The position numbers were made by a program, and so were the translations under genes. From NCBI GenBank assembly GCA_029882215.1, contig JAOULC010000005.1, forward strand, positions 62,001 to 126,000: a DNA stretch of 64,000 nucleotides. The letters are read 5' to 3'. The DNA is from Gammaproteobacteria bacterium. Lineage in GTDB: Bacteria > Pseudomonadota > Gammaproteobacteria > SZUA-229. Position 1 is the first letter of the stretch. The number at the start of each line of letters is the position of its first letter. Positions 1 through 64,000 of this stretch are shown in pieces. Below the pieces are notes generated by a model. That model ran no database searches. It was not told the origin of the DNA and worked only from the letters and a program-made list of their open reading frames with translations.

Positions 1-295
1 CGCGCTCAAATACGTCACAACCCAAGTCGCGAGCAATAGCAGCAGTTCCATCTGTACAAAAATCAGCAACCATAGTCACATTTATTTTTTCAGCCGGATA
101 ATTCGCATTCTTTATCGAATTTATAACTCCTGCAATGACAGCTTCTTCATTATGCGCCGGCACAATTACATTAAATGTCATTTCTTTATCGACAGGACCG
201 TCCTTTACTACACGCAAACCAAACAATGACAAAGCAAGAAGATAAATAATTGTACCGCTCATATACACAAGACATAGCAAAAGAAAATAATACAT
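1..295 (-). CDS. Glycosyltransferase family 2, N-terminal part (runs off window)
   Basis: The reverse strand reads open from an ATG at 295 to the window edge, giving about 98 residues. A hydrophobic N-terminal membrane segment (about residues 1-27) is followed by the start of a GT-A fold: a beta-strand entering PAHNEE (about residues 46-51) and later ADFCTDGT, the usual nucleotide-sugar binding region of family 2 transferases. The C-terminal catalytic part lies outside the window. The start is 3 bases beyond the TAG stop of the upstream glycosyltransferase, which suggests translational coupling. It probably adds a sugar to a lipid-linked EPS repeat at the inner membrane; the sugar cannot be told. 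Confidence 0.8.
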   Translation of the reverse strand, partial: MYYFLLLCLVYMSGTIIYLLALSLFGLRVVKDGPVDKEMTFNVIVPAHNEEAVIAGVINSIKNANYPAEKINVTMVADFCTDGTAAIARDLGCDVFER

Positions 296-298
296 AAA

Positions 299-1426
299 CT
301 AAACACCACCAATCAATGTCACGTACTCTTCATAAATAGACGTCATTCTCTTTTCAAAAGAAAAATTATTTATTATTCTCTTTCTCGCATCCTGACTAAG
401 CGACATATAAAACTCCTTGTCCGTTATTAGCTGCCTCAGCTTACTTGCAAACTCTTCAATTTTCCCGCCCGAGACAATCAGACCATTTTTTCCATCTTCA
501 ATAACTTCAGGGACACCGCCCACTTTTAAAGAAACAACCGGAACTTCATTTAGCATGGCCTCCAGAAGAACATTAGGCAGCCCTTCACGATGCGAACAAA
601 TTGCGACAGCATCGGTCGCATCATATAACAATTGCATCTGATCACAATGCCCAAGGAAAAACACATGGTCTTCGATGCCGAGACTTTCAATTTGTTTTTT
701 CAGCGCAGCCTGCTGCACACCATCTCCAACTATTGCAAACTGAACATTGTCAGATTGACTGAGAACTTCAGCCGCCACACTAACAAACATGTCGTGACCT
801 TTTTCAATACTGAGCCTACCTATAATTGAAACCAGAAATTTATCCGGATCAAGAGAAAACGAAACTTTGGCCTGCTTCTTATCTGGCCGCATGAACTCTT
901 TGGCGTTATCTACAATAATACCATTGTAGATCAGCCGCATTTTCGACGATGATATTTTTTTCTTAATAGCTATATCGAAATACCCTTGTGATACAGCATA
1001 AACCCGATCAAAAAGCCGCCACACCTTTGACTGCAACCATTCATAAACAAGCACTTTGACATCTTCCGAGGTCCAGCCATGAATTGTTGTAACACGTTTT
1101 ATTGAGGTTTTCCGGGTAGCCAGGTAGGTAAATAAATCAGCCTTATAGCCATGACTATGAACAAGTTGACATTTATTCGACTGCAGTAATGATTTTAGCC
1201 TTGATATAAGCTTCAGATCTAAACGACGCACAGATACCAGACTGATATATTCCACCCCGGCTTTTTCTGCCTTGGCCCTTATCGGCACATTCTCATCATT
1301 CCATATATTAATAACAATGCAGCGACAGTTTTTATTATTAAGCCACAAACACTCATTTATAGTAGTTTTTTCCGGACCGAACACATCCTCAGCGCTAATT
1401 ACATGAACAACAGTGAATGATGACAC
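299..1426 (-). CDS. Glycosyltransferase, GT4/GT-B type
   Basis: A 375-residue GT-B transferase. The C-terminal half shows the typical nucleotide-sugar domain: an IIGRLSIEKGHD segment and the acidic EGLPNVLLEAM motif followed by PVV and GGVPEVI, as in the GT4 retaining family. The N-terminal half has the VHSHGYKADL strand seen in acceptor domains. No membrane segment is obvious, so it is probably cytoplasmic or peripheral, extending a lipid-linked oligosaccharide. It is followed after 3 bases by a family 2 transferase in the same direction. The gene to its right (1567) is divergent, and the 140-base spacer must hold both promoters. The substrate is unknown. Confidence 0.88.
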   Translation of the reverse strand: MSSFTVVHVISAEDVFGPEKTTINECLWLNNKNCRCIVINIWNDENVPIRAKAEKAGVEYISLVSVRRLDLKLISRLKSLLQSNKCQLVHSHGYKADLFTYLATRKTSIKRVTTIHGWTSEDVKVLVYEWLQSKVWRLFDRVYAVSQGYFDIAIKKKISSSKMRLIYNGIIVDNAKEFMRPDKKQAKVSFSLDPDKFLVSIIGRLSIEKGHDMFVSVAAEVLSQSDNVQFAIVGDGVQQAALKKQIESLGIEDHVFFLGHCDQMQLLYDATDAVAICSHREGLPNVLLEAMLNEVPVVSLKVGGVPEVIEDGKNGLIVSGGKIEEFASKLRQLITDKEFYMSLSQDARKRIINNFSFEKRMTSIYEEYVTLIGGV

Positions 1427-1566
1427 ATTTTCTCCAAAAGCCTTACGGTAATTCCATTAAAAGGTAGATTATAAGCTCTAGCCAACTCATAATAATACAT
1501 TATAACCAACAATAGATGCATCATTACATTGATGTATAATACAATAAATAACCAAACCTGAAAAAT

Positions 1567-2226
1567 ATGAACAATATTATTAAGCTGATCAAAGGCTACG
1601 CCAAGACACTGACCGAATTGCTCCTTTTTAGAAGAATCTTATGGTCCTATCACCACAACACTCAACACAATCAGTTGGCACTGACTTTTGATGATGGCCC
1701 ATCCGGCGACAACACTGTAAAAATTCTCGACACATTACTCAAACTAAATATACAAGCCAGCTTCTTTGTAACAGGAAACCAAGCATTAAAGCATCCTGAA
1801 ATATTGCTCCGCATTCACACAGACGGGCACATTATTGGTAATCACAGCATCACTCATTTGATGCCAAATAAAGACGGCAGAATAAAGTACATCAAAGAAA
1901 TTATTGAAAATGAAAAAATCCTTTCAAAAATAGTCCCAGCCAGAAAGCATAAAAAACTAATTCGACCACCCTATGGTTATCTCGGATTGCTACCCAGCAT
2001 AATACTAGTCTGTCTTGGCTACCGAATAATCATGTGGTCAAAAGACAGTAACGACTCATACACCAGTACCAGCGACGAGTTACTTTCACAAATCGACAAG
2101 ATAACGCCTGTAGCCGGTGATATTTTATTATTTCATGACGATTACACACATACCTCGGATGCATTACATGATATAATTTGTCGCATTGAAAGAAACGGAC
2201 TCACTTTCTCAACTCTTCCATTATAA
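1567..2226 (+). CDS. Polysaccharide deacetylase (NodB/CE4 family)
   Basis: A 219-residue protein with the NodB homology domain. Motif 1 is TFDDGP (residues 40-45, catalytic and metal Asp), motif 2 is NHSITH (metal His residues near 93 and 97), motif 3 is RPPYGY (near 133), and a late FHD supplies the C-terminal His. All metal and catalytic positions of the CE4 family appear present. There is no convincing signal peptide, only a mildly hydrophobic start, so it could act on a lipid-linked or cytoplasmic-side substrate. It starts a three-gene plus-strand run (deacetylase, deacetylase-like, glycosyltransferase) with 4-base gaps. Expected role: removal of N-acetyl groups from a polysaccharide or its precursor. 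Confidence 0.88.
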   Translation: MNNIIKLIKGYAKTLTELLLFRRILWSYHHNTQHNQLALTFDDGPSGDNTVKILDTLLKLNIQASFFVTGNQALKHPEILLRIHTDGHIIGNHSITHLMPNKDGRIKYIKEIIENEKILSKIVPARKHKKLIRPPYGYLGLLPSIILVCLGYRIIMWSKDSNDSYTSTSDELLSQIDKITPVAGDILLFHDDYTHTSDALHDIICRIERNGLTFSTLPL

Positions 2227-2230
2227 AAAT

Positions 2231-3346
2231 ATGATTAAACTTCCTCGAAATATACACCTCTGGATTTCAGCGTACATTAAATACCGCTTAAAACAGTCAT
2301 TAAAATTTAACCCCAAAAAGCACAAACACGTCGTATTTTGTTTTGCCGATCACTATGAACCAAGACATGGAAAAGTAGATGAGTCAACTGAGCACAAACG
2401 CGTTGATTACTGGCTTCAAAATTACCCGGGCATGGCAACACCATTTCGCGACAGCGACGGCAACCACCCTAAACATACCTTTTTTTTTCCTGAAGAAGAA
2501 TATCGCCCAGAACATATAAACAAATTATCCAGCTTATGCAAACAGGGATTCGGAGAAGTAGAAGTTCACTTGCATCATGACAACGACACCCCCGAGGGGC
2601 TTCGCAGCAAACTAACAAACTTTACAAATATCTTACATAACGATCATGGCATGCTAGGGATAGACAAGCGGGACAACAGAGTTAAATACGCTTTTATACA
2701 CGGCAACTGGGCACTCAACAATTCTCGTCCCGATGGCCACTGGTGCGGGGTTGATAATGAGCACGACATTTTACTTGAGACAGGCTGCTACGCTGACTTA
2801 ACCATGCCTTCAGCCCCAAGCGACACCCAGACATCAAAAATCAACAGCATCTATTACAGCTCACCATATAACGGCACAGCTAAGTGTCATGATACAGGAG
2901 AGGATGTTCACGTAGGCATGAATGAGTCTGACAACCTGTTAATGATTCAGGGACCATTAATGCTTAACTGGGGAAAATTAAGCCATCCACACCTCCCCCC
3001 TAAAATCGAGAACGGTGAGTTCGATTATACCAACACACCAACAGCTGAACGGATAAAGTTATGGCTTAAAAGCGCTATACATGTAACAGGCAAAGGCGAC
3101 TGGATCTATATAAAAATTCATTCCCACGGAGCCGATGAACTTAACTCAAAGACAATCCTTGGTAGCGCATCAACCACAATGCACAAAATACTGCACGACT
3201 TATGCATGAACACCAACACCTCACTTCATTATGCCAGCTCTAGAGAGCTTTATAATATTATTATGGCGGCAAAGGAAGGCATGCAAGGAAACCCTAATGA
3301 CTACCGCGACCACATCATCGCGCCACCGGCATGCCTAGACAAATAA
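2231..3346 (+). CDS. Putative metal-dependent polysaccharide deacetylase-like protein
   Basis: I start this at the ATG at 2231 (371 residues), 4 bases after the preceding deacetylase stop; an upstream start would overlap that gene by about 40 bases. I do not recognise the family securely. The protein has several His/Asp-rich beta-strand ends of the kind found in NodB-like barrels: FADHYEP (residues 38-44), VEVHLHHDND (110-119), FIHGNWAL (about 155-162) and a late IYIKIHSHGAD. Tight linkage to a true CE4 deacetylase and a GT4 transferase suggests a second carbohydrate-modifying hydrolase. The deacetylase role is inference. No signal peptide or membrane segment is evident. Confidence 0.6.
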   Translation: MIKLPRNIHLWISAYIKYRLKQSLKFNPKKHKHVVFCFADHYEPRHGKVDESTEHKRVDYWLQNYPGMATPFRDSDGNHPKHTFFFPEEEYRPEHINKLSSLCKQGFGEVEVHLHHDNDTPEGLRSKLTNFTNILHNDHGMLGIDKRDNRVKYAFIHGNWALNNSRPDGHWCGVDNEHDILLETGCYADLTMPSAPSDTQTSKINSIYYSSPYNGTAKCHDTGEDVHVGMNESDNLLMIQGPLMLNWGKLSHPHLPPKIENGEFDYTNTPTAERIKLWLKSAIHVTGKGDWIYIKIHSHGADELNSKTILGSASTTMHKILHDLCMNTNTSLHYASSRELYNIIMAAKEGMQGNPNDYRDHIIAPPACLDK

Positions 3347-3350
3347 CCCC

Positions 3351-4430
3351 ATGAGCAACCCTCTAAACATAATGCACCTGAATGATTCACTGGACATGGG
3401 AGGTGCTGAGATTATGATACTCAATTTTCTTCAATCATTAGATAAAAGACAATACAACCCATCAGTCTGCTCATTAAGTAAAGACGGCGTGTTAAACAAA
3501 GCCTTTATCGACAGCAATATACCGGTTTACGAATTAGACCAGAAACCGGGTATAGATATATTTAGCATATTGAGACTTTACAAACTACTGCGAAAACAAA
3601 ATATAAGAATACTTCACACGCATAATTTTTTCGCCTGGTTCTATGGCTCCATTACGGCTTTACTTATACCTAAACTTAAAGTTATTCATACGCAACATTC
3701 TGATATATCGAGAGTAAATACCTCTAATAAAATTATGCAATGGATAATGCTTCATGCCACGTCACACATAGTGACCGTTAGCAAAGAAGCATTCTCAGAA
3801 CTATCAAAGACAGGGCTATTTGAAGAAAACAAGACCACCATAATTTATAACGGGATTCAACACATCGATACCACAGCCCCGCACAGATCTGATGATAAAG
3901 TTCACATAGGTATCGTAGCTAGGCTAGCGGACGTTAAAAACCACAGCCTCCTTCTCAGAGCCACCAAATTAATCGCTGACAAAAAAAATGATTTTTGTAT
4001 AGATATCATCGGAGACGGCCCGATGATGAATTCACTTGTTAATGAAGCAAACGACCTAGGTATCAGCTCAATTATCAACTTTCACGGCGAAATAAAAAAC
4101 GCTTCATCCATGATGAACAGTCTCGATATTTATGTTCTATGCTCATTCAGCGAAGGCCTTTCTATTTCTATACTCGAAGCCATGGCCAACTCACTACCTG
4201 TTATAGCAACTGATGTTGGTGGAAACTCCACTCTAGTAGAGAATAAATATAATGGCTTCATTATCAAATCCAATAATGCAGATGAACTAGCCGAAAAGAT
4301 TGAAGCCCTCCTAAAGGATGACACACTAAGAAAGAAAATGGGTAACAACAGCCTGAAAAAAGTCGAATCAGAATTCTCGATGACTAAAATGCTGCAGCAA
4401 TACGCATTAATTTATGACAAATACCGCTAA
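3351..4430 (+). CDS. Glycosyltransferase, GT4 family
   Basis: A 359-residue GT-B glycosyltransferase. The N-terminal domain opens with MHLNDSLDMGGAEIM, the classic glycine/acidic loop of GT4 enzymes, and has a LHTHNFFAW strand. The C-terminal domain shows VGIVARLADVKNH-like and CSFSEGLSISILEAMA (EX7E-type motif) followed by GGNSTLVE. It is predicted to transfer an activated hexose onto a growing EPS repeat on the cytoplasmic face. It is the last gene of the 1567-4430 plus-strand unit and converges with the acyltransferase at 4457. The donor and linkage cannot be inferred. Confidence 0.88.
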   Translation: MSNPLNIMHLNDSLDMGGAEIMILNFLQSLDKRQYNPSVCSLSKDGVLNKAFIDSNIPVYELDQKPGIDIFSILRLYKLLRKQNIRILHTHNFFAWFYGSITALLIPKLKVIHTQHSDISRVNTSNKIMQWIMLHATSHIVTVSKEAFSELSKTGLFEENKTTIIYNGIQHIDTTAPHRSDDKVHIGIVARLADVKNHSLLLRATKLIADKKNDFCIDIIGDGPMMNSLVNEANDLGISSIINFHGEIKNASSMMNSLDIYVLCSFSEGLSISILEAMANSLPVIATDVGGNSTLVENKYNGFIIKSNNADELAEKIEALLKDDTLRKKMGNNSLKKVESEFSMTKMLQQYALIYDKYR

Positions 4431-4456
4431 TAAGTATTTACATATCTGATTTATTG

Positions 4457-5032
4457 TCAGACCCCAGCGACAACAGAGGCTGGGTTACCTACCGCGGTTA
4501 CATTATCAGATATCTCTTTAACTACTACTGAGCCCGCACCTATTATTGAACCGGCACCAACCGAATTCATAATTATGGCACCTTCACCAACCCAAACTCC
4601 ACTACCTATTAACACTTTATCAAACAATGGCTTTTTCTGAATCGAACTCTCATTCTCTTCTTGTTTTAAATGCTGCCTTGAACCACTCAAAACACTCACT
4701 CTGCTTGCAATTAGCACGTCATCATTAATTACGGCATTACCAATAATACAATACGCTCCAATATAAACATTATTACCAATTTCAATATCAGGCTTAGTCA
4801 AGAAGCTGCCAAACTCAATAGATAGATTAACACCACAATGCTTCAGAGTATTTTGATAAAATGCCCTTCTAATATACATCCCAGACACTCCGGGTATTAG
4901 ACACAGGAACTTACCAAAGAAAACAAATGCACTATTAATATTGAATAACAGTGTAGATTTCGTACTAATAAGTATTGGCAATATTAACAACACAAAAAAC
5001 AGAAGAATGGTATTTTTTATAAGAGATCGCAT
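4457..5032 (-). CDS. Hexapeptide-repeat (LbetaH) O-acetyltransferase with N-terminal membrane anchor
   Basis: About 191 residues from the ATG at 5032 (start uncertain; an in-frame GTG at 5080 would add 16 residues, and neither has a strong ribosome site). Two hydrophobic stretches near the N-terminus are followed by a left-handed beta-helix: IEIGNNVYIGAYCIIG, VLIGSGVWVGEGAIIM and the VGAGSIIGAGSVVV repeat, ending in the AVGNPA turn typical of the NodL/WcaF/CysE-like acetyltransferases. It probably adds acetyl groups to EPS sugars or to a nucleotide-sugar. It is transcribed alone and converges with the GT4 gene at 3351. Confidence 0.85.
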   Translation of the reverse strand: MRSLIKNTILLFFVLLILPILISTKSTLLFNINSAFVFFGKFLCLIPGVSGMYIRRAFYQNTLKHCGVNLSIEFGSFLTKPDIEIGNNVYIGAYCIIGNAVINDDVLIASRVSVLSGSRQHLKQEENESSIQKKPLFDKVLIGSGVWVGEGAIIMNSVGAGSIIGAGSVVVKEISDNVTAVGNPASVVAGV

Positions 5033-5638
5033 GATTATCAGCCAAAGCCAGTGTTCATAATAAAAGTTGCAATATAGCACACTAATAGCAACTTGCTACC
5101 CCCCCTCACTAGCACAACATATCATATAGCCTACTGCTCTGTTTCGATAATGTATTGCGCTGATAACAACATTTATTCTGCACAACAAGACTCGGTGCCG
5201 AGCACTACTCATTTGAAGCAGAGTAAACATCACATACACCACCAAATAACAAGCTATGATGACTGGCGTTAAATACACAAATATTAATCTATATATTCAG
5301 CACCCAATTAAGTTAAAGAAATTAATGCCTATAAGTAAACACCAAAATAGATAGAGCGAAGGCCTGTTAATTTAAATTGGAACTATATACGGCATAACAA
5401 TATGTTTGAATTTATTAATATTCTCAGATTGAGATGCCAAAAACACCACAACAAATCATATAACGCACTGAATACTCGCACCATATGTAAACGTTGCTCT
5501 AAAATCTGTACATTACTTGCTAGTTCAGATCTTCTCTATAAGTGAAAAAAAGCATATAATTATCCCCGAAACAAAGTCGATATACCCCTAAACTTTCTCT
5601 TAACCAAGTGAACACCAGGCACAAGGAAAAGCAAGATA
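5033..5638. other. Intergenic region, divergent promoters expected
   Basis: About 600 bases between the acetyltransferase (minus) and the small membrane-protein gene (plus). The sequence is very AT-rich. Short open frames here lack ribosome sites and any recognisable protein character. I see no strong hairpin, tRNA or repeat. It must contain the promoters of both flanking units, but no convincing -35/-10 pair stands out. Confidence 0.5.
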
Positions 5639-6034
5639 ATGCATAGCCAACAACTTCAAAACTATCTTAAAACTGCTCTAGGAGTCATCACGATCTATCC
5701 GCTAAGTAGCGCGTTATTGCTCTTCCTTTCCTGGATTATAGACAACCAAGGCCTACAGCTTGTATTCGATGAATTAAGCAGAAGAAAGTTTATCTTGCTA
5801 TTCGTTTCAGACTGGTTAAAAGCACTGCCATTTATAATAATTCTCTACATCATATTCCATTTTTTAAGAAAACATTCTCACCGAATCCACAATAATATAA
5901 TTATATTATGCACATTATTACTGTGTCTATTTATTGCACTGGTTATACAATCACAAATTCTCGCAGCAATCTTACTATTCACCTATGCAGCGACATATCT
6001 TTTATCACCAACACAACAAATGACATCAAAATGA
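5639..6034 (+). CDS. Small polytopic membrane protein paired with caspase-like protease
   Basis: 131 residues, not recognised as a named family. It is highly hydrophobic, with segments at roughly residues 12-32, 58-78, 86-104 and 106-123, and a short basic loop (RKHSHRIHNN) between the second and third. An AAGGA-like ribosome site lies upstream of the ATG. Its TGA stop overlaps the ATG of the next gene (ATGA at 6031-6034), so the two are almost certainly co-translated. That coupling suggests it is a membrane partner, tether or substrate of the caspase-like protease. No function can be assigned from sequence alone. Confidence 0.7.
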   Translation: MHSQQLQNYLKTALGVITIYPLSSALLLFLSWIIDNQGLQLVFDELSRRKFILLFVSDWLKALPFIIILYIIFHFLRKHSHRIHNNIIILCTLLLCLFIALVIQSQILAAILLFTYAATYLLSPTQQMTSK

Positions 6035-7458
6035 AGACCAAATTAATAATAATTATTGGAATACTTTACTCAGCCACTAGTTTTTCACAAAATCAGAATT
6101 TTTGGCTGATTGGTGGCGGAAATAAACTAACAAACTCACAAGAACAGATTGAAAAAAATGTTATTTGGCTTGAACAAATACTACATAATAAAGGTTACCA
6201 GAACGACTACAGACTCTATTACGGAATAGGTGAAGAACCCGGAGATGACACACAATACATAGACACATCCAGGCCAGAAACAAACAATTTATCAGCATTG
6301 CAGATGCTCTACTCAAAGAACGCCCAGACAGGTATTAGTTACAGACGACACAGCATCATAAAGACCGACGGAGGAACAGAAAAGACAGCATTATTAAGAT
6401 CATTAGCCAAAGATTTTGAATCCCTGCCAAACGACTCAGACATTACTCTTATCTATAACGGTCACGGTGGCCATAGGTACGACAATGAAAAAGAAAATTA
6501 TTTAAAGCTATGGAACGACACAAAATTGTCGGTTAGTGAACTTAGTAACATACTCGCTAAAACACCTGATAATTCAACAATCAGATTCATATTGCCACAA
6601 TGCTATTCTGGCGGTTTTTATAACCTGATAAAGCCTGGTATAATTGCCAAAAATAAAAAAATATGCGGGTTCATGTCTGTAAGCGAAACCAAAGAAGCTG
6701 AAGGTTGTACACTGGAAACTAACTCAGAAGAATTCAGAGACTACACAACCTATTTTTTCGCTGCATTAGTTAACAAAGATAGAAACGGGGAAAATCTTAT
6801 CAGCAACCCTGACCTTAATTCAGACAACAAGGTTAGCTATAGAGAAGCCCATATCTATACTTTGAAATACGCAATAAGCAAAGATATTTCACGATCCACC
6901 AGTGAGGCCTACCTCGAGAAATGGCTACCATGGTATCTGAGGTGGAGTGCTATTGTCGAGAATACTGATAGTTATTACTGGACTATTGCAAAGGAAATAG
7001 CACTTCACAACTCCTTAAAAACGGATACAAAGGATCTTAACAGTAAATACAGCAAACTGAGAGCAAGTGTCAATGAACAAAGATATCAAACATACCGCAT
7101 TGAAAAGAAAATCTCACAAAAACAAAAAGAAATAATTAGAAACCTTAAAGACATGTTTCCACTGATTAACCTGACACTACTTAAGAAGGATCCTAAAAAG
7201 GACATAGAAAACGCACTCAAAATAAATACCTATATAACTTCTCTACCCGGTTACAAACAACTAAGCACCTATTCTGAAGAATACAAGCAATCGCGAAAAT
7301 ATCTTATTAAGCAGGAACGTAGTCTTGCACAGATCAATAAAGTTCATCGATTCAAAAAATTATCCTGGATCGAAAAAATGTTTTTAAGGTATGCGTCATC
7401 CAGTGAAATAGCTGAATACCAATCTTTACTTAAATGTGAAAATTCTGGCAGCATGTGA
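6031..7458 (+). CDS. Secreted caspase-like (clan CD, C13/C14-type) cysteine protease
   Basis: The start is the ATG at 6031 overlapping the preceding stop; this gives 475 residues and puts a signal peptide (KLIIIIGILYSATSFS) at the very N-terminus. The catalytic dyad of clan CD is visible: YNGHGGH with His145 and PQCYSGGF with Cys191, each after a hydrophobic strand (ITLIYN, IRFILP). A perfect EF-hand-type calcium loop, DLNSDNKVSYRE, starts at about residue 261, suggesting calcium-dependent folding or activation. The C-terminal 140 residues are charged and helical. Legumain/metacaspase-like peptidases of this type usually cut after Asn, Asp or Arg; the specificity here is unknown. It lies inside an EPS locus but with its own membrane partner. 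Confidence 0.8.
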   Translation: MKTKLIIIIGILYSATSFSQNQNFWLIGGGNKLTNSQEQIEKNVIWLEQILHNKGYQNDYRLYYGIGEEPGDDTQYIDTSRPETNNLSALQMLYSKNAQTGISYRRHSIIKTDGGTEKTALLRSLAKDFESLPNDSDITLIYNGHGGHRYDNEKENYLKLWNDTKLSVSELSNILAKTPDNSTIRFILPQCYSGGFYNLIKPGIIAKNKKICGFMSVSETKEAEGCTLETNSEEFRDYTTYFFAALVNKDRNGENLISNPDLNSDNKVSYREAHIYTLKYAISKDISRSTSEAYLEKWLPWYLRWSAIVENTDSYYWTIAKEIALHNSLKTDTKDLNSKYSKLRASVNEQRYQTYRIEKKISQKQKEIIRNLKDMFPLINLTLLKKDPKKDIENALKINTYITSLPGYKQLSTYSEEYKQSRKYLIKQERSLAQINKVHRFKKLSWIEKMFLRYASSSEIAEYQSLLKCENSGSM

Positions 7459-7484
7459 ATCACTTTACATCAACCGCCTAACTG

Positions 7485-7514
7485 CCAGCAGACTCTGTTC
7501 TTTGAGCCTGCTGG
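7485..7514. terminator. Hairpin between convergent genes (probable terminator)
   Basis: CCAGCAG (7485-7491) pairs with CTGCTGG (7508-7514), and the stem extends inward through CTC/GAG after one mismatch. It sits in the 148-base junction of two convergent genes. There is no long T run on either side, so an intrinsic terminator is likely but not certain. Confidence 0.5.
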
Positions 7515-7606
7515 AAAAACGATCGTCAACTTTTTACCAGCGAGTTGAATCACTATACAAGAAATACATGACCATCATGTCTTCTATCAGCACCACTTAT
7601 ACATAA

Positions 7607-9301
7607 TTATTTGTATACTAAAAAGCTGCCAATAGAAAGGATATCCAAGCCCGTAGTATAGAAACATTTTATCGCATCAGTCGGTGACTCAACAACTGGC
7701 TCACCCATAATATTAAAGCTTGTATTTAAAACAATAGGGACACCTGATATTTCACCAAGCTCAGTTATTAGCTGATGATATTTAGGGTTTGTTTCAACAT
7801 GTACTGTCTGGACTCGGGCACTACCATCTACATGAGTTACTGCTGGAATAACTGACTTTTTATCTTCTTTAACCTGGCAAACTTTTAACATAAAAGGAGC
7901 AAAAACATTCAGATCGAAGTAATCAGTCGTTTTCTCAGAAATTATAGATGGGGCAAAGGGCCTGTATGGTTCACGATATTTCACCTCTGCATTGATTTTA
8001 GCTTTCATATCGCCATAAACTGGATTGGCAAGAATAGATCTCGCACCTAGCGCACGCGGGCCAATCTCCATTTTACCCTGGAACCAGCCAATTATTTTAC
8101 CATCAGCAAGCTCCTTGGCTGTATCTTTACAAATATCATCACTCTTTACGTACTTAAGCTTATATTTCTTTAATTCTGTTTCGATATCTGCATCTGTATA
8201 TTCAGTACCGGTAAATGGGTTACTATGAACAAATGAACGCGGCTGGTTTAAAGTATGATTATAAACATAAAAAGCAGCTCCAATAGCTGTTCCATTATCA
8301 CCAGCAGCGGGCATTACATAGACATCCTTAAAATTTGTATTCCTTAGTATCTCACCGTTCATTACACTATTTAACGATACACCACCTGCGATAACAAGAT
8401 AGTCTTTTTGTGTTTTTTCATGCAAGCGATTACATATTTCAATCGCAACCTCCTCCAATACTTTCTGAAATGCAGCAGCAGTATCATAGTGGTGCTTCTT
8501 AAATTCTGCCGTTTTACTATATTCTCTTGGTTCGCCGAAGACTTCATAGAATTTTTCTCCACAACGCTGAGAATCACCGTATTGGTAATTAAAGTAGCTT
8601 AAATCAACTTGTATACGTGACTCTCCGTCGAGTGAAATAATCTCCTTAACCTCATCATAAAATACCGATGAATCACCGAACGGTGCCAAACCCATGGTTT
8701 TTCCTTCATCATAATTAGGACGAAAACCACAGAACTCTGTTACTGCCTCGTAGAACGAGCCTAATGAATGCGGAAAAAATGTCTCAGAATAACGCGTAAA
8801 ATTTGTACCCTCACCGAGGCCTGTCCAAGCCGTAGACCACTCACCGGACCCATCAAGCGATAGTAACGCAGCTTCATCATAGGGTGACACATAAAAACTA
8901 CCAACAATATGTGACAGATGATGCTCGACATAATGCACCTTAGGTGTCGTCTTTCGAAAAAAACTGTTGTACCAGTTTTTAAATCTTTTCTCCCTTGAAT
9001 ATGGGCGATAAAACTCATTTTTAATAAACTTCAAAGCATGTCGCGGCATCTTAATCGCGTATAATAGCTTTCTGATATTGTGTTTACTAAAGTCCGCTGA
9101 AATTGCAATATGATCAATCTGATCTGCCGTTATATTCGCAACTGTCAAACATCTTTTTATAGCATTTTCCGGGAACTCATAAGTGTGCTTCTTTCTGCTT
9201 AACCTTTCTTCTTCTATAGCAGTTATAAGGACACCATTCTTAACAATACATGCTGTTGAGTCGTGAAAATGAAAATTCAATCCCAATATAATCATACCCA
9301 T
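7607..9301 (-). CDS. Carbamoyltransferase (NodU/CmcH family)
   Basis: A 564-residue protein with the two domains of the O-carbamoyltransferase family. The N-terminal Kae1-like part has GLNFHFHDSTA (residues 7-17), IEEERLSRKKH and HHLSHIVGSFY followed by LSLDGSGEW, which form the metal and carbamoyl-adenylate site. The C-terminal YrdC-like part has GPRALGARSILANP. The family transfers carbamoyl from carbamoyl phosphate, through an adenylate, to a sugar hydroxyl. The start at 9301 has AAGGGA four bases upstream; a second ATG at 9295 is possible. Within the EPS locus it probably carbamoylates a sugar of the repeat unit. Confidence 0.92.
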   Translation of the reverse strand: MGMIILGLNFHFHDSTACIVKNGVLITAIEEERLSRKKHTYEFPENAIKRCLTVANITADQIDHIAISADFSKHNIRKLLYAIKMPRHALKFIKNEFYRPYSREKRFKNWYNSFFRKTTPKVHYVEHHLSHIVGSFYVSPYDEAALLSLDGSGEWSTAWTGLGEGTNFTRYSETFFPHSLGSFYEAVTEFCGFRPNYDEGKTMGLAPFGDSSVFYDEVKEIISLDGESRIQVDLSYFNYQYGDSQRCGEKFYEVFGEPREYSKTAEFKKHHYDTAAAFQKVLEEVAIEICNRLHEKTQKDYLVIAGGVSLNSVMNGEILRNTNFKDVYVMPAAGDNGTAIGAAFYVYNHTLNQPRSFVHSNPFTGTEYTDADIETELKKYKLKYVKSDDICKDTAKELADGKIIGWFQGKMEIGPRALGARSILANPVYGDMKAKINAEVKYREPYRPFAPSIISEKTTDYFDLNVFAPFMLKVCQVKEDKKSVIPAVTHVDGSARVQTVHVETNPKYHQLITELGEISGVPIVLNTSFNIMGEPVVESPTDAIKCFYTTGLDILSIGSFLVYK

Positions 9302-9485
9302 TTTTCCCTTAAGTATACTGAAAATTAATTAGTTATAAATGCACTCATAGTACACCAATTTACTACCTACGATGACACCCAGTTAGAAATAAAACTTGAT
9401 TTTAATCATTTATTACCATGTATAACAATTAAATTTAACAACACAAGTATCGTTATAGCGCTGACAGAACAGGCAAACCATAAAC

Positions 9486-10589
9486 TTACGCATGGTCATT
9501 ACTGATACCTCTAAACAATTTTCTTTTTATAAATTTCATAGAACGATATACTGAAAAAACAAGCTTTAATATCAAGCCTCTAACTGAATAATTAAAGTGC
9601 TCTATTGCTCGTAGATTAATAATTTCCGGATGCCAGCGTTCCGCCCACTTGGGGCTTGTATTTAAATTTATCGTAGTAATACTTGTGTCTAGCAAAGCGC
9701 ACTCAATTATTTTTTTAACCAGTATTGAGCCGGGACCAAATTGCGTAAGGTCTTCTGAATATGATATTTTATGTAAGTAGAGGTTAGAACAATGCCTGAA
9801 AGAAATAGCACCTGCTATCAACTTATCATTTAAATAAAGCAAATATATTAGTGCTTTTTTATGTTTCGAAAACCCTTTCCATGATTTTTTATAGAAATTT
9901 GTAGTGCACAGATCTGATGAAATTGACGTTTGTAACTTACCCTTCCACCCAGAACCCTCCAGCTCAATAAATTGGCTCATCGCATCAGCCACTTCATTTT
10001 CAGAGGTATAACATTTGAGGTCTAATGCATCATCCTTCGCAAGCATCTTTTTTTCTAATCGATTAATATTTTTAAACATTTTTTTAGATATCACATCGGA
10101 AACAGTAGCCTTCGATTCTATATCAAAATATGCTGACTCTTTATGATAAAAAGGAACCATATGAGATTTATGTAAACCTGAATCGGCAATAATATTGCGA
10201 GCCTGAAAATAATCCCATCCTGATATATTTTTTGACAAAGACATTTTAAGCTCACCAACAAGATCATTTATGTTGAAATTATTCTGCCCAGCAAAAACAA
10301 AAACATCGAGATGATCATGATTGCTAACCTGAATAACAGACACCTTAAGAAAGCAAATACGCTTAACCTTAATAAACAAAGGCACGGCTAGTACTAGGTC
10401 TTGATCAACAAATGCAAACGCATATACCAGCTTATACTTATCTAACAGTAACGAAGATGACAATGCAAAATCAGGGAAAGAACTAGCACAACTACTTGCG
10501 TTATGCTCTGAAATATCATTCCACTTGGCAACAATATCCTGAGGCGGTCTTTCATTTATATAAAACTTCCAGTGTAGTTTATTGTCCAT
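9486..10589 (-). CDS. CelD/BcsL-type GNAT acetyltransferase (FemAB-like)
   Basis: 367 residues. The second half has the FemAB/CelD acyltransferase pattern: MFKNINRLEKKMLAKDD-like basic stretch, FIELEGSGWKGK, then a LIYLLYLNDKLIAGAISFRH strand and a KISYSEDLTQFGPGSIL segment, as in the Acetyltransf_6 family found in XrtA-type EPS loci. The exact acceptor is unknown for most members; acyl or aminoacyl transfer to a polysaccharide amine is plausible, which would fit the deacetylase nearby. No strong ribosome site is visible before the ATG. It lies upstream of the carbamoyltransferase in the same direction, 184 bases away. Confidence 0.78.
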   Translation of the reverse strand: MDNKLHWKFYINERPPQDIVAKWNDISEHNASSCASSFPDFALSSSLLLDKYKLVYAFAFVDQDLVLAVPLFIKVKRICFLKVSVIQVSNHDHLDVFVFAGQNNFNINDLVGELKMSLSKNISGWDYFQARNIIADSGLHKSHMVPFYHKESAYFDIESKATVSDVISKKMFKNINRLEKKMLAKDDALDLKCYTSENEVADAMSQFIELEGSGWKGKLQTSISSDLCTTNFYKKSWKGFSKHKKALIYLLYLNDKLIAGAISFRHCSNLYLHKISYSEDLTQFGPGSILVKKIIECALLDTSITTINLNTSPKWAERWHPEIINLRAIEHFNYSVRGLILKLVFSVYRSMKFIKRKLFRGISNDHA

Positions 10590-10689
10590 AACTTAATCGC
10601 TGCATCATATTCTATGTGGTAGTCAAAAAAACATTACTGTTGGCAATACCATATTTATCTTAATAACTTTAGTTCTGCTCATATTAAAT

Positions 10690-11808
10690 CTAGACAGTCC
10701 TTCCAAAATATGCTTTAACCGTCTTCAAGTAATCTTCGATTTTAAAATAAAACTTGTTTCTTCTTATTTTTATCCAGTACAACCTATCGCAATCAGTGGA
10801 TAAACTTTTCTTGTAAGCACTATCACCAGCCATAAAGTCGTAACTTTCGTACCCTCCCATCTCGGCGTAGAAGTTAACCACCATCAAATGACAGACAAGC
10901 CCCGGTCGAAAGTCATTACCTGACCTGTAATTAAGACCACTTTGGTAAAAATATACTTTTTTATCATAAGCAAAACAGTATATATAGCCAATCAACTCAG
11001 CCCCACTCGCTATTTTGAACAGATGAAGGTGATTGAGAGTAAAACTATCCGTTATCATTTTATCATGAAATGATTTAAAAAAAGGACTTGAAAAGGAGCC
11101 TGGCTCACCTTTTAATTCCCAGCTTTTTTGATGAAGAGCCTCCAGGCCAGCCAAATAATCCAGTGCTAATTCCTGAGTACTTGCAAGCTCAACCGTCAGC
11201 TTAGTATCTGTCTCGTAATTTCTGATACTTTTATTTATTTGTGAACGCTTATTTTTACTTAATAATGGCAATAGAGAATTGCCATTAGAGCGAACACGAT
11301 TTAAGTCTATATAGAAAGACGATCTTGACTCTATTAACTTTACAGTTAATTCTGGTTCGACAGAGTTTAGAGAACTTACCCACTCCTCGCCTACTGCTGG
11401 ACAATGAAACTCTCCCCATCGCTTCACTGAATATGACAGAAGCTTACTATAATTGTATTTCGTCACCACCGGGCTCAATAGAAACCCATTATATTCTATT
11501 GTAATCTCATCAAACAGATCTTCACCGATTGAATTCAAGTAACCACGACTACAATAAATAAAGCTATTTTCAAATCCTTTTTTTATACCCACAAAAAAAG
11601 CAAAGATAACGCCTGACTTGTCTTCAACATAAACAAACCGGACATCCTGTGTTGATGGCAGACACTTAATCCATGCACCAATCCACTCCCACGACAAGAA
11701 AAAACTATGCGGACATATTTTTAGAAGAAACAACCAAATAGATTTCACCTTTTCAAATTCATAAAAAGGATTCAATTCGTAAAATACAAATTCTGGTTTT
11801 TTATCCAC
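10690..11808 (-). CDS. Second CelD/FemAB-like GNAT acetyltransferase
   Basis: 372 residues from a GTG start. It is related in layout to the neighbour at 9486: a basic KNKRSQINKSIRNYE segment (about residues 188-202), LEALHQKSWELKGEPG, then LIGYIYCFAYDKKVYFYQSG and the conserved YRSGNDFRPG and YDFMAGDSAYK segments. The last two are typical of the Acetyltransf_6 (BcsL/CelD) family in which a GNAT fold binds acyl-CoA or acyl-ACP. Two paralogues in a row suggest two acylation steps or a heteromeric enzyme. The substrate is unknown; assignment to polysaccharide modification rests on the neighbours. Confidence 0.78.
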   Translation of the reverse strand: MDKKPEFVFYELNPFYEFEKVKSIWLFLLKICPHSFFLSWEWIGAWIKCLPSTQDVRFVYVEDKSGVIFAFFVGIKKGFENSFIYCSRGYLNSIGEDLFDEITIEYNGFLLSPVVTKYNYSKLLSYSVKRWGEFHCPAVGEEWVSSLNSVEPELTVKLIESRSSFYIDLNRVRSNGNSLLPLLSKNKRSQINKSIRNYETDTKLTVELASTQELALDYLAGLEALHQKSWELKGEPGSFSSPFFKSFHDKMITDSFTLNHLHLFKIASGAELIGYIYCFAYDKKVYFYQSGLNYRSGNDFRPGLVCHLMVVNFYAEMGGYESYDFMAGDSAYKKSLSTDCDRLYWIKIRRNKFYFKIEDYLKTVKAYFGRTV

Positions 11809-11899
11809 TGCTTTAATTGACTCGCTGATTTACTGCAAAACAGATAAAAAACTATAAACAATATTTGAACAAAAAAATGCAAAATACATTCTTAAATGC

Positions 11900-12931
11900 T
11901 TAGTCATAACACTCATCCGCACCTTGTCTGAAATAATTTGGAGCAGCCAGCATCGCTGCGAATAGCGCCTTACTTGTATATCTTTCAACATGAAGTCGTT
12001 TAAGTTCAAAACGATCATCATCAGGAATAGAATTTGATCCTGCAATATACGAGCACCCTATTTTGTACGCACTTTCAGACATCGCCTTAATCTCGTTATT
12101 AAAATCTTGCTTCCCACCGACCGGATATGCTATGGCCACACAATTATTGTTTATTTTATCGTTAATAATGTTTCTTGAATTAACAATCTCATCCTCAAGC
12201 TTTGACTTATCAAGTTGTGACAACACAGGGTGAGATCGCGTATGGGATCCAATTTCCATCCCATTTTTTGACATTTCAACAACCTGATTCCAGGTCAGGG
12301 GCATACAATCATTGTATCCATCTGACGGTATATCTACACCATAAAGAGTTTTTAATTCTTCAATTCTCTTTATTCTGCTATCATCCGGAATTCCTTTTAA
12401 AAACTTCAATAGCCTGCATAGCTCTGACTCTTTATTATCTTTTGTAATATCAATAATGTAATTATTGTTATCCAGATGATATTTTCCTTCGGGTATTTTT
12501 TTTATTATGTACGACACATAATCAAACCAAAATGGATTAGTCGTTCCTATATAATCAGTTGCAATAAAAAATGTCGCCGGAACCCCGTGCTTTTTTAACA
12601 CAGGAAAAGCATTTATATAGTTATCATCAAAGCCATCATCAAATGAAATAATCACACTATTTTTAGCTACACGCCTTCCATTTTCAATATCAGATACAAT
12701 CTCTTCAAATGTAGTTGGATTATAGAATTTCTTTACATGTTCAACCTGCCACTCAAAATCACTTACACTCGCGCTTATTAATTCAGCATCAAATTCGTAG
12801 TCATTCTCACTCCCTATATCTTTTATTCTGTGGTATGCCAAAATTTTTAAGTCACTAGACCGAAATCTTCGAAGAAGATTAAGAATAGATGTTCTATACA
12901 TCAGGGCGGCAGCCAGTTCCATTTTACCCAT
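11900..12931 (-). CDS. Polysaccharide deacetylase (CE4, YHR-type)
   Basis: 343 residues; the start at 12931 is supported by an AGGGGG ribosome site five bases upstream. The NodB domain begins with LAYHRI (about residues 32-37), then IISFDDGFDDNY (motif 1), GVPATFFIAT, GMEIGSHTRSHP (motif 2, two metal His) and AIAYPVGG (motif 3 region). All core motifs are intact. No signal peptide is evident. It is the first of four genes (deacetylase, two GNAT acyltransferases, carbamoyltransferase) that look like a decoration set for the EPS repeat. A free amine made here could be the acceptor for one of the GNAT proteins, which is inference. Confidence 0.88.
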   Translation of the reverse strand: MGKMELAAALMYRTSILNLLRRFRSSDLKILAYHRIKDIGSENDYEFDAELISASVSDFEWQVEHVKKFYNPTTFEEIVSDIENGRRVAKNSVIISFDDGFDDNYINAFPVLKKHGVPATFFIATDYIGTTNPFWFDYVSYIIKKIPEGKYHLDNNNYIIDITKDNKESELCRLLKFLKGIPDDSRIKRIEELKTLYGVDIPSDGYNDCMPLTWNQVVEMSKNGMEIGSHTRSHPVLSQLDKSKLEDEIVNSRNIINDKINNNCVAIAYPVGGKQDFNNEIKAMSESAYKIGCSYIAGSNSIPDDDRFELKRLHVERYTSKALFAAMLAAPNYFRQGADECYD

Positions 12932-13012
12932 AATTACCCCCTATTAATGCAGGTTGCGATTAAGTGGTCTGCTTTTTTTTGTAAGATATACCATTCCATA
13001 AGCGTAAATGTA

Positions 13013-14284
13013 TTACTGTGCATTATCGAGTTGATTAAATTCATGTTTTAGCGCATCTGTATATTCATTAAAAAAGTGATACAGGGAACTATCAACCACT
13101 TTAACGGCACCTTCCAGTAAATGACATCGCCCACTACCCGGTAATATACTGCAAAGATTTACCAGATTATCAAGATCTGCTTTTGAGCCTTTTCCTGTAT
13201 CAATTTTGTTTAGCAATTGCGACATATAATAGGTACCGGTTTTACATGACGGGCATTGACCACATGAAGCATCTGCAAAGAAATCCATATACTGAGCAAC
13301 CCGTTTAACGATACCCGTGCCCTGTGACACAACAATCATTGCACCAGTACCTAGAGCAGCGCGTTTTAACTGTACAGAATTAAAGTCCAGATTTACATCA
13401 AGACTCTCTCCGGTAAGGATTGTGTTTGATGGCCCACCTGTAAATACAGCTTTTAATTTTTTACCAACTAACAAACCCTGACCATACGTATATATTAAAT
13501 CCTCAAGCGTCGTACCCATCGGCAGCTCAAAAACACCCGGCGACAATACATCACCACTTAAACTGTATAGTTTAGTACCACTAGCATCCTTTATACCCAG
13601 ATCATGAAACCATTTAACACCGTTACGCATGATATGCGGCACATTAGATAATGTTTCTACATTATTAACCAGCGTAGGTCTTCCAAACACACCGGCGGTA
13701 GTTGGACGCGGCTCTTTTCCTCTTGGGAATGGGAAGCTACCTTCTACTGCTTCTATAGCGGCGGTTTCTTCACCAGCTATATAATGTCCAGTACTGGCAA
13801 CCACCTTATAGTCCATCAGCAATCCGGCGCCCTGAATACTTTCGTAAAAGCCGGATTGCTGCCATTTCTCTACCGCTGTTTCCATCATCTTAATGCAACT
13901 ATCTAGATTAGGATTAATATAAAATATTATATTTGTAATACCACACGCAATAGCCGCTATCGACGCGCCCTCTATGACTTGCAGAGGTGTTTCTTCCAAT
14001 AACACTCTGTCCTTAAATGTTCCCGGCTCATCCTCATTACCGTTACATATCAGGTATTTTTCACTACTTGTCTGTTCGGATATAGCCTGCCATTTTTTAT
14101 ATGCAGGATAACCGCTACCTCCGAGACCCAATAAACCTGCATCTTTTATCATTGGTATTATTGCAGTGGGATCTTCGAGTGCCACTTTTAAACCATCACC
14201 TCCCCAGCCTTCTTGCCAACGTGATATGTCTGCCCCTATTCGACTCTTACTATTTAACAATACCTGATTCAATTCGTGCTTCAT
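13013..14284 (-). CDS. NuoF-like NADH-binding flavoprotein (FMN, 4Fe-4S)
   Basis: 423 residues homologous to the 51-kDa subunit of complex I and diaphorase subunits. Visible landmarks are LLGLGGSGYPAYKKW and NGNEDEPGTFKDR (FMN/NADH site), GEETAAIEAVEG, the RPTLVNNVETL strand, and CGQCPSCKTGT plus a later GSGRCHLLEG, which give the four Cys of a NuoF-type 4Fe-4S cluster. It should oxidise NADH and pass electrons on. The usual other Nuo subunits are absent; instead the upstream gene overlaps by 4 bases (ATGA) and encodes an SdhA-like flavoprotein. The natural reading is an NADH-dependent input module for that reductase. Confidence 0.88.
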   Translation of the reverse strand: MKHELNQVLLNSKSRIGADISRWQEGWGGDGLKVALEDPTAIIPMIKDAGLLGLGGSGYPAYKKWQAISEQTSSEKYLICNGNEDEPGTFKDRVLLEETPLQVIEGASIAAIACGITNIIFYINPNLDSCIKMMETAVEKWQQSGFYESIQGAGLLMDYKVVASTGHYIAGEETAAIEAVEGSFPFPRGKEPRPTTAGVFGRPTLVNNVETLSNVPHIMRNGVKWFHDLGIKDASGTKLYSLSGDVLSPGVFELPMGTTLEDLIYTYGQGLLVGKKLKAVFTGGPSNTILTGESLDVNLDFNSVQLKRAALGTGAMIVVSQGTGIVKRVAQYMDFFADASCGQCPSCKTGTYYMSQLLNKIDTGKGSKADLDNLVNLCSILPGSGRCHLLEGAVKVVDSSLYHFFNEYTDALKHEFNQLDNAQ

Positions 14285-15900
14285 GATAAGTCTTTTATAT
14301 TCTTATGCAGACCGGAATAATCTGAGTCTGTCTCAAACTTTGCATAATCAGGAAATAATATGGGACACTTTTTATCCATCGGCATATTTGCAAGTGTTAA
14401 TTCACGACGCAAACGGCTAAGATGCTCTATTGTAATTTTCCCATGAGATATTCTTGATGAATTTTTTGCTATATGTGCTCCAGCTCGTCTCCCAAAACAA
14501 ATTATTTCTAGCAATGAGTTTCCCATTAAGCGATTCCTGCCGTGTATACCACCACTAACTTCGCCGACACAGTACAATCCTTTAACATTCGTTCTTCCGT
14601 GTTCATCGATCACCACACCACCATTCTGATAATGTAAAGTAGGATATATCAACAATGGTTTTTTTCTTGGGTCAGCTCCGCTTTTGTGCCCCAGCTTTAT
14701 TAACTTTGGGAATCGCGCTTCAAATATACCAGGGCTCTTTAGCTCAAGCCCTGGTGTATCCAGCCAGACACCTTTGCTACCGCCGCCTGCATCAATACCT
14801 CGTCCTTCAGCACACTCACGCATAATCGCAGCGCAAACTTTATCTCTTGGCAACAATTCATCTATAAACCGATCACCTTTTGCATTCAATAAATACGCTC
14901 CTGCAGAGCGCACACCTTCTGTCACTAAAGACCCTGAAAGATGCTGAGGATAGGCCAGACCAGAAGGGTGATATTGAAAGGAATCCAGATCACGAAGCTT
15001 TGCTCCTAGTCGATAAGCCAGAGTCAAGCCATCACCTGTAGCACCAAAGTGATTTGAAGTTGGAAAATTATTTATATGTAATCGTCCAATTCCTCCTGTT
15101 GCAATAACAACCGCCTTAGCCCTTACTAATTTATATCGGTTTTCTTGCAAGGATGAGAGGACTGCGCCTGTACAATGCCCATCTTCATTTGTTAATAATT
15201 CCACTGTCGGTGTATAATCCAGAACTTCGATACTGCTACTTCTCACCGCCTCTTTTAACACCCTCATCATTTCAAGGCCGGTATAATCCCTAAAATAAGC
15301 AACTCTTGGAACACTAGTTCCACCAGCCTGTCGCGTTAGCAGATCGCCATACTCATCAAGATCAAATTGCATACCCTGCTGTATCAACCATCGCACAACA
15401 TCTGGCGCACTCATCACCATCTCTGCTACTAGCTTATTTTCAACCTGACGATGTCCGCTCTTAATTGTATCTTCGAAATGCTGCTGCGGAGTATCGTTTT
15501 TATTGATAGATACCTGTATTCCGCCTTCTGCCATAATTGTATTGCTATCACCCAGCCTCAGCTTGGTTGCCAACATTACACTTATGCCTGATTCAGCTGC
15601 TGTAAGAGCTGCTGCACAACCCGCCCCACCTCCTCCAATTACAAGGAGATCAGTATCGACAACCGGAGCGCCTGCAAGATCTGCCTCATCGATACGTGCA
15701 TCTGCCTGCAGCAACTCTGCTAACTGTGCGTGGCATATTTCCCCTTTATTGACACCCACATTCAGAGTTACGCATGAGTCCTGATAATAATCAGGATGAT
15801 ATTTCTCTAACAAATTTTCATAACTGACGTCGGGCAACGGTCTTTCTTTTGTAGCCCGATAAATCTCTATTGCGTCCGAAAAAGATATAGATTTTTCCAT
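14281..15900 (-). CDS. SdhA/fumarate-reductase-like FAD flavoprotein
   Basis: 539 residues. A Rossmann FAD site is clear (DLLVIGGGGAGCAAAL, about residues 83-98), followed by SNTIMAEGGIQ, FQYHPSGLAYP, LVTEGVRSAGAYLLN and the C-terminal GEVSGGIHGRNRLMGNSLLE. The order and spacing match SdhA, FrdA and NadB. The His that carries covalent FAD in succinate dehydrogenase (SHT) is Asn here (SNT), so FAD should be non-covalent. The C-terminus is shorter than SdhA. The substrate could be fumarate, another enoate, or the reverse dehydrogenation. It overlaps the NuoF-like gene and lies 16 bases after the iron-sulfur gene, forming one operon. Confidence 0.85.
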   Translation of the reverse strand: MEKSISFSDAIEIYRATKERPLPDVSYENLLEKYHPDYYQDSCVTLNVGVNKGEICHAQLAELLQADARIDEADLAGAPVVDTDLLVIGGGGAGCAAALTAAESGISVMLATKLRLGDSNTIMAEGGIQVSINKNDTPQQHFEDTIKSGHRQVENKLVAEMVMSAPDVVRWLIQQGMQFDLDEYGDLLTRQAGGTSVPRVAYFRDYTGLEMMRVLKEAVRSSSIEVLDYTPTVELLTNEDGHCTGAVLSSLQENRYKLVRAKAVVIATGGIGRLHINNFPTSNHFGATGDGLTLAYRLGAKLRDLDSFQYHPSGLAYPQHLSGSLVTEGVRSAGAYLLNAKGDRFIDELLPRDKVCAAIMRECAEGRGIDAGGGSKGVWLDTPGLELKSPGIFEARFPKLIKLGHKSGADPRKKPLLIYPTLHYQNGGVVIDEHGRTNVKGLYCVGEVSGGIHGRNRLMGNSLLEIICFGRRAGAHIAKNSSRISHGKITIEHLSRLRRELTLANMPMDKKCPILFPDYAKFETDSDYSGLHKNIKDLS

Positions 15901-15916
15901 ATTTATATTTGTGCTC

Positions 15917-16594
15917 TTAAAAAATAACTTTTAACTCACCTTTACGTAAGTCCTCAAGACGATTTATTAAATTTGATGGGCGAGTATGTAGATGAGCAGT
16001 AACTCTGCGAGAAAAGATACCTACATAATTTGGAGCTATAGATTCAGGACAGGCGCTCTGACATAAATTACACAGTACGCATTCATCAAACAAATCACCG
16101 GCTTCACGAAAACGACCTTTAGTTGCCAATATGACAGCTCTTTCAACATCAATAGCTTTAGGGCATGTCGAGTTACAGCCACCACAGTGCCGACATGATT
16201 CGGCCTCTGGAAATATTTCGTGAAACTTAGACTGAACTTCCCAGGAATTCTTTATATCTTCAAGCTTGTACGACTGCTTTGCTGGAGTAGGAAACGCTAA
16301 AAAAACAACCTGCATACCCTCTTCGATAAGCACCTGACAACCCAGCTCCATTGAGACTCCAGGCGCGCCGTTTCGGCGAATCATAACACAACAAGCACCA
16401 CAAACACCCTCAAGGCATCCTACACTTTTTATTCTGGGATAGCCCGAGTGCCACAAGGCTTGTATAACTGACAAATCCTCTGGAGCAGATATTGCCTTAC
16501 CGTTAATAACAGTATTAATATATTTAGCGTTATTATTATCCATTTCCCTAATATCTCGGCTTAATACCTGACGACAGCTAACTTTAAAACACAT
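15917..16594 (-). CDS. SdhB/FrdB-like iron-sulfur protein
   Basis: 225 residues as drawn, or 208 from an ATG at 16543 that has AGGGA just upstream; the true start is unsettled. The N-terminal ferredoxin fold has GCLEGVCGACCV with a later Cys (2Fe-2S), and the C-terminal half has CRHCGGCNSTCP and CVLCNLCQSACPE, two further cluster motifs like those of SdhB/FrdB. It should wire the NuoF-like subunit to the SdhA-like subunit. It is the first gene of a three-gene unit. There is no membrane anchor subunit, so the complex is predicted to be soluble or peripheral. Confidence 0.85.
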   Translation of the reverse strand: MCFKVSCRQVLSRDIREMDNNNAKYINTVINGKAISAPEDLSVIQALWHSGYPRIKSVGCLEGVCGACCVMIRRNGAPGVSMELGCQVLIEEGMQVVFLAFPTPAKQSYKLEDIKNSWEVQSKFHEIFPEAESCRHCGGCNSTCPKAIDVERAVILATKGRFREAGDLFDECVLCNLCQSACPESIAPNYVGIFSRRVTAHLHTRPSNLINRLEDLRKGELKVIF

Positions 16595-17153
16595 GGCGCA
16601 CTCATATAAATGAAAAGTGGCCGACTATTGAAGCACTTGCAATAAAGCATTAAAACCTTCCATCCTTGTCACGCCTTTATAGTGAAGATATTTACATTTT
16701 AATACATACAAAATACACTTCAATAACTCAAATCAATATATTTCACTTTCACCTCCAATCTTCAAAGGATTTGAGCATAACAATGGATAAATGTGTAAAA
16801 AAAAAGGACGTTTTATTTGCGACCGAACCGAACCCAAATACTTTATCTTAAGATTATAACTCAAGCAGTATCGTATGTGACTTTATTCTTCAGAATATTG
16901 GCTCAATGCTAATGCAAATAAAATCAATTACTCCTTACTGATACGCCACTAATTATGTGACGACATTACAAGTTTAAAGTATGATATAGACTCTCTGGTA
17001 AATCACTTAAAACCTAAAAAAGATAAAGACGACTGGTCAACAAGGAACATCTAAAAAACTATTGAGCCATAATTACGAATAAGACGAGAGCATGACACAT
17101 GGAAACTTTAGAAGCTTTATTCAACAATACAGCCTATATATAATAACGACATA
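16595..17153. other. Divergent intergenic region
   Basis: About 560 AT-rich bases between the redox operon (minus) and the SGNH/acyltransferase pair (plus). A 61-codon frame at 16666-16851 lacks a ribosome site and protein-like composition, so I do not call it. No tRNA, repeat or strong hairpin is visible. Both promoters should lie here. Confidence 0.5.
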
Positions 17154-17837
17154 ATGACTGATCTTGAGTACCCTGTCCGACGTCCGTATAAATCAGCTCT
17201 ACTAATATTAACTGTTGCTTTAGGGGTGTTTTTATATATGCAAAGCGACACTTTTAGGCGACACTACAAGCCATTGTTACTGGCATATATATATTCATTT
17301 ATGGATAACAAGTCGAGCAAGTCTGCTAAAAATATCTCAATAGGATCATCTACAGTTGAACGAATGGATCATGAGCGATATTTAGCTTGTGGAAAATGGC
17401 GCAACAGGGGGTTTGGATCTTCAGTCATATCACATTCTATTGAATACATAAAACACCAAGCCTTCTCACATAACACAAAATCTATCCTAGTATATGCAGG
17501 GGAAAACGATATAGCATACGGTAAAAACACAAAACAAACGCTCGTTGACTTTAAGAAGCTTATTGGGCTGCTCTCTGTTAAATACCCAAAAGCCATGATA
17601 AACATATTTGCCATCAAACTCTCACCGAAAAGAACAGTCTTTTCAAAGGCATACATAAAGCTTAATAAAGATATTAACGCTTACGCAGCCACACTTAAAA
17701 ATGCAATGTTTTTTTCATCTAAACTATCTAACAACATCCTTAATGACTCAAAATTTTACTTAACAGACCAGCTTCATCTTTCACATGAAGGCTATCGTGA
17801 ATTAACAAGGGAATTTAATATAAAATGCAAAAAGTAA
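17154..17837 (+). CDS. Membrane-anchored SGNH/GDSL-like hydrolase
   Basis: 227 residues with an N-terminal anchor (about residues 14-31). The SGNH blocks are recognisable: block I ISIGSSTVERM (GSS instead of GDS, with the nucleophile Ser kept), block II RGFGSS (Gly), block III YAGENDI (Asn) and block V DQLHLSHEGY with the Asp-x-x-His pair. It is therefore likely an active esterase or acyl-transfer enzyme facing the periplasm. Its end overlaps the following acyltransferase-3 gene by 13 bases. SGNH domains often work with acyltransferase-3 proteins in O-acetylation of polysaccharides, so the two probably form one acetylation unit. Confidence 0.82.
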   Translation: MTDLEYPVRRPYKSALLILTVALGVFLYMQSDTFRRHYKPLLLAYIYSFMDNKSSKSAKNISIGSSTVERMDHERYLACGKWRNRGFGSSVISHSIEYIKHQAFSHNTKSILVYAGENDIAYGKNTKQTLVDFKKLIGLLSVKYPKAMINIFAIKLSPKRTVFSKAYIKLNKDINAYAATLKNAMFFSSKLSNNILNDSKFYLTDQLHLSHEGYRELTREFNIKCKK

Positions 17838-18952
17838 ATGAAAGAATCTATTATTTAGATGCTATGAGAGGCGTCTTAATGATGCTAGGTGTGTTGCTAC
17901 ATTCAGCACAGGTCTACAATCCAGAAAGAACGTGGGTCATTTATAGCAACACCTCTAATGTGATACTGACATATCTGGTTCATATTATTCATTTATTCAG
18001 AATGCCAGCGTTCTTTATCGTATCTGGTTATTTTTGCTTATTAACCATAAAGCGGTACGGACCATATCGCTTCATTAATATCAGATTAACACGAATCCTG
18101 ATCCCGTTTATAGTGACGGCACTAACGCTAAATACTCTACAAATTCTCATCCTCACATCAACTGGCTGGAAACAGTTCGATTTAAACAACTATTTGCTAA
18201 CCGGTGAATGGGTGTCCCATTTGTGGTTTCTGATAAACCTTATTGTTTATTTTAGCCTTATATTTATTTTCACCCTTATATCAGAGAAAATACCATCGTT
18301 CACTTACACAAAAGCAAACCACCTGCTAAACAAAACACCAGTATTCTTAACGCTTATGACATTACCATTAGTTTGGCTGACAATTAAGGCATCAAGTAAG
18401 ATTGGCATACCTATATACATGGATATTTTAGGAATCATAGATGTATATGAGCTGCTGTTTTATTTCCCATTTTTTTTATTTGGCATGTGGCTAAGAGCCC
18501 ACCCAGGCCAGTTAAGAAAATTTAGCCAATTAAATATATTCGTAAGTCTAATAATTATCACTATCTTTTTATTCATTTCAGGAAAAATAGACCCAAAAGC
18601 AGGCTTACTACAGACCATCGCAAAAGAATACTTACATACCACAAGCATATGGTTTAGCGCATCTGTTTGTTTTTATATATTCAGTAATTACGCTAATTTA
18701 CAATCGAAAATATTTATGTTTTTCTCAGATGCCTCGTACACCGTTTATCTTTTTCATCATATAATAGTAATCTCAATAGCACTGATATTGACAAAAACAA
18801 ACACAGATGCACTGACGGGATTTATCATACTTATTACATTAACAACATTATTATCCGTCTTAATACATAAATTCATTATATCCAGATACAAATACTTCAG
18901 CTATGCATTCAATGGAAAGAAGTCATCTCACGTCAAAGCATCTATAAATTAA
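17825..18952 (+). CDS. Acyltransferase-3 family membrane protein (OafA-like)
   Basis: 375 residues with about ten hydrophobic segments and the family signature near the N-terminus: RIYYLDAMRGVLMMLGVLLHS (residues 7-27), with the conserved Arg and His. It also has RMPAFFIVSGYF and RLTRILIP, and a late YTVYLFHH. The family moves an acyl group, usually acetyl, across or at the inner membrane onto sugars. It overlaps the SGNH hydrolase gene by 13 bases, supporting a joint function. It converges with the second acyltransferase at 18954 with no spacer. Confidence 0.88.
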   Translation: MQKVNERIYYLDAMRGVLMMLGVLLHSAQVYNPERTWVIYSNTSNVILTYLVHIIHLFRMPAFFIVSGYFCLLTIKRYGPYRFINIRLTRILIPFIVTALTLNTLQILILTSTGWKQFDLNNYLLTGEWVSHLWFLINLIVYFSLIFIFTLISEKIPSFTYTKANHLLNKTPVFLTLMTLPLVWLTIKASSKIGIPIYMDILGIIDVYELLFYFPFFLFGMWLRAHPGQLRKFSQLNIFVSLIIITIFLFISGKIDPKAGLLQTIAKEYLHTTSIWFSASVCFYIFSNYANLQSKIFMFFSDASYTVYLFHHIIVISIALILTKTNTDALTGFIILITLTTLLSVLIHKFIISRYKYFSYAFNGKKSSHVKASIN

Positions 18953-18953
18953 A

Positions 18954-20048
18954 TTATAGGTACTTTCTATAGTACAAACGCAGTAATTTCTCTACCTTAT
19001 AGAGAAATACTGCCATGATAACCGCAAACGAGAGAGACACACCTGCCATCGCAAGAGTAAAAATCGGCGAGTCGCTATCATATGCCCATTTATTAAACGG
19101 CGCTCTAGTAAAACCATTTACTAGAAAAAGATAAACAGATATTGCGGCCATATAATTCACAAGTTTCTCAGGCATTTTAAAACTAACCAAGTTATTCCTT
19201 AGGATTTCAACTAGTGAAAGAAAAGTGATTAACGAAAAGAAGTGACTTAGATACCACAATGGTTCAAACATATTTCCCAATACAAGCATACAAACACTTA
19301 CAACCAGACTATAAAGACCAGGTGTAAACTTTATCAACGCTGCAATAACTCCAAAGTAAATAACCTGATATTGACCAAAAACAGTCGTCTTAATATACAG
19401 TCCGTTCTCACGCAGAAAATCCGTCAATAACACTTCATTTATAAATAACAACAAAAAAATCGCTATCGCTAACTTAATATACTTTCCACTAATGAGCTTA
19501 TATATAAATGGATATATCAAGTAAAATTGAAAAATAAAGGAAAGGAACCACCAGGGGCCAACCAATGAAAATACTTCATTAGGAACCAGATTATAGACAA
19601 GTGTAGATTTCAGAAACAACGAAACCCAGAGAGTTTCATCTAAAACCACATCACCATATAAAACAATACGAGCGACTAAAGACAACACATACAGAATCAT
19701 AGCAAGCAAAAATGGCAGATATAACTTATTTAATCTGGACAGCTGGAATCTAAAATAACCCAGCCTGTCCTGCTGACTGAATTTTTTAGTTAACCCATAA
19801 GCTGACACAAAAACAAAGACCTGAACACCATAATGACCAAAAAAAATAAAAAACGCATGTATGGAGCTCAATGCATCATGAATAACTATATCAAATAAAT
19901 TCAGAAGGCGATTACTAGAAAACGAAAACTCATTCATCCCAAGATGCGGTCGCATCTCCACTGAATTAAAAAAATTATGCAAAACTATTAACAAAATGGC
20001 CCAGAACTTATATAAATTAGCTGTATATCTATCCATAAAATTTATCAA
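18954..20048 (-). CDS. Second acyltransferase-3 family membrane protein
   Basis: 364 residues (an ATG four codons in, at 20036, is an alternative start). The N-terminus carries TANLYKFWAILLIVLHNFF, the acyltransferase-3 start with a conserved His, followed by FGHYGVQVFVFVSAYG and LSRLNKLYLPFL. About ten membrane helices are predicted by eye. It is independent in strand from the SGNH-linked paralogue and belongs to the minus-strand group with the ligase-like protein. It probably acylates a different position of the EPS repeat. Confidence 0.85.
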   Translation of the reverse strand: MINFMDRYTANLYKFWAILLIVLHNFFNSVEMRPHLGMNEFSFSSNRLLNLFDIVIHDALSSIHAFFIFFGHYGVQVFVFVSAYGLTKKFSQQDRLGYFRFQLSRLNKLYLPFLLAMILYVLSLVARIVLYGDVVLDETLWVSLFLKSTLVYNLVPNEVFSLVGPWWFLSFIFQFYLIYPFIYKLISGKYIKLAIAIFLLLFINEVLLTDFLRENGLYIKTTVFGQYQVIYFGVIAALIKFTPGLYSLVVSVCMLVLGNMFEPLWYLSHFFSLITFLSLVEILRNNLVSFKMPEKLVNYMAAISVYLFLVNGFTRAPFNKWAYDSDSPIFTLAMAGVSLSFAVIMAVFLYKVEKLLRLYYRKYL

Positions 20049-20091
20049 CTATAAGATTGTTTTCATTATTAATATATATTTTAGTATTTAT

Positions 20092-21357
20092 TCAAAGAAT
20101 CCTAACTACTGCAGCTAAGTAGACGGTAAATAGCACAACAAAGAACAGCGAAAATACATAAAATATATCAGAAGCCTTGATTTCTATAACTTCCTTAACC
20201 TGAGGATACGTCTTATACGCCATCGATATGGTTGAAGCAGAGATACCAATCACAAAAAACAACAACCCATGCTCATAAACAATAAAATATGTACAGGTCG
20301 CATACATTGCTAAAATTGTCATATTAACATTAAGAATCAGTGTAAGATCCTTATCTTGAGAAATCTTACTAATAGCATATTGCCACTTAAACATTAAGAA
20401 AAATATCGCTAGGTATATCAAAAAACCGATACTTCCAAGCTCAGAAAAATCCTGAACATAGTTGTTATGAGCTATAAGCCCAAAACCATTGTTATTTTTA
20501 AATTCATTCCTCCCAATCCCAAAAAACGGATTTTGCCTCAGGAGAGTCAGTCCAGTTTCCCAGAGATATACTCTTTCATGTGCAGATGCTTCTTTTGATG
20601 ATACTTCTGACATACGAGATGGCATTACTGTTAATACTACACTTATTGCAGCAACACCGATAATAATCAGTTTTGGTCTTAAGAAGTATTGCCTGAAATA
20701 AAACCCCATTCCTACGAGCAACGAGAGAACCCCTCCTCTCGAATTTGTATAATATATAGCCACGACACAGATTAAGAACGCTCCAATACCTAGAACTCTT
20801 ATAATTTTATTTTTATCGGGATCTGAAATTTTAGTAAGTGAAATTGCTGCACCAATTAACAATATCAAACAAACCACGTTTGGACCATCCCACTGACCAT
20901 ACCAAACTGCTCTGTTTTCTCCGTCGCTTGTTAAATAGGGTACCAGACCTCCCCATGCCTGCCCGTATAAAGACTGAATTATTAAGTTGTATGCCACAAC
21001 CAAAATAGTAAACAGTAAAAAACTGTATATTTTTATAAGCTCTTTTAGAGTATTTATATTCCATAGAACAAGCAGAAAGACTAAGTATCTTTTAAAAAAC
21101 TTAACGAATTCATCAACACCTGTTGTCACACCTACATTTATTGACGTGGAAAACAAGATAACCGCCAGATACATAATAAGAAGAGTGTTAACTGGCGTTA
21201 CATAATGAATTCTGTCGCTTTTCTTTATATTCAGATAGCCAAGAATTAGTCCGATAGGAATAACTATGTTAGCTGTTGGCAAACCCAGCAATAATGGATA
21301 CCAGTCCTGTGGACGTATAATTAAAAAAACTATAAAGAAATATAAAGGCGCTAGCAT
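20092..21357 (-). CDS. O-antigen ligase/polymerase-like membrane protein (Wzy_C)
   Basis: 421 residues and about twelve membrane helices. A large periplasmic loop lies in the second half with the family hallmarks: YYTNSRGGVLSLLVG before it, then FFGIGRNEF and AHNNYVQDFSELGSIGFLIYL. The conserved Arg/His residues of the WaaL/Wzy_C fold are in these segments. Members in XrtA-type loci are annotated as PEP-CTERM-associated O-antigen ligases and probably act as EPS polymerase. The ATG is directly next to the stop of the upstream phosphotransferase gene, implying coupled translation. Confidence 0.85.
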   Translation of the reverse strand: MLAPLYFFIVFLIIRPQDWYPLLLGLPTANIVIPIGLILGYLNIKKSDRIHYVTPVNTLLIMYLAVILFSTSINVGVTTGVDEFVKFFKRYLVFLLVLWNINTLKELIKIYSFLLFTILVVAYNLIIQSLYGQAWGGLVPYLTSDGENRAVWYGQWDGPNVVCLILLIGAAISLTKISDPDKNKIIRVLGIGAFLICVVAIYYTNSRGGVLSLLVGMGFYFRQYFLRPKLIIIGVAAISVVLTVMPSRMSEVSSKEASAHERVYLWETGLTLLRQNPFFGIGRNEFKNNNGFGLIAHNNYVQDFSELGSIGFLIYLAIFFLMFKWQYAISKISQDKDLTLILNVNMTILAMYATCTYFIVYEHGLLFFVIGISASTISMAYKTYPQVKEVIEIKASDIFYVFSLFFVVLFTVYLAAVVRIL

Positions 21358-23046
21358 TTATTTTTCAAACGATACTTTGTACGCGGTATTGTAATCATCA
21401 CCAGAAAATGAAAAGCGATAATTAGAAACAATACCAAGCTTAGCAGATGGTTTTTTAATCTGATGATCAAGTAAGCCTGAATAGTGGTTCGCATTTATAT
21501 ATTCCTTCTCATAACCCATCAATTCTAAAATTGTAGGTATGATATTATAATGAGATGTTTTATTTTTATTAAATATGGCAGATTTTTCAAATTGTTTTCT
21601 GATCTCTTGATTTTCAGTTATTATCATCAGCGGAACAGTAACTTCATAACGGCTTGTATTCTCAACAGAACAATGAGTCAACCAGGTTTTATTGTCATAA
21701 AGATTTTGCCCATGATCAGATGTATATATTATTAATGTATTTTTGAGATCAAGATCATTAAACAATTTTTTAAAATACAGATCAACAGAGTATGCTATGG
21801 CATTTTTATATGAATTCACCATAGTCTCCTTTGACTTTACTTTAATATCAAAACCCATATGTGGATGATATTTTGCACGTCTTAAATCATACGACCCTTC
21901 ATACGGAAAATGCACACCAGCTCTTTGTACATAAATAAATGAGTTATCTCCTCTACTTATTTGTGACTTTATATAGTCAATAGATTTCAAATCCTTATCA
22001 AGCCTGGAGACACCTGTAAAATACTTAAAATTCTCAATTTTATTTTTTTCTGATAACGTCATTTTATTATTAAGCTTACCCTCAGACTCCTGTATCTCCA
22101 GATAGTGTGATTCATAACCAGCATTTCTTGCATAGTCCCAGATTAGTGGGTTTGAAACTATTGATTTCTGAAAGTTGAACGGACTCGCTCCTGTTCGCAT
22201 TATATAATTGCTACCGGAACTACAGTTTGATGATGACAAAGCAAGGCCAAAATTAATTACTTTATCCCTATTGTTATACAGGTATGGTGTAATACCTTTG
22301 TATACATTTATATCTAAATAGTCACCTCTAACACTTTCATCCATAACTAGAACGATATTTAACTTCTTTTCAGAAGTGGAAATTTCAGGTGGCGTCGATC
22401 TTATGAATTTGGAACTAACATAATTGTTAATTGATATTAAAGGATATAACCCAAGTAATCTGTATTGAGATGGCAACCCATCAGTACCATATCCACCCCG
22501 AACAACGCTCAATGAAAAAATTACAGCTATTGGCATAAAGAATATTAACAGCTTACTGAGTGGGTGTAATATCAGCGCATCATGACTTTTATTTACATCG
22601 AATGTAGAAAATGATTTAGACTTAAAAAATATGGCAAACAGACCAAGTGAGATAATAAACAAACTTTTCAATATATATATTAGGTAGAAGCTTATTGCAT
22701 CTGAAAGGTTATTTCTGGCCTCCAATAATATGGCAAACGAATCATAGTTTAAATGTGAATGCGATACATAGCCATAAATAATATCAAGGGCTGTCGCCAA
22801 TAATATTAGCACCACAAAGAGATATTTTATAAAGGTGTTTTTCGAAAAACATAGGAAAACAAAACTAGCTACGCAAATAAACCAGATTAAAAGGAACAAA
22901 AATATACCAGTAAGACCACCAAAATTATGCCATAAAAGATCAATCCTGCTTTTAAGATCGAGGTGTAAATTTGATAACACCAGAAATGCAATAATTGAAA
23001 ATATTTTTATAATTAACGGGAATGAATTCCTAATCATAGCCAGCAT
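21358..23046 (-). CDS. Phosphoethanolamine-transferase/sulfatase-like membrane enzyme (EptA-like)
   Basis: 562 residues. About five N-terminal membrane helices (to about residue 190) precede a periplasmic alkaline-phosphatase-superfamily domain. MDESVRGDYL matches the GES/DES metal motif of EptA enzymes, ITPYLYNN the substrate region, SSNCSSGSNY the nucleophile position (Ser in place of the usual Thr), and TSDHGQNL the C-terminal metal Asp-His. It likely transfers a phospho-group such as phosphoethanolamine or phosphoglycerol onto the polysaccharide or lipid A. The start could also be the ATG at 23037. Confidence 0.82.
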   Translation of the reverse strand: MLAMIRNSFPLIIKIFSIIAFLVLSNLHLDLKSRIDLLWHNFGGLTGIFLFLLIWFICVASFVFLCFSKNTFIKYLFVVLILLATALDIIYGYVSHSHLNYDSFAILLEARNNLSDAISFYLIYILKSLFIISLGLFAIFFKSKSFSTFDVNKSHDALILHPLSKLLIFFMPIAVIFSLSVVRGGYGTDGLPSQYRLLGLYPLISINNYVSSKFIRSTPPEISTSEKKLNIVLVMDESVRGDYLDINVYKGITPYLYNNRDKVINFGLALSSSNCSSGSNYIMRTGASPFNFQKSIVSNPLIWDYARNAGYESHYLEIQESEGKLNNKMTLSEKNKIENFKYFTGVSRLDKDLKSIDYIKSQISRGDNSFIYVQRAGVHFPYEGSYDLRRAKYHPHMGFDIKVKSKETMVNSYKNAIAYSVDLYFKKLFNDLDLKNTLIIYTSDHGQNLYDNKTWLTHCSVENTSRYEVTVPLMIITENQEIRKQFEKSAIFNKNKTSHYNIIPTILELMGYEKEYINANHYSGLLDHQIKKPSAKLGIVSNYRFSFSGDDYNTAYKVSFEK

Positions 23047-23142
23047 ATATATTATCTAGTTTGAGTCTGTTATTTAAGTTTAACACCAAACCAGTAGATT
23101 AATTATACTTTTTAGAAATGATTTACCTGCTTTAATCGCAAC

Positions 23143-23174
23143 AAAAAATGGCTGCCCGATACCGGACAGCCATT
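23143..23174 (-). terminator. Rho-independent terminator
   Basis: On the minus strand a 12-bp stem (11 pairs, arms 23147-23158 and 23163-23174) with a 4-base loop is followed directly by a run of six T residues. It lies about 70 bases past the stop of the lipoprotein gene ending at 23242, so it ends that transcript and insulates the EptA-like operon. Confidence 0.88.
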
Positions 23175-23241
23175 AATATAATTAATATACAGATAAGAAA
23201 ACCGAGCAATGCGATTACCCGATGTTAGTAATCTGCTAAAG

Positions 23242-26200
23242 CTATTGTTTTGGTATAATAGTCTGGTCCATCAACTCACCGGTATAATCGGTGGTATTTA
23301 GCTTATATGCCTTGATAACAACTTGTGTCGGTGTTACCTCAACATGCGTAAAACCATGTCTTATTCTAGGATCTGTATTAGTTGCAAACAATACTGGCAC
23401 ATTGTTTTCCTTTGCAACAAAGTCATAACCAATACCCCAATCTGCTACTTGTTGATCCCAGGCCGCTGTTCCATACGTTGTGACGGCAGCAACAGAAGAA
23501 TGAGAATCAGCGCCACCATGACCAGTCAATACATAGACAACACCATCCGTTTGATCGATAACACCATTAGCGTCTCGTACAATTCGACCATCACCATTAG
23601 CGCCCACCTTTAAAGGCACACTTCTTTGGTACATATGATCATGTCCAAACATGGCTAATTTAACACCGTATTTTTGTAAAATTGGTGCCATTTTCTGCCT
23701 CATCGATCTGTTATCACCAATATCTCCATAAGTACCATGTGCACCATGTGAGAAAATAGCATGATGGAAGAATGCAAATTTCCGAGTTTTGCTGGTCTTT
23801 TGCAGATCATTTTCAAGCCAAGCAAGCATTTCATCTACTCTGGTTTCAGCTTCAACGGTTGATGAACCTGAGAACTTCATCGAATCTATGGCAACAAAGT
23901 GTACGTCACCAGCATCAAAACTGTAATAGCGCTCTCTGTCTTCAGGTGAAATCGCTGGATCTGTTGGTAAATCGAACGAATCTAGATAAGACTGCGCAAG
24001 GCTTTGTTTATTATTTGCATACTCGTGATTACCCAGCATTGGAAAGAATGGCCGTGTAGCCAAAATACCATTACCCGGTTTTGAATCAAGCAATCCACTT
24101 AGCTGAGAGAAAAAGTTAGTGTTAAACTCTTTAAATGTTCCACTGTTGTATGCAATATCACCGACACCAAGAATAAAGTCATGAGGATAAAGCTGTGTGC
24201 CATTTACCTTTCTACTGATCTCATTTCTTACATTTCGTGGTGGTGAATACTGCGTACCGGAGTCTCCCAGCACAATAAATCTCACAGTATCTCCGTTTGA
24301 CAGCGGCATTGTTTTCATTGAAACATTTTTTGCTAATGAGACCCCATCATGAACAATCTCGTACACGTATTCTGTATTTGGTGACAGATTATTAAACTCA
24401 GCCTTCATTTGATAGAAATCAGAGCTCAATGACGTATTAGCAGCACTAAACAACTGAGAAGTTGCCGTTGCCATGACCAGATCGTTATTAACCGTATTTC
24501 TCAGATAAACCATACCATTCCCAGACTGATTCACACCCCACATGATTTTCATTTGTGTAGGGTGGCTTGTCTGTAAATAGGGGTAACGGAATAACATTGG
24601 TTTGCCCTCATCCGTAGGCATAGCACGGCTACCGTAGGTAGGAATGATAGCATCCGATTCATACGCGCCAATATCACGGCCACTAGAAGGTCTTGATGCT
24701 CCGGTATAATCCAGTGACACCAGATCAGTGGTAGCCGCATTATTAATAGCCGGACTACCTGCTAAAAGAGTCAGATCATTATTGGCCGGATCAGCGTACT
24801 CTGGGTTTGCAATAAGGCTGTTTGCATCACCTGATGTAGATACCTTCCAGTCACTAAAAGCAATATTATACTGTCCTTTATCGCCCCAGGTGAATTTCAC
24901 ATCTGCCGCACCAGCATCAGTCCAGTAAATATTGTTATTAATATTTATTGAAGCATTGCCGTTTTCTAATGCGTTAGATCCAATTTTAATCGCAGGACCG
25001 CCTGCAGCTATATGAATGATATTATTGCGTATTTCAATATTATTACCCGCCTGATTAACAGTGGATTCATTTGAAATATAAATTGCACCGTGCTGATTAA
25101 CACCTCCAAGACCCGAGGCAGCGTCATAGCAACTGTTATTCAGTATATGAACATCGGTAGAAGATGAAGTTGCCAGGCAGGATTCACCCGAATTAATTAT
25201 CAGATTGTTTCGAATAATGCCATCGTACGACTCATAGTTACCATCTATCAGCTTATCAGCATCTGTAGACTGGCCTAGCATAATGCCGCGTGCTGTAACG
25301 TTTTCTACAATATTATTTTCAAAAACAATATTTCTGGCATTGCCTTTTGCATACAAACCCACTGATGGAATATCGTGGACGTAATTATTAGCAACCCAGA
25401 CGTTATCAGCACCTACAATATCCACACCTTGTGCATTACGTGGTGTAACTGCACTAGCGCCGGTGAAATAAATCTCATTTCCAAAAATAGTAACAAAGTT
25501 CGCTGATTTCACGACTTTAATAACATCATAGACAGAGTCATGAATTTTATTATTAAGCAGCTTCACATAAGGCGTATCTATTTTTACAGCGTAATAATCA
25601 GCATTAGCAATCTCTAGATTTTCAACCGTCCAGTACATTGACTGACAAGGAATAGCATAAGCTGGATCATACGGATCACATGAATCATGATAAAAATAAA
25701 GAGCCTGACTATTGCCGGCACCATCGATGGTAACGCTTTCATTTTTATATGGACGAATTGTTATCCAGGCATTTTCACTGGCAGGACGACTAATAACTGC
25801 GCCAGCATAAGTACCTGCTCTTAATTCAATAGCATCACCCGGCTCAACCAATGAAACAGCTTTTGCCAGAGTTTGTACCGGTGATGTAATGGAAAGGCCG
25901 TCATTTGAATTATTACCCGAAGTAGAAACATAGTAGATATTATGAGAAGCAACAGGGCCGGCATCACTCACCACGGAACCCGTAGTGAAGGTAAAACTGT
26001 AGGGACTTGCCAGTTTATTACCTGACAAATCTTCAATATTTTCAACAAAAACAGTAAACATAGTGTTTGCAGTAAAAGGGCTATTAGGCGTCAAGGTAAT
26101 ACTGTCTGACGAAGAACTGATGGCTGCAGCCACATTATTAATATAAACATTTGATGCCGTCACTGAGAGCGGGTTAATTTCCTCACTCAATGAGATAGAC

Positions 26201-26415
26201 ACAACCGCATCCAGAGGAATATTTGTCGTGGTATCCGATGGCGATGTTGCAATTATTGTCGGCATCACATTATCATCTGATGCTGGTAGAGTAATCGCTG
26301 GCGTTTCATTGCCTTCAGGCGGTACACTGCCCCCCACACCTACAAGCGAATCAGTGGAACAGGCAGAAATAAAGACAAAAACAAGAAGAGAGAGGTACCT
26401 AAAAGCGGGTTTCAT
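23242..26415 (-). CDS. Lipoprotein: Big_5 domain, parallel beta-helix, purple-acid-phosphatase-like phosphoesterase
   Basis: I start at 26415 (1057 residues), seven bases after AAAGGA; this puts a lipobox (FISAC, Cys19) at the right place. In order it shows an Ig-like Big_5 domain (about 50-145, ending in SFTFTTG), a right-handed beta-helix with the YYVSTSGNNSNDG start and many NN/N-rich turns (about 160-590), a fibronectin-like PAP N-domain (PYLQTSHPTQMKIMW), and a metallophosphatase domain with VLGDSG, GVGDIAYN, GNHEYANN, FHHAIFSH and FGHDHMYQRS, all metal ligands present. It is an envelope protein of unknown role; the helix suggests polysaccharide binding or cleavage, the C-terminus phosphomonoester hydrolysis. 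Confidence 0.85.
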   Translation of the reverse strand: MKPAFRYLSLLVFVFISACSTDSLVGVGGSVPPEGNETPAITLPASDDNVMPTIIATSPSDTTTNIPLDAVVSISLSEEINPLSVTASNVYINNVAAAISSSSDSITLTPNSPFTANTMFTVFVENIEDLSGNKLASPYSFTFTTGSVVSDAGPVASHNIYYVSTSGNNSNDGLSITSPVQTLAKAVSLVEPGDAIELRAGTYAGAVISRPASENAWITIRPYKNESVTIDGAGNSQALYFYHDSCDPYDPAYAIPCQSMYWTVENLEIANADYYAVKIDTPYVKLLNNKIHDSVYDVIKVVKSANFVTIFGNEIYFTGASAVTPRNAQGVDIVGADNVWVANNYVHDIPSVGLYAKGNARNIVFENNIVENVTARGIMLGQSTDADKLIDGNYESYDGIIRNNLIINSGESCLATSSSTDVHILNNSCYDAASGLGGVNQHGAIYISNESTVNQAGNNIEIRNNIIHIAAGGPAIKIGSNALENGNASININNNIYWTDAGAADVKFTWGDKGQYNIAFSDWKVSTSGDANSLIANPEYADPANNDLTLLAGSPAINNAATTDLVSLDYTGASRPSSGRDIGAYESDAIIPTYGSRAMPTDEGKPMLFRYPYLQTSHPTQMKIMWGVNQSGNGMVYLRNTVNNDLVMATATSQLFSAANTSLSSDFYQMKAEFNNLSPNTEYVYEIVHDGVSLAKNVSMKTMPLSNGDTVRFIVLGDSGTQYSPPRNVRNEISRKVNGTQLYPHDFILGVGDIAYNSGTFKEFNTNFFSQLSGLLDSKPGNGILATRPFFPMLGNHEYANNKQSLAQSYLDSFDLPTDPAISPEDRERYYSFDAGDVHFVAIDSMKFSGSSTVEAETRVDEMLAWLENDLQKTSKTRKFAFFHHAIFSHGAHGTYGDIGDNRSMRQKMAPILQKYGVKLAMFGHDHMYQRSVPLKVGANGDGRIVRDANGVIDQTDGVVYVLTGHGGADSHSSVAAVTTYGTAAWDQQVADWGIGYDFVAKENNVPVLFATNTDPRIRHGFTHVEVTPTQVVIKAYKLNTTDYTGELMDQTIIPKQ

Positions 26416-26592
26416 AATTAAATCCTTTATCATACATTACAGAGTGTCGTGTTTATCGGCTAAACAATAAAGTTGAAACACGTTTAACCATAACGAGTAA
26501 TTATGGTATGTATTCTCTGTTTTTTCGCTCCACTTACGCACAGGATATTGCCACTCATCAGGAAAGCTCAATATACTGATATAACTTCAACA

Positions 26593-27717
26593 CTACTCCA
26601 CACTTTTTATCAAATCCATAGACAAGTGCTCCCATGTATAGTGTTTACTAACGAGATCAAAACCCTCATCAATTCGTTTTATCACTCCCGAATCTTCATT
26701 GATTTCGTTTATAGCATTGACGAGCTCTTCAGGCGAATCAGCATAATAGAGTATCGAGTCTTTATCGATATAGGCCAGTTCATCTAATCGGGTCGATATA
26801 ACGGGTTTGCAACGGGACAAATATTCAAACAACTTTATCGGACACGCTCGGTGAGAAACCGGTATTTTTTTGAATATATTCAGGCACACATCCATTTTAT
26901 CAATATACATGAAGATATCATCATGTGGTACACCGCCAGTTAGTTCTATATTATGAATACCTTCTTCTTTAATACGACTTTGAAGTGACTGGTACTGTCG
27001 GCCTGAACCAACTAAAAGAAAGTGGTGCTGGCTCAGCAACTTAGCAGAATTCAATATAAGCTCAAAATCAATAAAATATTCGAATGAACCTATAAACCCT
27101 ATTGTTAGTTTATCCGGGACATTAGCAGCCTGCTTTTTAAGGAACCGCGTGTCTACACCATTAGCTAATACTTTGACATTACCTTCAGCCATTTTTGCCA
27201 GCTCATGAGAAACACTTAGAACAACACTAGATTTCCTCATCATACGCTTTAATAGAACATCTGCCAGACGCAAAACAGGTGGCAAAGCGAAACGACCTAA
27301 TTCATATTTGAGCATATCGACATAATCATCAGCAAAATCGAATGCTATTTTTACATTCTTTATATGAATATATTGATACTGCGGTATGTTATACAGCAGC
27401 AGTAGATCAATGCCGTGTTCTTTCACTAACTTTTTCGCCGTTTTATATGCAATGATTGAGTAAACTGCCTTTTTTACGATCTTATCAAGTGGCCACTTTC
27501 TCTCCCAAAGAAACTTAGAGACTGGCACATCGTGTAAAACCACACCAGGCATTTCTTTAGAGTCAATTTCTATAAAATTTGTTTCATCCGACTTCATGGC
27601 AGGTGGTTGTAGAACATGAATCTCATGCCCCTGTTTACCGAGGGCCTCAATTAAAGAGTGATACCGAGTCCAGTTCACCGCATGCCAGCGTGCCATATAA
27701 GGAAATAAAACTTTCAT
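26593..27717 (-). CDS. Glycosyltransferase, GT4-like
   Basis: 374 residues, GT-B fold. It starts with the strand MKVLFPYMARWH, has a KIAFDFADDYVDML segment typical of the GT4 group that includes teichuronic and capsule transferases, and a C-terminal donor site with IGFIGSFEYFIDFELI, LVGSGRQY and the ACPIKLFEYLSRCKPVIST segment with its Glu. The start overlaps the wecB stop by one base, so the two genes are translated together. That linkage suggests it may transfer ManNAc or a derivative made by WecB, which is inference. Confidence 0.85.
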   Translation of the reverse strand: MKVLFPYMARWHAVNWTRYHSLIEALGKQGHEIHVLQPPAMKSDETNFIEIDSKEMPGVVLHDVPVSKFLWERKWPLDKIVKKAVYSIIAYKTAKKLVKEHGIDLLLLYNIPQYQYIHIKNVKIAFDFADDYVDMLKYELGRFALPPVLRLADVLLKRMMRKSSVVLSVSHELAKMAEGNVKVLANGVDTRFLKKQAANVPDKLTIGFIGSFEYFIDFELILNSAKLLSQHHFLLVGSGRQYQSLQSRIKEEGIHNIELTGGVPHDDIFMYIDKMDVCLNIFKKIPVSHRACPIKLFEYLSRCKPVISTRLDELAYIDKDSILYYADSPEELVNAINEINEDSGVIKRIDEGFDLVSKHYTWEHLSMDLIKSVE

Positions 27718-28835
27718 TAATTATACATTCTCTCAAGTTGGTCATTAATTAAAACAGATGCATTCCCGTCACCGTAAGGATTTTTTATATCAGACATTTT
27801 CTGATATTCATCTTTGTTATTAAGCAGATTTTTAGCATGTCTAAGAATCAACTCTTTATCAGTACCTACTAATATTGCGGTTCCTGAAGCAACACCCTCA
27901 GGGCGCTCCGTTTTTTCACGCAAAACCAGCAAAGGCTTACCCAGACTGGGAGCCTCTTCCTGAATTCCGCCAGAATCAGTAATAATTAAGTGCGCCTTAT
28001 TCATTAAATGACAAAAATTAACATAGTCCAGCGGCTCAATCAGAATTACACGCTTATGATTTTTCAAAATAGAATCAACTTTTTCCCTTACATTAGGGTT
28101 AAAGTGCACAGGCATAATTACTTTCAAATCAGGATACATTTCTGATAGCTCTCTTACCGAATTAAGAGAGTTCTCCATAGGTAACCCAAAATTTTCTCTT
28201 CTGTGAGTTGTTAATAAAATAAATTTATCATTTTCTATATCGATATCATGATTATTAAGCACCGTCTCAAGTGTATTTGATTTATTCTTTAAAACCCAAA
28301 GCAAAGCATCAATTGATGTATTACCGGTAACAAAAACAGTATTTTCTTTATGATTTTCAGAAATAAGATTCAGTTTTGACTCTTGAGTAGGAGCAAAGTG
28401 AACATCTGCGATTGCTCCTGTCATCATTCTGTTAACTTCCTCGGGAAAGGGTTTATATTTATCTCCGGTTCTTAAGCCTGCTTCGATATGAGCCACTGGT
28501 AACTGGTGGTAATATGCAACTAAAGCCCCGATAAATGTAGATGTGGTATCACCCTGTACACAAACGCACTCAATTGTTTCATTTTTAATTACAGGTTCAA
28601 GCTCTAACAGTATTTTTGCACTTAAACTAGAAAGAGTCTGATTACTAGTCATGACATCTAAACTATAATCCGGTTGTATTTCAAAATTACTCAAAGCCTG
28701 TTCCAACATCTCCCTGTGCTGACCGGTGACGATCACGAGAGGTGTAAAGATTTTTCTTTTCATCATTTCATGAATAACCGGAGCCATTTTAATGGTTTCA
28801 GGCCGAGTACCAAAGATAAATGCAATTCGTTTCAT
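27717..28835 (-). CDS. wecB: UDP-N-acetylglucosamine 2-epimerase (non-hydrolysing)
   Basis: 372 residues, the usual length. It interconverts UDP-GlcNAc and UDP-ManNAc in the cytoplasm. Landmarks are IFGTRPETIKMAPV (residues 7-20), VTGQHREML, QGDTTS, HIEAGLRTG, PEEVNR, THRRENFG and the active-site DSGGIQEEAP with LVLRE-TERPE. All family motifs are present. It sits between the Wzx flippase (6-base gap) and a GT4 gene (1-base overlap) in one minus-strand operon. UDP-ManNAc could feed the EPS directly or be oxidised to ManNAcA. Confidence 0.95.
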   Translation of the reverse strand: MKRIAFIFGTRPETIKMAPVIHEMMKRKIFTPLVIVTGQHREMLEQALSNFEIQPDYSLDVMTSNQTLSSLSAKILLELEPVIKNETIECVCVQGDTTSTFIGALVAYYHQLPVAHIEAGLRTGDKYKPFPEEVNRMMTGAIADVHFAPTQESKLNLISENHKENTVFVTGNTSIDALLWVLKNKSNTLETVLNNHDIDIENDKFILLTTHRRENFGLPMENSLNSVRELSEMYPDLKVIMPVHFNPNVREKVDSILKNHKRVILIEPLDYVNFCHLMNKAHLIITDSGGIQEEAPSLGKPLLVLREKTERPEGVASGTAILVGTDKELILRHAKNLLNNKDEYQKMSDIKNPYGDGNASVLINDQLERMYN

Positions 28836-28841
28836 TTTATG

Positions 28842-30287
28842 TCACACCTTTTGACATTTATTAATTAGCTTATTAAATAAAAGCTTTTGTGAATATGCCC
28901 TGATATCAGAATCAAAAAAGAATAAGCCTGATAAAAACAGAACAACTAAGAACAGCTTTATAGCAAGCTGACTGGCAATTAATCCAGGCTGCATAAAAAA
29001 TACAGGCAGACTGAATACAACTGCTACAAATATAACAATCATGCTTCTAATATGCTTGTAATGAACTACCATATAGTTTACTGCAAGTTTAAGCGTAAGA
29101 ACGGCAATTAATGCATTTGTAACCAACATACCCAGACCACCACCCATAATTCCGAATGTTTTGATTAAAAAATACATAGCGAAGATATTAAAAACAGCCG
29201 AAATCATTGTAATATTAAGAATCGATCCCGTTTTTTTCTGAATCAATATTGGCGTCTGAAAATTGTAAGCCATTATTTGAAACACAACGGACAATGTAAG
29301 TGGCAAGATAAACTGATGAGCCTCATGGTAATCAACCGTCGCCAGAGAATAAATCACCTCTTGAGAAAATAGATTGATCGGCACCATGACAATACAAGCC
29401 AAAACTATTGAAAGATAACTAACTCGAGAGTACTGTTCACCAGCATCTTCATCATTCATAATAGAGAACCTGTATGGGCCGTAGGCCTTCTGAAAAGGTT
29501 CGTAGATTGAATAAGATAAAATTAGCGCGAACTTAGAGGCCAGCGCATATATGCCAACAGCAGCATAACCTATAATTTCCTTTAGAAAAATCTTATCACT
29601 GTTGACAATGACAACACCGAGCAAAGACGAGCCCGCTATTGGTAAAGAGTAGCGCAGCATCGGAAAGACAACAGCCTTCTCATAGCGAAATCCACAATTT
29701 TTTACAACAAGAGAAATCAAGTATAACCATATGGACAGAAGTCCAATCATATTAGCGTATAAGACACCATCGATCTTCATATCCATGTAGCTAAGTGCAA
29801 CAATACTAATGGACACCTGCAAGATAAGTTTCCCAAACGAAACAATAATAAAAGTCAGTGCCCTGTCGGATGCACGGAGGTAGGCATAGAAGATCTCATT
29901 CAATAATTCTATATAGATAATTACAACCAATAGTCTTATATAATAATCACCATTAACGACCTCAAGCGTATATCCATTAATATAACCAGAAAAGTAATAA
30001 ACTAAAAACAATATCGGAACAGCGTAAAATGATATCAGATAGAATGAAGTTACTATAACTCGCCCACGAGCATCATCTGCTCTGTCGAAGTAAAAACGCA
30101 ATGTAGTATGTGCCAGACCAGCCCCAAGAATAATAGCCACAAAAGCGCTAACAGAGTAGGAAAACTCCAGTACACCATATTCCTCAACTGACAACATCTT
30201 TGTATATAGCGGCAATAACAGAAAGCCGCCCACACGATTTAGTATGTTACCTATGAAATATATGACACTATTCTTAAGCAGATTCAT
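28842..30287 (-). CDS. Polysaccharide flippase (Wzx, MOP superfamily)
   Basis: 481 residues with about 13-14 hydrophobic segments spread evenly, as in Wzx/RfbX proteins. The start, NSVIYFIGNILNRVGGFLLLPLYTKML, is the typical amphipathic first helix with its conserved Arg and Pro. A mid-protein SLPIAGSSLLGVV and NSDKIFLKE pattern fits the second half of the fold. It should move undecaprenyl-linked repeat units to the periplasmic side for polymerisation. It overlaps the upstream APH-like gene by 14 bases and precedes wecB. Confidence 0.9.
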   Translation of the reverse strand: MNLLKNSVIYFIGNILNRVGGFLLLPLYTKMLSVEEYGVLEFSYSVSAFVAIILGAGLAHTTLRFYFDRADDARGRVIVTSFYLISFYAVPILFLVYYFSGYINGYTLEVVNGDYYIRLLVVIIYIELLNEIFYAYLRASDRALTFIIVSFGKLILQVSISIVALSYMDMKIDGVLYANMIGLLSIWLYLISLVVKNCGFRYEKAVVFPMLRYSLPIAGSSLLGVVIVNSDKIFLKEIIGYAAVGIYALASKFALILSYSIYEPFQKAYGPYRFSIMNDEDAGEQYSRVSYLSIVLACIVMVPINLFSQEVIYSLATVDYHEAHQFILPLTLSVVFQIMAYNFQTPILIQKKTGSILNITMISAVFNIFAMYFLIKTFGIMGGGLGMLVTNALIAVLTLKLAVNYMVVHYKHIRSMIVIFVAVVFSLPVFFMQPGLIASQLAIKLFLVVLFLSGLFFFDSDIRAYSQKLLFNKLINKCQKV

Positions 30288-31818
30288 ATTTCAAATGACT
30301 TATAATCGCAGACAAAACATCATCAACCATGGAATTTACCCAGAGAATATTATCGACGTTTTTGTCACCAAATCTGTGAACCAGTAACATCACCCAGAAT
30401 ATGACTCTAAGAAACTCGAACTGCTGATGACTTATATTCATTTTATTCATTAATAAAGTGAAATAGCGGGAAATATAACCATCAACATGCCATGGTAAAA
30501 TATATGATTTGTAAACCTCACTGATATCCATTTGCTTGGTTTTTGACAAATAATAGAGAATAAATGTTAACTGGTCGTAGAGTGGTAAGCAATTATCAAA
30601 ACAGTGATCCCAGTCTATTAAACTAACAACCTCATCTCCTTCGAATAATATATTTCCAAGCTTATAATCGCCATGAGCAGGCATAACTCTGTAATTATCG
30701 CTTTTATCTAGAACTGTTATTAATGCTTGATACAAAGTCGAAATAAGTTGTTTCTTTCCGGGATATACTTCTAACAAACATGATCGCAAAGGTTCAAGCA
30801 GTGAAGTTTCAATATATTCGGCATTACATTCTTTACTTTGACTTAATTGATACCTAAACCACTTTTCATTAGCTCGGCGGAAAACCCTGCCTTTGCTGCG
30901 GCCAATGTATATTACTTCTTTTCCCTTCACTTTGGTTTCGATAGTATATTCGAAGCCATTGTACGAATACTCACTAATAATCTCAGGAAGATCCAATCCG
31001 GGAACCATTCTGTTATATCGTTTTAATGCTGAGCTATTTATCTTTGCATACTTCACACTGAGCTGTGAAAGAAATAACCTCAGCACATACTGATTATCAT
31101 TCTGGTCAGAAAATATAACTACCTGAACACCAAAATTACCGGCAACAATCCTTTGGACCGTTACACTAACTTTTGGTTTACTTGAAAAAAACGGATCGCA
31201 ACGTATCAAATCTTTAAAAAGACTATCATCCTTCTTTTGCACACACAGTAACGCTCCTGCCCAGAAATAGCCACCTACAGTAGTGTATAATAATTTCTCT
31301 CTGATGCCTCGTAAAAAATCACCGACAACCTTTTGATCTCTATTGACACTCTTGACGTTATAAATTTCCGGTAAAGGCTTGAGATCATCATTAAATAAGA
31401 AGCGAGACAAGAACATAGTGGCAACTTCAGGAGTAACGTCCCGCATCATGTTACGCATATAGGAAACACTTAATGCATGATCATTTTTTCTTGTCAAAAA
31501 ACCTTTATAATAGTATCGGTTATTCTCAAGAACAATTAATACCCCGTTATCTGCTAAGTAACTCATGAAATGAACAAGAAGGTCAGAACCTGAGTGATCC
31601 ACCAACTTCTTTAGACTCCTGTCTATAACTATCAGATCATAAGTGGTAGTCGCTGAATCCAGAAGATTAAAAGTAAAGTCAGACACTTCAACACATCGTA
31701 GCCGCTTATAGTATTCAGATAATGTTTTGGACAGGTTTCTGCTATCATTTGATATCAATAGAACATTTTCAACACTAGGGCCAGCCAGCGATTGCCAGAA
31801 TAAATAATTATGATTCAT
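30274..31818 (-). CDS. Methyltransferase-like domain fused to aminoglycoside-phosphotransferase-like kinase
   Basis: 514 residues with two parts. Residues about 15-120 look like a Rossmann methyltransferase (VENVLLISNDSR, TYDLIVIDRSLKKL, LADNGVLIVLENN) but the SAM-binding glycine loop is not clear, so it may be inactive. Residues about 210-470 look like an APH-fold small-molecule kinase: MPAHGDYKLGNILF supplies the catalytic Asp and Asn, and VSLIDWDHC the metal Asp. APH-like kinases in polysaccharide loci may phosphorylate sugars or lipid carriers, but no substrate is known here. The gene overlaps wzx by 14 bases. Confidence 0.65.
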   Translation of the reverse strand: MNHNYLFWQSLAGPSVENVLLISNDSRNLSKTLSEYYKRLRCVEVSDFTFNLLDSATTTYDLIVIDRSLKKLVDHSGSDLLVHFMSYLADNGVLIVLENNRYYYKGFLTRKNDHALSVSYMRNMMRDVTPEVATMFLSRFLFNDDLKPLPEIYNVKSVNRDQKVVGDFLRGIREKLLYTTVGGYFWAGALLCVQKKDDSLFKDLIRCDPFFSSKPKVSVTVQRIVAGNFGVQVVIFSDQNDNQYVLRLFLSQLSVKYAKINSSALKRYNRMVPGLDLPEIISEYSYNGFEYTIETKVKGKEVIYIGRSKGRVFRRANEKWFRYQLSQSKECNAEYIETSLLEPLRSCLLEVYPGKKQLISTLYQALITVLDKSDNYRVMPAHGDYKLGNILFEGDEVVSLIDWDHCFDNCLPLYDQLTFILYYLSKTKQMDISEVYKSYILPWHVDGYISRYFTLLMNKMNISHQQFEFLRVIFWVMLLVHRFGDKNVDNILWVNSMVDDVLSAIISHLKYESA

Positions 31819-31913
31819 ATTGCTAGCGACAGACCTGGTAAAGCAAAGATACGAATTTGTTTTTTCTAATACAGAACCAAGTCTTCAAATTTTATTCCCA
31901 TACACTGACTTAT

Positions 31914-32061
31914 TGATTATATTAGCCGGATTTACCAAACACACCAGAACACTATCCATTGTTTTGGTGCTCACACCCAAGCCTGCTACATAGTTATTGA
32001 TCTGAACACCTTACCAGAAGATATAGAACGTATTCTAGCAACCAAAGAATTTATGAAATAG
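31914..32061 (+). pseudogene. Possible gene remnant, open frame without start
   Basis: A 48-codon frame, open after an in-frame stop and closed by TAG at 32059-32061, reads like the end of a real protein, including ACYIVIDLNTLPEDIERIL. The strand-then-helix pattern is reminiscent of a small regulatory (ACT-like) domain, but I cannot support a family. No start codon or ribosome site is present. It lies between the end of the APH-like gene and the stop of the XrtA ATPase gene. It may be chance. Confidence 0.2.
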
Positions 32062-32073
32062 TTCTCCTAGTAA

Positions 32074-33078
32074 TCATTCTGATTTACCCTTCTCCTCGAG
32101 TACATTTGCTATTCTTTTTAACTGCCGCGCAATTTCCACTAATGCCAGCGAGCTTATTTTTGAAGAGTCTTTATCATACTCAGTTGAGTAGTCATCACCA
32201 CCCGATGACTCATCCATCAACTCATCAACAGATATATTACGAAACTCACTACGATCTTTGCGTGACTTACTAGCAAACTCCGGCCATTGCAACTCTTCAA
32301 CAGCAGTGTCTATCACCTCTTGACTTACAACATTAACATTGTCGGCATATGAGCAAGTAAGTGCAGTATCGCATAATGTATTAATTAGGCGCGGAGTTCC
32401 TCCGGTATATTTATAGATAGTATCAAACACATCCTCAAACAAATCCTTATCTGATCCAGCAATATTGACTCTATGCTCAACATATTTTCTGGTTTCTTCT
32501 TTTGTTAACGTTCTCATATGATAGCGAAGACTAATGCGCTGCAATAGCTGCTCCATATCAGCACCTTCAAGCGCTGCGTTCAGCTCTGGCTGACCAACCA
32601 AGATAACGTGGAGAATCTTCTCCTTTTGGGTTTCAACACCCGACAACATGCATATCTCCTCAAGTACTTTCTTGGAGAGATTCTGCGCATCATCTACGAT
32701 TAAGACTACCCGTTTGTTATTCATATAACTATCAACGAGATACTGATTCAGCATATTCAGCAGCTCAACTTTCTTTGCACTGAATGGATTCATGCCAAAT
32801 TCAACAAGAACTGACTGCAGAAATTCAACATCATCTAGCTGGGTCTGAAAAATCTTAGCTACATTTATATTCACATCCATTTCAGACAACAATTTTTGTA
32901 TCAGAGTTGTTTTCCCTGAACCGATTTCACCGGTTATAACAACAAACCCCTCCTGATTAAAAACAGCATATTCCATATATGATATTGCTCTGGAATGTGC
33001 TGGACTCATGTATAAAAAGTCTGTATCAGGGGTCAATCTAAAAGGAAAGTCCTTAAGGTTAAAATGGTCTAAATACAT
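32074..33078 (-). CDS. XrtA-associated AAA ATPase (ExeA/GspA-like)
   Basis: 334 residues. It opens with YLDHFNLKDFPFRLTPD, the shared start of ExeA-type ATPases. Walker A is TGEIGSGKTT (about residues 49-58), Walker B LIVDDAQNL (126-134), and an arginine-finger region LLQRISLRYHMR follows. The C-terminus has an acidic, charged tail of about 60 residues. Proteins of this kind are a constant part of XrtA/PEP-CTERM exopolysaccharide loci and probably power assembly or export at the inner membrane. It lies 6 bases after the outer-membrane protein gene in one operon. Confidence 0.88.
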   Translation of the reverse strand: MYLDHFNLKDFPFRLTPDTDFLYMSPAHSRAISYMEYAVFNQEGFVVITGEIGSGKTTLIQKLLSEMDVNINVAKIFQTQLDDVEFLQSVLVEFGMNPFSAKKVELLNMLNQYLVDSYMNNKRVVLIVDDAQNLSKKVLEEICMLSGVETQKEKILHVILVGQPELNAALEGADMEQLLQRISLRYHMRTLTKEETRKYVEHRVNIAGSDKDLFEDVFDTIYKYTGGTPRLINTLCDTALTCSYADNVNVVSQEVIDTAVEELQWPEFASKSRKDRSEFRNISVDELMDESSGGDDYSTEYDKDSSKISSLALVEIARQLKRIANVLEEKGKSE

Positions 33079-33084
33079 AATATC

Positions 33085-34329
33085 TTACCTTGAAATAGAA
33101 AACGTAAAGCCAATACGTTTATCATTATACTGATACTGAGCAATAGTACTCACCACAATCTCTTCACTCAAAAAACCTACAAAGGACATTTTATTATTAA
33201 GCCTTTTTATATAACTAAGTTTTGACGTGTACATATTATTTTGGTAATTCTGCAAACTACCTGAGTCAATCTGATTTTCCGAGTCAATATAACTGAGATC
33301 CAACCTACTTTTATCCGATATATTGATGTACATAGTAAATGTCTTGGTGAGTCTGATATCTTCATCATCCTCAACTGTATCTTCTCTTACCTTTTCTTCA
33401 AGTCTCAGATCATAACCCGTAGTGATACCGTTCGTTTGATAATTAATAGATGATACTTTTTCGATATACACACCGTTTAGCGGTGTACCCAGTGAATCTA
33501 TAGCATTATTGTTATCCGACAAAGTCTTTGCATAACCCAAACTTATATTACTTAGTCTGGTTGTTTTCCTTTTATACAGAAAAGATGAGGTTGTGTAGTC
33601 GTTTCCAGCATCACCACTTAACGCCGACTTGCCAAAAAAAACATCAAATGCATCAACTCTTTTTGAATACTTAAAGCCGACACCTAGTGTTGACTGATCA
33701 TAATCATTTAACAGACTGTTACTCTCATAAGACACTACCTTGGTTGTGTACTTGAGATACAATTCTTTACCAGCAGACATATTCCTAGACCAGATTAAGT
33801 TTGTAATAACGCTAGAGTTATCATTATCTGTCTCGCTATAATCATAAGCGTAAACATAAGAACTTAACTTAAGTGAATTCCCGGAAACCTCCCAGTCAAA
33901 CACAGGCCCCGTAACAAGTTCATTCACATCCTGAATATTATTTTCATTAAAGTTCAACGATGTATCAATCCTTGTTTGCGAAAATGTATCCCGTAAATAC
34001 CAGGAATACCGCCCCTTTCTTATTATCCAGTTTGCATCCGTCTTTAACGAACTTCTTGTAACATCACTGGCATAGTTGTTGACAAAATCCATATAATTGA
34101 TGTTAATTTCCAGATTTGCAGTTAAACCTGCCGCATCTTCATTAACCTTCAAATAGATACCTGTTATGCTGATGCTTTCTTCTACAGGAACCGTTGCTCC
34201 TGAACCATCCTCAGGTACTTTTAGAATATTTGATGTGGTTTCGTACGACTGCTTAGCCCCTGCATCTAGCACCAGAGCCTGTAAATCCCCCCAAAATAAC
34301 AACAAAGAAACCAATAAAAATATTTTCAT
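33085..34329 (-). CDS. XrtA-locus outer-membrane beta-barrel protein
   Basis: 414 residues with a signal peptide (MKIFLLVSLLLFWGDLQA). The rest is built of alternating amphipathic strands with many Tyr, Ser, Asn and Asp residues, ending in KRIGFTFSISR with an aromatic close to the end, which is a typical outer-membrane barrel. Its place between the BY-kinase-like and the ATPase gene matches the outer-membrane protein of XrtA-type EPS loci. Its role is unknown; it may form part of the export channel or a surface anchor for the polymer. Confidence 0.78.
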   Translation of the reverse strand: MKIFLLVSLLLFWGDLQALVLDAGAKQSYETTSNILKVPEDGSGATVPVEESISITGIYLKVNEDAAGLTANLEININYMDFVNNYASDVTRSSLKTDANWIIRKGRYSWYLRDTFSQTRIDTSLNFNENNIQDVNELVTGPVFDWEVSGNSLKLSSYVYAYDYSETDNDNSSVITNLIWSRNMSAGKELYLKYTTKVVSYESNSLLNDYDQSTLGVGFKYSKRVDAFDVFFGKSALSGDAGNDYTTSSFLYKRKTTRLSNISLGYAKTLSDNNNAIDSLGTPLNGVYIEKVSSINYQTNGITTGYDLRLEEKVREDTVEDDEDIRLTKTFTMYINISDKSRLDLSYIDSENQIDSGSLQNYQNNMYTSKLSYIKRLNNKMSFVGFLSEEIVVSTIAQYQYNDKRIGFTFSISR

Positions 34330-34357
34330 ACGAATAAGAACACATCAAAAACTGAGA

Positions 34358-35188
34358 TCACACCCACTCAGGCACATCATTCATAACCACACCAATTAGC
34401 TTGGATTTATCTATCCTCTTTAACGTATTTTCAAGGTCTTTCTTCTTTACCTTTCCATACGGCACAGCTACAACAACATAATCAACAAGATCGATCAGGA
34501 TACTGGTATCAACCGACTCACTCACCGCTGGTGAATTAAGCACAACATAACGATCCTGATAGCGCTCAACAAGACCATCCAGTAACATTTTCATTCTAAG
34601 CGTGGTAAAACTTTCACTTGATCTGCCAGCATTTAAACCTGATGGAATAACGCGCAGTCTTTTTATCCCTACATCTTTGATAATATCGACAACCTCTGCA
34701 TTACCATCAAGAAAATCAAGCAGGCCGTACTCATAGTCAAGATCCAGCATTGTATCAAGAGTGTCCGACTGAAAATCACAATCTACAACCAGAGATGTCT
34801 TGGTCTCATCAAATGAAAAGGCAGCCCCCATATTCATTGATACAAACGAACTATCTACACCATCTCCACATGATGTCACTAAGACAATAAAGTTCTCGTC
34901 CTTAGACTTCTGCAGCAGCTGGGTTCGTAAATAACGAAAACTATCGGTAACACTCGACTTTTCTGAACCAGGACGAATAATCTTTTGACTCAGTAGTTTT
35001 TCATCATCGATCGTAACATTTTCTTTCATTAGCTTAATTAACGATGAAGATGATGATTGCTTAACCACACTGATAGCACCACCAGTGACAGCTGTTGGAG
35101 TTTGCACTTCCCCATCACTTGATGCAGATATAAGCTGGTTAGATCTGCTTTCCTTGGCTTTTCTTAATGCCTCTTCAATTCTACTCAC
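34358..35188 (-). CDS. XrtA-type BY-kinase-like protein with degenerate nucleotide site
   Basis: 276 residues, clearly of the CpsD/Wzc-kinase fold: N-terminal MSRIEEALRKAKESR helix, SFRYLRTQLL before the first strand, a Walker A' SLVVDCDFQ (132-140) and the GLLDFLDG segment. The P-loop, however, reads TSCGDGVDSS (105-114), with no Lys, and the Walker B strand is VVLNSP (215-220), with Asn in place of the catalytic Asp. No C-terminal Tyr cluster is present. It probably no longer phosphorylates and may act as a structural partner of the chain-length protein, whose start overlaps its end by one base (35188). Confidence 0.8.
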   Translation of the reverse strand: MSRIEEALRKAKESRSNQLISASSDGEVQTPTAVTGGAISVVKQSSSSSLIKLMKENVTIDDEKLLSQKIIRPGSEKSSVTDSFRYLRTQLLQKSKDENFIVLVTSCGDGVDSSFVSMNMGAAFSFDETKTSLVVDCDFQSDTLDTMLDLDYEYGLLDFLDGNAEVVDIIKDVGIKRLRVIPSGLNAGRSSESFTTLRMKMLLDGLVERYQDRYVVLNSPAVSESVDTSILIDLVDYVVVAVPYGKVKKKDLENTLKRIDKSKLIGVVMNDVPEWV

Positions 35189-36741
35189 TAGATTTTACCC
35201 ATTAACTTAAGACTACTGGCAGCTATGTAAATAACAACCACAAGAGATAAAACAACTATTAATACGCGATAATTATTATGCAAAGCGCTCCTGTCCCGAT
35301 CCGTCCAGTAATGCGGGATTTCTGCTAAAACTGGCACACCCAACTCTTCAGTTATACTGTTAGCAGACCTTACTTTCCCATCCAGTTGTATCAAGCCAAA
35401 CACAACACCAACAGGTATAATGATTCCCAACAGGATTCCAAGAATCAGAAAATGCATAAAGCGTATACCAAAAGGTCTGATCGGCATTTTTGCACTTTCG
35501 AGAATGGTAAATGTAGAACCTTTTTGTTGTGAATCAAGACTCCTTGATATTCTGGCATTCTCTCTTCTTTTTAATAAATCCTGATATATCCCCTGATTTA
35601 CATCATAATCTCGGGTTAATGTTTGCATCATTGAGTCCCCTTCCTCAATACGCCGCATACGGTCAAACTCGGCATCTAGCAAGGTCTTCATTTCTTCTAA
35701 GCGGGCTTCAAGTGTGGCAATTTCAGTTTCTGTTTCCGACAGACTTGATCGCAGTTGCTGATAAATGGGATTGGTTGCTATTGAACTATCAAGATAGGTT
35801 TTTCCTTCTTTTCTAGCATTTCGTATGGCCTCATCCCTCGCCTTCACCTCTGACTCTAATATTGCCTTCATATCAGCAATATGATGAGTTATCCTGACAA
35901 CATCAGGATAAGTTGGTGTATAAGTTAGCAAGAGTGTTTCAAGCTGATTTTCCATTTCAGTTATCTTAACTCGGTATTTACCTTCCTTTGACTGGCTTAT
36001 CGTCATTGCCGCCTCACCAGAGAGCTGTCTTTGAAACGATTTTTTTCTAATCTGAGCTTCTCTAAGAGCCAATTTTGTATTTTCATATTTAAGCTTGAGA
36101 TTAGTGACTCGCTCGGTTACTTTTTCCTGCGTACCAGGCCTTGCATCCGGGTTATCTGTAACAAAACGTTTTATTTTTTCGTCAACAGAAGTCAGTTTAT
36201 CCAAATACTCTGAAGCCTGTTTTTCAATAAACTCATAGGCTGAACGGCTTTCTTCAACTTTGTTTGTTTTTCCTATATCTACAAACAGTTCCGCCATGTT
36301 TTTCGTGGTCAAATATACCCGGTTAGGATCCGCATCGGTGAATTCAATTTTTATTAAACTGTCACCTACTTTATTAATCTCGGTTCTTTGTTTAATCGAA
36401 TCAATGATATTTTCCCTTTCAACGGCATCAGGGCCTTTTTCCAGCCAGCCACTGTACTCAAGAACCTGATCTATGATTTTAGTACCGAGAATGATTTGTT
36501 TGGCATTTTTCGCAATATCTTTAGACTCAGCTGTAACAGCTGTACCTTTCATTAAAGGTGTTATTACATTTCTATTATCTACATATATTAAAGACTCGGC
36601 ACGGTAACGTTTTGGCCAGTTAACACCCACCATCATCGTTAACAGACTGATGATACAAAAGACAATTACGATTTTATTACGATGCCGGAAACTATCCTTT
36701 ATCGTTAAACTAATCAGCTCCTGAGTTGAATATTGAATCAT
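35188..36741 (-). CDS. Polysaccharide chain-length determinant / polysaccharide co-polymerase (Wzz/Wzc-type)
   Basis: 517 residues. A first membrane helix (about 25-45) is followed by a Wzz domain (VNWPKRYRAESLIYVDNRN), a long periplasmic coiled-coil rich in Glu, Lys and Arg (about 160-400), the family motif ESAKMPIRPFG before the second helix (about 425-448), and a third hydrophobic stretch near the C-terminus (about 493-512). This is the XrtA-locus chain-length protein. It should set polymer length together with the kinase-like protein encoded next to it. The first gene of the operon (Wza-like) ends 10 bases upstream. Confidence 0.9.
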   Translation of the reverse strand: MIQYSTQELISLTIKDSFRHRNKIVIVFCIISLLTMMVGVNWPKRYRAESLIYVDNRNVITPLMKGTAVTAESKDIAKNAKQIILGTKIIDQVLEYSGWLEKGPDAVERENIIDSIKQRTEINKVGDSLIKIEFTDADPNRVYLTTKNMAELFVDIGKTNKVEESRSAYEFIEKQASEYLDKLTSVDEKIKRFVTDNPDARPGTQEKVTERVTNLKLKYENTKLALREAQIRKKSFQRQLSGEAAMTISQSKEGKYRVKITEMENQLETLLLTYTPTYPDVVRITHHIADMKAILESEVKARDEAIRNARKEGKTYLDSSIATNPIYQQLRSSLSETETEIATLEARLEEMKTLLDAEFDRMRRIEEGDSMMQTLTRDYDVNQGIYQDLLKRRENARISRSLDSQQKGSTFTILESAKMPIRPFGIRFMHFLILGILLGIIIPVGVVFGLIQLDGKVRSANSITEELGVPVLAEIPHYWTDRDRSALHNNYRVLIVVLSLVVVIYIAASSLKLMGKI

Positions 36742-36750
36742 TATATTTCC

Positions 36751-37377
36751 TTAAAATAGTCTTTCCGGGACGGTAACAATATCCCCAGCCCTTAACATAA
36801 TATTTGTCTCAAGCTCGCCATCAAATAAGATATCATCGAGATATATTGGAATAACAATGGTTGAATTATTTTCTTTTCGATAGACCTTAGTTCTGTTTCC
36901 TGCAGCAAAATCATTAACCCCGCCGGCTGATAAAACCGCATCCAGAACCGTCATTCCCTGCCTGTATTTAATTGAAATTTGATTTCGCACAGCACCTGTC
37001 ACCCGTAAACGCGTCAAAAACTCATGACTCCGTAGGTCGGTAATAATAACGGTAACCTGTGGATCTCTGATGTACTTCGCTAGTTTTTTGGTGATGTTCT
37101 TAGATACCTCCTCAGAAGTTAAACCACCCGCCAGCACATCACCAACTAAAGGCACTGATATCTTACCGTCAGGTCTCACCGGCACAGTGACATTTAAGTC
37201 AGCATTTCTCCAGACATTTACAGCCAAAACATCATCGACACCGATGTGATAATCAGGGATAGAGTGGCTTACAGTCTCAGGAATGTAGTCACTGACTACA
37301 GTCAGGTCATTATTAGAACAAGCAGTAATAAGATAAATCAGAACTGATAAAAACGAAAGATGTAAAGAAAACTTCAC
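36751..37377 (-). CDS. Polysaccharide export lipoprotein (Wza-like, XrtA type)
   Basis: 208 residues from a GTG start with GGAG ten bases upstream. The signal ends in a lipobox (LITACS, Cys20). The Poly_export domain follows: YHIGVDDVLAVNVWRN, VPVRPDGKISVPLVGDV, and an SLBB repeat with VTGAVRNQ, GMTVLDAVLSAGG and LRAGDIVTVPE. It is about half the length of Wza, as usual for XrtA loci. It should sit in the outer membrane as the export gate. It is the first gene of the five-gene core operon, which reads from about 37.4 kb down to 32.1 kb. Confidence 0.92.
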   Translation of the reverse strand: MKFSLHLSFLSVLIYLITACSNNDLTVVSDYIPETVSHSIPDYHIGVDDVLAVNVWRNADLNVTVPVRPDGKISVPLVGDVLAGGLTSEEVSKNITKKLAKYIRDPQVTVIITDLRSHEFLTRLRVTGAVRNQISIKYRQGMTVLDAVLSAGGVNDFAAGNRTKVYRKENNSTIVIPIYLDDILFDGELETNIMLRAGDIVTVPERLF

Positions 37378-37658
37378 GAAACAAATACTCCATTATATTA
37401 GTATATAGCTAAAACCTAACCCACTATATTGTTGGTCAATGCATAGTAACCAATCTAGCCCGATATTCTATCCGACAAAGCGCTATTAGGTAAGAACTTA
37501 TAAAATCTATTATACAAAAATGTGAACCATATTAATTAAATCTAATTCTATGTGTCAAATATTCTGACACCCTACAACAGAACGCCGACCATTCCTTCAA
37601 TTACAGACATTAATAATATAAAATAGGCGCGATTATTTAACTAACACTGTAGGCTTTT

Positions 37659-38441
37659 GTGAAACTTAGCTTTTTAGAATGTTACCAAATACTGGATATC
37701 AACGATGATTGTGACTGGCCCACATTGCGGAAAAAATATAAAACCCTGATCCAACGATCTCATCCCGATCGCTTCGAAGCAGGATCAGCTGAGCAACAGT
37801 CAGCCCAAAGCCTTATCCGCAGCTACAATGCAGCCTATAAACAGATAGCCGACTTTTATCAGGCTAATCAGAAACTCCCACCCAGCTTAGCCGATAAAAG
37901 TGATGAAAATATCATCGCTCCAAAACCAAGAAAAAAAAGACCTTCTGTTAATCATGAGCATATTAGGGTCAGAAAAAAATCCAGCTCATACAACACGCCA
38001 GTAAAATTTATCTTTATATCCGCTCTCATTTTTGTCAGCTATTTTATTAGCTTTTATTTTAACGACAATGTATCAGAGCAAAAAAAATTATCTACTAGCG
38101 TAAAACCAGAAATATTACCTGAACATCATTTACATAATCAAAGAAATATTGAGCACAAGCCCATAGCGACTCATCCAACCCAGGAAAAATACTTCACAAC
38201 TGGATCAGGCTTAGGAGAAGTCATTACAACCCAGGGACAACCAACAAGAGTTGAAGGAAACATCTGGTATTATGGTGAGTCGTCTGTGACTTTTACTGAC
38301 GGCGCTGTATCAAGCTGGTTCAGACACCCTCAGTTTCCTCTAAAAGTTAAAATCACCGAAAACTCTGGGTTTACTTACCGATCCCGTTCGGATACAGAAG
38401 AAAAACCGGAAAAAACACACCAGCCCTACTGGAAACGATAG
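37659..38441 (+). CDS. DnaJ-domain membrane protein
   Basis: 260 residues from a GTG with AGG five bases upstream. Residues about 7-68 form a J domain (CYQILDIN, then RKKYKTLIQRSHPDRF with the HPD motif at the loop). A basic linker is followed by one membrane helix (about 112-128). The C-terminal domain (about 180-235) carries GSGLGEVITTQGQPT, WYYGESSVTF and GAVSSWF, a small beta domain seen in other bacterial envelope proteins with a VQGTPT pattern. It may recruit DnaK to the membrane. It lies divergent from the Wza-like gene and converges with the priming transferase. The link to EPS export is by location only. Confidence 0.75.
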   Translation: MKLSFLECYQILDINDDCDWPTLRKKYKTLIQRSHPDRFEAGSAEQQSAQSLIRSYNAAYKQIADFYQANQKLPPSLADKSDENIIAPKPRKKRPSVNHEHIRVRKKSSSYNTPVKFIFISALIFVSYFISFYFNDNVSEQKKLSTSVKPEILPEHHLHNQRNIEHKPIATHPTQEKYFTTGSGLGEVITTQGQPTRVEGNIWYYGESSVTFTDGAVSSWFRHPQFPLKVKITENSGFTYRSRSDTEEKPEKTHQPYWKR

Positions 38442-38451
38442 CCGCTAATAA

Positions 38452-39846
38452 TCAGCGCGCACCTTTACCAAACAAAACAACCTGCAAAGTCTGGAACATA
38501 ATCGTAAAATCCAGAAACAAACTATAGTTTTTTACATAATACAGATCATACTGCAGCTTCTGTTTGGTATCCTCTTCTGTATCACCGTACGGATAACAGA
38601 TCTGAGCCCAGCCAGTGATTCCAGGTTTTACTTTGTGTCTTAGTGAATAGTGTGTGATTGTATTATCGTAACCAGAGACAAACTCAGGGCGCTCAGGGCG
38701 TGGACCGACAAAGCTCATATCACCTTTTAATACATTAAATAACTGAGGCAGCTCATCAATACGCGTCTTACGGATAAAGGAACCGATTCTTGTTACACGC
38801 GAATCCTTCTTGCTTGCGTATTGCGCGCCATCCTTTTCTGCATCTGTTCTCATGCTTCTGAATTTTAACACCGCATAAGGCTTATTATCCAAGCCAACCC
38901 TGATCTGCCGATAAAAAACAGGATCTCTTCCGAAACTACTCAAAAAAATCAGAATAGCCGTCAGTAAAATAATCGGGCTTGCCAGAATTAAAATAATGGC
39001 TGATACCACAACATCAAATATTCGTTTGCTTGAACTTTGCAGGACCGCATGAGAAAAACCGGTTGAGAAAATCAGTGAACTCGGGTGAAGCGCATCCAGT
39101 TGAATATGACCAGTAATTCTCTCGAAAAAACTAACCATATCACGGACATAAATCCCTTCCATTTTACAATTTAATAAATCTGTTGCAGGAAACCTCTTAC
39201 GCCTGTCGTCTACAGCAACGACGATCTCATCAATACCATTGTTTAATGCAAAGTCAAAAATACTATCATCAGTCTTGATAACATCGGCCTTATTAACAAG
39301 AATCTCGCAGTCATTCATTGGTAAATAACCAACAATTTCAAAACCGTTCTCATTACATTTGTCTCTTAATTCCTCCACCTGCGAAGCATGCCTGCCTGAA
39401 CCAATAACTAATATCCTGCTTTTAAAACCTTCGGAACTCATTACTTTTTGAAAAAATGTTCGGCTCACAATAATACCGAAAAAAGCAACCATCAAAGCAA
39501 ACCCGATAACACCACGACCTAAAAACAACTCAGGTAAGACATAAAATGCCAGCGTAATCAACAAAAAGCCGAGACCAAAGCCAATAAACAACCTAATCAT
39601 CATGCTGGCAAAATCACTGATGTGACTGCGCTGATATAAGCCCATTGCAGTCAGTGCCCCCCCCATAATGAGAGTAAAAGTTAAGGCTTTAATCCATAGA
39701 TCAGCTTCAACGGCAAGATTAGGCTCGGTTGAATTTGAGAAGCGCAACTCAACACCGACATAAACAGAAACATATAATAAAATCGTTTCGATCATGATTA
39801 ACCAGATAATACTGCTTGGAATATAGTGCCTGAAAACGCGAACCAT
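38452..39846 (-). CDS. Undecaprenyl-phosphate sugar phosphotransferase, priming enzyme (EpsB/WcaJ-type)
   Basis: 464 residues. Four N-terminal membrane helices (about 10-125) and a CoA-binding-like Rossmann domain (SRILVIGSGRHAS) precede the bacterial sugar-transferase domain with SKRIFDVVVSAIILI, GRDPVFYRQIRVG, LKFRSMRTDAEKDG, TRIDELPQLFNVLKGDMSFVGPRPERPEF and KPGITGWAQI. These are the full catalytic motifs. It matches the XrtA-locus type that starts the EPS repeat by loading a hexose-1-phosphate (often glucose) on undecaprenyl phosphate. The window contains a second, short priming enzyme at 57589. Confidence 0.92.
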   Translation of the reverse strand: MVRVFRHYIPSSIIWLIMIETILLYVSVYVGVELRFSNSTEPNLAVEADLWIKALTFTLIMGGALTAMGLYQRSHISDFASMMIRLFIGFGLGFLLITLAFYVLPELFLGRGVIGFALMVAFFGIIVSRTFFQKVMSSEGFKSRILVIGSGRHASQVEELRDKCNENGFEIVGYLPMNDCEILVNKADVIKTDDSIFDFALNNGIDEIVVAVDDRRKRFPATDLLNCKMEGIYVRDMVSFFERITGHIQLDALHPSSLIFSTGFSHAVLQSSSKRIFDVVVSAIILILASPIILLTAILIFLSSFGRDPVFYRQIRVGLDNKPYAVLKFRSMRTDAEKDGAQYASKKDSRVTRIGSFIRKTRIDELPQLFNVLKGDMSFVGPRPERPEFVSGYDNTITHYSLRHKVKPGITGWAQICYPYGDTEEDTKQKLQYDLYYVKNYSLFLDFTIMFQTLQVVLFGKGAR

Positions 39847-40053
39847 CCTGAATCCCTGTTATTACTTGTTTATTATCAGTTTATTATATACTCAAACCAT
39901 CATGACTTTTAAATCTATTAGATTAACTGTAAAAAGGACTGACGTATTTGAATATTTTTTGAAATTATATAACTATTCACTACAAACTTGCATACAATAA
40001 ACAAAAAATTAATCTTAATCATCGATTGCTAATAATAAAATTGGAGTTTTTAT

Positions 40054-41331
40054 ATGCACACCCTTGATTCGGCCAACATCGCCATGATCGGTTTAGGTTA
40101 CGTTGGCTTACCCTTAGCTGTTGAATTTGGAAAAAAATATTCAACAACCGGTTTTGATATCAATGAGCCACGAATTCAAGAATTGAGAGACGGCATAGAT
40201 AACACTCTTGAAGTAGAACCTGAACTCTTAGCTTCAGCCACACAGCTGACATTTACCAGCCAGATCAATGACATTGCAAACTGCAATATCTATATTGTGA
40301 CAGTACCCACGCCCATCGACAAACATAAGCGACCTGATCTGACACCGCTAATAAAAGCCAGTGAATCGATAGGACCGGTGTTAAAAAAAGATGACATTGT
40401 TATCTACGAATCAACCGTTTATCCGGGTGCTACTGAAGAAGTCTGCATCCCGATACTGGAAAAACTATCCGGTCTGACATACAACAGCGATTTTTTTGCA
40501 GGATACAGTCCTGAGCGGATTAACCCGGGAGACAAAGAGCACCGGGTTACGAATATATTAAAAGTCACCTCAGGCTCCACCGAGGAAATCGCCGAATTTG
40601 TAGACCAACTCTATGCCAGCATTATTACCGCAGGTACACATAAGGCCAGTAGTATTCGGGTCGCCGAAGCCGCAAAAGTCATAGAAAACACTCAGCGCGA
40701 TGTCAATATCGCACTGATAAATGAGCTGGCTCTGATCTTTAATCGTCTAGGCATCGATACGCTGGAGGTGCTAGAAGCCGCCGGTACAAAGTGGAATTTT
40801 CTTCCTTTCAGACCCGGCCTAGTTGGCGGTCACTGCATTAGCGTAGATCCCTTTTACCTAACACATAAAGCACAGGAAGTCGGATACCATCCTCAGGTCA
40901 TACTATCAGGCCGGCAAATTAATGATGGCATGGGCGCTTATGTAGCTGAAACAGTCATTAAAATGATGACTCAGCGAAAAATTCATGTGGTCGGCTCCAA
41001 TATCTTAATGCTGGGACTGGCCTTTAAAGAAAACTGTCCGGACTTACGTAACACCCGGGTCGTTGATATAATCAACGAACTGGTCAGCTATCATGCAAAC
41101 GTCGATATCTATGACCCCTGGGTCAACCCTGATGAAGCCGAGCACGAATACAACGTCAGAACCATCGATAGTCCCAAAACTGATCACTACGATGCCATAA
41201 TCATGGCTGTTGGACATAATGAGTTTCTTCAGATGGGTGTCGACAAAATCCGCACGCTAGGTCACAAAGATCATATTCTCTATGATGTTAAAAGCCTGCT
41301 ACCCAAGGACAAGGTAGACGCGAGACTTTAG
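40054..41331 (+). CDS. tviB: UDP-N-acetyl-D-glucosamine 6-dehydrogenase (TviB/WbpA-like)
   Basis: 425 residues. [14 protein letters not shown] (NAD site, about residues 13-26) and [12 protein letters not shown] are followed by the active-site Cys in [16 protein letters not shown] and the C-terminal [14 protein letters not shown] segment. The [11 protein letters not shown] insert favours the TviB/VipA group, which makes UDP-GlcNAc uronic acid, over UDP-glucose dehydrogenase. GGAG lies seven bases before the ATG. Together with the 4-epimerase at 41387 it would give UDP-GalNAcA for an acidic EPS. The gene ends in a hairpin shared with that convergent gene. Confidence 0.9.
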
Positions 41332-41350
41332 CAAGCACAAAACGGATATC

Positions 41351-41376
41351 TTTAGTCTGCCCAACAGCAGACTAAA
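41351..41376. terminator. Hairpin between tviB and the convergent 4-epimerase
   Basis: A perfect 10-bp inverted repeat, TTTAGTCTGC and GCAGACTAAA, around a 6-base loop (41361-41366), sits 20 bases past the tviB stop and 10 bases past the stop of the convergent epimerase. It fits a bidirectional terminator; the flanking T runs are short (the AAA/TTT ends of the stem). Confidence 0.75.
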
Positions 41377-41386
41377 GACCTGCTAA

Positions 41387-42415
41387 TTATTTAGTCAGAT
41401 CATTCACATACCAGTCCATAGCTTCTTCCAGACCGGCATCAATGCGGTGACTGGGCTCATAACCCAGTAAGTCTCTGGCCTTACTGATATCGGCCAGCGA
41501 ATGTCGCACATCGCCTGCCCGAAAATCACGATAAACAGGTTTGCTCTGTTTCAGGTGCGGGAAGCGCCCTTCAAGTAATAGCCTAATCGATTCGTACAAC
41601 TCATTCAAAGTTGTTCTGTCACCCAGCGCCACGTTATAAACCTGATCTGCCGCTTCATCAGAGCCTGTTGCAGCCAGCAGGTTCATCTGAACGGTATTTT
41701 CTATATAACAGAAGTCACGACTGGTTTCGCCATCACCATTAATAAAAACATCTTCGTTGTTAATCATGCTCTGAACCCATTTAGGGATGACAGCCGCATA
41801 TGCTCCCTGTGGATCCTGACGTCTACCAAAAATATTAAAATAACGTAGACCAATGGATTTAAAGCCATAACTGCGGGCAAACACACTGGCGTATAATTCG
41901 TTAACGTATTTTGTTACTGCATAAGGCGAAAGCGGATTGCCGATCCGATCTTCGAGTTTAGGAAGACCAGGATGATCACCATAAGTGGAGCTAGACGCCG
42001 CGTAAACAAAGCGCTTCACCTTGGCATCACGCGCGGCTACCAGCATATTTAAAAAGCCGTCAATATTGTTTTGATTCGTTGTGATCGGGTCTTCTAATGA
42101 ACGCGGCACCGAACCCAGTGCTGCCTGATGCAACACATAATCAGCGCCGGAACAGGCCTGATGACAGGTATCAATATCACGCATATCACCGTTAATAAAA
42201 TTAAAGCGGTTCCACTGTTCCTCACTAACAGCTTTTTGAACGTGATCAAGATTATGCTGATGACCTGTCGAAAAATTATCAAGCCCCGTCACATTCTGAT
42301 CTAATGACAGCAGCGTCTCTAATAAATTAGATCCGATAAAGCCGGCCACACCAGTAATTAGCCAGCTCTGAGGATTATCGGATAATTGTTTTTTTATTTC
42401 GTTGTAGCGTGACAT
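41387..42415 (-). CDS. wbpP: UDP-N-acetylglucosamine 4-epimerase (WbpP/TviC-like)
   Basis: 342 residues, as in WbpP. Extended short-chain dehydrogenase with [15 protein letters not shown] (NAD site), [14 protein letters not shown], the AASSSTYGD Ser/Thr site, YAVTKY catalytic Tyr-Lys and [21 protein letters not shown]. The ALGSVPRS and GRRQDP signatures are those of the group specific for N-acetylated UDP-sugars. It should convert UDP-GlcNAc (or UDP-GlcNAcA) to the galacto form. It is followed upstream in the operon by galU (30-base gap). Confidence 0.9.
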
Positions 42416-42444
42416 ATAACATCCTGTCTTTTATTGTTTTATGA

Positions 42445-43317
42445 TTAAATTTCTAAAGACTTTAAATATTCTTTAAAATCTTTCCCCAGCTCTTCATGCA
42501 TCAGACCGTATTCAACATTTGCCTGTAAATAACCCAGCTTGCTGCCACAATCGTATCGTTTACCTTCAAAATGATAGGCATAAATTTTTTCATCACGGCG
42601 CAATTCTGCGATGGCATCGGTTAACTGAATCTCTCCACCGGCCCCTTTCTGCGTGGTTTTTAATTTTTCAAAAATACCCGGTGTCAGAATATAACGACCA
42701 ACGACCGCCAGATCAGAAGGCGCATCCTCCGGTGTCGGTTTTTCCACGATTTCATCAACACGCATAACACGTTCGCTGATTTCAAGCCCGGCCATAATGC
42801 CATATTTATGTGTTTCATCATGCGGCACCAGTTCTGCACCAATAATGCTGGACTGATATTCTTCATAAGCAGACACCATTTGCTGCAGGCAGTTTTCATT
42901 CTCGTTATAAATTAAATCATCTGCCAGAATCACCGCAAACGGTTCATCGCCAATCACAGGGTCGGCGCATAACACCGCATGCCCCAAGCCCAGCGCTTCA
43001 GACTGACGAATGTAAATACAATTCACTTCAGGTGGCAAAATTTCCTGCACCGACTTCAGTAGTGACATTTTTTTGTTTTCTTCCAGTTCCTTTTCCAGCT
43101 CATAAGCTTTATCAAAATGATCCGGAATCGCCCTTTTATTTCTGCCAATGATAAAAATCAGCGTATCAATACCGGCAGCCACAGCCTCTTCAGCGGCATA
43201 CTGAACCAGCGGCTTGTCAACTATCGGCAGCATTTCTTTGGGGTTTGCCTTGGTTGCTGGCAAAAAGCGGGTACCTAAACCGGCAACCGGAAACACGGCT
43301 TTACGTATTTTTTTCAT
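42445..43317 (-). CDS. galU: UTP-glucose-1-phosphate uridylyltransferase
   Basis: 290 residues, the normal length. It makes UDP-glucose from UTP and glucose-1-phosphate. The nucleotide site [20 protein letters not shown] (residues 13-32), DKPLVQY, ILADDLI (metal Asp), [12 protein letters not shown] and [10 protein letters not shown] are all present. It is in one direction with the 4-epimerase and the DHH phosphoesterase. UDP-glucose can supply the priming transferase at 38452 as well as general metabolism. Confidence 0.96.
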
Positions 43318-43386
43318 CTGTTCACTGCACTTATTAATTAGAGTTAATCACATATTACCAAAATTTAACGACGATAACGACCGAGA

Positions 43387-44346
43387 TTATTTTAAATATT
43401 GTTTTCTGAACGCCTCAATAAAGTGCACCTTATCTGCCTCAGGCAATGCATTAATCCCACCTGCCGCTTCGCGCCCGCCACCCGATTCAAACTGGCTGCA
43501 TAATTGCCCGGCAGCGGTTTTATTATTCTGTGGTGCACGAACACTGACCTGATAGCTGTTGTTTTCTGATTCTATTAAGATCGCATGCGCCCGCTCTGGG
43601 AAACGATTCGACAAATGATTGCCCAATACACCACTAACCCGGCGACACCATTTCTCAGCCGGCAGAATAAACACGGCGCTCTGCGAATCCATCGTATCAG
43701 GCTGCAGATCTGCAGCTTTAGCCATATCACTCTGATAGCCAGCCTTCAGCGTAGCAAAGACTGATTCATGCTCGATAAACTCAAACGGCGAGTGATAGGG
43801 TTTTAGCGCCCGGTACAAATCAGCCGGATTAAAATACAAGTCATCAAGTGATGCACCATAACCGTTATAGTTAAGGGATACACCCAGCTCACGTAACAAT
43901 GTTTTTTGCTGCTGATTCAAAGCTTGCTGGTTCGCCAGCCGTTCTGCACTGGCAATCATATTATCGCCATAGGCGCCGGTAATCGCCCACAGCACATACT
44001 GATGATTAAGGTAATCGTTAACCAGCAAACTGGTACAGGTATCGGCAGAGGTATCGATAGTATAGGTAAACAAATTATGCTGCGGAATTTCACCGGGCAA
44101 ATGGTGATCAAAATAACGAACCTGACAGTGATTAGCCAGTAACTGACGCACCGCCTCTGTGTTCTTAGCCAGCGAAACATCCAGCACCAAGACCTGATCA
44201 CCAGCGCCAGCCTGCACATTTTTAACTAATTGAATATCGCGCTTAACCCCTGTTACTAATTCAGAGTCAGCAGGATAAACCAGCCGCATTTGTTGCAATG
44301 CACAAATACCATCCGCATCACCATTAAAAACATCATATTTCATCAC
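43387..44346 (-). CDS. DHH-family phosphoesterase
   Basis: 319 residues (ATG at 44346 or 44343). Motifs of the DHH superfamily are in order: VFNGDADGICAL (motif I), VLDVSLA (motif II), RYFDHHLPG (DHH motif) and, near the C-terminus, a DHHA1-type FESGGGREAAGGIN glycine loop. The superfamily includes nano-RNases, cyclic-dinucleotide phosphodiesterases, RecJ and pyrophosphatases. The length and one-domain-plus-DHHA1 layout favour a small nucleotide or phosphoester substrate, which cannot be told more closely. It lies upstream of galU in the same direction. Confidence 0.8.
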   Translation of the reverse strand: MMKYDVFNGDADGICALQQMRLVYPADSELVTGVKRDIQLVKNVQAGAGDQVLVLDVSLAKNTEAVRQLLANHCQVRYFDHHLPGEIPQHNLFTYTIDTSADTCTSLLVNDYLNHQYVLWAITGAYGDNMIASAERLANQQALNQQQKTLLRELGVSLNYNGYGASLDDLYFNPADLYRALKPYHSPFEFIEHESVFATLKAGYQSDMAKAADLQPDTMDSQSAVFILPAEKWCRRVSGVLGNHLSNRFPERAHAILIESENNSYQVSVRAPQNNKTAAGQLCSQFESGGGREAAGGINALPEADKVHFIEAFRKQYLK

Positions 44347-44436
44347 TAATCAAATACCCGCACATTATCATTTATCATAAAACACCTTATGATATAGTAT
44401 CTCTATACTGTCATTAAATGGAATTCATAAAACAGA

Positions 44437-45051
44437 ATGTCTGATAAAAAGCTATCCAGCTCAAACACCGTCTGGCATCACGCGACAATTACTCGTGACA
44501 AACGCGAGCAGCTTCATCAACATAAAAGCATTGTTTTATGGTTTACCGGCTTATCTGGCTCAGGAAAGTCTACTCTGGCACATGCCTTAGAAGATCGCTT
44601 ACACAAAACAGGCTGCAGCACTTATGTACTCGACGGTGACAATGTACGCCATGGCCTATGTGGGGACTTGACATTCAGTGATGCAGATCGCAAAGAAAAC
44701 ATTCGGCGCATCGCTAATGTGGGAAAATTATTTTTAGATGCAGGGGTTATTATTCTTACTGCATTCATATCCCCTTTCAGAGAAGACCGACAAATAGCCC
44801 GAAACTTAATGCAGCATGGTGATTTTTTTGAAATTTACTGTAACTCATCCATCGAAACCTGCGAGCAGCGCGATGTTAAAGGCCTGTACAAAAAAGCCAG
44901 ACAAGGAGCCATTCCTCATTTCACAGGTATCTCATCGCCATACGAAGCGCCCGAAAACCCTGATATAGAAATAAAAACCGATCAGTTATCTCTGGAAGAC
45001 AGTGTAGAATTACTCATACAACACTTAAAACAACGCGGTATTTTACAATAA
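44437..45051 (+). CDS. cysC: Adenylyl-sulfate kinase
   Basis: 204 residues. It phosphorylates APS to PAPS in the cytoplasm. The P-loop is GLSGSGKST (residues 38-46); [31 protein letters not shown] and the [10 protein letters not shown] segment complete the family pattern. It is alone here; cysN, cysD and reductase genes are not nearby. PAPS could serve sulfate assimilation or a sulfotransferase, but none is seen in the window. Confidence 0.95.
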
Positions 45052-45431
45052 TAATATTTAAGCCATGGCTATTAACCAAGCCTTAATTGACTTTAACACC
45101 ATTAGATTTACAGACAAATATATTTCGTTTATAACACCACAATAATAACCGCCAGCACGTAACAACAAGATCAAAACATTAAACTCGTTATCTATAAATT
45201 TTTACAACGGTTCGTTTAACCCTCTCTTACAACCATCTTCTCCTTGTTATAACACACCAACCAATCATTATTAGAATGTGAAATTAAAGATACTGTATGT
45301 CTTGCTGATTCGTGATAAATTGTATATCTATATGGTTGTCATCATTATGAAACTCATCAGTCTGCTGCTAGCAACAACCAATATCTTGCAATGCAATCGT
45401 TGTCAGGCTGGCCAATAAGAAATAAAATCGT
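45052..45431. other. Intergenic region before DUF389 gene
   Basis: 380 AT-rich bases between two plus-strand genes. A 23-codon frame (45347-45418) ends just before the next gene but has no clear ribosome site. No strong hairpin with a T run is visible. The promoter of the DUF389 gene is expected here. Confidence 0.45.
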
Positions 45432-46433
45432 ATGAAAATAATAGAAGTCATTACACATAGCGGCAATATTAGCTCTGTAAAAAGTATTGCTGAACAATAT
45501 GGTGCTATTGACCAGTGGACAGCTGCTAACTCAGATGACGAAGAACGTCAGGTTGTGCGCTTACTTGTTGACGACCCACAACGACAAATCATTATGGATG
45601 CACTTCAGAATATTCTGAGCACAAATACCAGCAGCCGGATTGTGGTACTGCCTGTTGAAGTGTCCCTGCCTCTTTCTGAATCAGACGATAAAAACAAAGA
45701 CACTAACAAAAGCAGCTCAGGCTCCAGCACACGTGAAGAACTATTTCAAAGCATTAGTAAAAATGCTGAGTTAAACAGCAATTTTATATTGCTGGTTATT
45801 TTATCGACTATTGTGGCGGCTATCGGCCTTATTGAAAATAACGTCGCGGTGGTGATCGGTGCTATGGTTATCGCGCCGTTACTGGCTCCTAATATTGCGC
45901 TGGCACTCGCTGCTGCGCTAGGTGACATACCACTAATGCTGACGTCTCTGCGAACAAACCTGGCAGGTCTTACATTAGCGTTTACTTTGTCACTGATATT
46001 GGGCTGGCTATTACCCATTAATCTTGACAGCCATGAACTCATGTCTCGCACCTATGTCGGGCTGGATTCTGTTGTACTTGCGCTAGCCTCTGGGGCTGCT
46101 GCTGTCCTGTCACTTACTACCGGTTTGTCGAGTGTGCTGGTTGGGGTGATGGTCGCTGTTGCATTATTACCGCCGGCCGCGACTGTCGGGCTGATGCTCG
46201 GTTCAGGTGAAATGAATTTAGCGCTTGGCGCAGGACTTTTACTCGCCGTGAATATTGTCTGCGTCAATCTGTCAGCAAAAATAGTATTTCTATTGCGCGG
46301 CATTAAACCCCGCACCTGGCTGGAAAAACGTAAAGCCAGGCAGTCAATCATTATTTATATTGTATTTTGGATAATGACTCTCCTTGTATTGCTGATCGCC
46401 ATCTATCTGCACGGCAACTGGTATAAGGCTTAA
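45432..46433 (+). CDS. DUF389 membrane protein (TIGR00341-like)
   Basis: 333 residues. An N-terminal soluble domain of about 90 residues, with a hydrophilic Ser/Lys/Asp linker, leads into six or seven membrane helices. The family signature is visible in LNSNFILLVILSTIVAAIGL, NNVAVVIGAMVIAPLLAP and the TGLSSVLVGVMVAVALLPPA segment. Function of the family is not established; a transport role is often assumed. It ends at a hairpin-plus-T-run terminator. Confidence 0.88.
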   Translation: MKIIEVITHSGNISSVKSIAEQYGAIDQWTAANSDDEERQVVRLLVDDPQRQIIMDALQNILSTNTSSRIVVLPVEVSLPLSESDDKNKDTNKSSSGSSTREELFQSISKNAELNSNFILLVILSTIVAAIGLIENNVAVVIGAMVIAPLLAPNIALALAAALGDIPLMLTSLRTNLAGLTLAFTLSLILGWLLPINLDSHELMSRTYVGLDSVVLALASGAAAVLSLTTGLSSVLVGVMVAVALLPPAATVGLMLGSGEMNLALGAGLLLAVNIVCVNLSAKIVFLLRGIKPRTWLEKRKARQSIIIYIVFWIMTLLVLLIAIYLHGNWYKA

Positions 46434-46513
46434 AGTGTCAAAGACCGGAGTCCTGCAGCACTCTGTTGACTGTCGTAAAAGCTGATTCGGTATTTTTATT
46501 TAGTTATCTTTAG

Positions 46514-46533
46514 GCATGCCGTGCATGCTTTTT
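46514..46533 (+). terminator. Rho-independent terminator, plus strand
   Basis: GCATGC (46514-46519), a 3-base loop and GCATGC (46523-46528) form a 6-bp stem followed by TTTTT. It lies 80 bases after the DUF389 stop and overlaps nothing of the convergent nuclease-like gene except its downstream edge. Confidence 0.6.
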
Positions 46534-46535
46534 CT

Positions 46536-47936
46536 TCATATTGAAATACACTCACCATGCTCAGGAATATTTGCCTGCCAGCCATCCGTAGACAGGCGCT
46601 TTTGTAGCATACTTTTTGCTTCAGCTTCACCATGCACAAGGTATAGCTGAGGCTGCGCTGTATTAAAATTACTGACCCAATCCACTAATTGTGACTGACT
46701 GGCGTGCGCTGAAAACCCACCCAGTGTGTGAATAGTCGCCTTTACCGCTATTTCCTCATCACCTATTCTAAAGGTTTTAGCACCATCAATAATCGCGCGC
46801 CCCGGCGTTCCATAAGCCTGATAGCCGACAAAAACCACGTGAGCATTATGTCGCCACAGATTATGTTTAAAGTGATGCCGGATACGGCCACCGTTACACA
46901 TACCACTGCCGGCAATAATAATCGCGCCAGCATTAATTTGATTAACAGCAATCGACTCTGCCGTGGTCACCGAATAACGCAACGTTGGCAAAAAGGTATG
47001 CAAGCTGCCCGACTCACCTTGTCGCAGTGCCGCGTTATCCTCGCTGTTGAATATATTCTGATAACGGTGGTAGACCTCGGTGGCGGCAATCGCCATTGGA
47101 CTATCCAGATAAATTGCCTGCTGTTTTAGCAGGCCTTTTTGATAGAGCTTTCCAAGATAAAAAATAATTTCCTGAGTGCGCCCGACTGCAAACGAAGGAA
47201 TTAAAATATTGCCACCATTCTCCGAAGCCTCCACAATGATCTTTTCAAACTGCTCCAGAGTTTGCTCAATTGGTCGATGATTTCGGTCGCCATAAGTCGA
47301 CTCCATCAACACCACATCAGCCTCTGTAACTGTTTCAGGGTCACGCAAAAGAGCGGCATTTCTGTTGCCAAGATCGCCCGAAAATACCAGCTTCCTCTCT
47401 ACACCATCTTCAGTAAAAAATAGCTCTACTATCGCAGAGCCAAGAATATGACCCGCATCACGAAAACACACCTCTATACCATCAGCCACAGGCTGACGAC
47501 GACCATAAGGGATACCCTGATAAAGTGTTAAGGCATTTTCAACATCGTCAAGATCATAGATCGGCTCAATCAATGGCTTTGCTGCACGGCGCTGACGCTT
47601 ATTCTCCCATTCCGCGTCGCGCATTTGTAACGACGCCGCGTCCTTATGCAGAATTTCCAGCAACTCGCAGGTTGCATACGTCATAAACACCGGGCCGTTA
47701 TAACCCTCCGCCGCCAGCTGTGGAATACGGCCGCTATGATCCAGATGCGCATGCGATAACAAAACAGCATCCAGTTTAGCGATGTCGAATGGAAAGGCTT
47801 CAGAATTGGCTTTTTCTGCCTCATGTCCGCCCTGAACCAGCCCACACTCCAGCAAAATTGTACTGCTCTGCGTTTCAATCAGATAAGCCGATCCAGTAAC
47901 ACCTGCTGTCGCACCATAAAAAGTTAAACTTGCCAT
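46536..47936 (-). CDS. MBL-fold/beta-CASP nuclease-like protein with RMMBL domain
   Basis: 466 residues. The metallo-beta-lactamase motif HAHLDHSGRIP (about residues 61-71) supplies most metal ligands; GHILGSA, FSGDLGN and ESTYGDR follow, then a beta-CASP insert and the C-terminal GGFSAHASQSQLVDW RMMBL motif. The family is the prokaryotic Cft2/Ysh1 RNA-processing type. The start is supported by GAGGAGG just upstream. It should process or degrade RNA in the cytoplasm. It stands alone, downstream of tRNA-Glu in the same direction but behind that gene's terminator. Confidence 0.9.
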   Translation of the reverse strand: MASLTFYGATAGVTGSAYLIETQSSTILLECGLVQGGHEAEKANSEAFPFDIAKLDAVLLSHAHLDHSGRIPQLAAEGYNGPVFMTYATCELLEILHKDAASLQMRDAEWENKRQRRAAKPLIEPIYDLDDVENALTLYQGIPYGRRQPVADGIEVCFRDAGHILGSAIVELFFTEDGVERKLVFSGDLGNRNAALLRDPETVTEADVVLMESTYGDRNHRPIEQTLEQFEKIIVEASENGGNILIPSFAVGRTQEIIFYLGKLYQKGLLKQQAIYLDSPMAIAATEVYHRYQNIFNSEDNAALRQGESGSLHTFLPTLRYSVTTAESIAVNQINAGAIIIAGSGMCNGGRIRHHFKHNLWRHNAHVVFVGYQAYGTPGRAIIDGAKTFRIGDEEIAVKATIHTLGGFSAHASQSQLVDWVSNFNTAQPQLYLVHGEAEAKSMLQKRLSTDGWQANIPEHGECISI

Positions 47937-48257
47937 CCTGATTCCTCCTCAGAGCACTTGCAAACAATCCCTTTTGTTAAACTCGCCTTAACTGTTCTAT
48001 AGCAAACATATCTGATCAACCGGATGATTTAAAACAAATACTAATAATAAAACCGCTCAGCCAGTCAGCAGATACCTTAACCATAACGCCGTAGCTCAAT
48101 ACTAAAGCAAGTGGTATTTTATGCAGGATGATTGGCCAACGATTATCGCAAAAGACAAAACAGATAACTGAGTGGCGATTGCAGGCCACGACAAGAAATG
48201 GAAGTGTCTATGTGTCTCACTGCCAGCACAGACCGGGCAATATTTTATGACAGGCAC
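47937..48257. other. Intergenic region
   Basis: About 320 bases between the tRNA terminator and the nuclease-like gene. A strong ribosome site (GAGGAGG) borders the right edge of that gene. No open frame, repeat or clear hairpin is seen; the gene's own promoter should be here. Confidence 0.5.
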
Positions 48258-48282
48258 AAAAAAAGCCGCTTTACAGCGGCTT
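48258..48282 (-). terminator. Rho-independent terminator of tRNA-Glu
   Basis: On the minus strand AAGCCGCT and AGCGGCTT (arms 48275-48282 and 48263-48270) enclose a 4-base loop and run into seven T residues. It lies just past the CCA end of the tRNA, so the tRNA is a single-gene transcript. Confidence 0.92.
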
Positions 48283-48294
48283 CTTAAGTTGTAA

Positions 48295-48370
48295 TGGCGT
48301 CCCCAAGGGGAGTCGAACCCCTGTTGCCGAGATGAAAACCCGGTGTCCTAGGCCTCTAGACGATGGGGAC
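48295..48370 (-). tRNA. tRNA-Glu (anticodon TTC)
   Basis: 76 bases including an encoded CCA (48295-48297). The acceptor stem GTCCCCA/TGGGGAC, the D arm with GTCTAGAGGCCTAGGAC, the anticodon loop TTTTCAT with anticodon TTC in a CCGGG/CTCGG stem, and the T arm with GGTTCGA are all intact. The sequence is close to enterobacterial tRNA-Glu. It has its own promoter and terminator. The next gene upstream is glnS, also a glutamate/glutamine-decoding function, but the two are separately transcribed. Confidence 0.97.
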
Positions 48371-48428
48371 GCAGCCTTATGAGAACGATTCACTTCGAGA
48401 AGTGGGCCTCTCGTTCAAAGGAGGCGCA

Positions 48429-48457
48429 ATAATACGGAATCGTTCAGATCTTGTCTA
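48429..48457 (-). promoter_or_regulatory. Sigma-70 promoter of tRNA-Glu
   Basis: On the minus strand, TAGACA (48452-48457) and TATTAT (48429-48434) are 17 bases apart, followed by a GC-rich stretch (GCGCCTCC) at the expected start site. The GC-rich discriminator is typical of stringently controlled stable-RNA promoters. The leader to the tRNA is about 50 bases. Confidence 0.75.
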
Positions 48458-48657
48458 GGCCTTTTTCGCATTTTTTTATAAAAATTAGGTAATTCTTATA
48501 TTCAATAAGCGAGCCTGCTGTCATTTGGTTAATTCTTGTTCATTTTTAGAAAAAAAGCAGTGGGCAGAAAATTTTGAATTTTGTAAATCCCATGTCAACC
48601 ACACACTTACGTCTTTTGCTGCAAACTGAGCACTGTAAACTCAGCTACACCCTTTCT

Positions 48658-50361
48658 TCATCCTTCACTCATTTCCTCTTCGATTTTCTCCCATGAGTCT
48701 CGCAGCGTCACCGTTCGGTTATAGACGATTTTGTCTGAGCTGGCGCTATCTAGGCAAAAATAACCCTCTCTCTCAAACTGGAAGCGCTCGCCCGGTGCGG
48801 CATCTGCTAACGCAGGCTCGATATAGCAGCGGCTGAGAATCTGTAATGAGTCCGGGTTTAAACGCTGATGATAATCCACACCGTCTTTAGAGCTGTCGGG
48901 TACCGGGTGGTTAAACAGGCGATCATAAAGCCGTATTTCGGCCTCCAGCGCATATTGAGCTGAAACCCAGTGGATGACGCCCTTAACCTTCCGACCTTCT
49001 GGATTCTTACCCAGCGTGTTTTCATCATAATGACAGCGTAATTCAATGATTTCACCCTGCGCATCTTTAATGACCTCGTCACAGCGAATCACATAGCCAT
49101 AACGCAGTCGCACTTCTTTGCCTAATACCAGTCGTTTGAATTTTTTATTGGCTTCTTCGCGGAAATCATCACGGTCGATATAAACTTCACGGCTGAAGGC
49201 TACACTACGACTGCCCATTGCTTCATTTTGCGGGTGATTGGCCGCCGATAACTGTTCGACTTTATCTTCCGGGTAGTTTTCTATCACCACTTTCAGCGGG
49301 TTTAACACCGCCATACGACGCGGGGCATTGGTATTTAAATCATCGCGAATCGCGCTTTCAAGCATACCCATTTCAACACTGTTATCAGATTTGGTCACAC
49401 CAATGCGTTCACAAAACTCAACAATGGATGCCGCGGTATAACCACGTCGGCGTAAACCGGCAATAGTGGGTAAACGCGGGTCATCCCAGCCATCAACATG
49501 GCCTTCATCGACCAGCTCGGTTAATTTACGTTTGCTCATCACAGTAAACTGCAGGTTTAAACGCGAAAATTCGATCTGCTGGGGATGACAGTCAATCGAT
49601 ATATTATCTAATACCCAGTCATATAATGGCCGGTGGTCAGCAAATTCCAGTGTGCACAGTGAGTGTGTAATGCCTTCAAGTGCGTCTGAAATTGGGTGGG
49701 TGAAGTCATACATTGGGTAAATACACCATTCCTCACCGGTCTGATGATGCACCACGCCGTGGCGAATGCGATATAGCGTCGGGTCGCGCATATTCATATT
49801 GGGCGCTGCCATGTCAATTTTGGCTCGTAAAACGCGGCTGCCATCGACAAACTCACTGGCTCGCATGCGCTTAAACAGGTCCCGATTTTCTTCTACGCTA
49901 CGATCGCGATAAGGGCTGTTCTTACCAGGCTCTTTTAAGGTACCACGGTATTCTCGGGTCTGCTCGGCGCTTAAATCACAGACATAAGCCAGTCCCTTGT
50001 CAATCAGCTCCAGTGCGTACTGATAGAGCTGTTCAAAGTAATCTGAAGCGTAGAAAAGCCGCTCTTCCCAGTCAAAACCCAGCCACTTCACGTCCTCCTG
50101 AATTGCATGGATATAATCCTGCTTCTCTTTACTGGGATTGGTGTCATCAAATCGCAGGTTACAAAGCCCCTGATAATCTCTGGCGACGCCAAAGTTCAGG
50201 CATATCGATTTAGCATGTCCGATATGTAAAAAACCATTAGGTTCGGGCGGAAAACGCGTATGCACCTTGCCAGCGTTCTTATTGGCAGCAAGATCATCAT
50301 CGATAATATGACGAATAAAATTAGAGGGCTTATTAGCTGAATCGGAACCGTCGAGGCTCAT
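48658..50361 (-). CDS. glnS: Glutaminyl-tRNA synthetase
   Basis: 567 residues, normal for bacterial GlnRS. It charges tRNA-Gln with glutamine. The class I site [16 protein letters not shown] (about residues 37-52), RFDDTNP, the second motif MSKRK (KMSKS equivalent) and the C-terminal beta-barrel anticodon-binding domains ([14 protein letters not shown]) are present. GlnS in a proteobacterial context favours Gammaproteobacteria. It is divergent from the HEPN/MNT pair with a short spacer. Confidence 0.97.
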
Positions 50362-50466
50362 AGATAAAACCTGTAAATATTTAAAAAAAGCTATTTTACA
50401 TGAAAATAAGGCAAGTGATTAGTTTAAAACTAATCCTCCTCCTCTCCCTAAACATATCTCAATGTA

Positions 50467-50485
50467 AGGTGCATAATATGCACCT
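50467..50485. promoter_or_regulatory. Palindrome upstream of the HEPN/MNT pair (possible operator)
   Basis: AGGTGCAT and ATGCACCT form a perfect 8-bp inverted repeat around AAT. It lies 34 bases before the HEPN start. A CATAAT hexamer in its middle could be a -10 element, which would fit autoregulation of a toxin-antitoxin operon. Function is inferred from position. Confidence 0.45.
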
Positions 50486-50519
50486 ATATCAACAATTAAA
50501 TAAATCCAAGTTATTAAAT

Positions 50520-50943
50520 ATGAGCACAATCAACACAGACCATCTCTCTCGCTGTTTGCGGACACTAGAAAATGCATTCATTCAGTTAGAAAAAAGTGAA
50601 AGAGATAGCATCGACTACGATATTTTTTCGATATGCGGCAGTAAAAGGCTTTGAGATTTCCCTAGAAACAGCAGGAAAGCTCCTAAGAAAGGCCATCAAA
50701 CCGTATTTTGCAACTTCAAAAGAAGTGGATAGACTAATCTTCAAAGACGTTTTCCGCTATGCCGGCAAACATGATCTCCTTACTACTGGGGAAATAGAAC
50801 GCTGGTTTGAATATCGTGGTAACCATAACAATACAGCTCACGATTACGGCAAAGACTTTGCTGAAAAAACATTAGTATTATTAGCCAGATTTATTGAAGA
50901 TACCAAACAGTTAATTAAAGTGATCAATAATGCCAAGTCTTGA
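50520..50943 (+). pseudogene. HEPN toxin-like protein (HI0074 family), frameshifted
   Basis: The first frame starts at ATG 50520 and reads MSTINTDHLSRCLRTLENAF to YDIF, then hits a T6 run (50623-50628). A +1 shift there restores FRYAAVKGFEISLETAGKLL and continues to the stop at 50943. Joined, the protein is about 140 residues and has the nucleotidyltransferase substrate-binding/HEPN pattern with RGNHNNTAHDYG, the RX4-6H RNase motif. As read, the toxin is split; the cause may be mutation, sequencing error or slippage in the T run. The second part could also start at a GTG (50596), but no ribosome site is seen. The MNT gene overlaps by 14 bases. Confidence 0.78.
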
Positions 50944-51229
50944 TCTGCCACCCAAATACCAAAAAGAACTGGTTAAATTAATTAAAGAATATATGCCAGA
51001 CTCAAACGTATGGGCATATGGCAGTAGAATTACACCCAGCCACCATGACACAAGTGACCTGGACATTGTAATTCAGCAAAAAAAACACTCTATCGACAAA
51101 CTGGTTGATTTAAAAGATGCTATAAAAAACAGCAACATTCCGATTCTTGTGGATGTAATGGACTGGGACTTAATTCCAGAATCATTTAAAGAAGAAATCC
51201 AAAAAAAGCACATAAGCATTTACCCTTAG
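50930..51229 (+). CDS. MNT-type nucleotidyltransferase antitoxin
   Basis: 99 residues. The minimal nucleotidyltransferase motif is clear: WAYGSRITPSHHDTSDLDIV, with GSR, then the two metal Asp in SDLDI (about residues 41-45), and a third acidic position in VDVMDWD. In HEPN/MNT pairs this protein neutralises the HEPN RNase, in studied cases by AMPylating it. It overlaps the HEPN gene by 14 bases, so the two are one operon. The gene is intact although its partner is frameshifted. Confidence 0.88.
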   Translation: MPSLDLPPKYQKELVKLIKEYMPDSNVWAYGSRITPSHHDTSDLDIVIQQKKHSIDKLVDLKDAIKNSNIPILVDVMDWDLIPESFKEEIQKKHISIYP

Positions 51230-51403
51230 CACCACCACAATTTAAGTCTCTGGATCCCGAATAACCACGGCGAGAATGACTTCTAACTTCAAAACCATTT
51301 GCAGCAGACCAAAGGTTTTGATAGAGTATTTTCGTGGTTTTATATGACCACTCACATAAGCAATGACGCTACCACATGTGACTAAACTGATAAGGACATC
51401 AAC

Positions 51404-52144
51404 ATGAAGATATCTGATCCTCGGGTGCTTACTCGACTTTTAAAAACTTACCGCCACTCCATTCTCAGCATCGCCCTATTCACAAGCTCCGGCCTCAGCC
51501 ATGCGCTGGTTATCAGCGACTTATACCTCTCTGAAATCATGGCTAACCCGCAAGCCGTTAGCGACAGCAACGGTGAATGGTTTGAACTATATAACCCCAC
51601 TGCAGAGGCCTTCAGCTTTAATGGCCTGATTCTGTCGGACAACGGTTCTGACTATCATCTTATCGACACCAGCGATGCATTAACTATCCAGCCAGGCGAT
51701 TATTTTGTTTTTGGCAGAAATGGCGACAGCAACAGTAACGGTGGCTATAACCCGGATTATGTTTACGACCACTTTTTGTTAGCCAATGGTGACGATGAAA
51801 TCATCTTAAGCGACCTGCTGGGAAACAGCCTGCAAATCAGTTATGAAGCCGGTTTTGTCAGCAGCGGCCAGAGCATGGAATTGACTGACCCGCAGATGCT
51901 GATATCCGATTATCAACTGAGCACAGTCTTTAGCTATGGTGCCGGTGACTTTGGCTCACCCGGCACAGCCGGCAGCACGCAGTTGCCTGCTAGCGCTGTT
52001 GCCGAGCCGTCAAGCATTTATCTGCTGATCATCGCTTTGGGGGGTTATTATCTGCTAGCCAGAAACAAAGCTTTTTGCGGCAATAGAATCGACCTCAATC
52101 AATTTGGCAAAAAGTTATTGAGTACAAAACAACTGGCAAGTTAG
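51404..52144 (+). CDS. Lamin-tail-domain protein with PEP-CTERM-like sorting signal
   Basis: 246 residues; AAGGA lies seven bases before the ATG. A signal peptide (hydrophobic about 18-31, likely cut after SHA) leads to a lamin-tail domain: YLSEIMANPQ, GEWFELYNPT, GLILSD and QPGDYFVFG. Near the end VAEPSS (199-204) is followed by a hydrophobic helix (205-219) and RNK, the layout of a PEP-CTERM signal for exosortase. Unusually, about 24 more residues follow the basic cluster. No exosortase lies in the window. The protein is probably exported and processed, then released or bound to EPS. Confidence 0.78.
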   Translation: MKISDPRVLTRLLKTYRHSILSIALFTSSGLSHALVISDLYLSEIMANPQAVSDSNGEWFELYNPTAEAFSFNGLILSDNGSDYHLIDTSDALTIQPGDYFVFGRNGDSNSNGGYNPDYVYDHFLLANGDDEIILSDLLGNSLQISYEAGFVSSGQSMELTDPQMLISDYQLSTVFSYGAGDFGSPGTAGSTQLPASAVAEPSSIYLLIIALGGYYLLARNKAFCGNRIDLNQFGKKLLSTKQLAS

Positions 52145-52163
52145 CCAAGCAAAACTTTCTGCG

Positions 52164-52195
52164 CATCATTCTCGCCAGCGATGGCCAGAGTGATG
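52164..52195. terminator. Imperfect hairpin between convergent genes
   Basis: CATCATTCTCGCC (52164-52176) pairs with GGCCAGAGTGATG (52183-52195) with two imperfect positions around a 6-base loop, in the 78-base convergent junction of the lamin-tail gene and manC. AGCAAAAC and GTTTTGCT flank it farther out. Probably a bidirectional terminator. Confidence 0.45.
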
Positions 52196-52222
52196 TCCTG
52201 ACTCTACAATGTTTTGCTCAGC

Positions 52223-53632
52223 TCAGTAACGCCCATAGCTATCATCAAAGCGCACAATATCATCCTCACCCAGATAACTGCCTGACTGCACCTCGATCAT
52301 TTCCAGTGGTAACACACCGGGATTTTCCAGCCGGTGTTTAACACCCATCGGGATGTAGCTCGACTGATTTTCAGTGATGAAAAAAACCTCATCACCGCGA
52401 CTGACTTTTGCCGTGCCTTTGACCACAATCCAGTGCTCAGCACGGTGATGATGTATTTGTAATGACAACGCAGCACCCGGCTTAACAACAATGCGCTTGA
52501 CCTGAAAACGCTCACCCTGATCAATACAGTCATAACTACCCCAGGGCCTCTCTGCCTGACGATGAACTGTCGCTTCAGGGCGAGCTGCCTCAGTTAATCT
52601 ATCCACGATCTGTTTTACATCCTGCACCCGGTCTTTTGATGACACCATAATCGCGTCAGCGGTTTCAATAATCACCAGATTATCTACCCCGACAGCCGTC
52701 AGCAGTTTACTGCTGGCATGACAGTAACAATCGCGGACATCGTGCAGAGTCACATCACCGATAATCGCATTACCGGCCGGATCTTTTTCACTGATCTCCC
52801 ATAAGGCCGACCATGAACCCAGATCACTCCATTGTGCATCCAAAGGCACAACAACAGCATCGCGGGTATTTTCCATCACCGCATAGTCAACCGACTCTGC
52901 AGCGCAGCGCGAAAAAACCGACTCATCGAGTCGCAAAAAATCAGTGCCGGTCGTCATCGTTTCAACCGCCGCTTCACAGATGGCATATAGATCCGGGCGC
53001 TGAGCCTTAAGCGCAGCCAGATAGCACTGCGCCTTAAACATAAACATGCCGCTGTTCCATAAATAATCAGCGCTTATCAAATAAGCCTCAGCCGTCTCTA
53101 AATCAGGTTTTTCAACAAATGCCTCCACCGCAAAACCCAGGTCCGCAAGTCGATTACCTTTTTTAATATAGCCGTAGCCGGTTTCCGCTTTATCGGCGAC
53201 AACACCAAAGGTCACCAGCTTATCATCTCGCGCCAGTACTTCAGCCTGCGCTATTGCTGCATGAAAAGCCTCTGTATTTTTAATCAGATGATCTGCAGGC
53301 AACACCAGCAACAGCGCATCATCGTCATTTTTTAACGCATGAAAAGCGGCCACAGCAATCGCTGGTGCGGTGTTTTTGGCGACAGGCTCTAAAATAATAT
53401 CAGCATCGCTGACGGATAATTCGCGTAACTGTTCCGCAACGATAAACCGGTGTTCGTGATGACAGACAACCAGAGCTGGCCGGCTATCCAGATCGTCAAG
53501 CCGCATTAAAGTTTGTTGTAATAATGTGCGCTCACCGTCCAGTGCCAAAAACTGTTTGGGATAATGCTGACGAGAAAGAGGCCACAGACGGGTACCGGCC
53601 CCGCCACAAAGAACAACGGGCAGCATAGACAT
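52223..53632 (-). CDS. manC: Mannose-1-phosphate guanylyltransferase / mannose-6-phosphate isomerase
   Basis: 469 residues, bifunctional type. The N-terminal nucleotidyltransferase has LCGGAGTRLWPLSRQHYPKQF-like start (residues 8-28), LPADHLI and FVEKPD; the C-terminal cupin has RPWGSYDCID, KRIVVKPGAALSLQ and HHHRAEHWIVV. It makes GDP-mannose from fructose-6-phosphate via mannose-6-phosphate. It is transcribed with or after the dehydratase at 53797. GDP-mannose would feed the mannosyl or fucosyl/rhamnosyl sugars of this second locus; no GDP-mannose dehydratase is seen here. Confidence 0.95.
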   Translation of the reverse strand: MSMLPVVLCGGAGTRLWPLSRQHYPKQFLALDGERTLLQQTLMRLDDLDSRPALVVCHHEHRFIVAEQLRELSVSDADIILEPVAKNTAPAIAVAAFHALKNDDDALLLVLPADHLIKNTEAFHAAIAQAEVLARDDKLVTFGVVADKAETGYGYIKKGNRLADLGFAVEAFVEKPDLETAEAYLISADYLWNSGMFMFKAQCYLAALKAQRPDLYAICEAAVETMTTGTDFLRLDESVFSRCAAESVDYAVMENTRDAVVVPLDAQWSDLGSWSALWEISEKDPAGNAIIGDVTLHDVRDCYCHASSKLLTAVGVDNLVIIETADAIMVSSKDRVQDVKQIVDRLTEAARPEATVHRQAERPWGSYDCIDQGERFQVKRIVVKPGAALSLQIHHHRAEHWIVVKGTAKVSRGDEVFFITENQSSYIPMGVKHRLENPGVLPLEMIEVQSGSYLGEDDIVRFDDSYGRY

Positions 53633-53796
53633 TCCTGTAAAAAATAAGACGGAGTCGGTTTGACTCTGCCAAAAAAGTTAGCCGCTACTCATTAAAAAGC
53701 AGCGCCAGCAGACACACCAGATATACCTTCGTTTTGATTGATTAAGCTCTGCCAGCAATAAAACAGCCTGCGATTAACAATAGTGAACTTCAGCCA

Positions 53797-55719
53797 TTAA
53801 TGCAGCTGCTTGTCATTATCAGCAGACGATAAAATATTTTTAGCCGATGAAGAGCTAGCGGGCCGATTCAATGCGTGCTTTTCTGGCCGATAACCCGCAA
53901 CCGCCTGCTCTAATAACTGGATAATCCTTCGCGTATCAAACTGACTGAGAGCCTGCTCAAAATCACTTTTGTAGGCCAGTAACTGTTGCCATGATAGTTT
54001 TTCTTCCGCCGCTCTCATAATTTTTGGGTGCTCGGTACCGGTAACATTATTACCAATCAGTAGTTCTTCAAACATTTTTTCACCGGGACGCAGGCCGGTG
54101 TATTCAATCGAAATATCGCCTTCTGTTGTCTCATCGCTAAGCTCAAGACCGTTTAAGTGGATCATACTGCGCGCAAGATCATCAATTTTAATAGCCTCGC
54201 CCATATCCAAAACAAACACATCACCACCTTTGGCCAGCGCACCGGCTTGTATTACCAACTGAGCCGCTTCTGGTATCGTCATAAAGTAGCGCGTGATTTC
54301 CGGGTGAGTCACCGTTACCGGTCCACCTGTTTTTATTTGCTGCCTGAACAACGGAATCACCGATCCCGACGAGTCCAGCACATTGCCAAACCGAACCATA
54401 GTAAAGCAAGTGCCTTCACTGTGTTCTGCCATGCCCTGCAGCACCAGCTCTGCCATCCGTTTGCTAGCGCCCATTACATTGGTGGGGCGAACGGCTTTAT
54501 CGGTGGAGATCAGGACAAAGGTTTCGACACCAGTCGCTTTCGCTGCCTCGGCAGTACGCCAGGTACCAAAGACATTATTGCGCAATCCTTCAAGCGGGTT
54601 TTGCTCTACCAGTGGCACGTGCTTATATGCCGCAGCGTGATAAAGCGTGTGCACAGCAGTACTGTTTAATACCGCTTTAAGCCGTTCAGAATTTGTCACT
54701 GAGCCTAATACCGGTATGATTTCAATAGCGCTATGCTGATCGACAAATTCCTGCATAAGCGTATAAAGTGCAAACTCATTTTGCTCAAACAGGATCAGTT
54801 TAGCCGGTCCAAACTTCACAATTTGCCGACACAGTTCAGAACCTATTGAACCCCCTGCTCCTGTCACCATCACATTCTTGCCACGTATGCAGCGCTCTAT
54901 CAGCTCAGGCACAGGCGGCACATCAACTCTGCCTAACACATCTGCCGCTTCAATTTCTCTGATATCGGTAAACTTAGCACTGCCAGAAACCAGATCAGCA
55001 ATACCCGGCAGCGTGCGCACATGCACCGGATAGCGCTTTAATTTTTCCAGAATTTGATGACGCCGCTGATGCGACAGTAACGGCATAGCCAGTAACACCT
55101 GCGACACGTCAAATTTGTCGATTAGTTTTGCCATTTCATCAAAGCGATAGACTTTAATACCGTGAATTTCACTGCCATGCATCTCCGGATTATCGTCAAT
55201 AAATACCACAGGCTCTAACTCCCAGCCGGTCTGCATGGCTTTGGCCAGCTCGGCACCGGCTGAACCGGCACCGTACACAGCTACTGGCAGTTTATTTTTT
55301 TTCCTGCTGGTATATGAGTGGATATATCCTCGATAAAACAGACGACTTCCCGCAATAAACAACACACTCAATAGCCAGAAAATAATAAACACCGAACGCG
55401 GCACTGTCTGGGCTTGTGTCATCACCACCAGCGCCAGTAATATCAAGGTAGTAATCGTCATGGCTTTAACAATCGTCAGCAATGCTTTGCTGCCAACATA
55501 ACGTAACACCGCGCGGTACAATCCCATGCGTACAAAAATCGGTACCGCTATAAATGGCGTCACAACAAATAACCACTCATTAGTAATAATTTGCGGCCAC
55601 CATTCGCCCAGTCGCAATGCAAAACCAGCCCACAAGGCAATCGGTAACGCAATAAAATCTATCGCCACCAACAACAATCTTTTAGTATTTCGTGAATAAC
55701 CACTCAATAATTTATACAT
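53797..55719 (-). CDS. Membrane-bound UDP-GlcNAc 4,6-dehydratase (PglF/WbpM/CapD family)
   Basis: 640 residues. Four membrane helices at the N-terminus, a first Rossmann domain (PVAVYGAGSAGAEL), then the catalytic domain with VMVTGAGGSIGSELCR (about 290-305), YHAAAYKHVPLVE, LISTDKAVRPTNVMGASKR (catalytic Lys in the ASK segment) and FVLDMGEAIKID. It should convert UDP-GlcNAc to the 4-keto-6-deoxy intermediate. The aminotransferase, acetyltransferase and priming transferase that follow in the pathway are encoded directly upstream, all in the same direction. Confidence 0.92.
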   Translation of the reverse strand: MYKLLSGYSRNTKRLLLVAIDFIALPIALWAGFALRLGEWWPQIITNEWLFVVTPFIAVPIFVRMGLYRAVLRYVGSKALLTIVKAMTITTLILLALVVMTQAQTVPRSVFIIFWLLSVLFIAGSRLFYRGYIHSYTSRKKNKLPVAVYGAGSAGAELAKAMQTGWELEPVVFIDDNPEMHGSEIHGIKVYRFDEMAKLIDKFDVSQVLLAMPLLSHQRRHQILEKLKRYPVHVRTLPGIADLVSGSAKFTDIREIEAADVLGRVDVPPVPELIERCIRGKNVMVTGAGGSIGSELCRQIVKFGPAKLILFEQNEFALYTLMQEFVDQHSAIEIIPVLGSVTNSERLKAVLNSTAVHTLYHAAAYKHVPLVEQNPLEGLRNNVFGTWRTAEAAKATGVETFVLISTDKAVRPTNVMGASKRMAELVLQGMAEHSEGTCFTMVRFGNVLDSSGSVIPLFRQQIKTGGPVTVTHPEITRYFMTIPEAAQLVIQAGALAKGGDVFVLDMGEAIKIDDLARSMIHLNGLELSDETTEGDISIEYTGLRPGEKMFEELLIGNNVTGTEHPKIMRAAEEKLSWQQLLAYKSDFEQALSQFDTRRIIQLLEQAVAGYRPEKHALNRPASSSSAKNILSSADNDKQLH

Positions 55720-55752
55720 GGCGAATACCTGTTTTAAAATTCTGTACCAATA

Positions 55753-56940
55753 TCAGTTTCCGCCTGCTTGCTGGCTTGCCTGTAACATTACCTGACTGAT
55801 CGCGGCCGTTGTTTGCTGCAGCTCTTCATCGGTCAGTGTTGGATGCACTAAAAACATGATACTGGTCTCACCTAACTTTTTCGCGGTGGGCAGACGTTGC
55901 TGAGGACGCCAGCCAGTGTCATCAAAAGCTTTTTCTAAATAAACCTCAGAACAGGAGCCCGTAAAACACGGTATACCCAGAGCAACAATTTCACTGACAA
56001 TTCGATCACGATCCCAGCCATTATTTAATTTCTCCGGTCGTACAAACAAATAACACTTATACGCAGCATGATCAACATGATCGGGTACAGCAGGGACACG
56101 CAAGGCGTCAAACTGACGCCCGCAATCCCAGATTTTTTTGGCGTTAGACTGTCGTTTTTCAGTCCAATGCGCTAGCTTTTGTAGCTGCAGTCGTCCAATC
56201 GCAGCCTGCATTTCGGTCATCCGATAATTACTGCCAAAAGAATCATGTAACCACCTGAAGCCTGGCGCATGTTCTTTTTCAAAAACAGCCTGCCATGATT
56301 TACCATGATCTTTATAAGACCACATCTTTGACCATAACCGCTGATCGCTTGTAGTCACCATGCCACCTTCACCACCGGTCGTCATAATTTTATCCTGACA
56401 AAAAGACCAGGCAGCGATATGCCCGATACTACCGACCGAGCGTCCTTTATATCTGGCACCATGCGCCTGCGCGCAATCTTCAATCACGTATAGATTTTTA
56501 TCCGCCGCCAGCGCCATGATAGGATCCATATCACAGGGCCAGCCCGCCAGATGAACACAAATAATGGCTTTGGTTTTATTTGATAATACAGAGGCTATAG
56601 ATTGTGCCGTAATGTTCTGACTATCGGCATCCACATCAGCAAAAACCGGTACTGCACCAACGCTGACTATTGAAGAAACCGATGCGATAAAAGTGCGCGA
56701 TGTAACCACCACCTCATCCCCTGCCTGCAGTCCTATTACTTTTAACGCTAACTCTAATGCCAGCGTTCCATTAGCCAGTGCTATCGCGTACTCAGTATCA
56801 GCCCAGGCAGCAAACTCAGTTTCAAAATCACGGCACTCAGAACCCGTCCAATAGTTCACTTTATTAGACAGTAATACTTTAGAAACGGTATCGGCTTCTT
56901 CTTGTGTGTAAGAAGGCCAGCTCGAGAAAGGACTCTTCAA
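55753..56940 (-). CDS. DegT/DnrJ/EryC1/StrS aminotransferase (PglE-like)
   Basis: 395 residues, PLP-dependent sugar aminotransferase. ALANGTLALELAL, EVVVTSRTFIAS, IEDCAQAHGA and the lysine segment SFCQDKIMTTGGEGGM (PLP Lys) are all present. With the dehydratase at 53797 it should add an amino group at C4 of the 4-keto sugar. The gene spacing (25 bases to the acetyltransferase, 33 to the dehydratase) shows one operon. Substrate is inferred from the neighbours. Confidence 0.9.
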   Translation of the reverse strand: MKSPFSSWPSYTQEEADTVSKVLLSNKVNYWTGSECRDFETEFAAWADTEYAIALANGTLALELALKVIGLQAGDEVVVTSRTFIASVSSIVSVGAVPVFADVDADSQNITAQSIASVLSNKTKAIICVHLAGWPCDMDPIMALAADKNLYVIEDCAQAHGARYKGRSVGSIGHIAAWSFCQDKIMTTGGEGGMVTTSDQRLWSKMWSYKDHGKSWQAVFEKEHAPGFRWLHDSFGSNYRMTEMQAAIGRLQLQKLAHWTEKRQSNAKKIWDCGRQFDALRVPAVPDHVDHAAYKCYLFVRPEKLNNGWDRDRIVSEIVALGIPCFTGSCSEVYLEKAFDDTGWRPQQRLPTAKKLGETSIMFLVHPTLTDEELQQTTAAISQVMLQASQQAGGN

Positions 56941-56965
56941 TATTTTATCTCAATCATAATATATA

Positions 56966-57589
56966 TTATTCCACGGCCTGCTTGGCAGGAACACCAGTGA
57001 CGACAGTGTGAGCCTCAATATCATTAACTACCACGGCACCTGCACCAACAACCGTATGCTCGCCAATATTTACAAGCTGGCGAACACTTGATCCAATGCC
57101 AAGCCATGCACAATTACCGATAACAACTCCCCCTGCAATGTTTGCACCTGGGCTAACATGCACGCCATCACCTAATGAACAATCATGATCGATCGTTGCA
57201 CCTGTATTAATAATACAACTATTACCTAAAACAGCATCAACATTAATAACGGCTTTTGGCATCACAACACTACCGATACCCAACGTGACATAGCGACTCA
57301 TGACAGCTGATGGATGAATGATATTCACTAACTTCGCATCTTTACTGGCAAGTTCAGTCATTTTTTTAAGCCGGGTAGCGTTATCACCAATGGCAACAAT
57401 AACACCATCATATTGAGATAACTCATTCAGCAGTGTATCGGTATTACCGACCACAGCCCAAACACCATTAACCTTGTACTCCGGCCAGGCATCATCATAA
57501 AACACGATCTTTTCCCAGCCAGATACGGTAGCGCAGTCAGCAACCACTTTACCATGCCCACTTGCGCCAAGAACTGCCAGACGTTTCAT
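56966..57589 (-). CDS. Sugar O/N-acetyltransferase, PglD/NeuD-like
   Basis: I start at ATG 57589, which overlaps the stop of the priming transferase in a TGATG arrangement (a GTG at 57592 is also possible). About 207 residues. An N-terminal Rossmann part (RLAVLGASGHGKVVADCA, residues 3-20) binds the nucleotide-sugar; the C-terminal left-handed beta-helix has INTGATIDHDCSLGDGVHVSPG (catalytic His near the middle) and GVPAKQ at the end. This is the PglD layout, acetylating the C4 amine of UDP-4-amino-sugar with acetyl-CoA. Confidence 0.9.
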   Translation of the reverse strand: MKRLAVLGASGHGKVVADCATVSGWEKIVFYDDAWPEYKVNGVWAVVGNTDTLLNELSQYDGVIVAIGDNATRLKKMTELASKDAKLVNIIHPSAVMSRYVTLGIGSVVMPKAVINVDAVLGNSCIINTGATIDHDCSLGDGVHVSPGANIAGGVVIGNCAWLGIGSSVRQLVNIGEHTVVGAGAVVVNDIEAHTVVTGVPAKQAVE

Positions 57590-58179
57590 CACCCATTACC
57601 TTCAAATTTTTGTGCCGTTACCTGACCGTGTTCAGATATACCTTCACGTGCCAAGACCTTTTTAACTGTCATTAATAATATTTTTATATCCAACCAAAAT
57701 GACTGGTGGTCAACATACCAAACATCCAGTTTAAATTTTTCTTCCCACGATATACCATTACGCCCATTAACCTGCGCCCACCCGGTAATACCGGGCTTCA
57801 CATCATGGCGTCTCTTCTGCTTATCTGAGTAGAGTGGAAGGTACTCAACTAATAACGGACGAGGGCCTACCAGACTCATATCACCCTTAATAACATTCCA
57901 CAGCTCCGGAAGTTCATCGAGACTTAAACTACGAATTTTTCTACCCAGTGAAGTCAAACGATCACTATCTGATAACATTTCGACCTGGTTATCGTTCACA
58001 TCTTTCATAGATCTAAATTTTACTATTTCAAACACCTCACCCTGAAACCCCGGTCGCTTTTGTTTATATAAAACAGGAGAGCCCATATTAATTCTCACTA
58101 TTAAAGATACAAAGACAAAAACGGGGGTAAGAATAAGCAATGCTAAACATGAAAAAACCAGATCGAATATACGCTTCAT
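57589..58179 (-). CDS. Short priming phosphoglycosyltransferase (PglC-like)
   Basis: 196 residues, the minimal monotopic form. One re-entrant helix (about 10-32) is followed by PVLYKQKRPGFQG, VKFRSMKD, SLDELPELWNVIKGDMSLVGPRPL (catalytic Asp-Glu and the PRP) and HDVKPGITGWAQVNGRN. It should load phospho-diacetylbacillosamine or a similar sugar on undecaprenyl phosphate. ATGA overlap with the upstream GT4 gene (58176-58179). A second, larger priming enzyme lies at 38452, so two glycans can be started. Confidence 0.92.
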   Translation of the reverse strand: MKRIFDLVFSCLALLILTPVFVFVSLIVRINMGSPVLYKQKRPGFQGEVFEIVKFRSMKDVNDNQVEMLSDSDRLTSLGRKIRSLSLDELPELWNVIKGDMSLVGPRPLLVEYLPLYSDKQKRRHDVKPGITGWAQVNGRNGISWEEKFKLDVWYVDHQSFWLDIKILLMTVKKVLAREGISEHGQVTAQKFEGNG

Positions 58180-59411
58180 TTTAATATTTCTAAGTAAGTG
58201 AGTTTGGTAAGTAAGTCAGCTGCTATTTTATTAAAATCATGGTCCTTTTTAAAATATTCATAACCCCTCAAGCCTTTTTCATATAACTCTTGATTATCAA
58301 AATTGATAATATTTTTAATGATTGAATAAAGACCAACATCTTGGCTCGGTTTAAAACAAAAACCAGCACCTGATAATTCAACAGGATTGTTAGGCGAGTC
58401 AGAACCCAGTAAAATAAACTTTTTTGCCATCATATAATCGAAAATCTTATTCGGACTAATACCATATTTATATAATTCAGGTAAATCCTGAAACCCACAG
58501 TAACAAATATCCGAATATGACAATGCAGACTGCATTTGATCCTTAGGTATTGGAGACAGATGATATATATGCGACGAGCAAGTCATTTCTATCAATTCTT
58601 TTTTTAATATTCCATCCCCGATAAACACGAACGCAACATCTGAATTATCTTTAAATTGATTAGCAGCAGATATCAATATATCCAACCCATTTGGCGGCCC
58701 CATGCTGCCAGTGTGCATGATAACACGTGAATATGCACTCCTTATTCTAGTTAATATCTGTTCATGAAAATTTGAGTCAGCCCAGTCAATGTCCTCAAGA
58801 TAGCCGTTAGGCATATATAAAAAGCGCTCAGATGTGACCCCCTTATCTCCCATATACATCAATGCGTTTGGAAGCACTGATGTCACCAAGTCTGAATGTT
58901 TATAAGCCATTCTCTCAAGCACCGATAAAACTATTGAAAGTGGATGCCATTTAGAAACACCTAAAAGCAAGTTAATAGATAACGGCCATAGATCACGCAC
59001 TTCAAAGACTAATTTTGCACCATAGCGTTTTGCCCATTTAATACCGGCCACTATATGGAAAGGGTGCACTGTAGTAACAATAATAACATCTGGCTTTTCC
59101 AGAAGCCCCTGCTTTACAAAATCGTATCTCCAGCATGCATAGGCATAAGAAAGCATATTCAGAACACGCGATAAACCGTTACCTTTATATTTAGGGGTTT
59201 TAAGCCAGAGAAAAGGAATATCATCAATTACCTTAGTTAGAACTGTCTCTTTTTGCTCAGGCAGATTGTTTCTCTGAAAGTGATGAAATGAAGAGGCTAT
59301 AACAGCACATTCAGAACCTGCATTTATAATACCCCTGGCTAAATTGTATGATCGGCCCTCCCTAGGTCTGTCACTAGCACCAGCATAATGATTCATATAC
59401 CAGATTTTCAT
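58176..59411 (-). CDS. Glycosyltransferase, GT4 (WbuB/WcaI-like)
   Basis: 411 residues. GT-B fold with N-terminal IWYMNHYAGASDRPREGRS, a VFEVRDLWPLS segment typical of the WbuB/WcaI group, and C-terminal VIMHTGSMGPPNGLDIL, FIGDG and the GISPNKIFDYMMAKKFIL segment with its Glu. Its end overlaps the priming transferase start by 4 bases, which suggests it adds the second sugar to the lipid-linked diNAcBac-type residue. Donor unknown. Confidence 0.88.
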   Translation of the reverse strand: MKIWYMNHYAGASDRPREGRSYNLARGIINAGSECAVIASSFHHFQRNNLPEQKETVLTKVIDDIPFLWLKTPKYKGNGLSRVLNMLSYAYACWRYDFVKQGLLEKPDVIIVTTVHPFHIVAGIKWAKRYGAKLVFEVRDLWPLSINLLLGVSKWHPLSIVLSVLERMAYKHSDLVTSVLPNALMYMGDKGVTSERFLYMPNGYLEDIDWADSNFHEQILTRIRSAYSRVIMHTGSMGPPNGLDILISAANQFKDNSDVAFVFIGDGILKKELIEMTCSSHIYHLSPIPKDQMQSALSYSDICYCGFQDLPELYKYGISPNKIFDYMMAKKFILLGSDSPNNPVELSGAGFCFKPSQDVGLYSIIKNIINFDNQELYEKGLRGYEYFKKDHDFNKIAADLLTKLTYLEILK

Positions 59412-59453
59412 TTTTACCTAACTCCACTGACAATCAATGAATCGATATATAAA

Positions 59454-59492
59454 CAGACAAATTGTTTATTTTGAGCACAAACAATTTGTCTG
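59454..59492. repeat. Perfect 14-bp inverted repeat
   Basis: CAGACAAATTGTTT (59454-59467) and AAACAATTTGTCTG (59479-59492) are perfect inverted copies with an 11-base spacer. It lies between two minus-strand glycosyltransferase genes, 40 bases upstream of the 59411 start. It may be a terminator of the 59594 gene with a weak T run, or a protein site for the next one. Confidence 0.6.
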
Positions 59493-59593
59493 GAAATTTA
59501 TTCAACTTCTAAACTACATTTATTGTATATATAAAATAATGATAAAAATAACTTTCATCAATCAACTACTTTGGAATACGAATTAACACTGAC

Positions 59594-60706
59594 CTAGATA
59601 AGGCTCTTATATAGATCAAGCAACTTTTTTTCTTCAATCCCCCAGTTATACCTTGATTGAATTGCTGTCTTGCCATTCTCCCCCATCTGCTCCGATTGAA
59701 TGGGATTACTAACCAAAAAAATAATGGCCTTGGCTATCTCACCCGTATTCAGTGGGTCGACACAGAGCCCACATTTATTACTTTCAATTATTTCACTCCA
59801 AAGTGGAAAATTTGAAGCAATCACTGGTATCCCAGCACTCATATACTCAAACATTTTTACTGGTAACGCATCTATATAGTTTATTGTAGGGTGAAGTGTT
59901 ACCAGCCCTGCCTTCGACATCCCTAAAGTATTTTTAACACCTTGCCGACCCTGCCAACCTAGCTCATCGACATATTCCCAGCCAGCGTATTTTTTAACCT
60001 CTAATTCAACATCTTTCTCAGAAAACTCTCCACATAACTGCAAACGGGCCTTGCCAGTAACTTTCTCCATCGCATTTACAAGTTCTCTTATACCTCGAAT
60101 TGAAGCAATACCACCCACATAGCAAACATAGTTACGCTTTTGGTTCCAGTTATTTGCAACTGATACCAATTCACCCAGTATTGGGAAATTATTAATATCA
60201 ATGGTAACTGGGTTAATCAACAAAAACTTATCACGAATAAAAGGAGTGGCGGTGACAATTGCATCAAAATGTTTACACGCCCAGGACTCATAAATATCAA
60301 ACGCCTTGGAAAGACCCCATCTAACCAGTTTATTTAGATAATGCTTACCTAATAATTGCTTTGGGACATCTTCGTGAGCATCAAAAATAACCGTTTTACC
60401 CAGACGCTTTAATTTCAAACCAATATGAATCAATTCTGGATCATGCAGGTGATAGGTATCACCATCAATTTCACAGGCCTTTTGATATACTTGTTCTGTA
60501 ATTTGAAATACACGATTGAAGCGACCAGAAGGCTGACCCACATCAAAAACAGATACATTATTTTGAACACCATCTCCCTTGCCATCTGCGACAACAAGAG
60601 ATACTGAAAAGCCTGCTTTAACAAGTGAGCAACATTCTTTATGAAATATACGCACATCGTATCGTGGATGTACTGATGTCAAATGAACTATATTTTTTTT
60701 AAGCAT
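59594..60706 (-). CDS. Glycosyltransferase, GT4-like
   Basis: 370 residues. The N-terminus has VHLTSVHPRYDVRIFHKEC (residues 6-24), a signature of the GT4 group found next to WbuB-type enzymes, and YHLHDPELI; the donor domain has YVCYVGGIASIRGIREL, LCGEFSE and ALPVKMFEYMSAGIPVIAS. It probably adds a further sugar to the repeat of this second locus. It stands between the Wzy-like polymerase and the WbuB-like gene with spacers of about 180-200 bases. Confidence 0.87.
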   Translation of the reverse strand: MLKKNIVHLTSVHPRYDVRIFHKECCSLVKAGFSVSLVVADGKGDGVQNNVSVFDVGQPSGRFNRVFQITEQVYQKACEIDGDTYHLHDPELIHIGLKLKRLGKTVIFDAHEDVPKQLLGKHYLNKLVRWGLSKAFDIYESWACKHFDAIVTATPFIRDKFLLINPVTIDINNFPILGELVSVANNWNQKRNYVCYVGGIASIRGIRELVNAMEKVTGKARLQLCGEFSEKDVELEVKKYAGWEYVDELGWQGRQGVKNTLGMSKAGLVTLHPTINYIDALPVKMFEYMSAGIPVIASNFPLWSEIIESNKCGLCVDPLNTGEIAKAIIFLVSNPIQSEQMGENGKTAIQSRYNWGIEEKKLLDLYKSLI

Positions 60707-60906
60707 ATAATGTGACAGCCATTTTGGTACAGGTTATTTAAGTATTAATCTTTAAATACCTAATTAACTGCACAATAATATTACAGATTAAAGAACATAA
60801 TTGATAGCAATGTACCTACAGCCACATTATATAATATACAACTTCACTTATTCATCATAAGATCATTAATACTTTGACAAAACCTTAAAAAATAACACAT
60901 AAAGAC

Positions 60907-62166
60907 TCAACTTTCTTTTCTTGATAAATACATCAATATAATCGCCACAAGTAAACCATGCGTTAACATTACAGTTAAAAGATCGGATGAAATTAACAAA
61001 TCCCTTAATGGTACAATCGTCAATGCCACCGCTAACCAAACTGGTAATTCATTATACGATATATCATTTATAAACCTCAAAATAATCCCGATAATAACCG
61101 AGTATAAAAAAACGCCATACAGACCAGCATTTGCATAACCACTAGATATATATCCGTTATTAGCACTCATATATTCATTACCTAGATAACGGCCAACAAC
61201 TTGTGCTACCCCTAAGTCATAGGGATACACTAGGAGTTTTGACAATATTGAATTTGACCAAAAAACATGCGCATTCATACTAAAAAAATCGAAATACACA
61301 AACGTTAATTGTGCCGGTACATAAAATACTCTTCTTGAAAAAAGCGTTGTCAGCCAAATGTCATTATACAAAAAATAAGATATAAGCGTAAGTAGAATAA
61401 TTACCGAGTAAATGATTGGAACAACAATCAAACTTTTTGTTTGTCTAAAATAAAACCAAACACCCAGCACGACAAAAGGAAGAAGAAAAATCGTTTTATG
61501 ATTTGAGGCGGCAAAGAAATATGTTTGAACAAGAACTAAAATTGCAAAAAGGTAATATCTTTTATAGAAAAGAGAAAATACCATTAGAAATATATTAAAT
61601 ATTTTAAAAGTCCATGTATTAGTATAGGCAAGGACACCAAATGTAGAAATTTCTGCATTTCCATACCTAAAATCGTAAATCCTACTTAAATCAATATTCA
61701 ATTTAACGCCGGATATGAAATACCACACTGTCAAAAATACAACAAATCCAAACGAAACCACAATTGCAATCTCTCTTCCATATTTTACAGTTGGTGCATC
61801 TTCAAATGATATCATTTTAATTCGCGCTACAAAGTGAACCAGATAAATTGACATCACTGTTATAACGACAGGAAAAATTGGTCGTTCAAAATCAAGCCCA
61901 TACAGACTAGTGATAGGCGCAACTACTGACAACAAAGCTGTCACAAAGAAATAATCACTAACTTTGGTTAATTGCCAGTTCACTATAACAAAAGCAGCTA
62001 AATACAACACCCATGATATGAAATACTGTTCAATTGTGAAGTCATAAGCATATCCCTCATAATTAAATAAATCAGATATAACAAAGTAATATGATACATC
62101 TAACAACACCCTAAACAGGATTGAAAAACTATAAAAAAGCAATGGCGATCTTGGTATATCAGTCAA
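60907..62166 (-). CDS. Oligosaccharide repeat-unit polymerase (Wzy-like)
   Basis: 419 residues with about 11-12 membrane helices and few conserved residues, as normal for Wzy. A longer hydrophilic loop occurs after RVFYVPAQL and includes SANNGYISSGYANAGLYG, typical of periplasmic loops near the C-terminus in Wzy proteins of the GT-polymerase type. It should join repeat units in the periplasm. No Wzx for this locus is visible in the window; it may lie beyond position 64000. The identity is by topology and context rather than by motifs. Confidence 0.72.
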   Translation of the reverse strand: MTDIPRSPLLFYSFSILFRVLLDVSYYFVISDLFNYEGYAYDFTIEQYFISWVLYLAAFVIVNWQLTKVSDYFFVTALLSVVAPITSLYGLDFERPIFPVVITVMSIYLVHFVARIKMISFEDAPTVKYGREIAIVVSFGFVVFLTVWYFISGVKLNIDLSRIYDFRYGNAEISTFGVLAYTNTWTFKIFNIFLMVFSLFYKRYYLFAILVLVQTYFFAASNHKTIFLLPFVVLGVWFYFRQTKSLIVVPIIYSVIILLTLISYFLYNDIWLTTLFSRRVFYVPAQLTFVYFDFFSMNAHVFWSNSILSKLLVYPYDLGVAQVVGRYLGNEYMSANNGYISSGYANAGLYGVFLYSVIIGIILRFINDISYNELPVWLAVALTIVPLRDLLISSDLLTVMLTHGLLVAIILMYLSRKES

Positions 62167-62312
62167 AACTCACACCCACAAACTAAACGCGTTAAAAATT
62201 TTAAAAACATCATTAAACTTATGTAAAGAAACACTACCCATCAGTCAAGATCACTTACCATTCTCCATAGCTATTACTTTAAACCAGAGACTTTTATGTA
62301 TAAAAGCATATG

Positions 62313-62735
62313 TTAGTGATTAACTGTAATATCGTACCACCTAACATAATTAACCCAGCGCCACACTTGCCAATCAAATGGGATTTTACCAGCAACAACT
62401 GAATCAAATTTTTTAATCAATGCACCCTGATTTATAAATGGAATTATATCTGCAGCTTGCAACCACTGATGCAATTCATGTGCCATATTTAGAAGCCATT
62501 CTTTTTCAGGCGTTTGAAATCCAACCTTATCTTTTCTATTCAAAACTTTATCTGGCACTATTCCTCTCATGGCCGCACGAAATATACTTTTTGTTTCACC
62601 CTTATCTGAAATCAAAAAAGCCTCCGGAAAAGAGAGAAATTGCTCGGCTAAAGGTAGTGTCAAGAAAGGCACCCGACTTTCTACTGAGAAGCACATTGAG
62701 TTACGATCAGTATGGCGCAACAACACCAAACACAA
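62313..62735 (-). pseudogene. Asparagine synthase (glutamine-hydrolysing), C-terminal remnant
   Basis: About 140 codons. RHTDRNSM, VESRVPFLTLPLAEQFLSF, ETKSIFRAAMRGIVPD and RKDKVGFQTPEKEWL match the last quarter of AsnB-like enzymes common in O-antigen loci. The N-terminal glutaminase and the ATP site are missing, and only a TTG could start it. Upstream the same DNA runs in another frame into a membrane-protein remnant, with about 55 shared bases. It is a truncated gene left by deletion. Confidence 0.8.
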
Positions 62736-63239
62736 ACTAAAGATCTTGCAAAGCCTTGATAAGTTGCAACGCTATCACCTAGCACCCCGGCATCTTTTTT
62801 TGCATAAAAAGTACCATGACTACCTACATTAAGCACAATCACGGCAAACATAAAGAAGAATAACAACAACAAATTAACAGTAACCACGTCAAACTTAATT
62901 TCTTTTGCTAAAAAATATAACACCCAATTAAACAACACACCTAAAACACTCCACACGAACAAATCATACACAAACCCATAAGGAACCCAAAATATATAAT
63001 TCACAATCGCACAGACCAGAGTAAAAAGTAAAAACAAAAAAACAGAGCTTCAACAACTGAGCACGAATAGATTTTTTTTATACTACTATTCAACAAAGAA
63101 AAACAAACAACACTACCGAAACCAAGCTAAAGTACCCACCCAAGAAGGGAGGAAAGACTCCTACCGAGACTAAGTAATGATAAAAGAAAAACCCTGGAAA
63201 CAACAAATAATAACCAAATAAAGAGACTTTCTCGTTCAT
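62681..63239 (-). pseudogene. Broken membrane protein (possibly second Wzy-like)
   Basis: Two frames together look like one decayed gene. The first part (ATG at 63239 to TGA at 63090, 49 codons) reads YYLLFPGFFFYHY and LGGYFSLVSVV, an N-terminal membrane segment. After a frame change near 63040-63090, a second frame (TTG at 63037 to TAG at 62681) gives three more membrane segments and GVLGDSVATYQGFARS, then runs into asparagine-synthase DNA in another frame. It is best read as a polymerase-like or other polytopic protein, frameshifted and cut by the same deletion. Confidence 0.55.
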
Positions 63240-63409
63240 GTAACTTAACGAAAAGTCATCTATAAATGACCAACAATAAAACCGTACACATAAAAATATA
63301 GACCTCCATCAAACCACCCTCTATTTATATATTAAATATAACCGAATATGACTTTCTTGAATATAACAACATCAATACACATGCCTTAAATATAAAAATA
63401 GTTGCACAC

Positions 63410-64000
63410 CTACAAATCCATTTTATTAATTATAAATTTATGCTTAACATCTCCAACTGAATCAAAACAACTCGTATAGTTAAACACAATATGCAACTTA
63501 CCAACATGACTTTCAAAGGACGCCTTAATAAAATCCTCATCCTCACTTGTAAATCCAGCTCCCTTTTCCAACCGTACCTCAAGAGTCCGCTCATCGAACT
63601 GTATTATTTGATAATTCAAAATATCCAAGCTACCCATCAACACCGTTAAAACAGGACTAGAAATCAAGCTTCCATTTAGCCTCAGCGAATCAGTTACCCT
63701 TCCCTTTAAAGATTTCAATAACGTTTTTTGACAACCACACTTACACTTACTATCACTAACAACACCTATATCATTTGTATCATACCGAATAAATGGAAAG
63801 CTTGTATTATGCAATGACGTTGCTAATATCAACCCTTCTTCATTTACTACTTGACTACATTTTTCATTTACTACCTCAAGCACAGATCTTTCCATATCTA
63901 TATGCATACCATCATGGTAGCTACACTCATATGCAGATACGCCTCCATCATTCAAACCATATGTATTAAAGACCTCGCAGCCAAACACCTTCTCAATCAA
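63410..64000 (-). CDS. CapK/PaaK-like adenylate-forming enzyme, C-terminal part (runs off window)
   Basis: The last 196 residues of a phenylacetate-CoA-ligase/CapK-type protein; the reading frame continues past the window edge, so no start is seen. NTYGLNDGG with the conserved Tyr-Gly, YECSYHDGMHIDME, PFIRYDTNDIG with its Arg-Tyr-Asp, and KGRVTDSLRLNG are the usual A5 to A8 regions. A CGC cluster (CKCGC) may bind zinc. In capsule and O-antigen loci CapK-like enzymes are thought to activate acyl or amino acid groups for transfer. It is the last complete-looking end in this locus before the decayed zone. Confidence 0.85.
   Translation of the reverse strand: MIEKVFGCEVFNTYGLNDGGVSAYECSYHDGMHIDMERSVLEVVNEKCSQVVNEEGLILATSLHNTSFPFIRYDTNDIGVVSDSKCKCGCQKTLLKSLKGRVTDSLRLNGSLISSPVLTVLMGSLDILNYQIIQFDERTLEVRLEKGAGFTSEDEDFIKASFESHVGKLHIVFNYTSCFDSVGDVKHKFIINKMDL

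Follow-up and report, generated by a model that had tools for sequence, protein, structure and literature searches.

Why does an exopolysaccharide (EPS) locus of a gammaproteobacterium contain a small operon of redox genes? The window, meaning the whole analysed stretch of 64,000 nucleotides, encodes three such proteins, here called B, A and F. An earlier note on this DNA read them as a tight operon of SdhB-like, SdhA-like and NuoF-like proteins with a 4-base overlap, and all three open reading frames are confirmed (Table 1). The genes are read from the minus strand in the order B, A, F, with 16 bases between B and A and the overlap of 4 bases between A and F. The sequence suggests that B probably starts at Met18 (about 16543), the start site of most homologues. 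The operon consists of B, A and F only, and glycan genes come next. The missing membrane anchor subunit pointed out in the earlier note extends to other genomes, as no anchor gene was found in the window operon or in the conserved core of the relatives' loci. The trio and the same-strand genes downstream possibly share a transcript, without those genes being part of the enzyme. The TviB/TviC-like genes indicate that the EPS probably contains N-acetylhexosaminuronic acid.

Table 1. Positions and assignments of the trio and of neighbouring features in the window.
Feature	Position	Strand	Description
B subunit	15917..16594	-	225 aa; plant-type [2Fe-2S] domain and HdrC/SdhB-like domain with two 4-Cys [4Fe-4S] motifs
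A subunit	14281..15900	-	539 aa; fumarate-reductase-type flavoprotein, predicted non-covalent FAD (Asn120)
F subunit	13013..14284	-	423 aa; NuoF-like NADH/FMN module, one [4Fe-4S]
Downstream same-strand genes	7607..12931	-	Polysaccharide deacetylase, two FemAB/GNAT-like acyltransferases, NodU-type carbamoyltransferase; gaps 81-184 bases
Core XrtA-type EPS genes	32074..39846	-	ATPase TIGR03015, TyrK, chain-length TIGR03007, export TIGR03027, EpsB_2 TIGR03013; neighbourhood, not part of the enzyme
TviB/TviC-like genes	40054-42415		UDP-GlcNAc dehydrogenase and epimerase
Multidomain protein	23242-26433	-	1063 aa; Big_5/beta-helix/calcineurin-like phosphoesterase, within the EPS locus
Beta-CASP metallo-beta-lactamase RNase	46536-47936	-	aCPSF1 and Cas14 (type VII) model matches below cut-off; between the EPS genes and glnS

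Subunits and direction of the reaction

The A subunit belongs to the fumarate reductase/succinate dehydrogenase flavoprotein superfamily, given its FAD_binding_2 domain (Pfam, 9.3e-82) and its set of dicarboxylate-site His, Glu and Arg residues. The best NCBIfam model is TfrA (NF004900, E 1.1e-99), at 334.6 bits and thus below the equivalog cut-off of 718 bits. A carries an N-terminal extension of about 80 residues, and the Pfam and NCBIfam searches gave no Succ_DH_flav_C match at its C-terminus. Searches against solved structures agree with the Pfam and NCBIfam family placement of the trio proteins, and the predicted fold of A is best matched by fumarate reductases, namely flavocytochrome c (Z 29.7) and E. 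coli FrdA (Z 29.0-29.4). Residues E125, H311, E328, R331, R352, H423 and R457 align with the dicarboxylate and proton-relay residues of FrdA, whose roles are well established. All seven are invariant in 16 sequences from both the close and the distant branches, the latter from reductive TCA (rTCA) operons.

The position of the covalent-FAD His of FrdA is taken by Asn120, a replacement already seen in the earlier note and invariant among the aligned A sequences. Judged from this residue, the FAD of A is likely bound non-covalently. Succinate oxidation is lost in E. coli QFR and yeast SQR variants that have no such His, and the Wolinella MFR, in which it is naturally absent, reduces fumarate but does not oxidise succinate (PMC2680327). 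Fumarate reduction is thus the likely direction of A, and the reverse reaction, which the earlier note had entertained, is unlikely.

The cysteines of B (C60-x4-C65-x2-C68...C86, C134/137/140/144-P and C172/175/178/182-P) are all invariant in an alignment of 17 sequences. The [2Fe-2S] and two further cluster motifs behind the former SdhB-like label are therefore present, without the 3-Cys [3Fe-4S] motif of true SdhB. Both [4Fe-4S] motifs read CxxCxxCxxxCP, the pattern of HdrC and TfrB. As each has four cysteines, B lacks the [3Fe-4S] cluster found on the quinone side of complex II, which fits the absent membrane anchor. Pfam and NCBIfam returned weak Fe-S matches only (2Fe-2S and dicluster), and the TfrB model covers just residues 130-155. 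We therefore compared folds, using an AlphaFold model and per-domain Z scores, as whole-chain TM-scores were low, probably owing to a different relative placement of the two modelled domains. Residues 25-100 form a plant-type ferredoxin domain (Z 8-9.5 to NuoG, HydA and FeSII), and residues 117-203 an HdrC/SdhB-like helical domain for two clusters (Z 11.5 to HdrC, 7.9 to an SDH Fe-S subunit).

The F subunit matches Complex1_51K (3.6e-41) and NADH_4Fe-4S (2.1e-21) in Pfam. It scores 370 bits on the NuoF equivalog model, below the cut-off of 558.65 bits, and is best described as a member of the NuoF superfamily. The NADH- and FMN-binding residues and the [4Fe-4S] Cys motif of a NuoF-type NADH module are present. 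The GLGGSG loop, the NADH-site Glu motifs NEDEPG and GEET and the 4Fe-4S cysteines are kept in 62-65 of 65 relatives. F contains neither a NuoE part nor a C-terminal ferredoxin domain, and no NuoE-like gene adjoins it.

Relatives, pathway linkage and proposed reaction

A search with B across the window's class and GTDB contigs showed that the B-A-F order recurs as a conserved operon in Gamma- and Betaproteobacteria that oxidise sulfur or iron. Carriers include Sedimenticola, tubeworm symbionts, Thiorhodococcus, Thiomargarita, Gallionella, Ferrigenium and Sulfuricella. Thiorhodococcus minor DSM 11518 (L103) is a carrier that can be cultivated. Among the 80 loci kept, 58 contain all three genes, so that the order is not due to chance; a further 12 have B and A without F (several at contig ends) and 10 have B alone. 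Genes for KorAB, the 2-oxoacid:ferredoxin oxidoreductase, lie within the fetched flank of 35 of the 80 loci, and at least one of Kor, SucC/D, aconitase, PntB and malate dehydrogenase in that of 46. The arrangement varies among clades. Kor follows the trio in gammaproteobacteria, together with a Fer4_13 protein and an RnfB-like protein, and lies immediately upstream in Gallionellaceae and Rhodocyclaceae. Other loci have SucCD downstream, or aconitase and the transhydrogenase PntAB in divergent orientation. Distant A-B pairs (about 45% identity for A, 25-30% for B) form an A-B-SucCD-KorAB operon in other parts of the phylum. The recurring linkage to Kor, SucCD, aconitase and PntAB argues for conversion of fumarate to succinate in a reductive C4 arm. 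Fumarate reductase and Kor have been named as reductive counterparts of TCA cycle steps in such bacteria (PMC6593406, PMC6315080, PMC4914600). In the literature consulted on the carrier organisms, we found no description of a NuoF-linked trio.

Several relatives depart from the full arrangement. B occurs with neither A nor F in the retrieved flank (some contigs being short) at L152-L156, L158 and L145, in Thioploca, Halobeggiatoa, Thiomargarita and one metagenome-assembled genome, where B adjoins EPS-like genes (L145). A solo B is either a lone Fe-S carrier or one part of a split operon. B and A stand without F at L111, L113, L114, L117 and L122, with aconitase in divergent orientation and PntAB as well where the contig reaches that far. 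These genomes may have the NADH module at another locus or may have replaced it. A stoichiometry of three subunits is hence not universal. The Fer4_13 protein of the gammaproteobacterial operons (about 820-860 aa; L074:16291-18759, with homologues at L100, L104, L121, L124 and others) sits between KorB and the RnfB-like protein in most Kor-trio operons of this class. Its only match is the C-terminal Fer4_13 domain, and it is possibly an electron-transfer partner of Kor.

We consider it likely that the trio forms a soluble cytoplasmic NADH:fumarate oxidoreductase running toward succinate. From anatomy, residue conservation, linkage and phylogeny, we infer activity, direction, complex formation, electron path and physiological role as follows. 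NADH would transfer a hydride to the FMN of F. Electrons would then pass singly through the [4Fe-4S] cluster of F and the three clusters of B to the non-covalent FAD of A, which would reduce fumarate to succinate. In the relatives, the trio would act together with SucCD and KorAB and feed a reductive C4 arm that leads from fumarate via succinate and succinyl-CoA to 2-oxoglutarate. The earlier suggestion of a soluble NADH-driven fumarate reductase is well supported by the site residues, the missing anchor, the F subunit and the linkage to KorAB, SucCD, aconitase and PntAB, in this direction only. No close relative has a known activity.

RuBisCO is found in the window genome and in most trio carriers. 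Two carriers (G370 and G387) have neither an SdhA above the cut-off nor a 2-oxoglutarate dehydrogenase (OGDH), and the trio may be their sole fumarate/succinate enzyme. The window genome encodes a canonical SdhA and OGDH, and KorA was not found in it. The pathway logic of the relatives is therefore not fully applicable, and the trio is better seen as an accessory enzyme there. The window copy could serve as an additional NADH sink and succinate source in a RuBisCO-bearing gammaproteobacterium.

Polysaccharide setting and competing readings

The location of the trio raises the question of a function in polysaccharide synthesis, one of two options in the earlier note. The trio could use NADH to reduce an enoate, either a precursor or one linked to the polysaccharide, or could provide the succinate with which EPS is succinylated. 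It lies among XrtA-type EPS genes with acyltransferases nearby, and its third-position GC content (GC3, 31-33%) resembles that of the EPS genes. The copy in the congener G037 (L091:1-12009) also heads glycan-type genes, in a tight same-strand run of a class II sugar aldolase, a double nucleotidyltransferase, DUF6798, a GT2 glycosyltransferase and a hydrolase, which looks like an undescribed glycan cluster. This shared setting speaks against a purely central-metabolic reading, but the glycan-type genes of G037 are unrelated to those of the window. Of 13 genomes that carry a close trio, 4 encode XrtA (31%), the same share as in the class overall (113 of 369 genomes, 31%), and the three of these besides the window genome have the two on different contigs. 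The trio hence does not track XrtA, a check that the earlier note had suggested. Among the 80 loci, it lies mostly away from EPS loci, the outcome that the earlier note had named as refuting its idea, and relatives sit next to TCA cycle genes. The trio is nearly unique to the window genome within its family, and the dicarboxylate site of A is unchanged. XrtA co-occurrence and the neighbours of the 80 loci rule out an EPS-specific role as the family function, and an EPS enzyme in the window itself is unlikely. A literature search for EPS, NADH dehydrogenase subunit F and fumarate reductase in combination retrieved nothing.

A narrower version places the change within the window's genus only. 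The trio could have been recruited there to make surface glycans. When oxygen is low, it might for instance act as a dedicated NADH sink or provide succinyl groups while uronic acids are produced at the expense of NAD+ (TviB/TviC-like genes, 40-42 kb). We regard this recruitment as improbable. We know of no earlier case of an NADH:fumarate reductase tied to an EPS locus, and the recruitment, if true, would be the first known to us.

The history of the window copy is consistent with relocation. Within the window's family, the trio is present only in the window genome and in G037, at 79-85% identity, and is missing from congeners that are 97% and 94% complete. In the tree of A, these two copies form one fully supported clade with L160, where, as read from the sequence, a cyclic-nucleotide-binding/EAL signalling protein appears to follow the trio. 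The clade is nested with Sedimenticola endophacoides, tubeworm symbionts, L104/L105 and Thiorhodococcus, most of them Kor-linked. The GC3 of the surrounding EPS genes is 28-39%, compared with 42-47% for genes further right. On the simplest reading, the copy was moved or laterally gained into an AT-rich polysaccharide island, early enough for its composition to match that of the island. A recent single-strain insertion, which the earlier note had named, is ruled out by the G037 trio and by the GC3 shared with the island genes, but the presence of the trio in the genus is patchy. The estimated contamination of the window assembly is 4.64%. Among the genes of the EPS contig (C95) that were checked, the chain-length determinant is absent from the other three genomes of the genus, although GMP_PMI has a 74% homologue in one of them (G036). 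The contig could conceivably be contamination.

A second reading assigns the trio to flavin-based electron bifurcation. NADH would reduce fumarate and ferredoxin at once, and the ferredoxin would then serve KorAB. The gammaproteobacterial operons that combine the trio with KorAB, the Fer4_13 protein and the RnfB-like protein fit this idea, as does the NuoF/HydB superfamily of F, which includes bifurcating enzymes. HydB and NfnB beta subunits are expected to carry an N-terminal thioredoxin-like [2Fe-2S] part and extra C-terminal 4Fe-4S clusters, and the HydB/NfnB relatives of F have 580-630 aa. F is of NuoF size and lacks both additions. Bifurcating and non-bifurcating beta subunits have been reported to differ in how many [Fe-S] centres they carry, among other features (PMC7311640). 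The missing domains and the absent NuoE-like partner argue against a HydABC/Nfn-type complex, and with KorA missing from the window genome we judge any bifurcation very unlikely.

Finally, A could act like an L-aspartate oxidase (NadB) or be another flavoprotein that uses fumarate, and B and F would then serve to reoxidise it. In favour are a NadB model score (TIGR00551, 316 bits) close to the 335 bits of NF004900 and the non-covalent FAD and identical substrate residues of NadB. This reading is very improbable, as A falls far under the NadB cut-off of 452.75, a separate NadB-like protein is encoded on another contig (C83) of the window genome and falls outside the A family in the tree, and neither dedicated Fe-S/NADH subunits nor TCA linkage are NadB traits.

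Comparison with known systems

Fumarate reductase and Kor genes accompany the Calvin cycle in many chemolithoautotrophic gamma- and betaproteobacteria, and it is rarely clear what donates electrons to the fumarate step. The NuoF subunit in the conserved B-A-F operon points to NADH as the likely donor. The EPS setting of the window copy provides no basis for annotating the enzyme.

Complex II (FrdABCD/SdhABCD) shares with the trio the flavoprotein fold, the dicarboxylate site and a [2Fe-2S] cluster followed by further Fe-S clusters. The trio differs in having no membrane anchor, no [3Fe-4S] motif and no covalent-FAD His, and an NADH module replaces the quinone site. F resembles NuoF of complex I and HydB, the beta subunit of NADH-dependent [FeFe]-hydrogenase, in its FMN/NADH domain and N3-type [4Fe-4S] motif. 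However, its glycine loop is GLGGSG rather than GRGGAG, the operon has no NuoE partner, and F is tied to a fumarate reductase. Hydrogenobacter thermophilus reportedly has a soluble NADH-dependent fumarate reductase of five subunits encoded by scattered genes. As described, that enzyme is soluble, NADH-driven and serves the reductive TCA cycle, which is the mode proposed for the trio, whereas the trio has three genes in one operon.

The thiol:fumarate reductase TfrAB, known from Methanothermobacter and as tfrAB in gammaproteobacterial rTCA clusters, is likewise soluble and uses fumarate. A scores best against TfrA, and B corresponds to the Fe-S (SdhB-like) half of TfrB. Yet the trio stays below the curated cut-offs, and B ends after the Fe-S domain, without the HdrB-like CCG thiol half. 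The siting beside EPS genes seems to reflect a move of the operon and not a change of function. The unusual feature is the architecture, in which a TfrA-like reductase is missing the HdrB half of TfrB and has a NuoF-type subunit in its operon instead.
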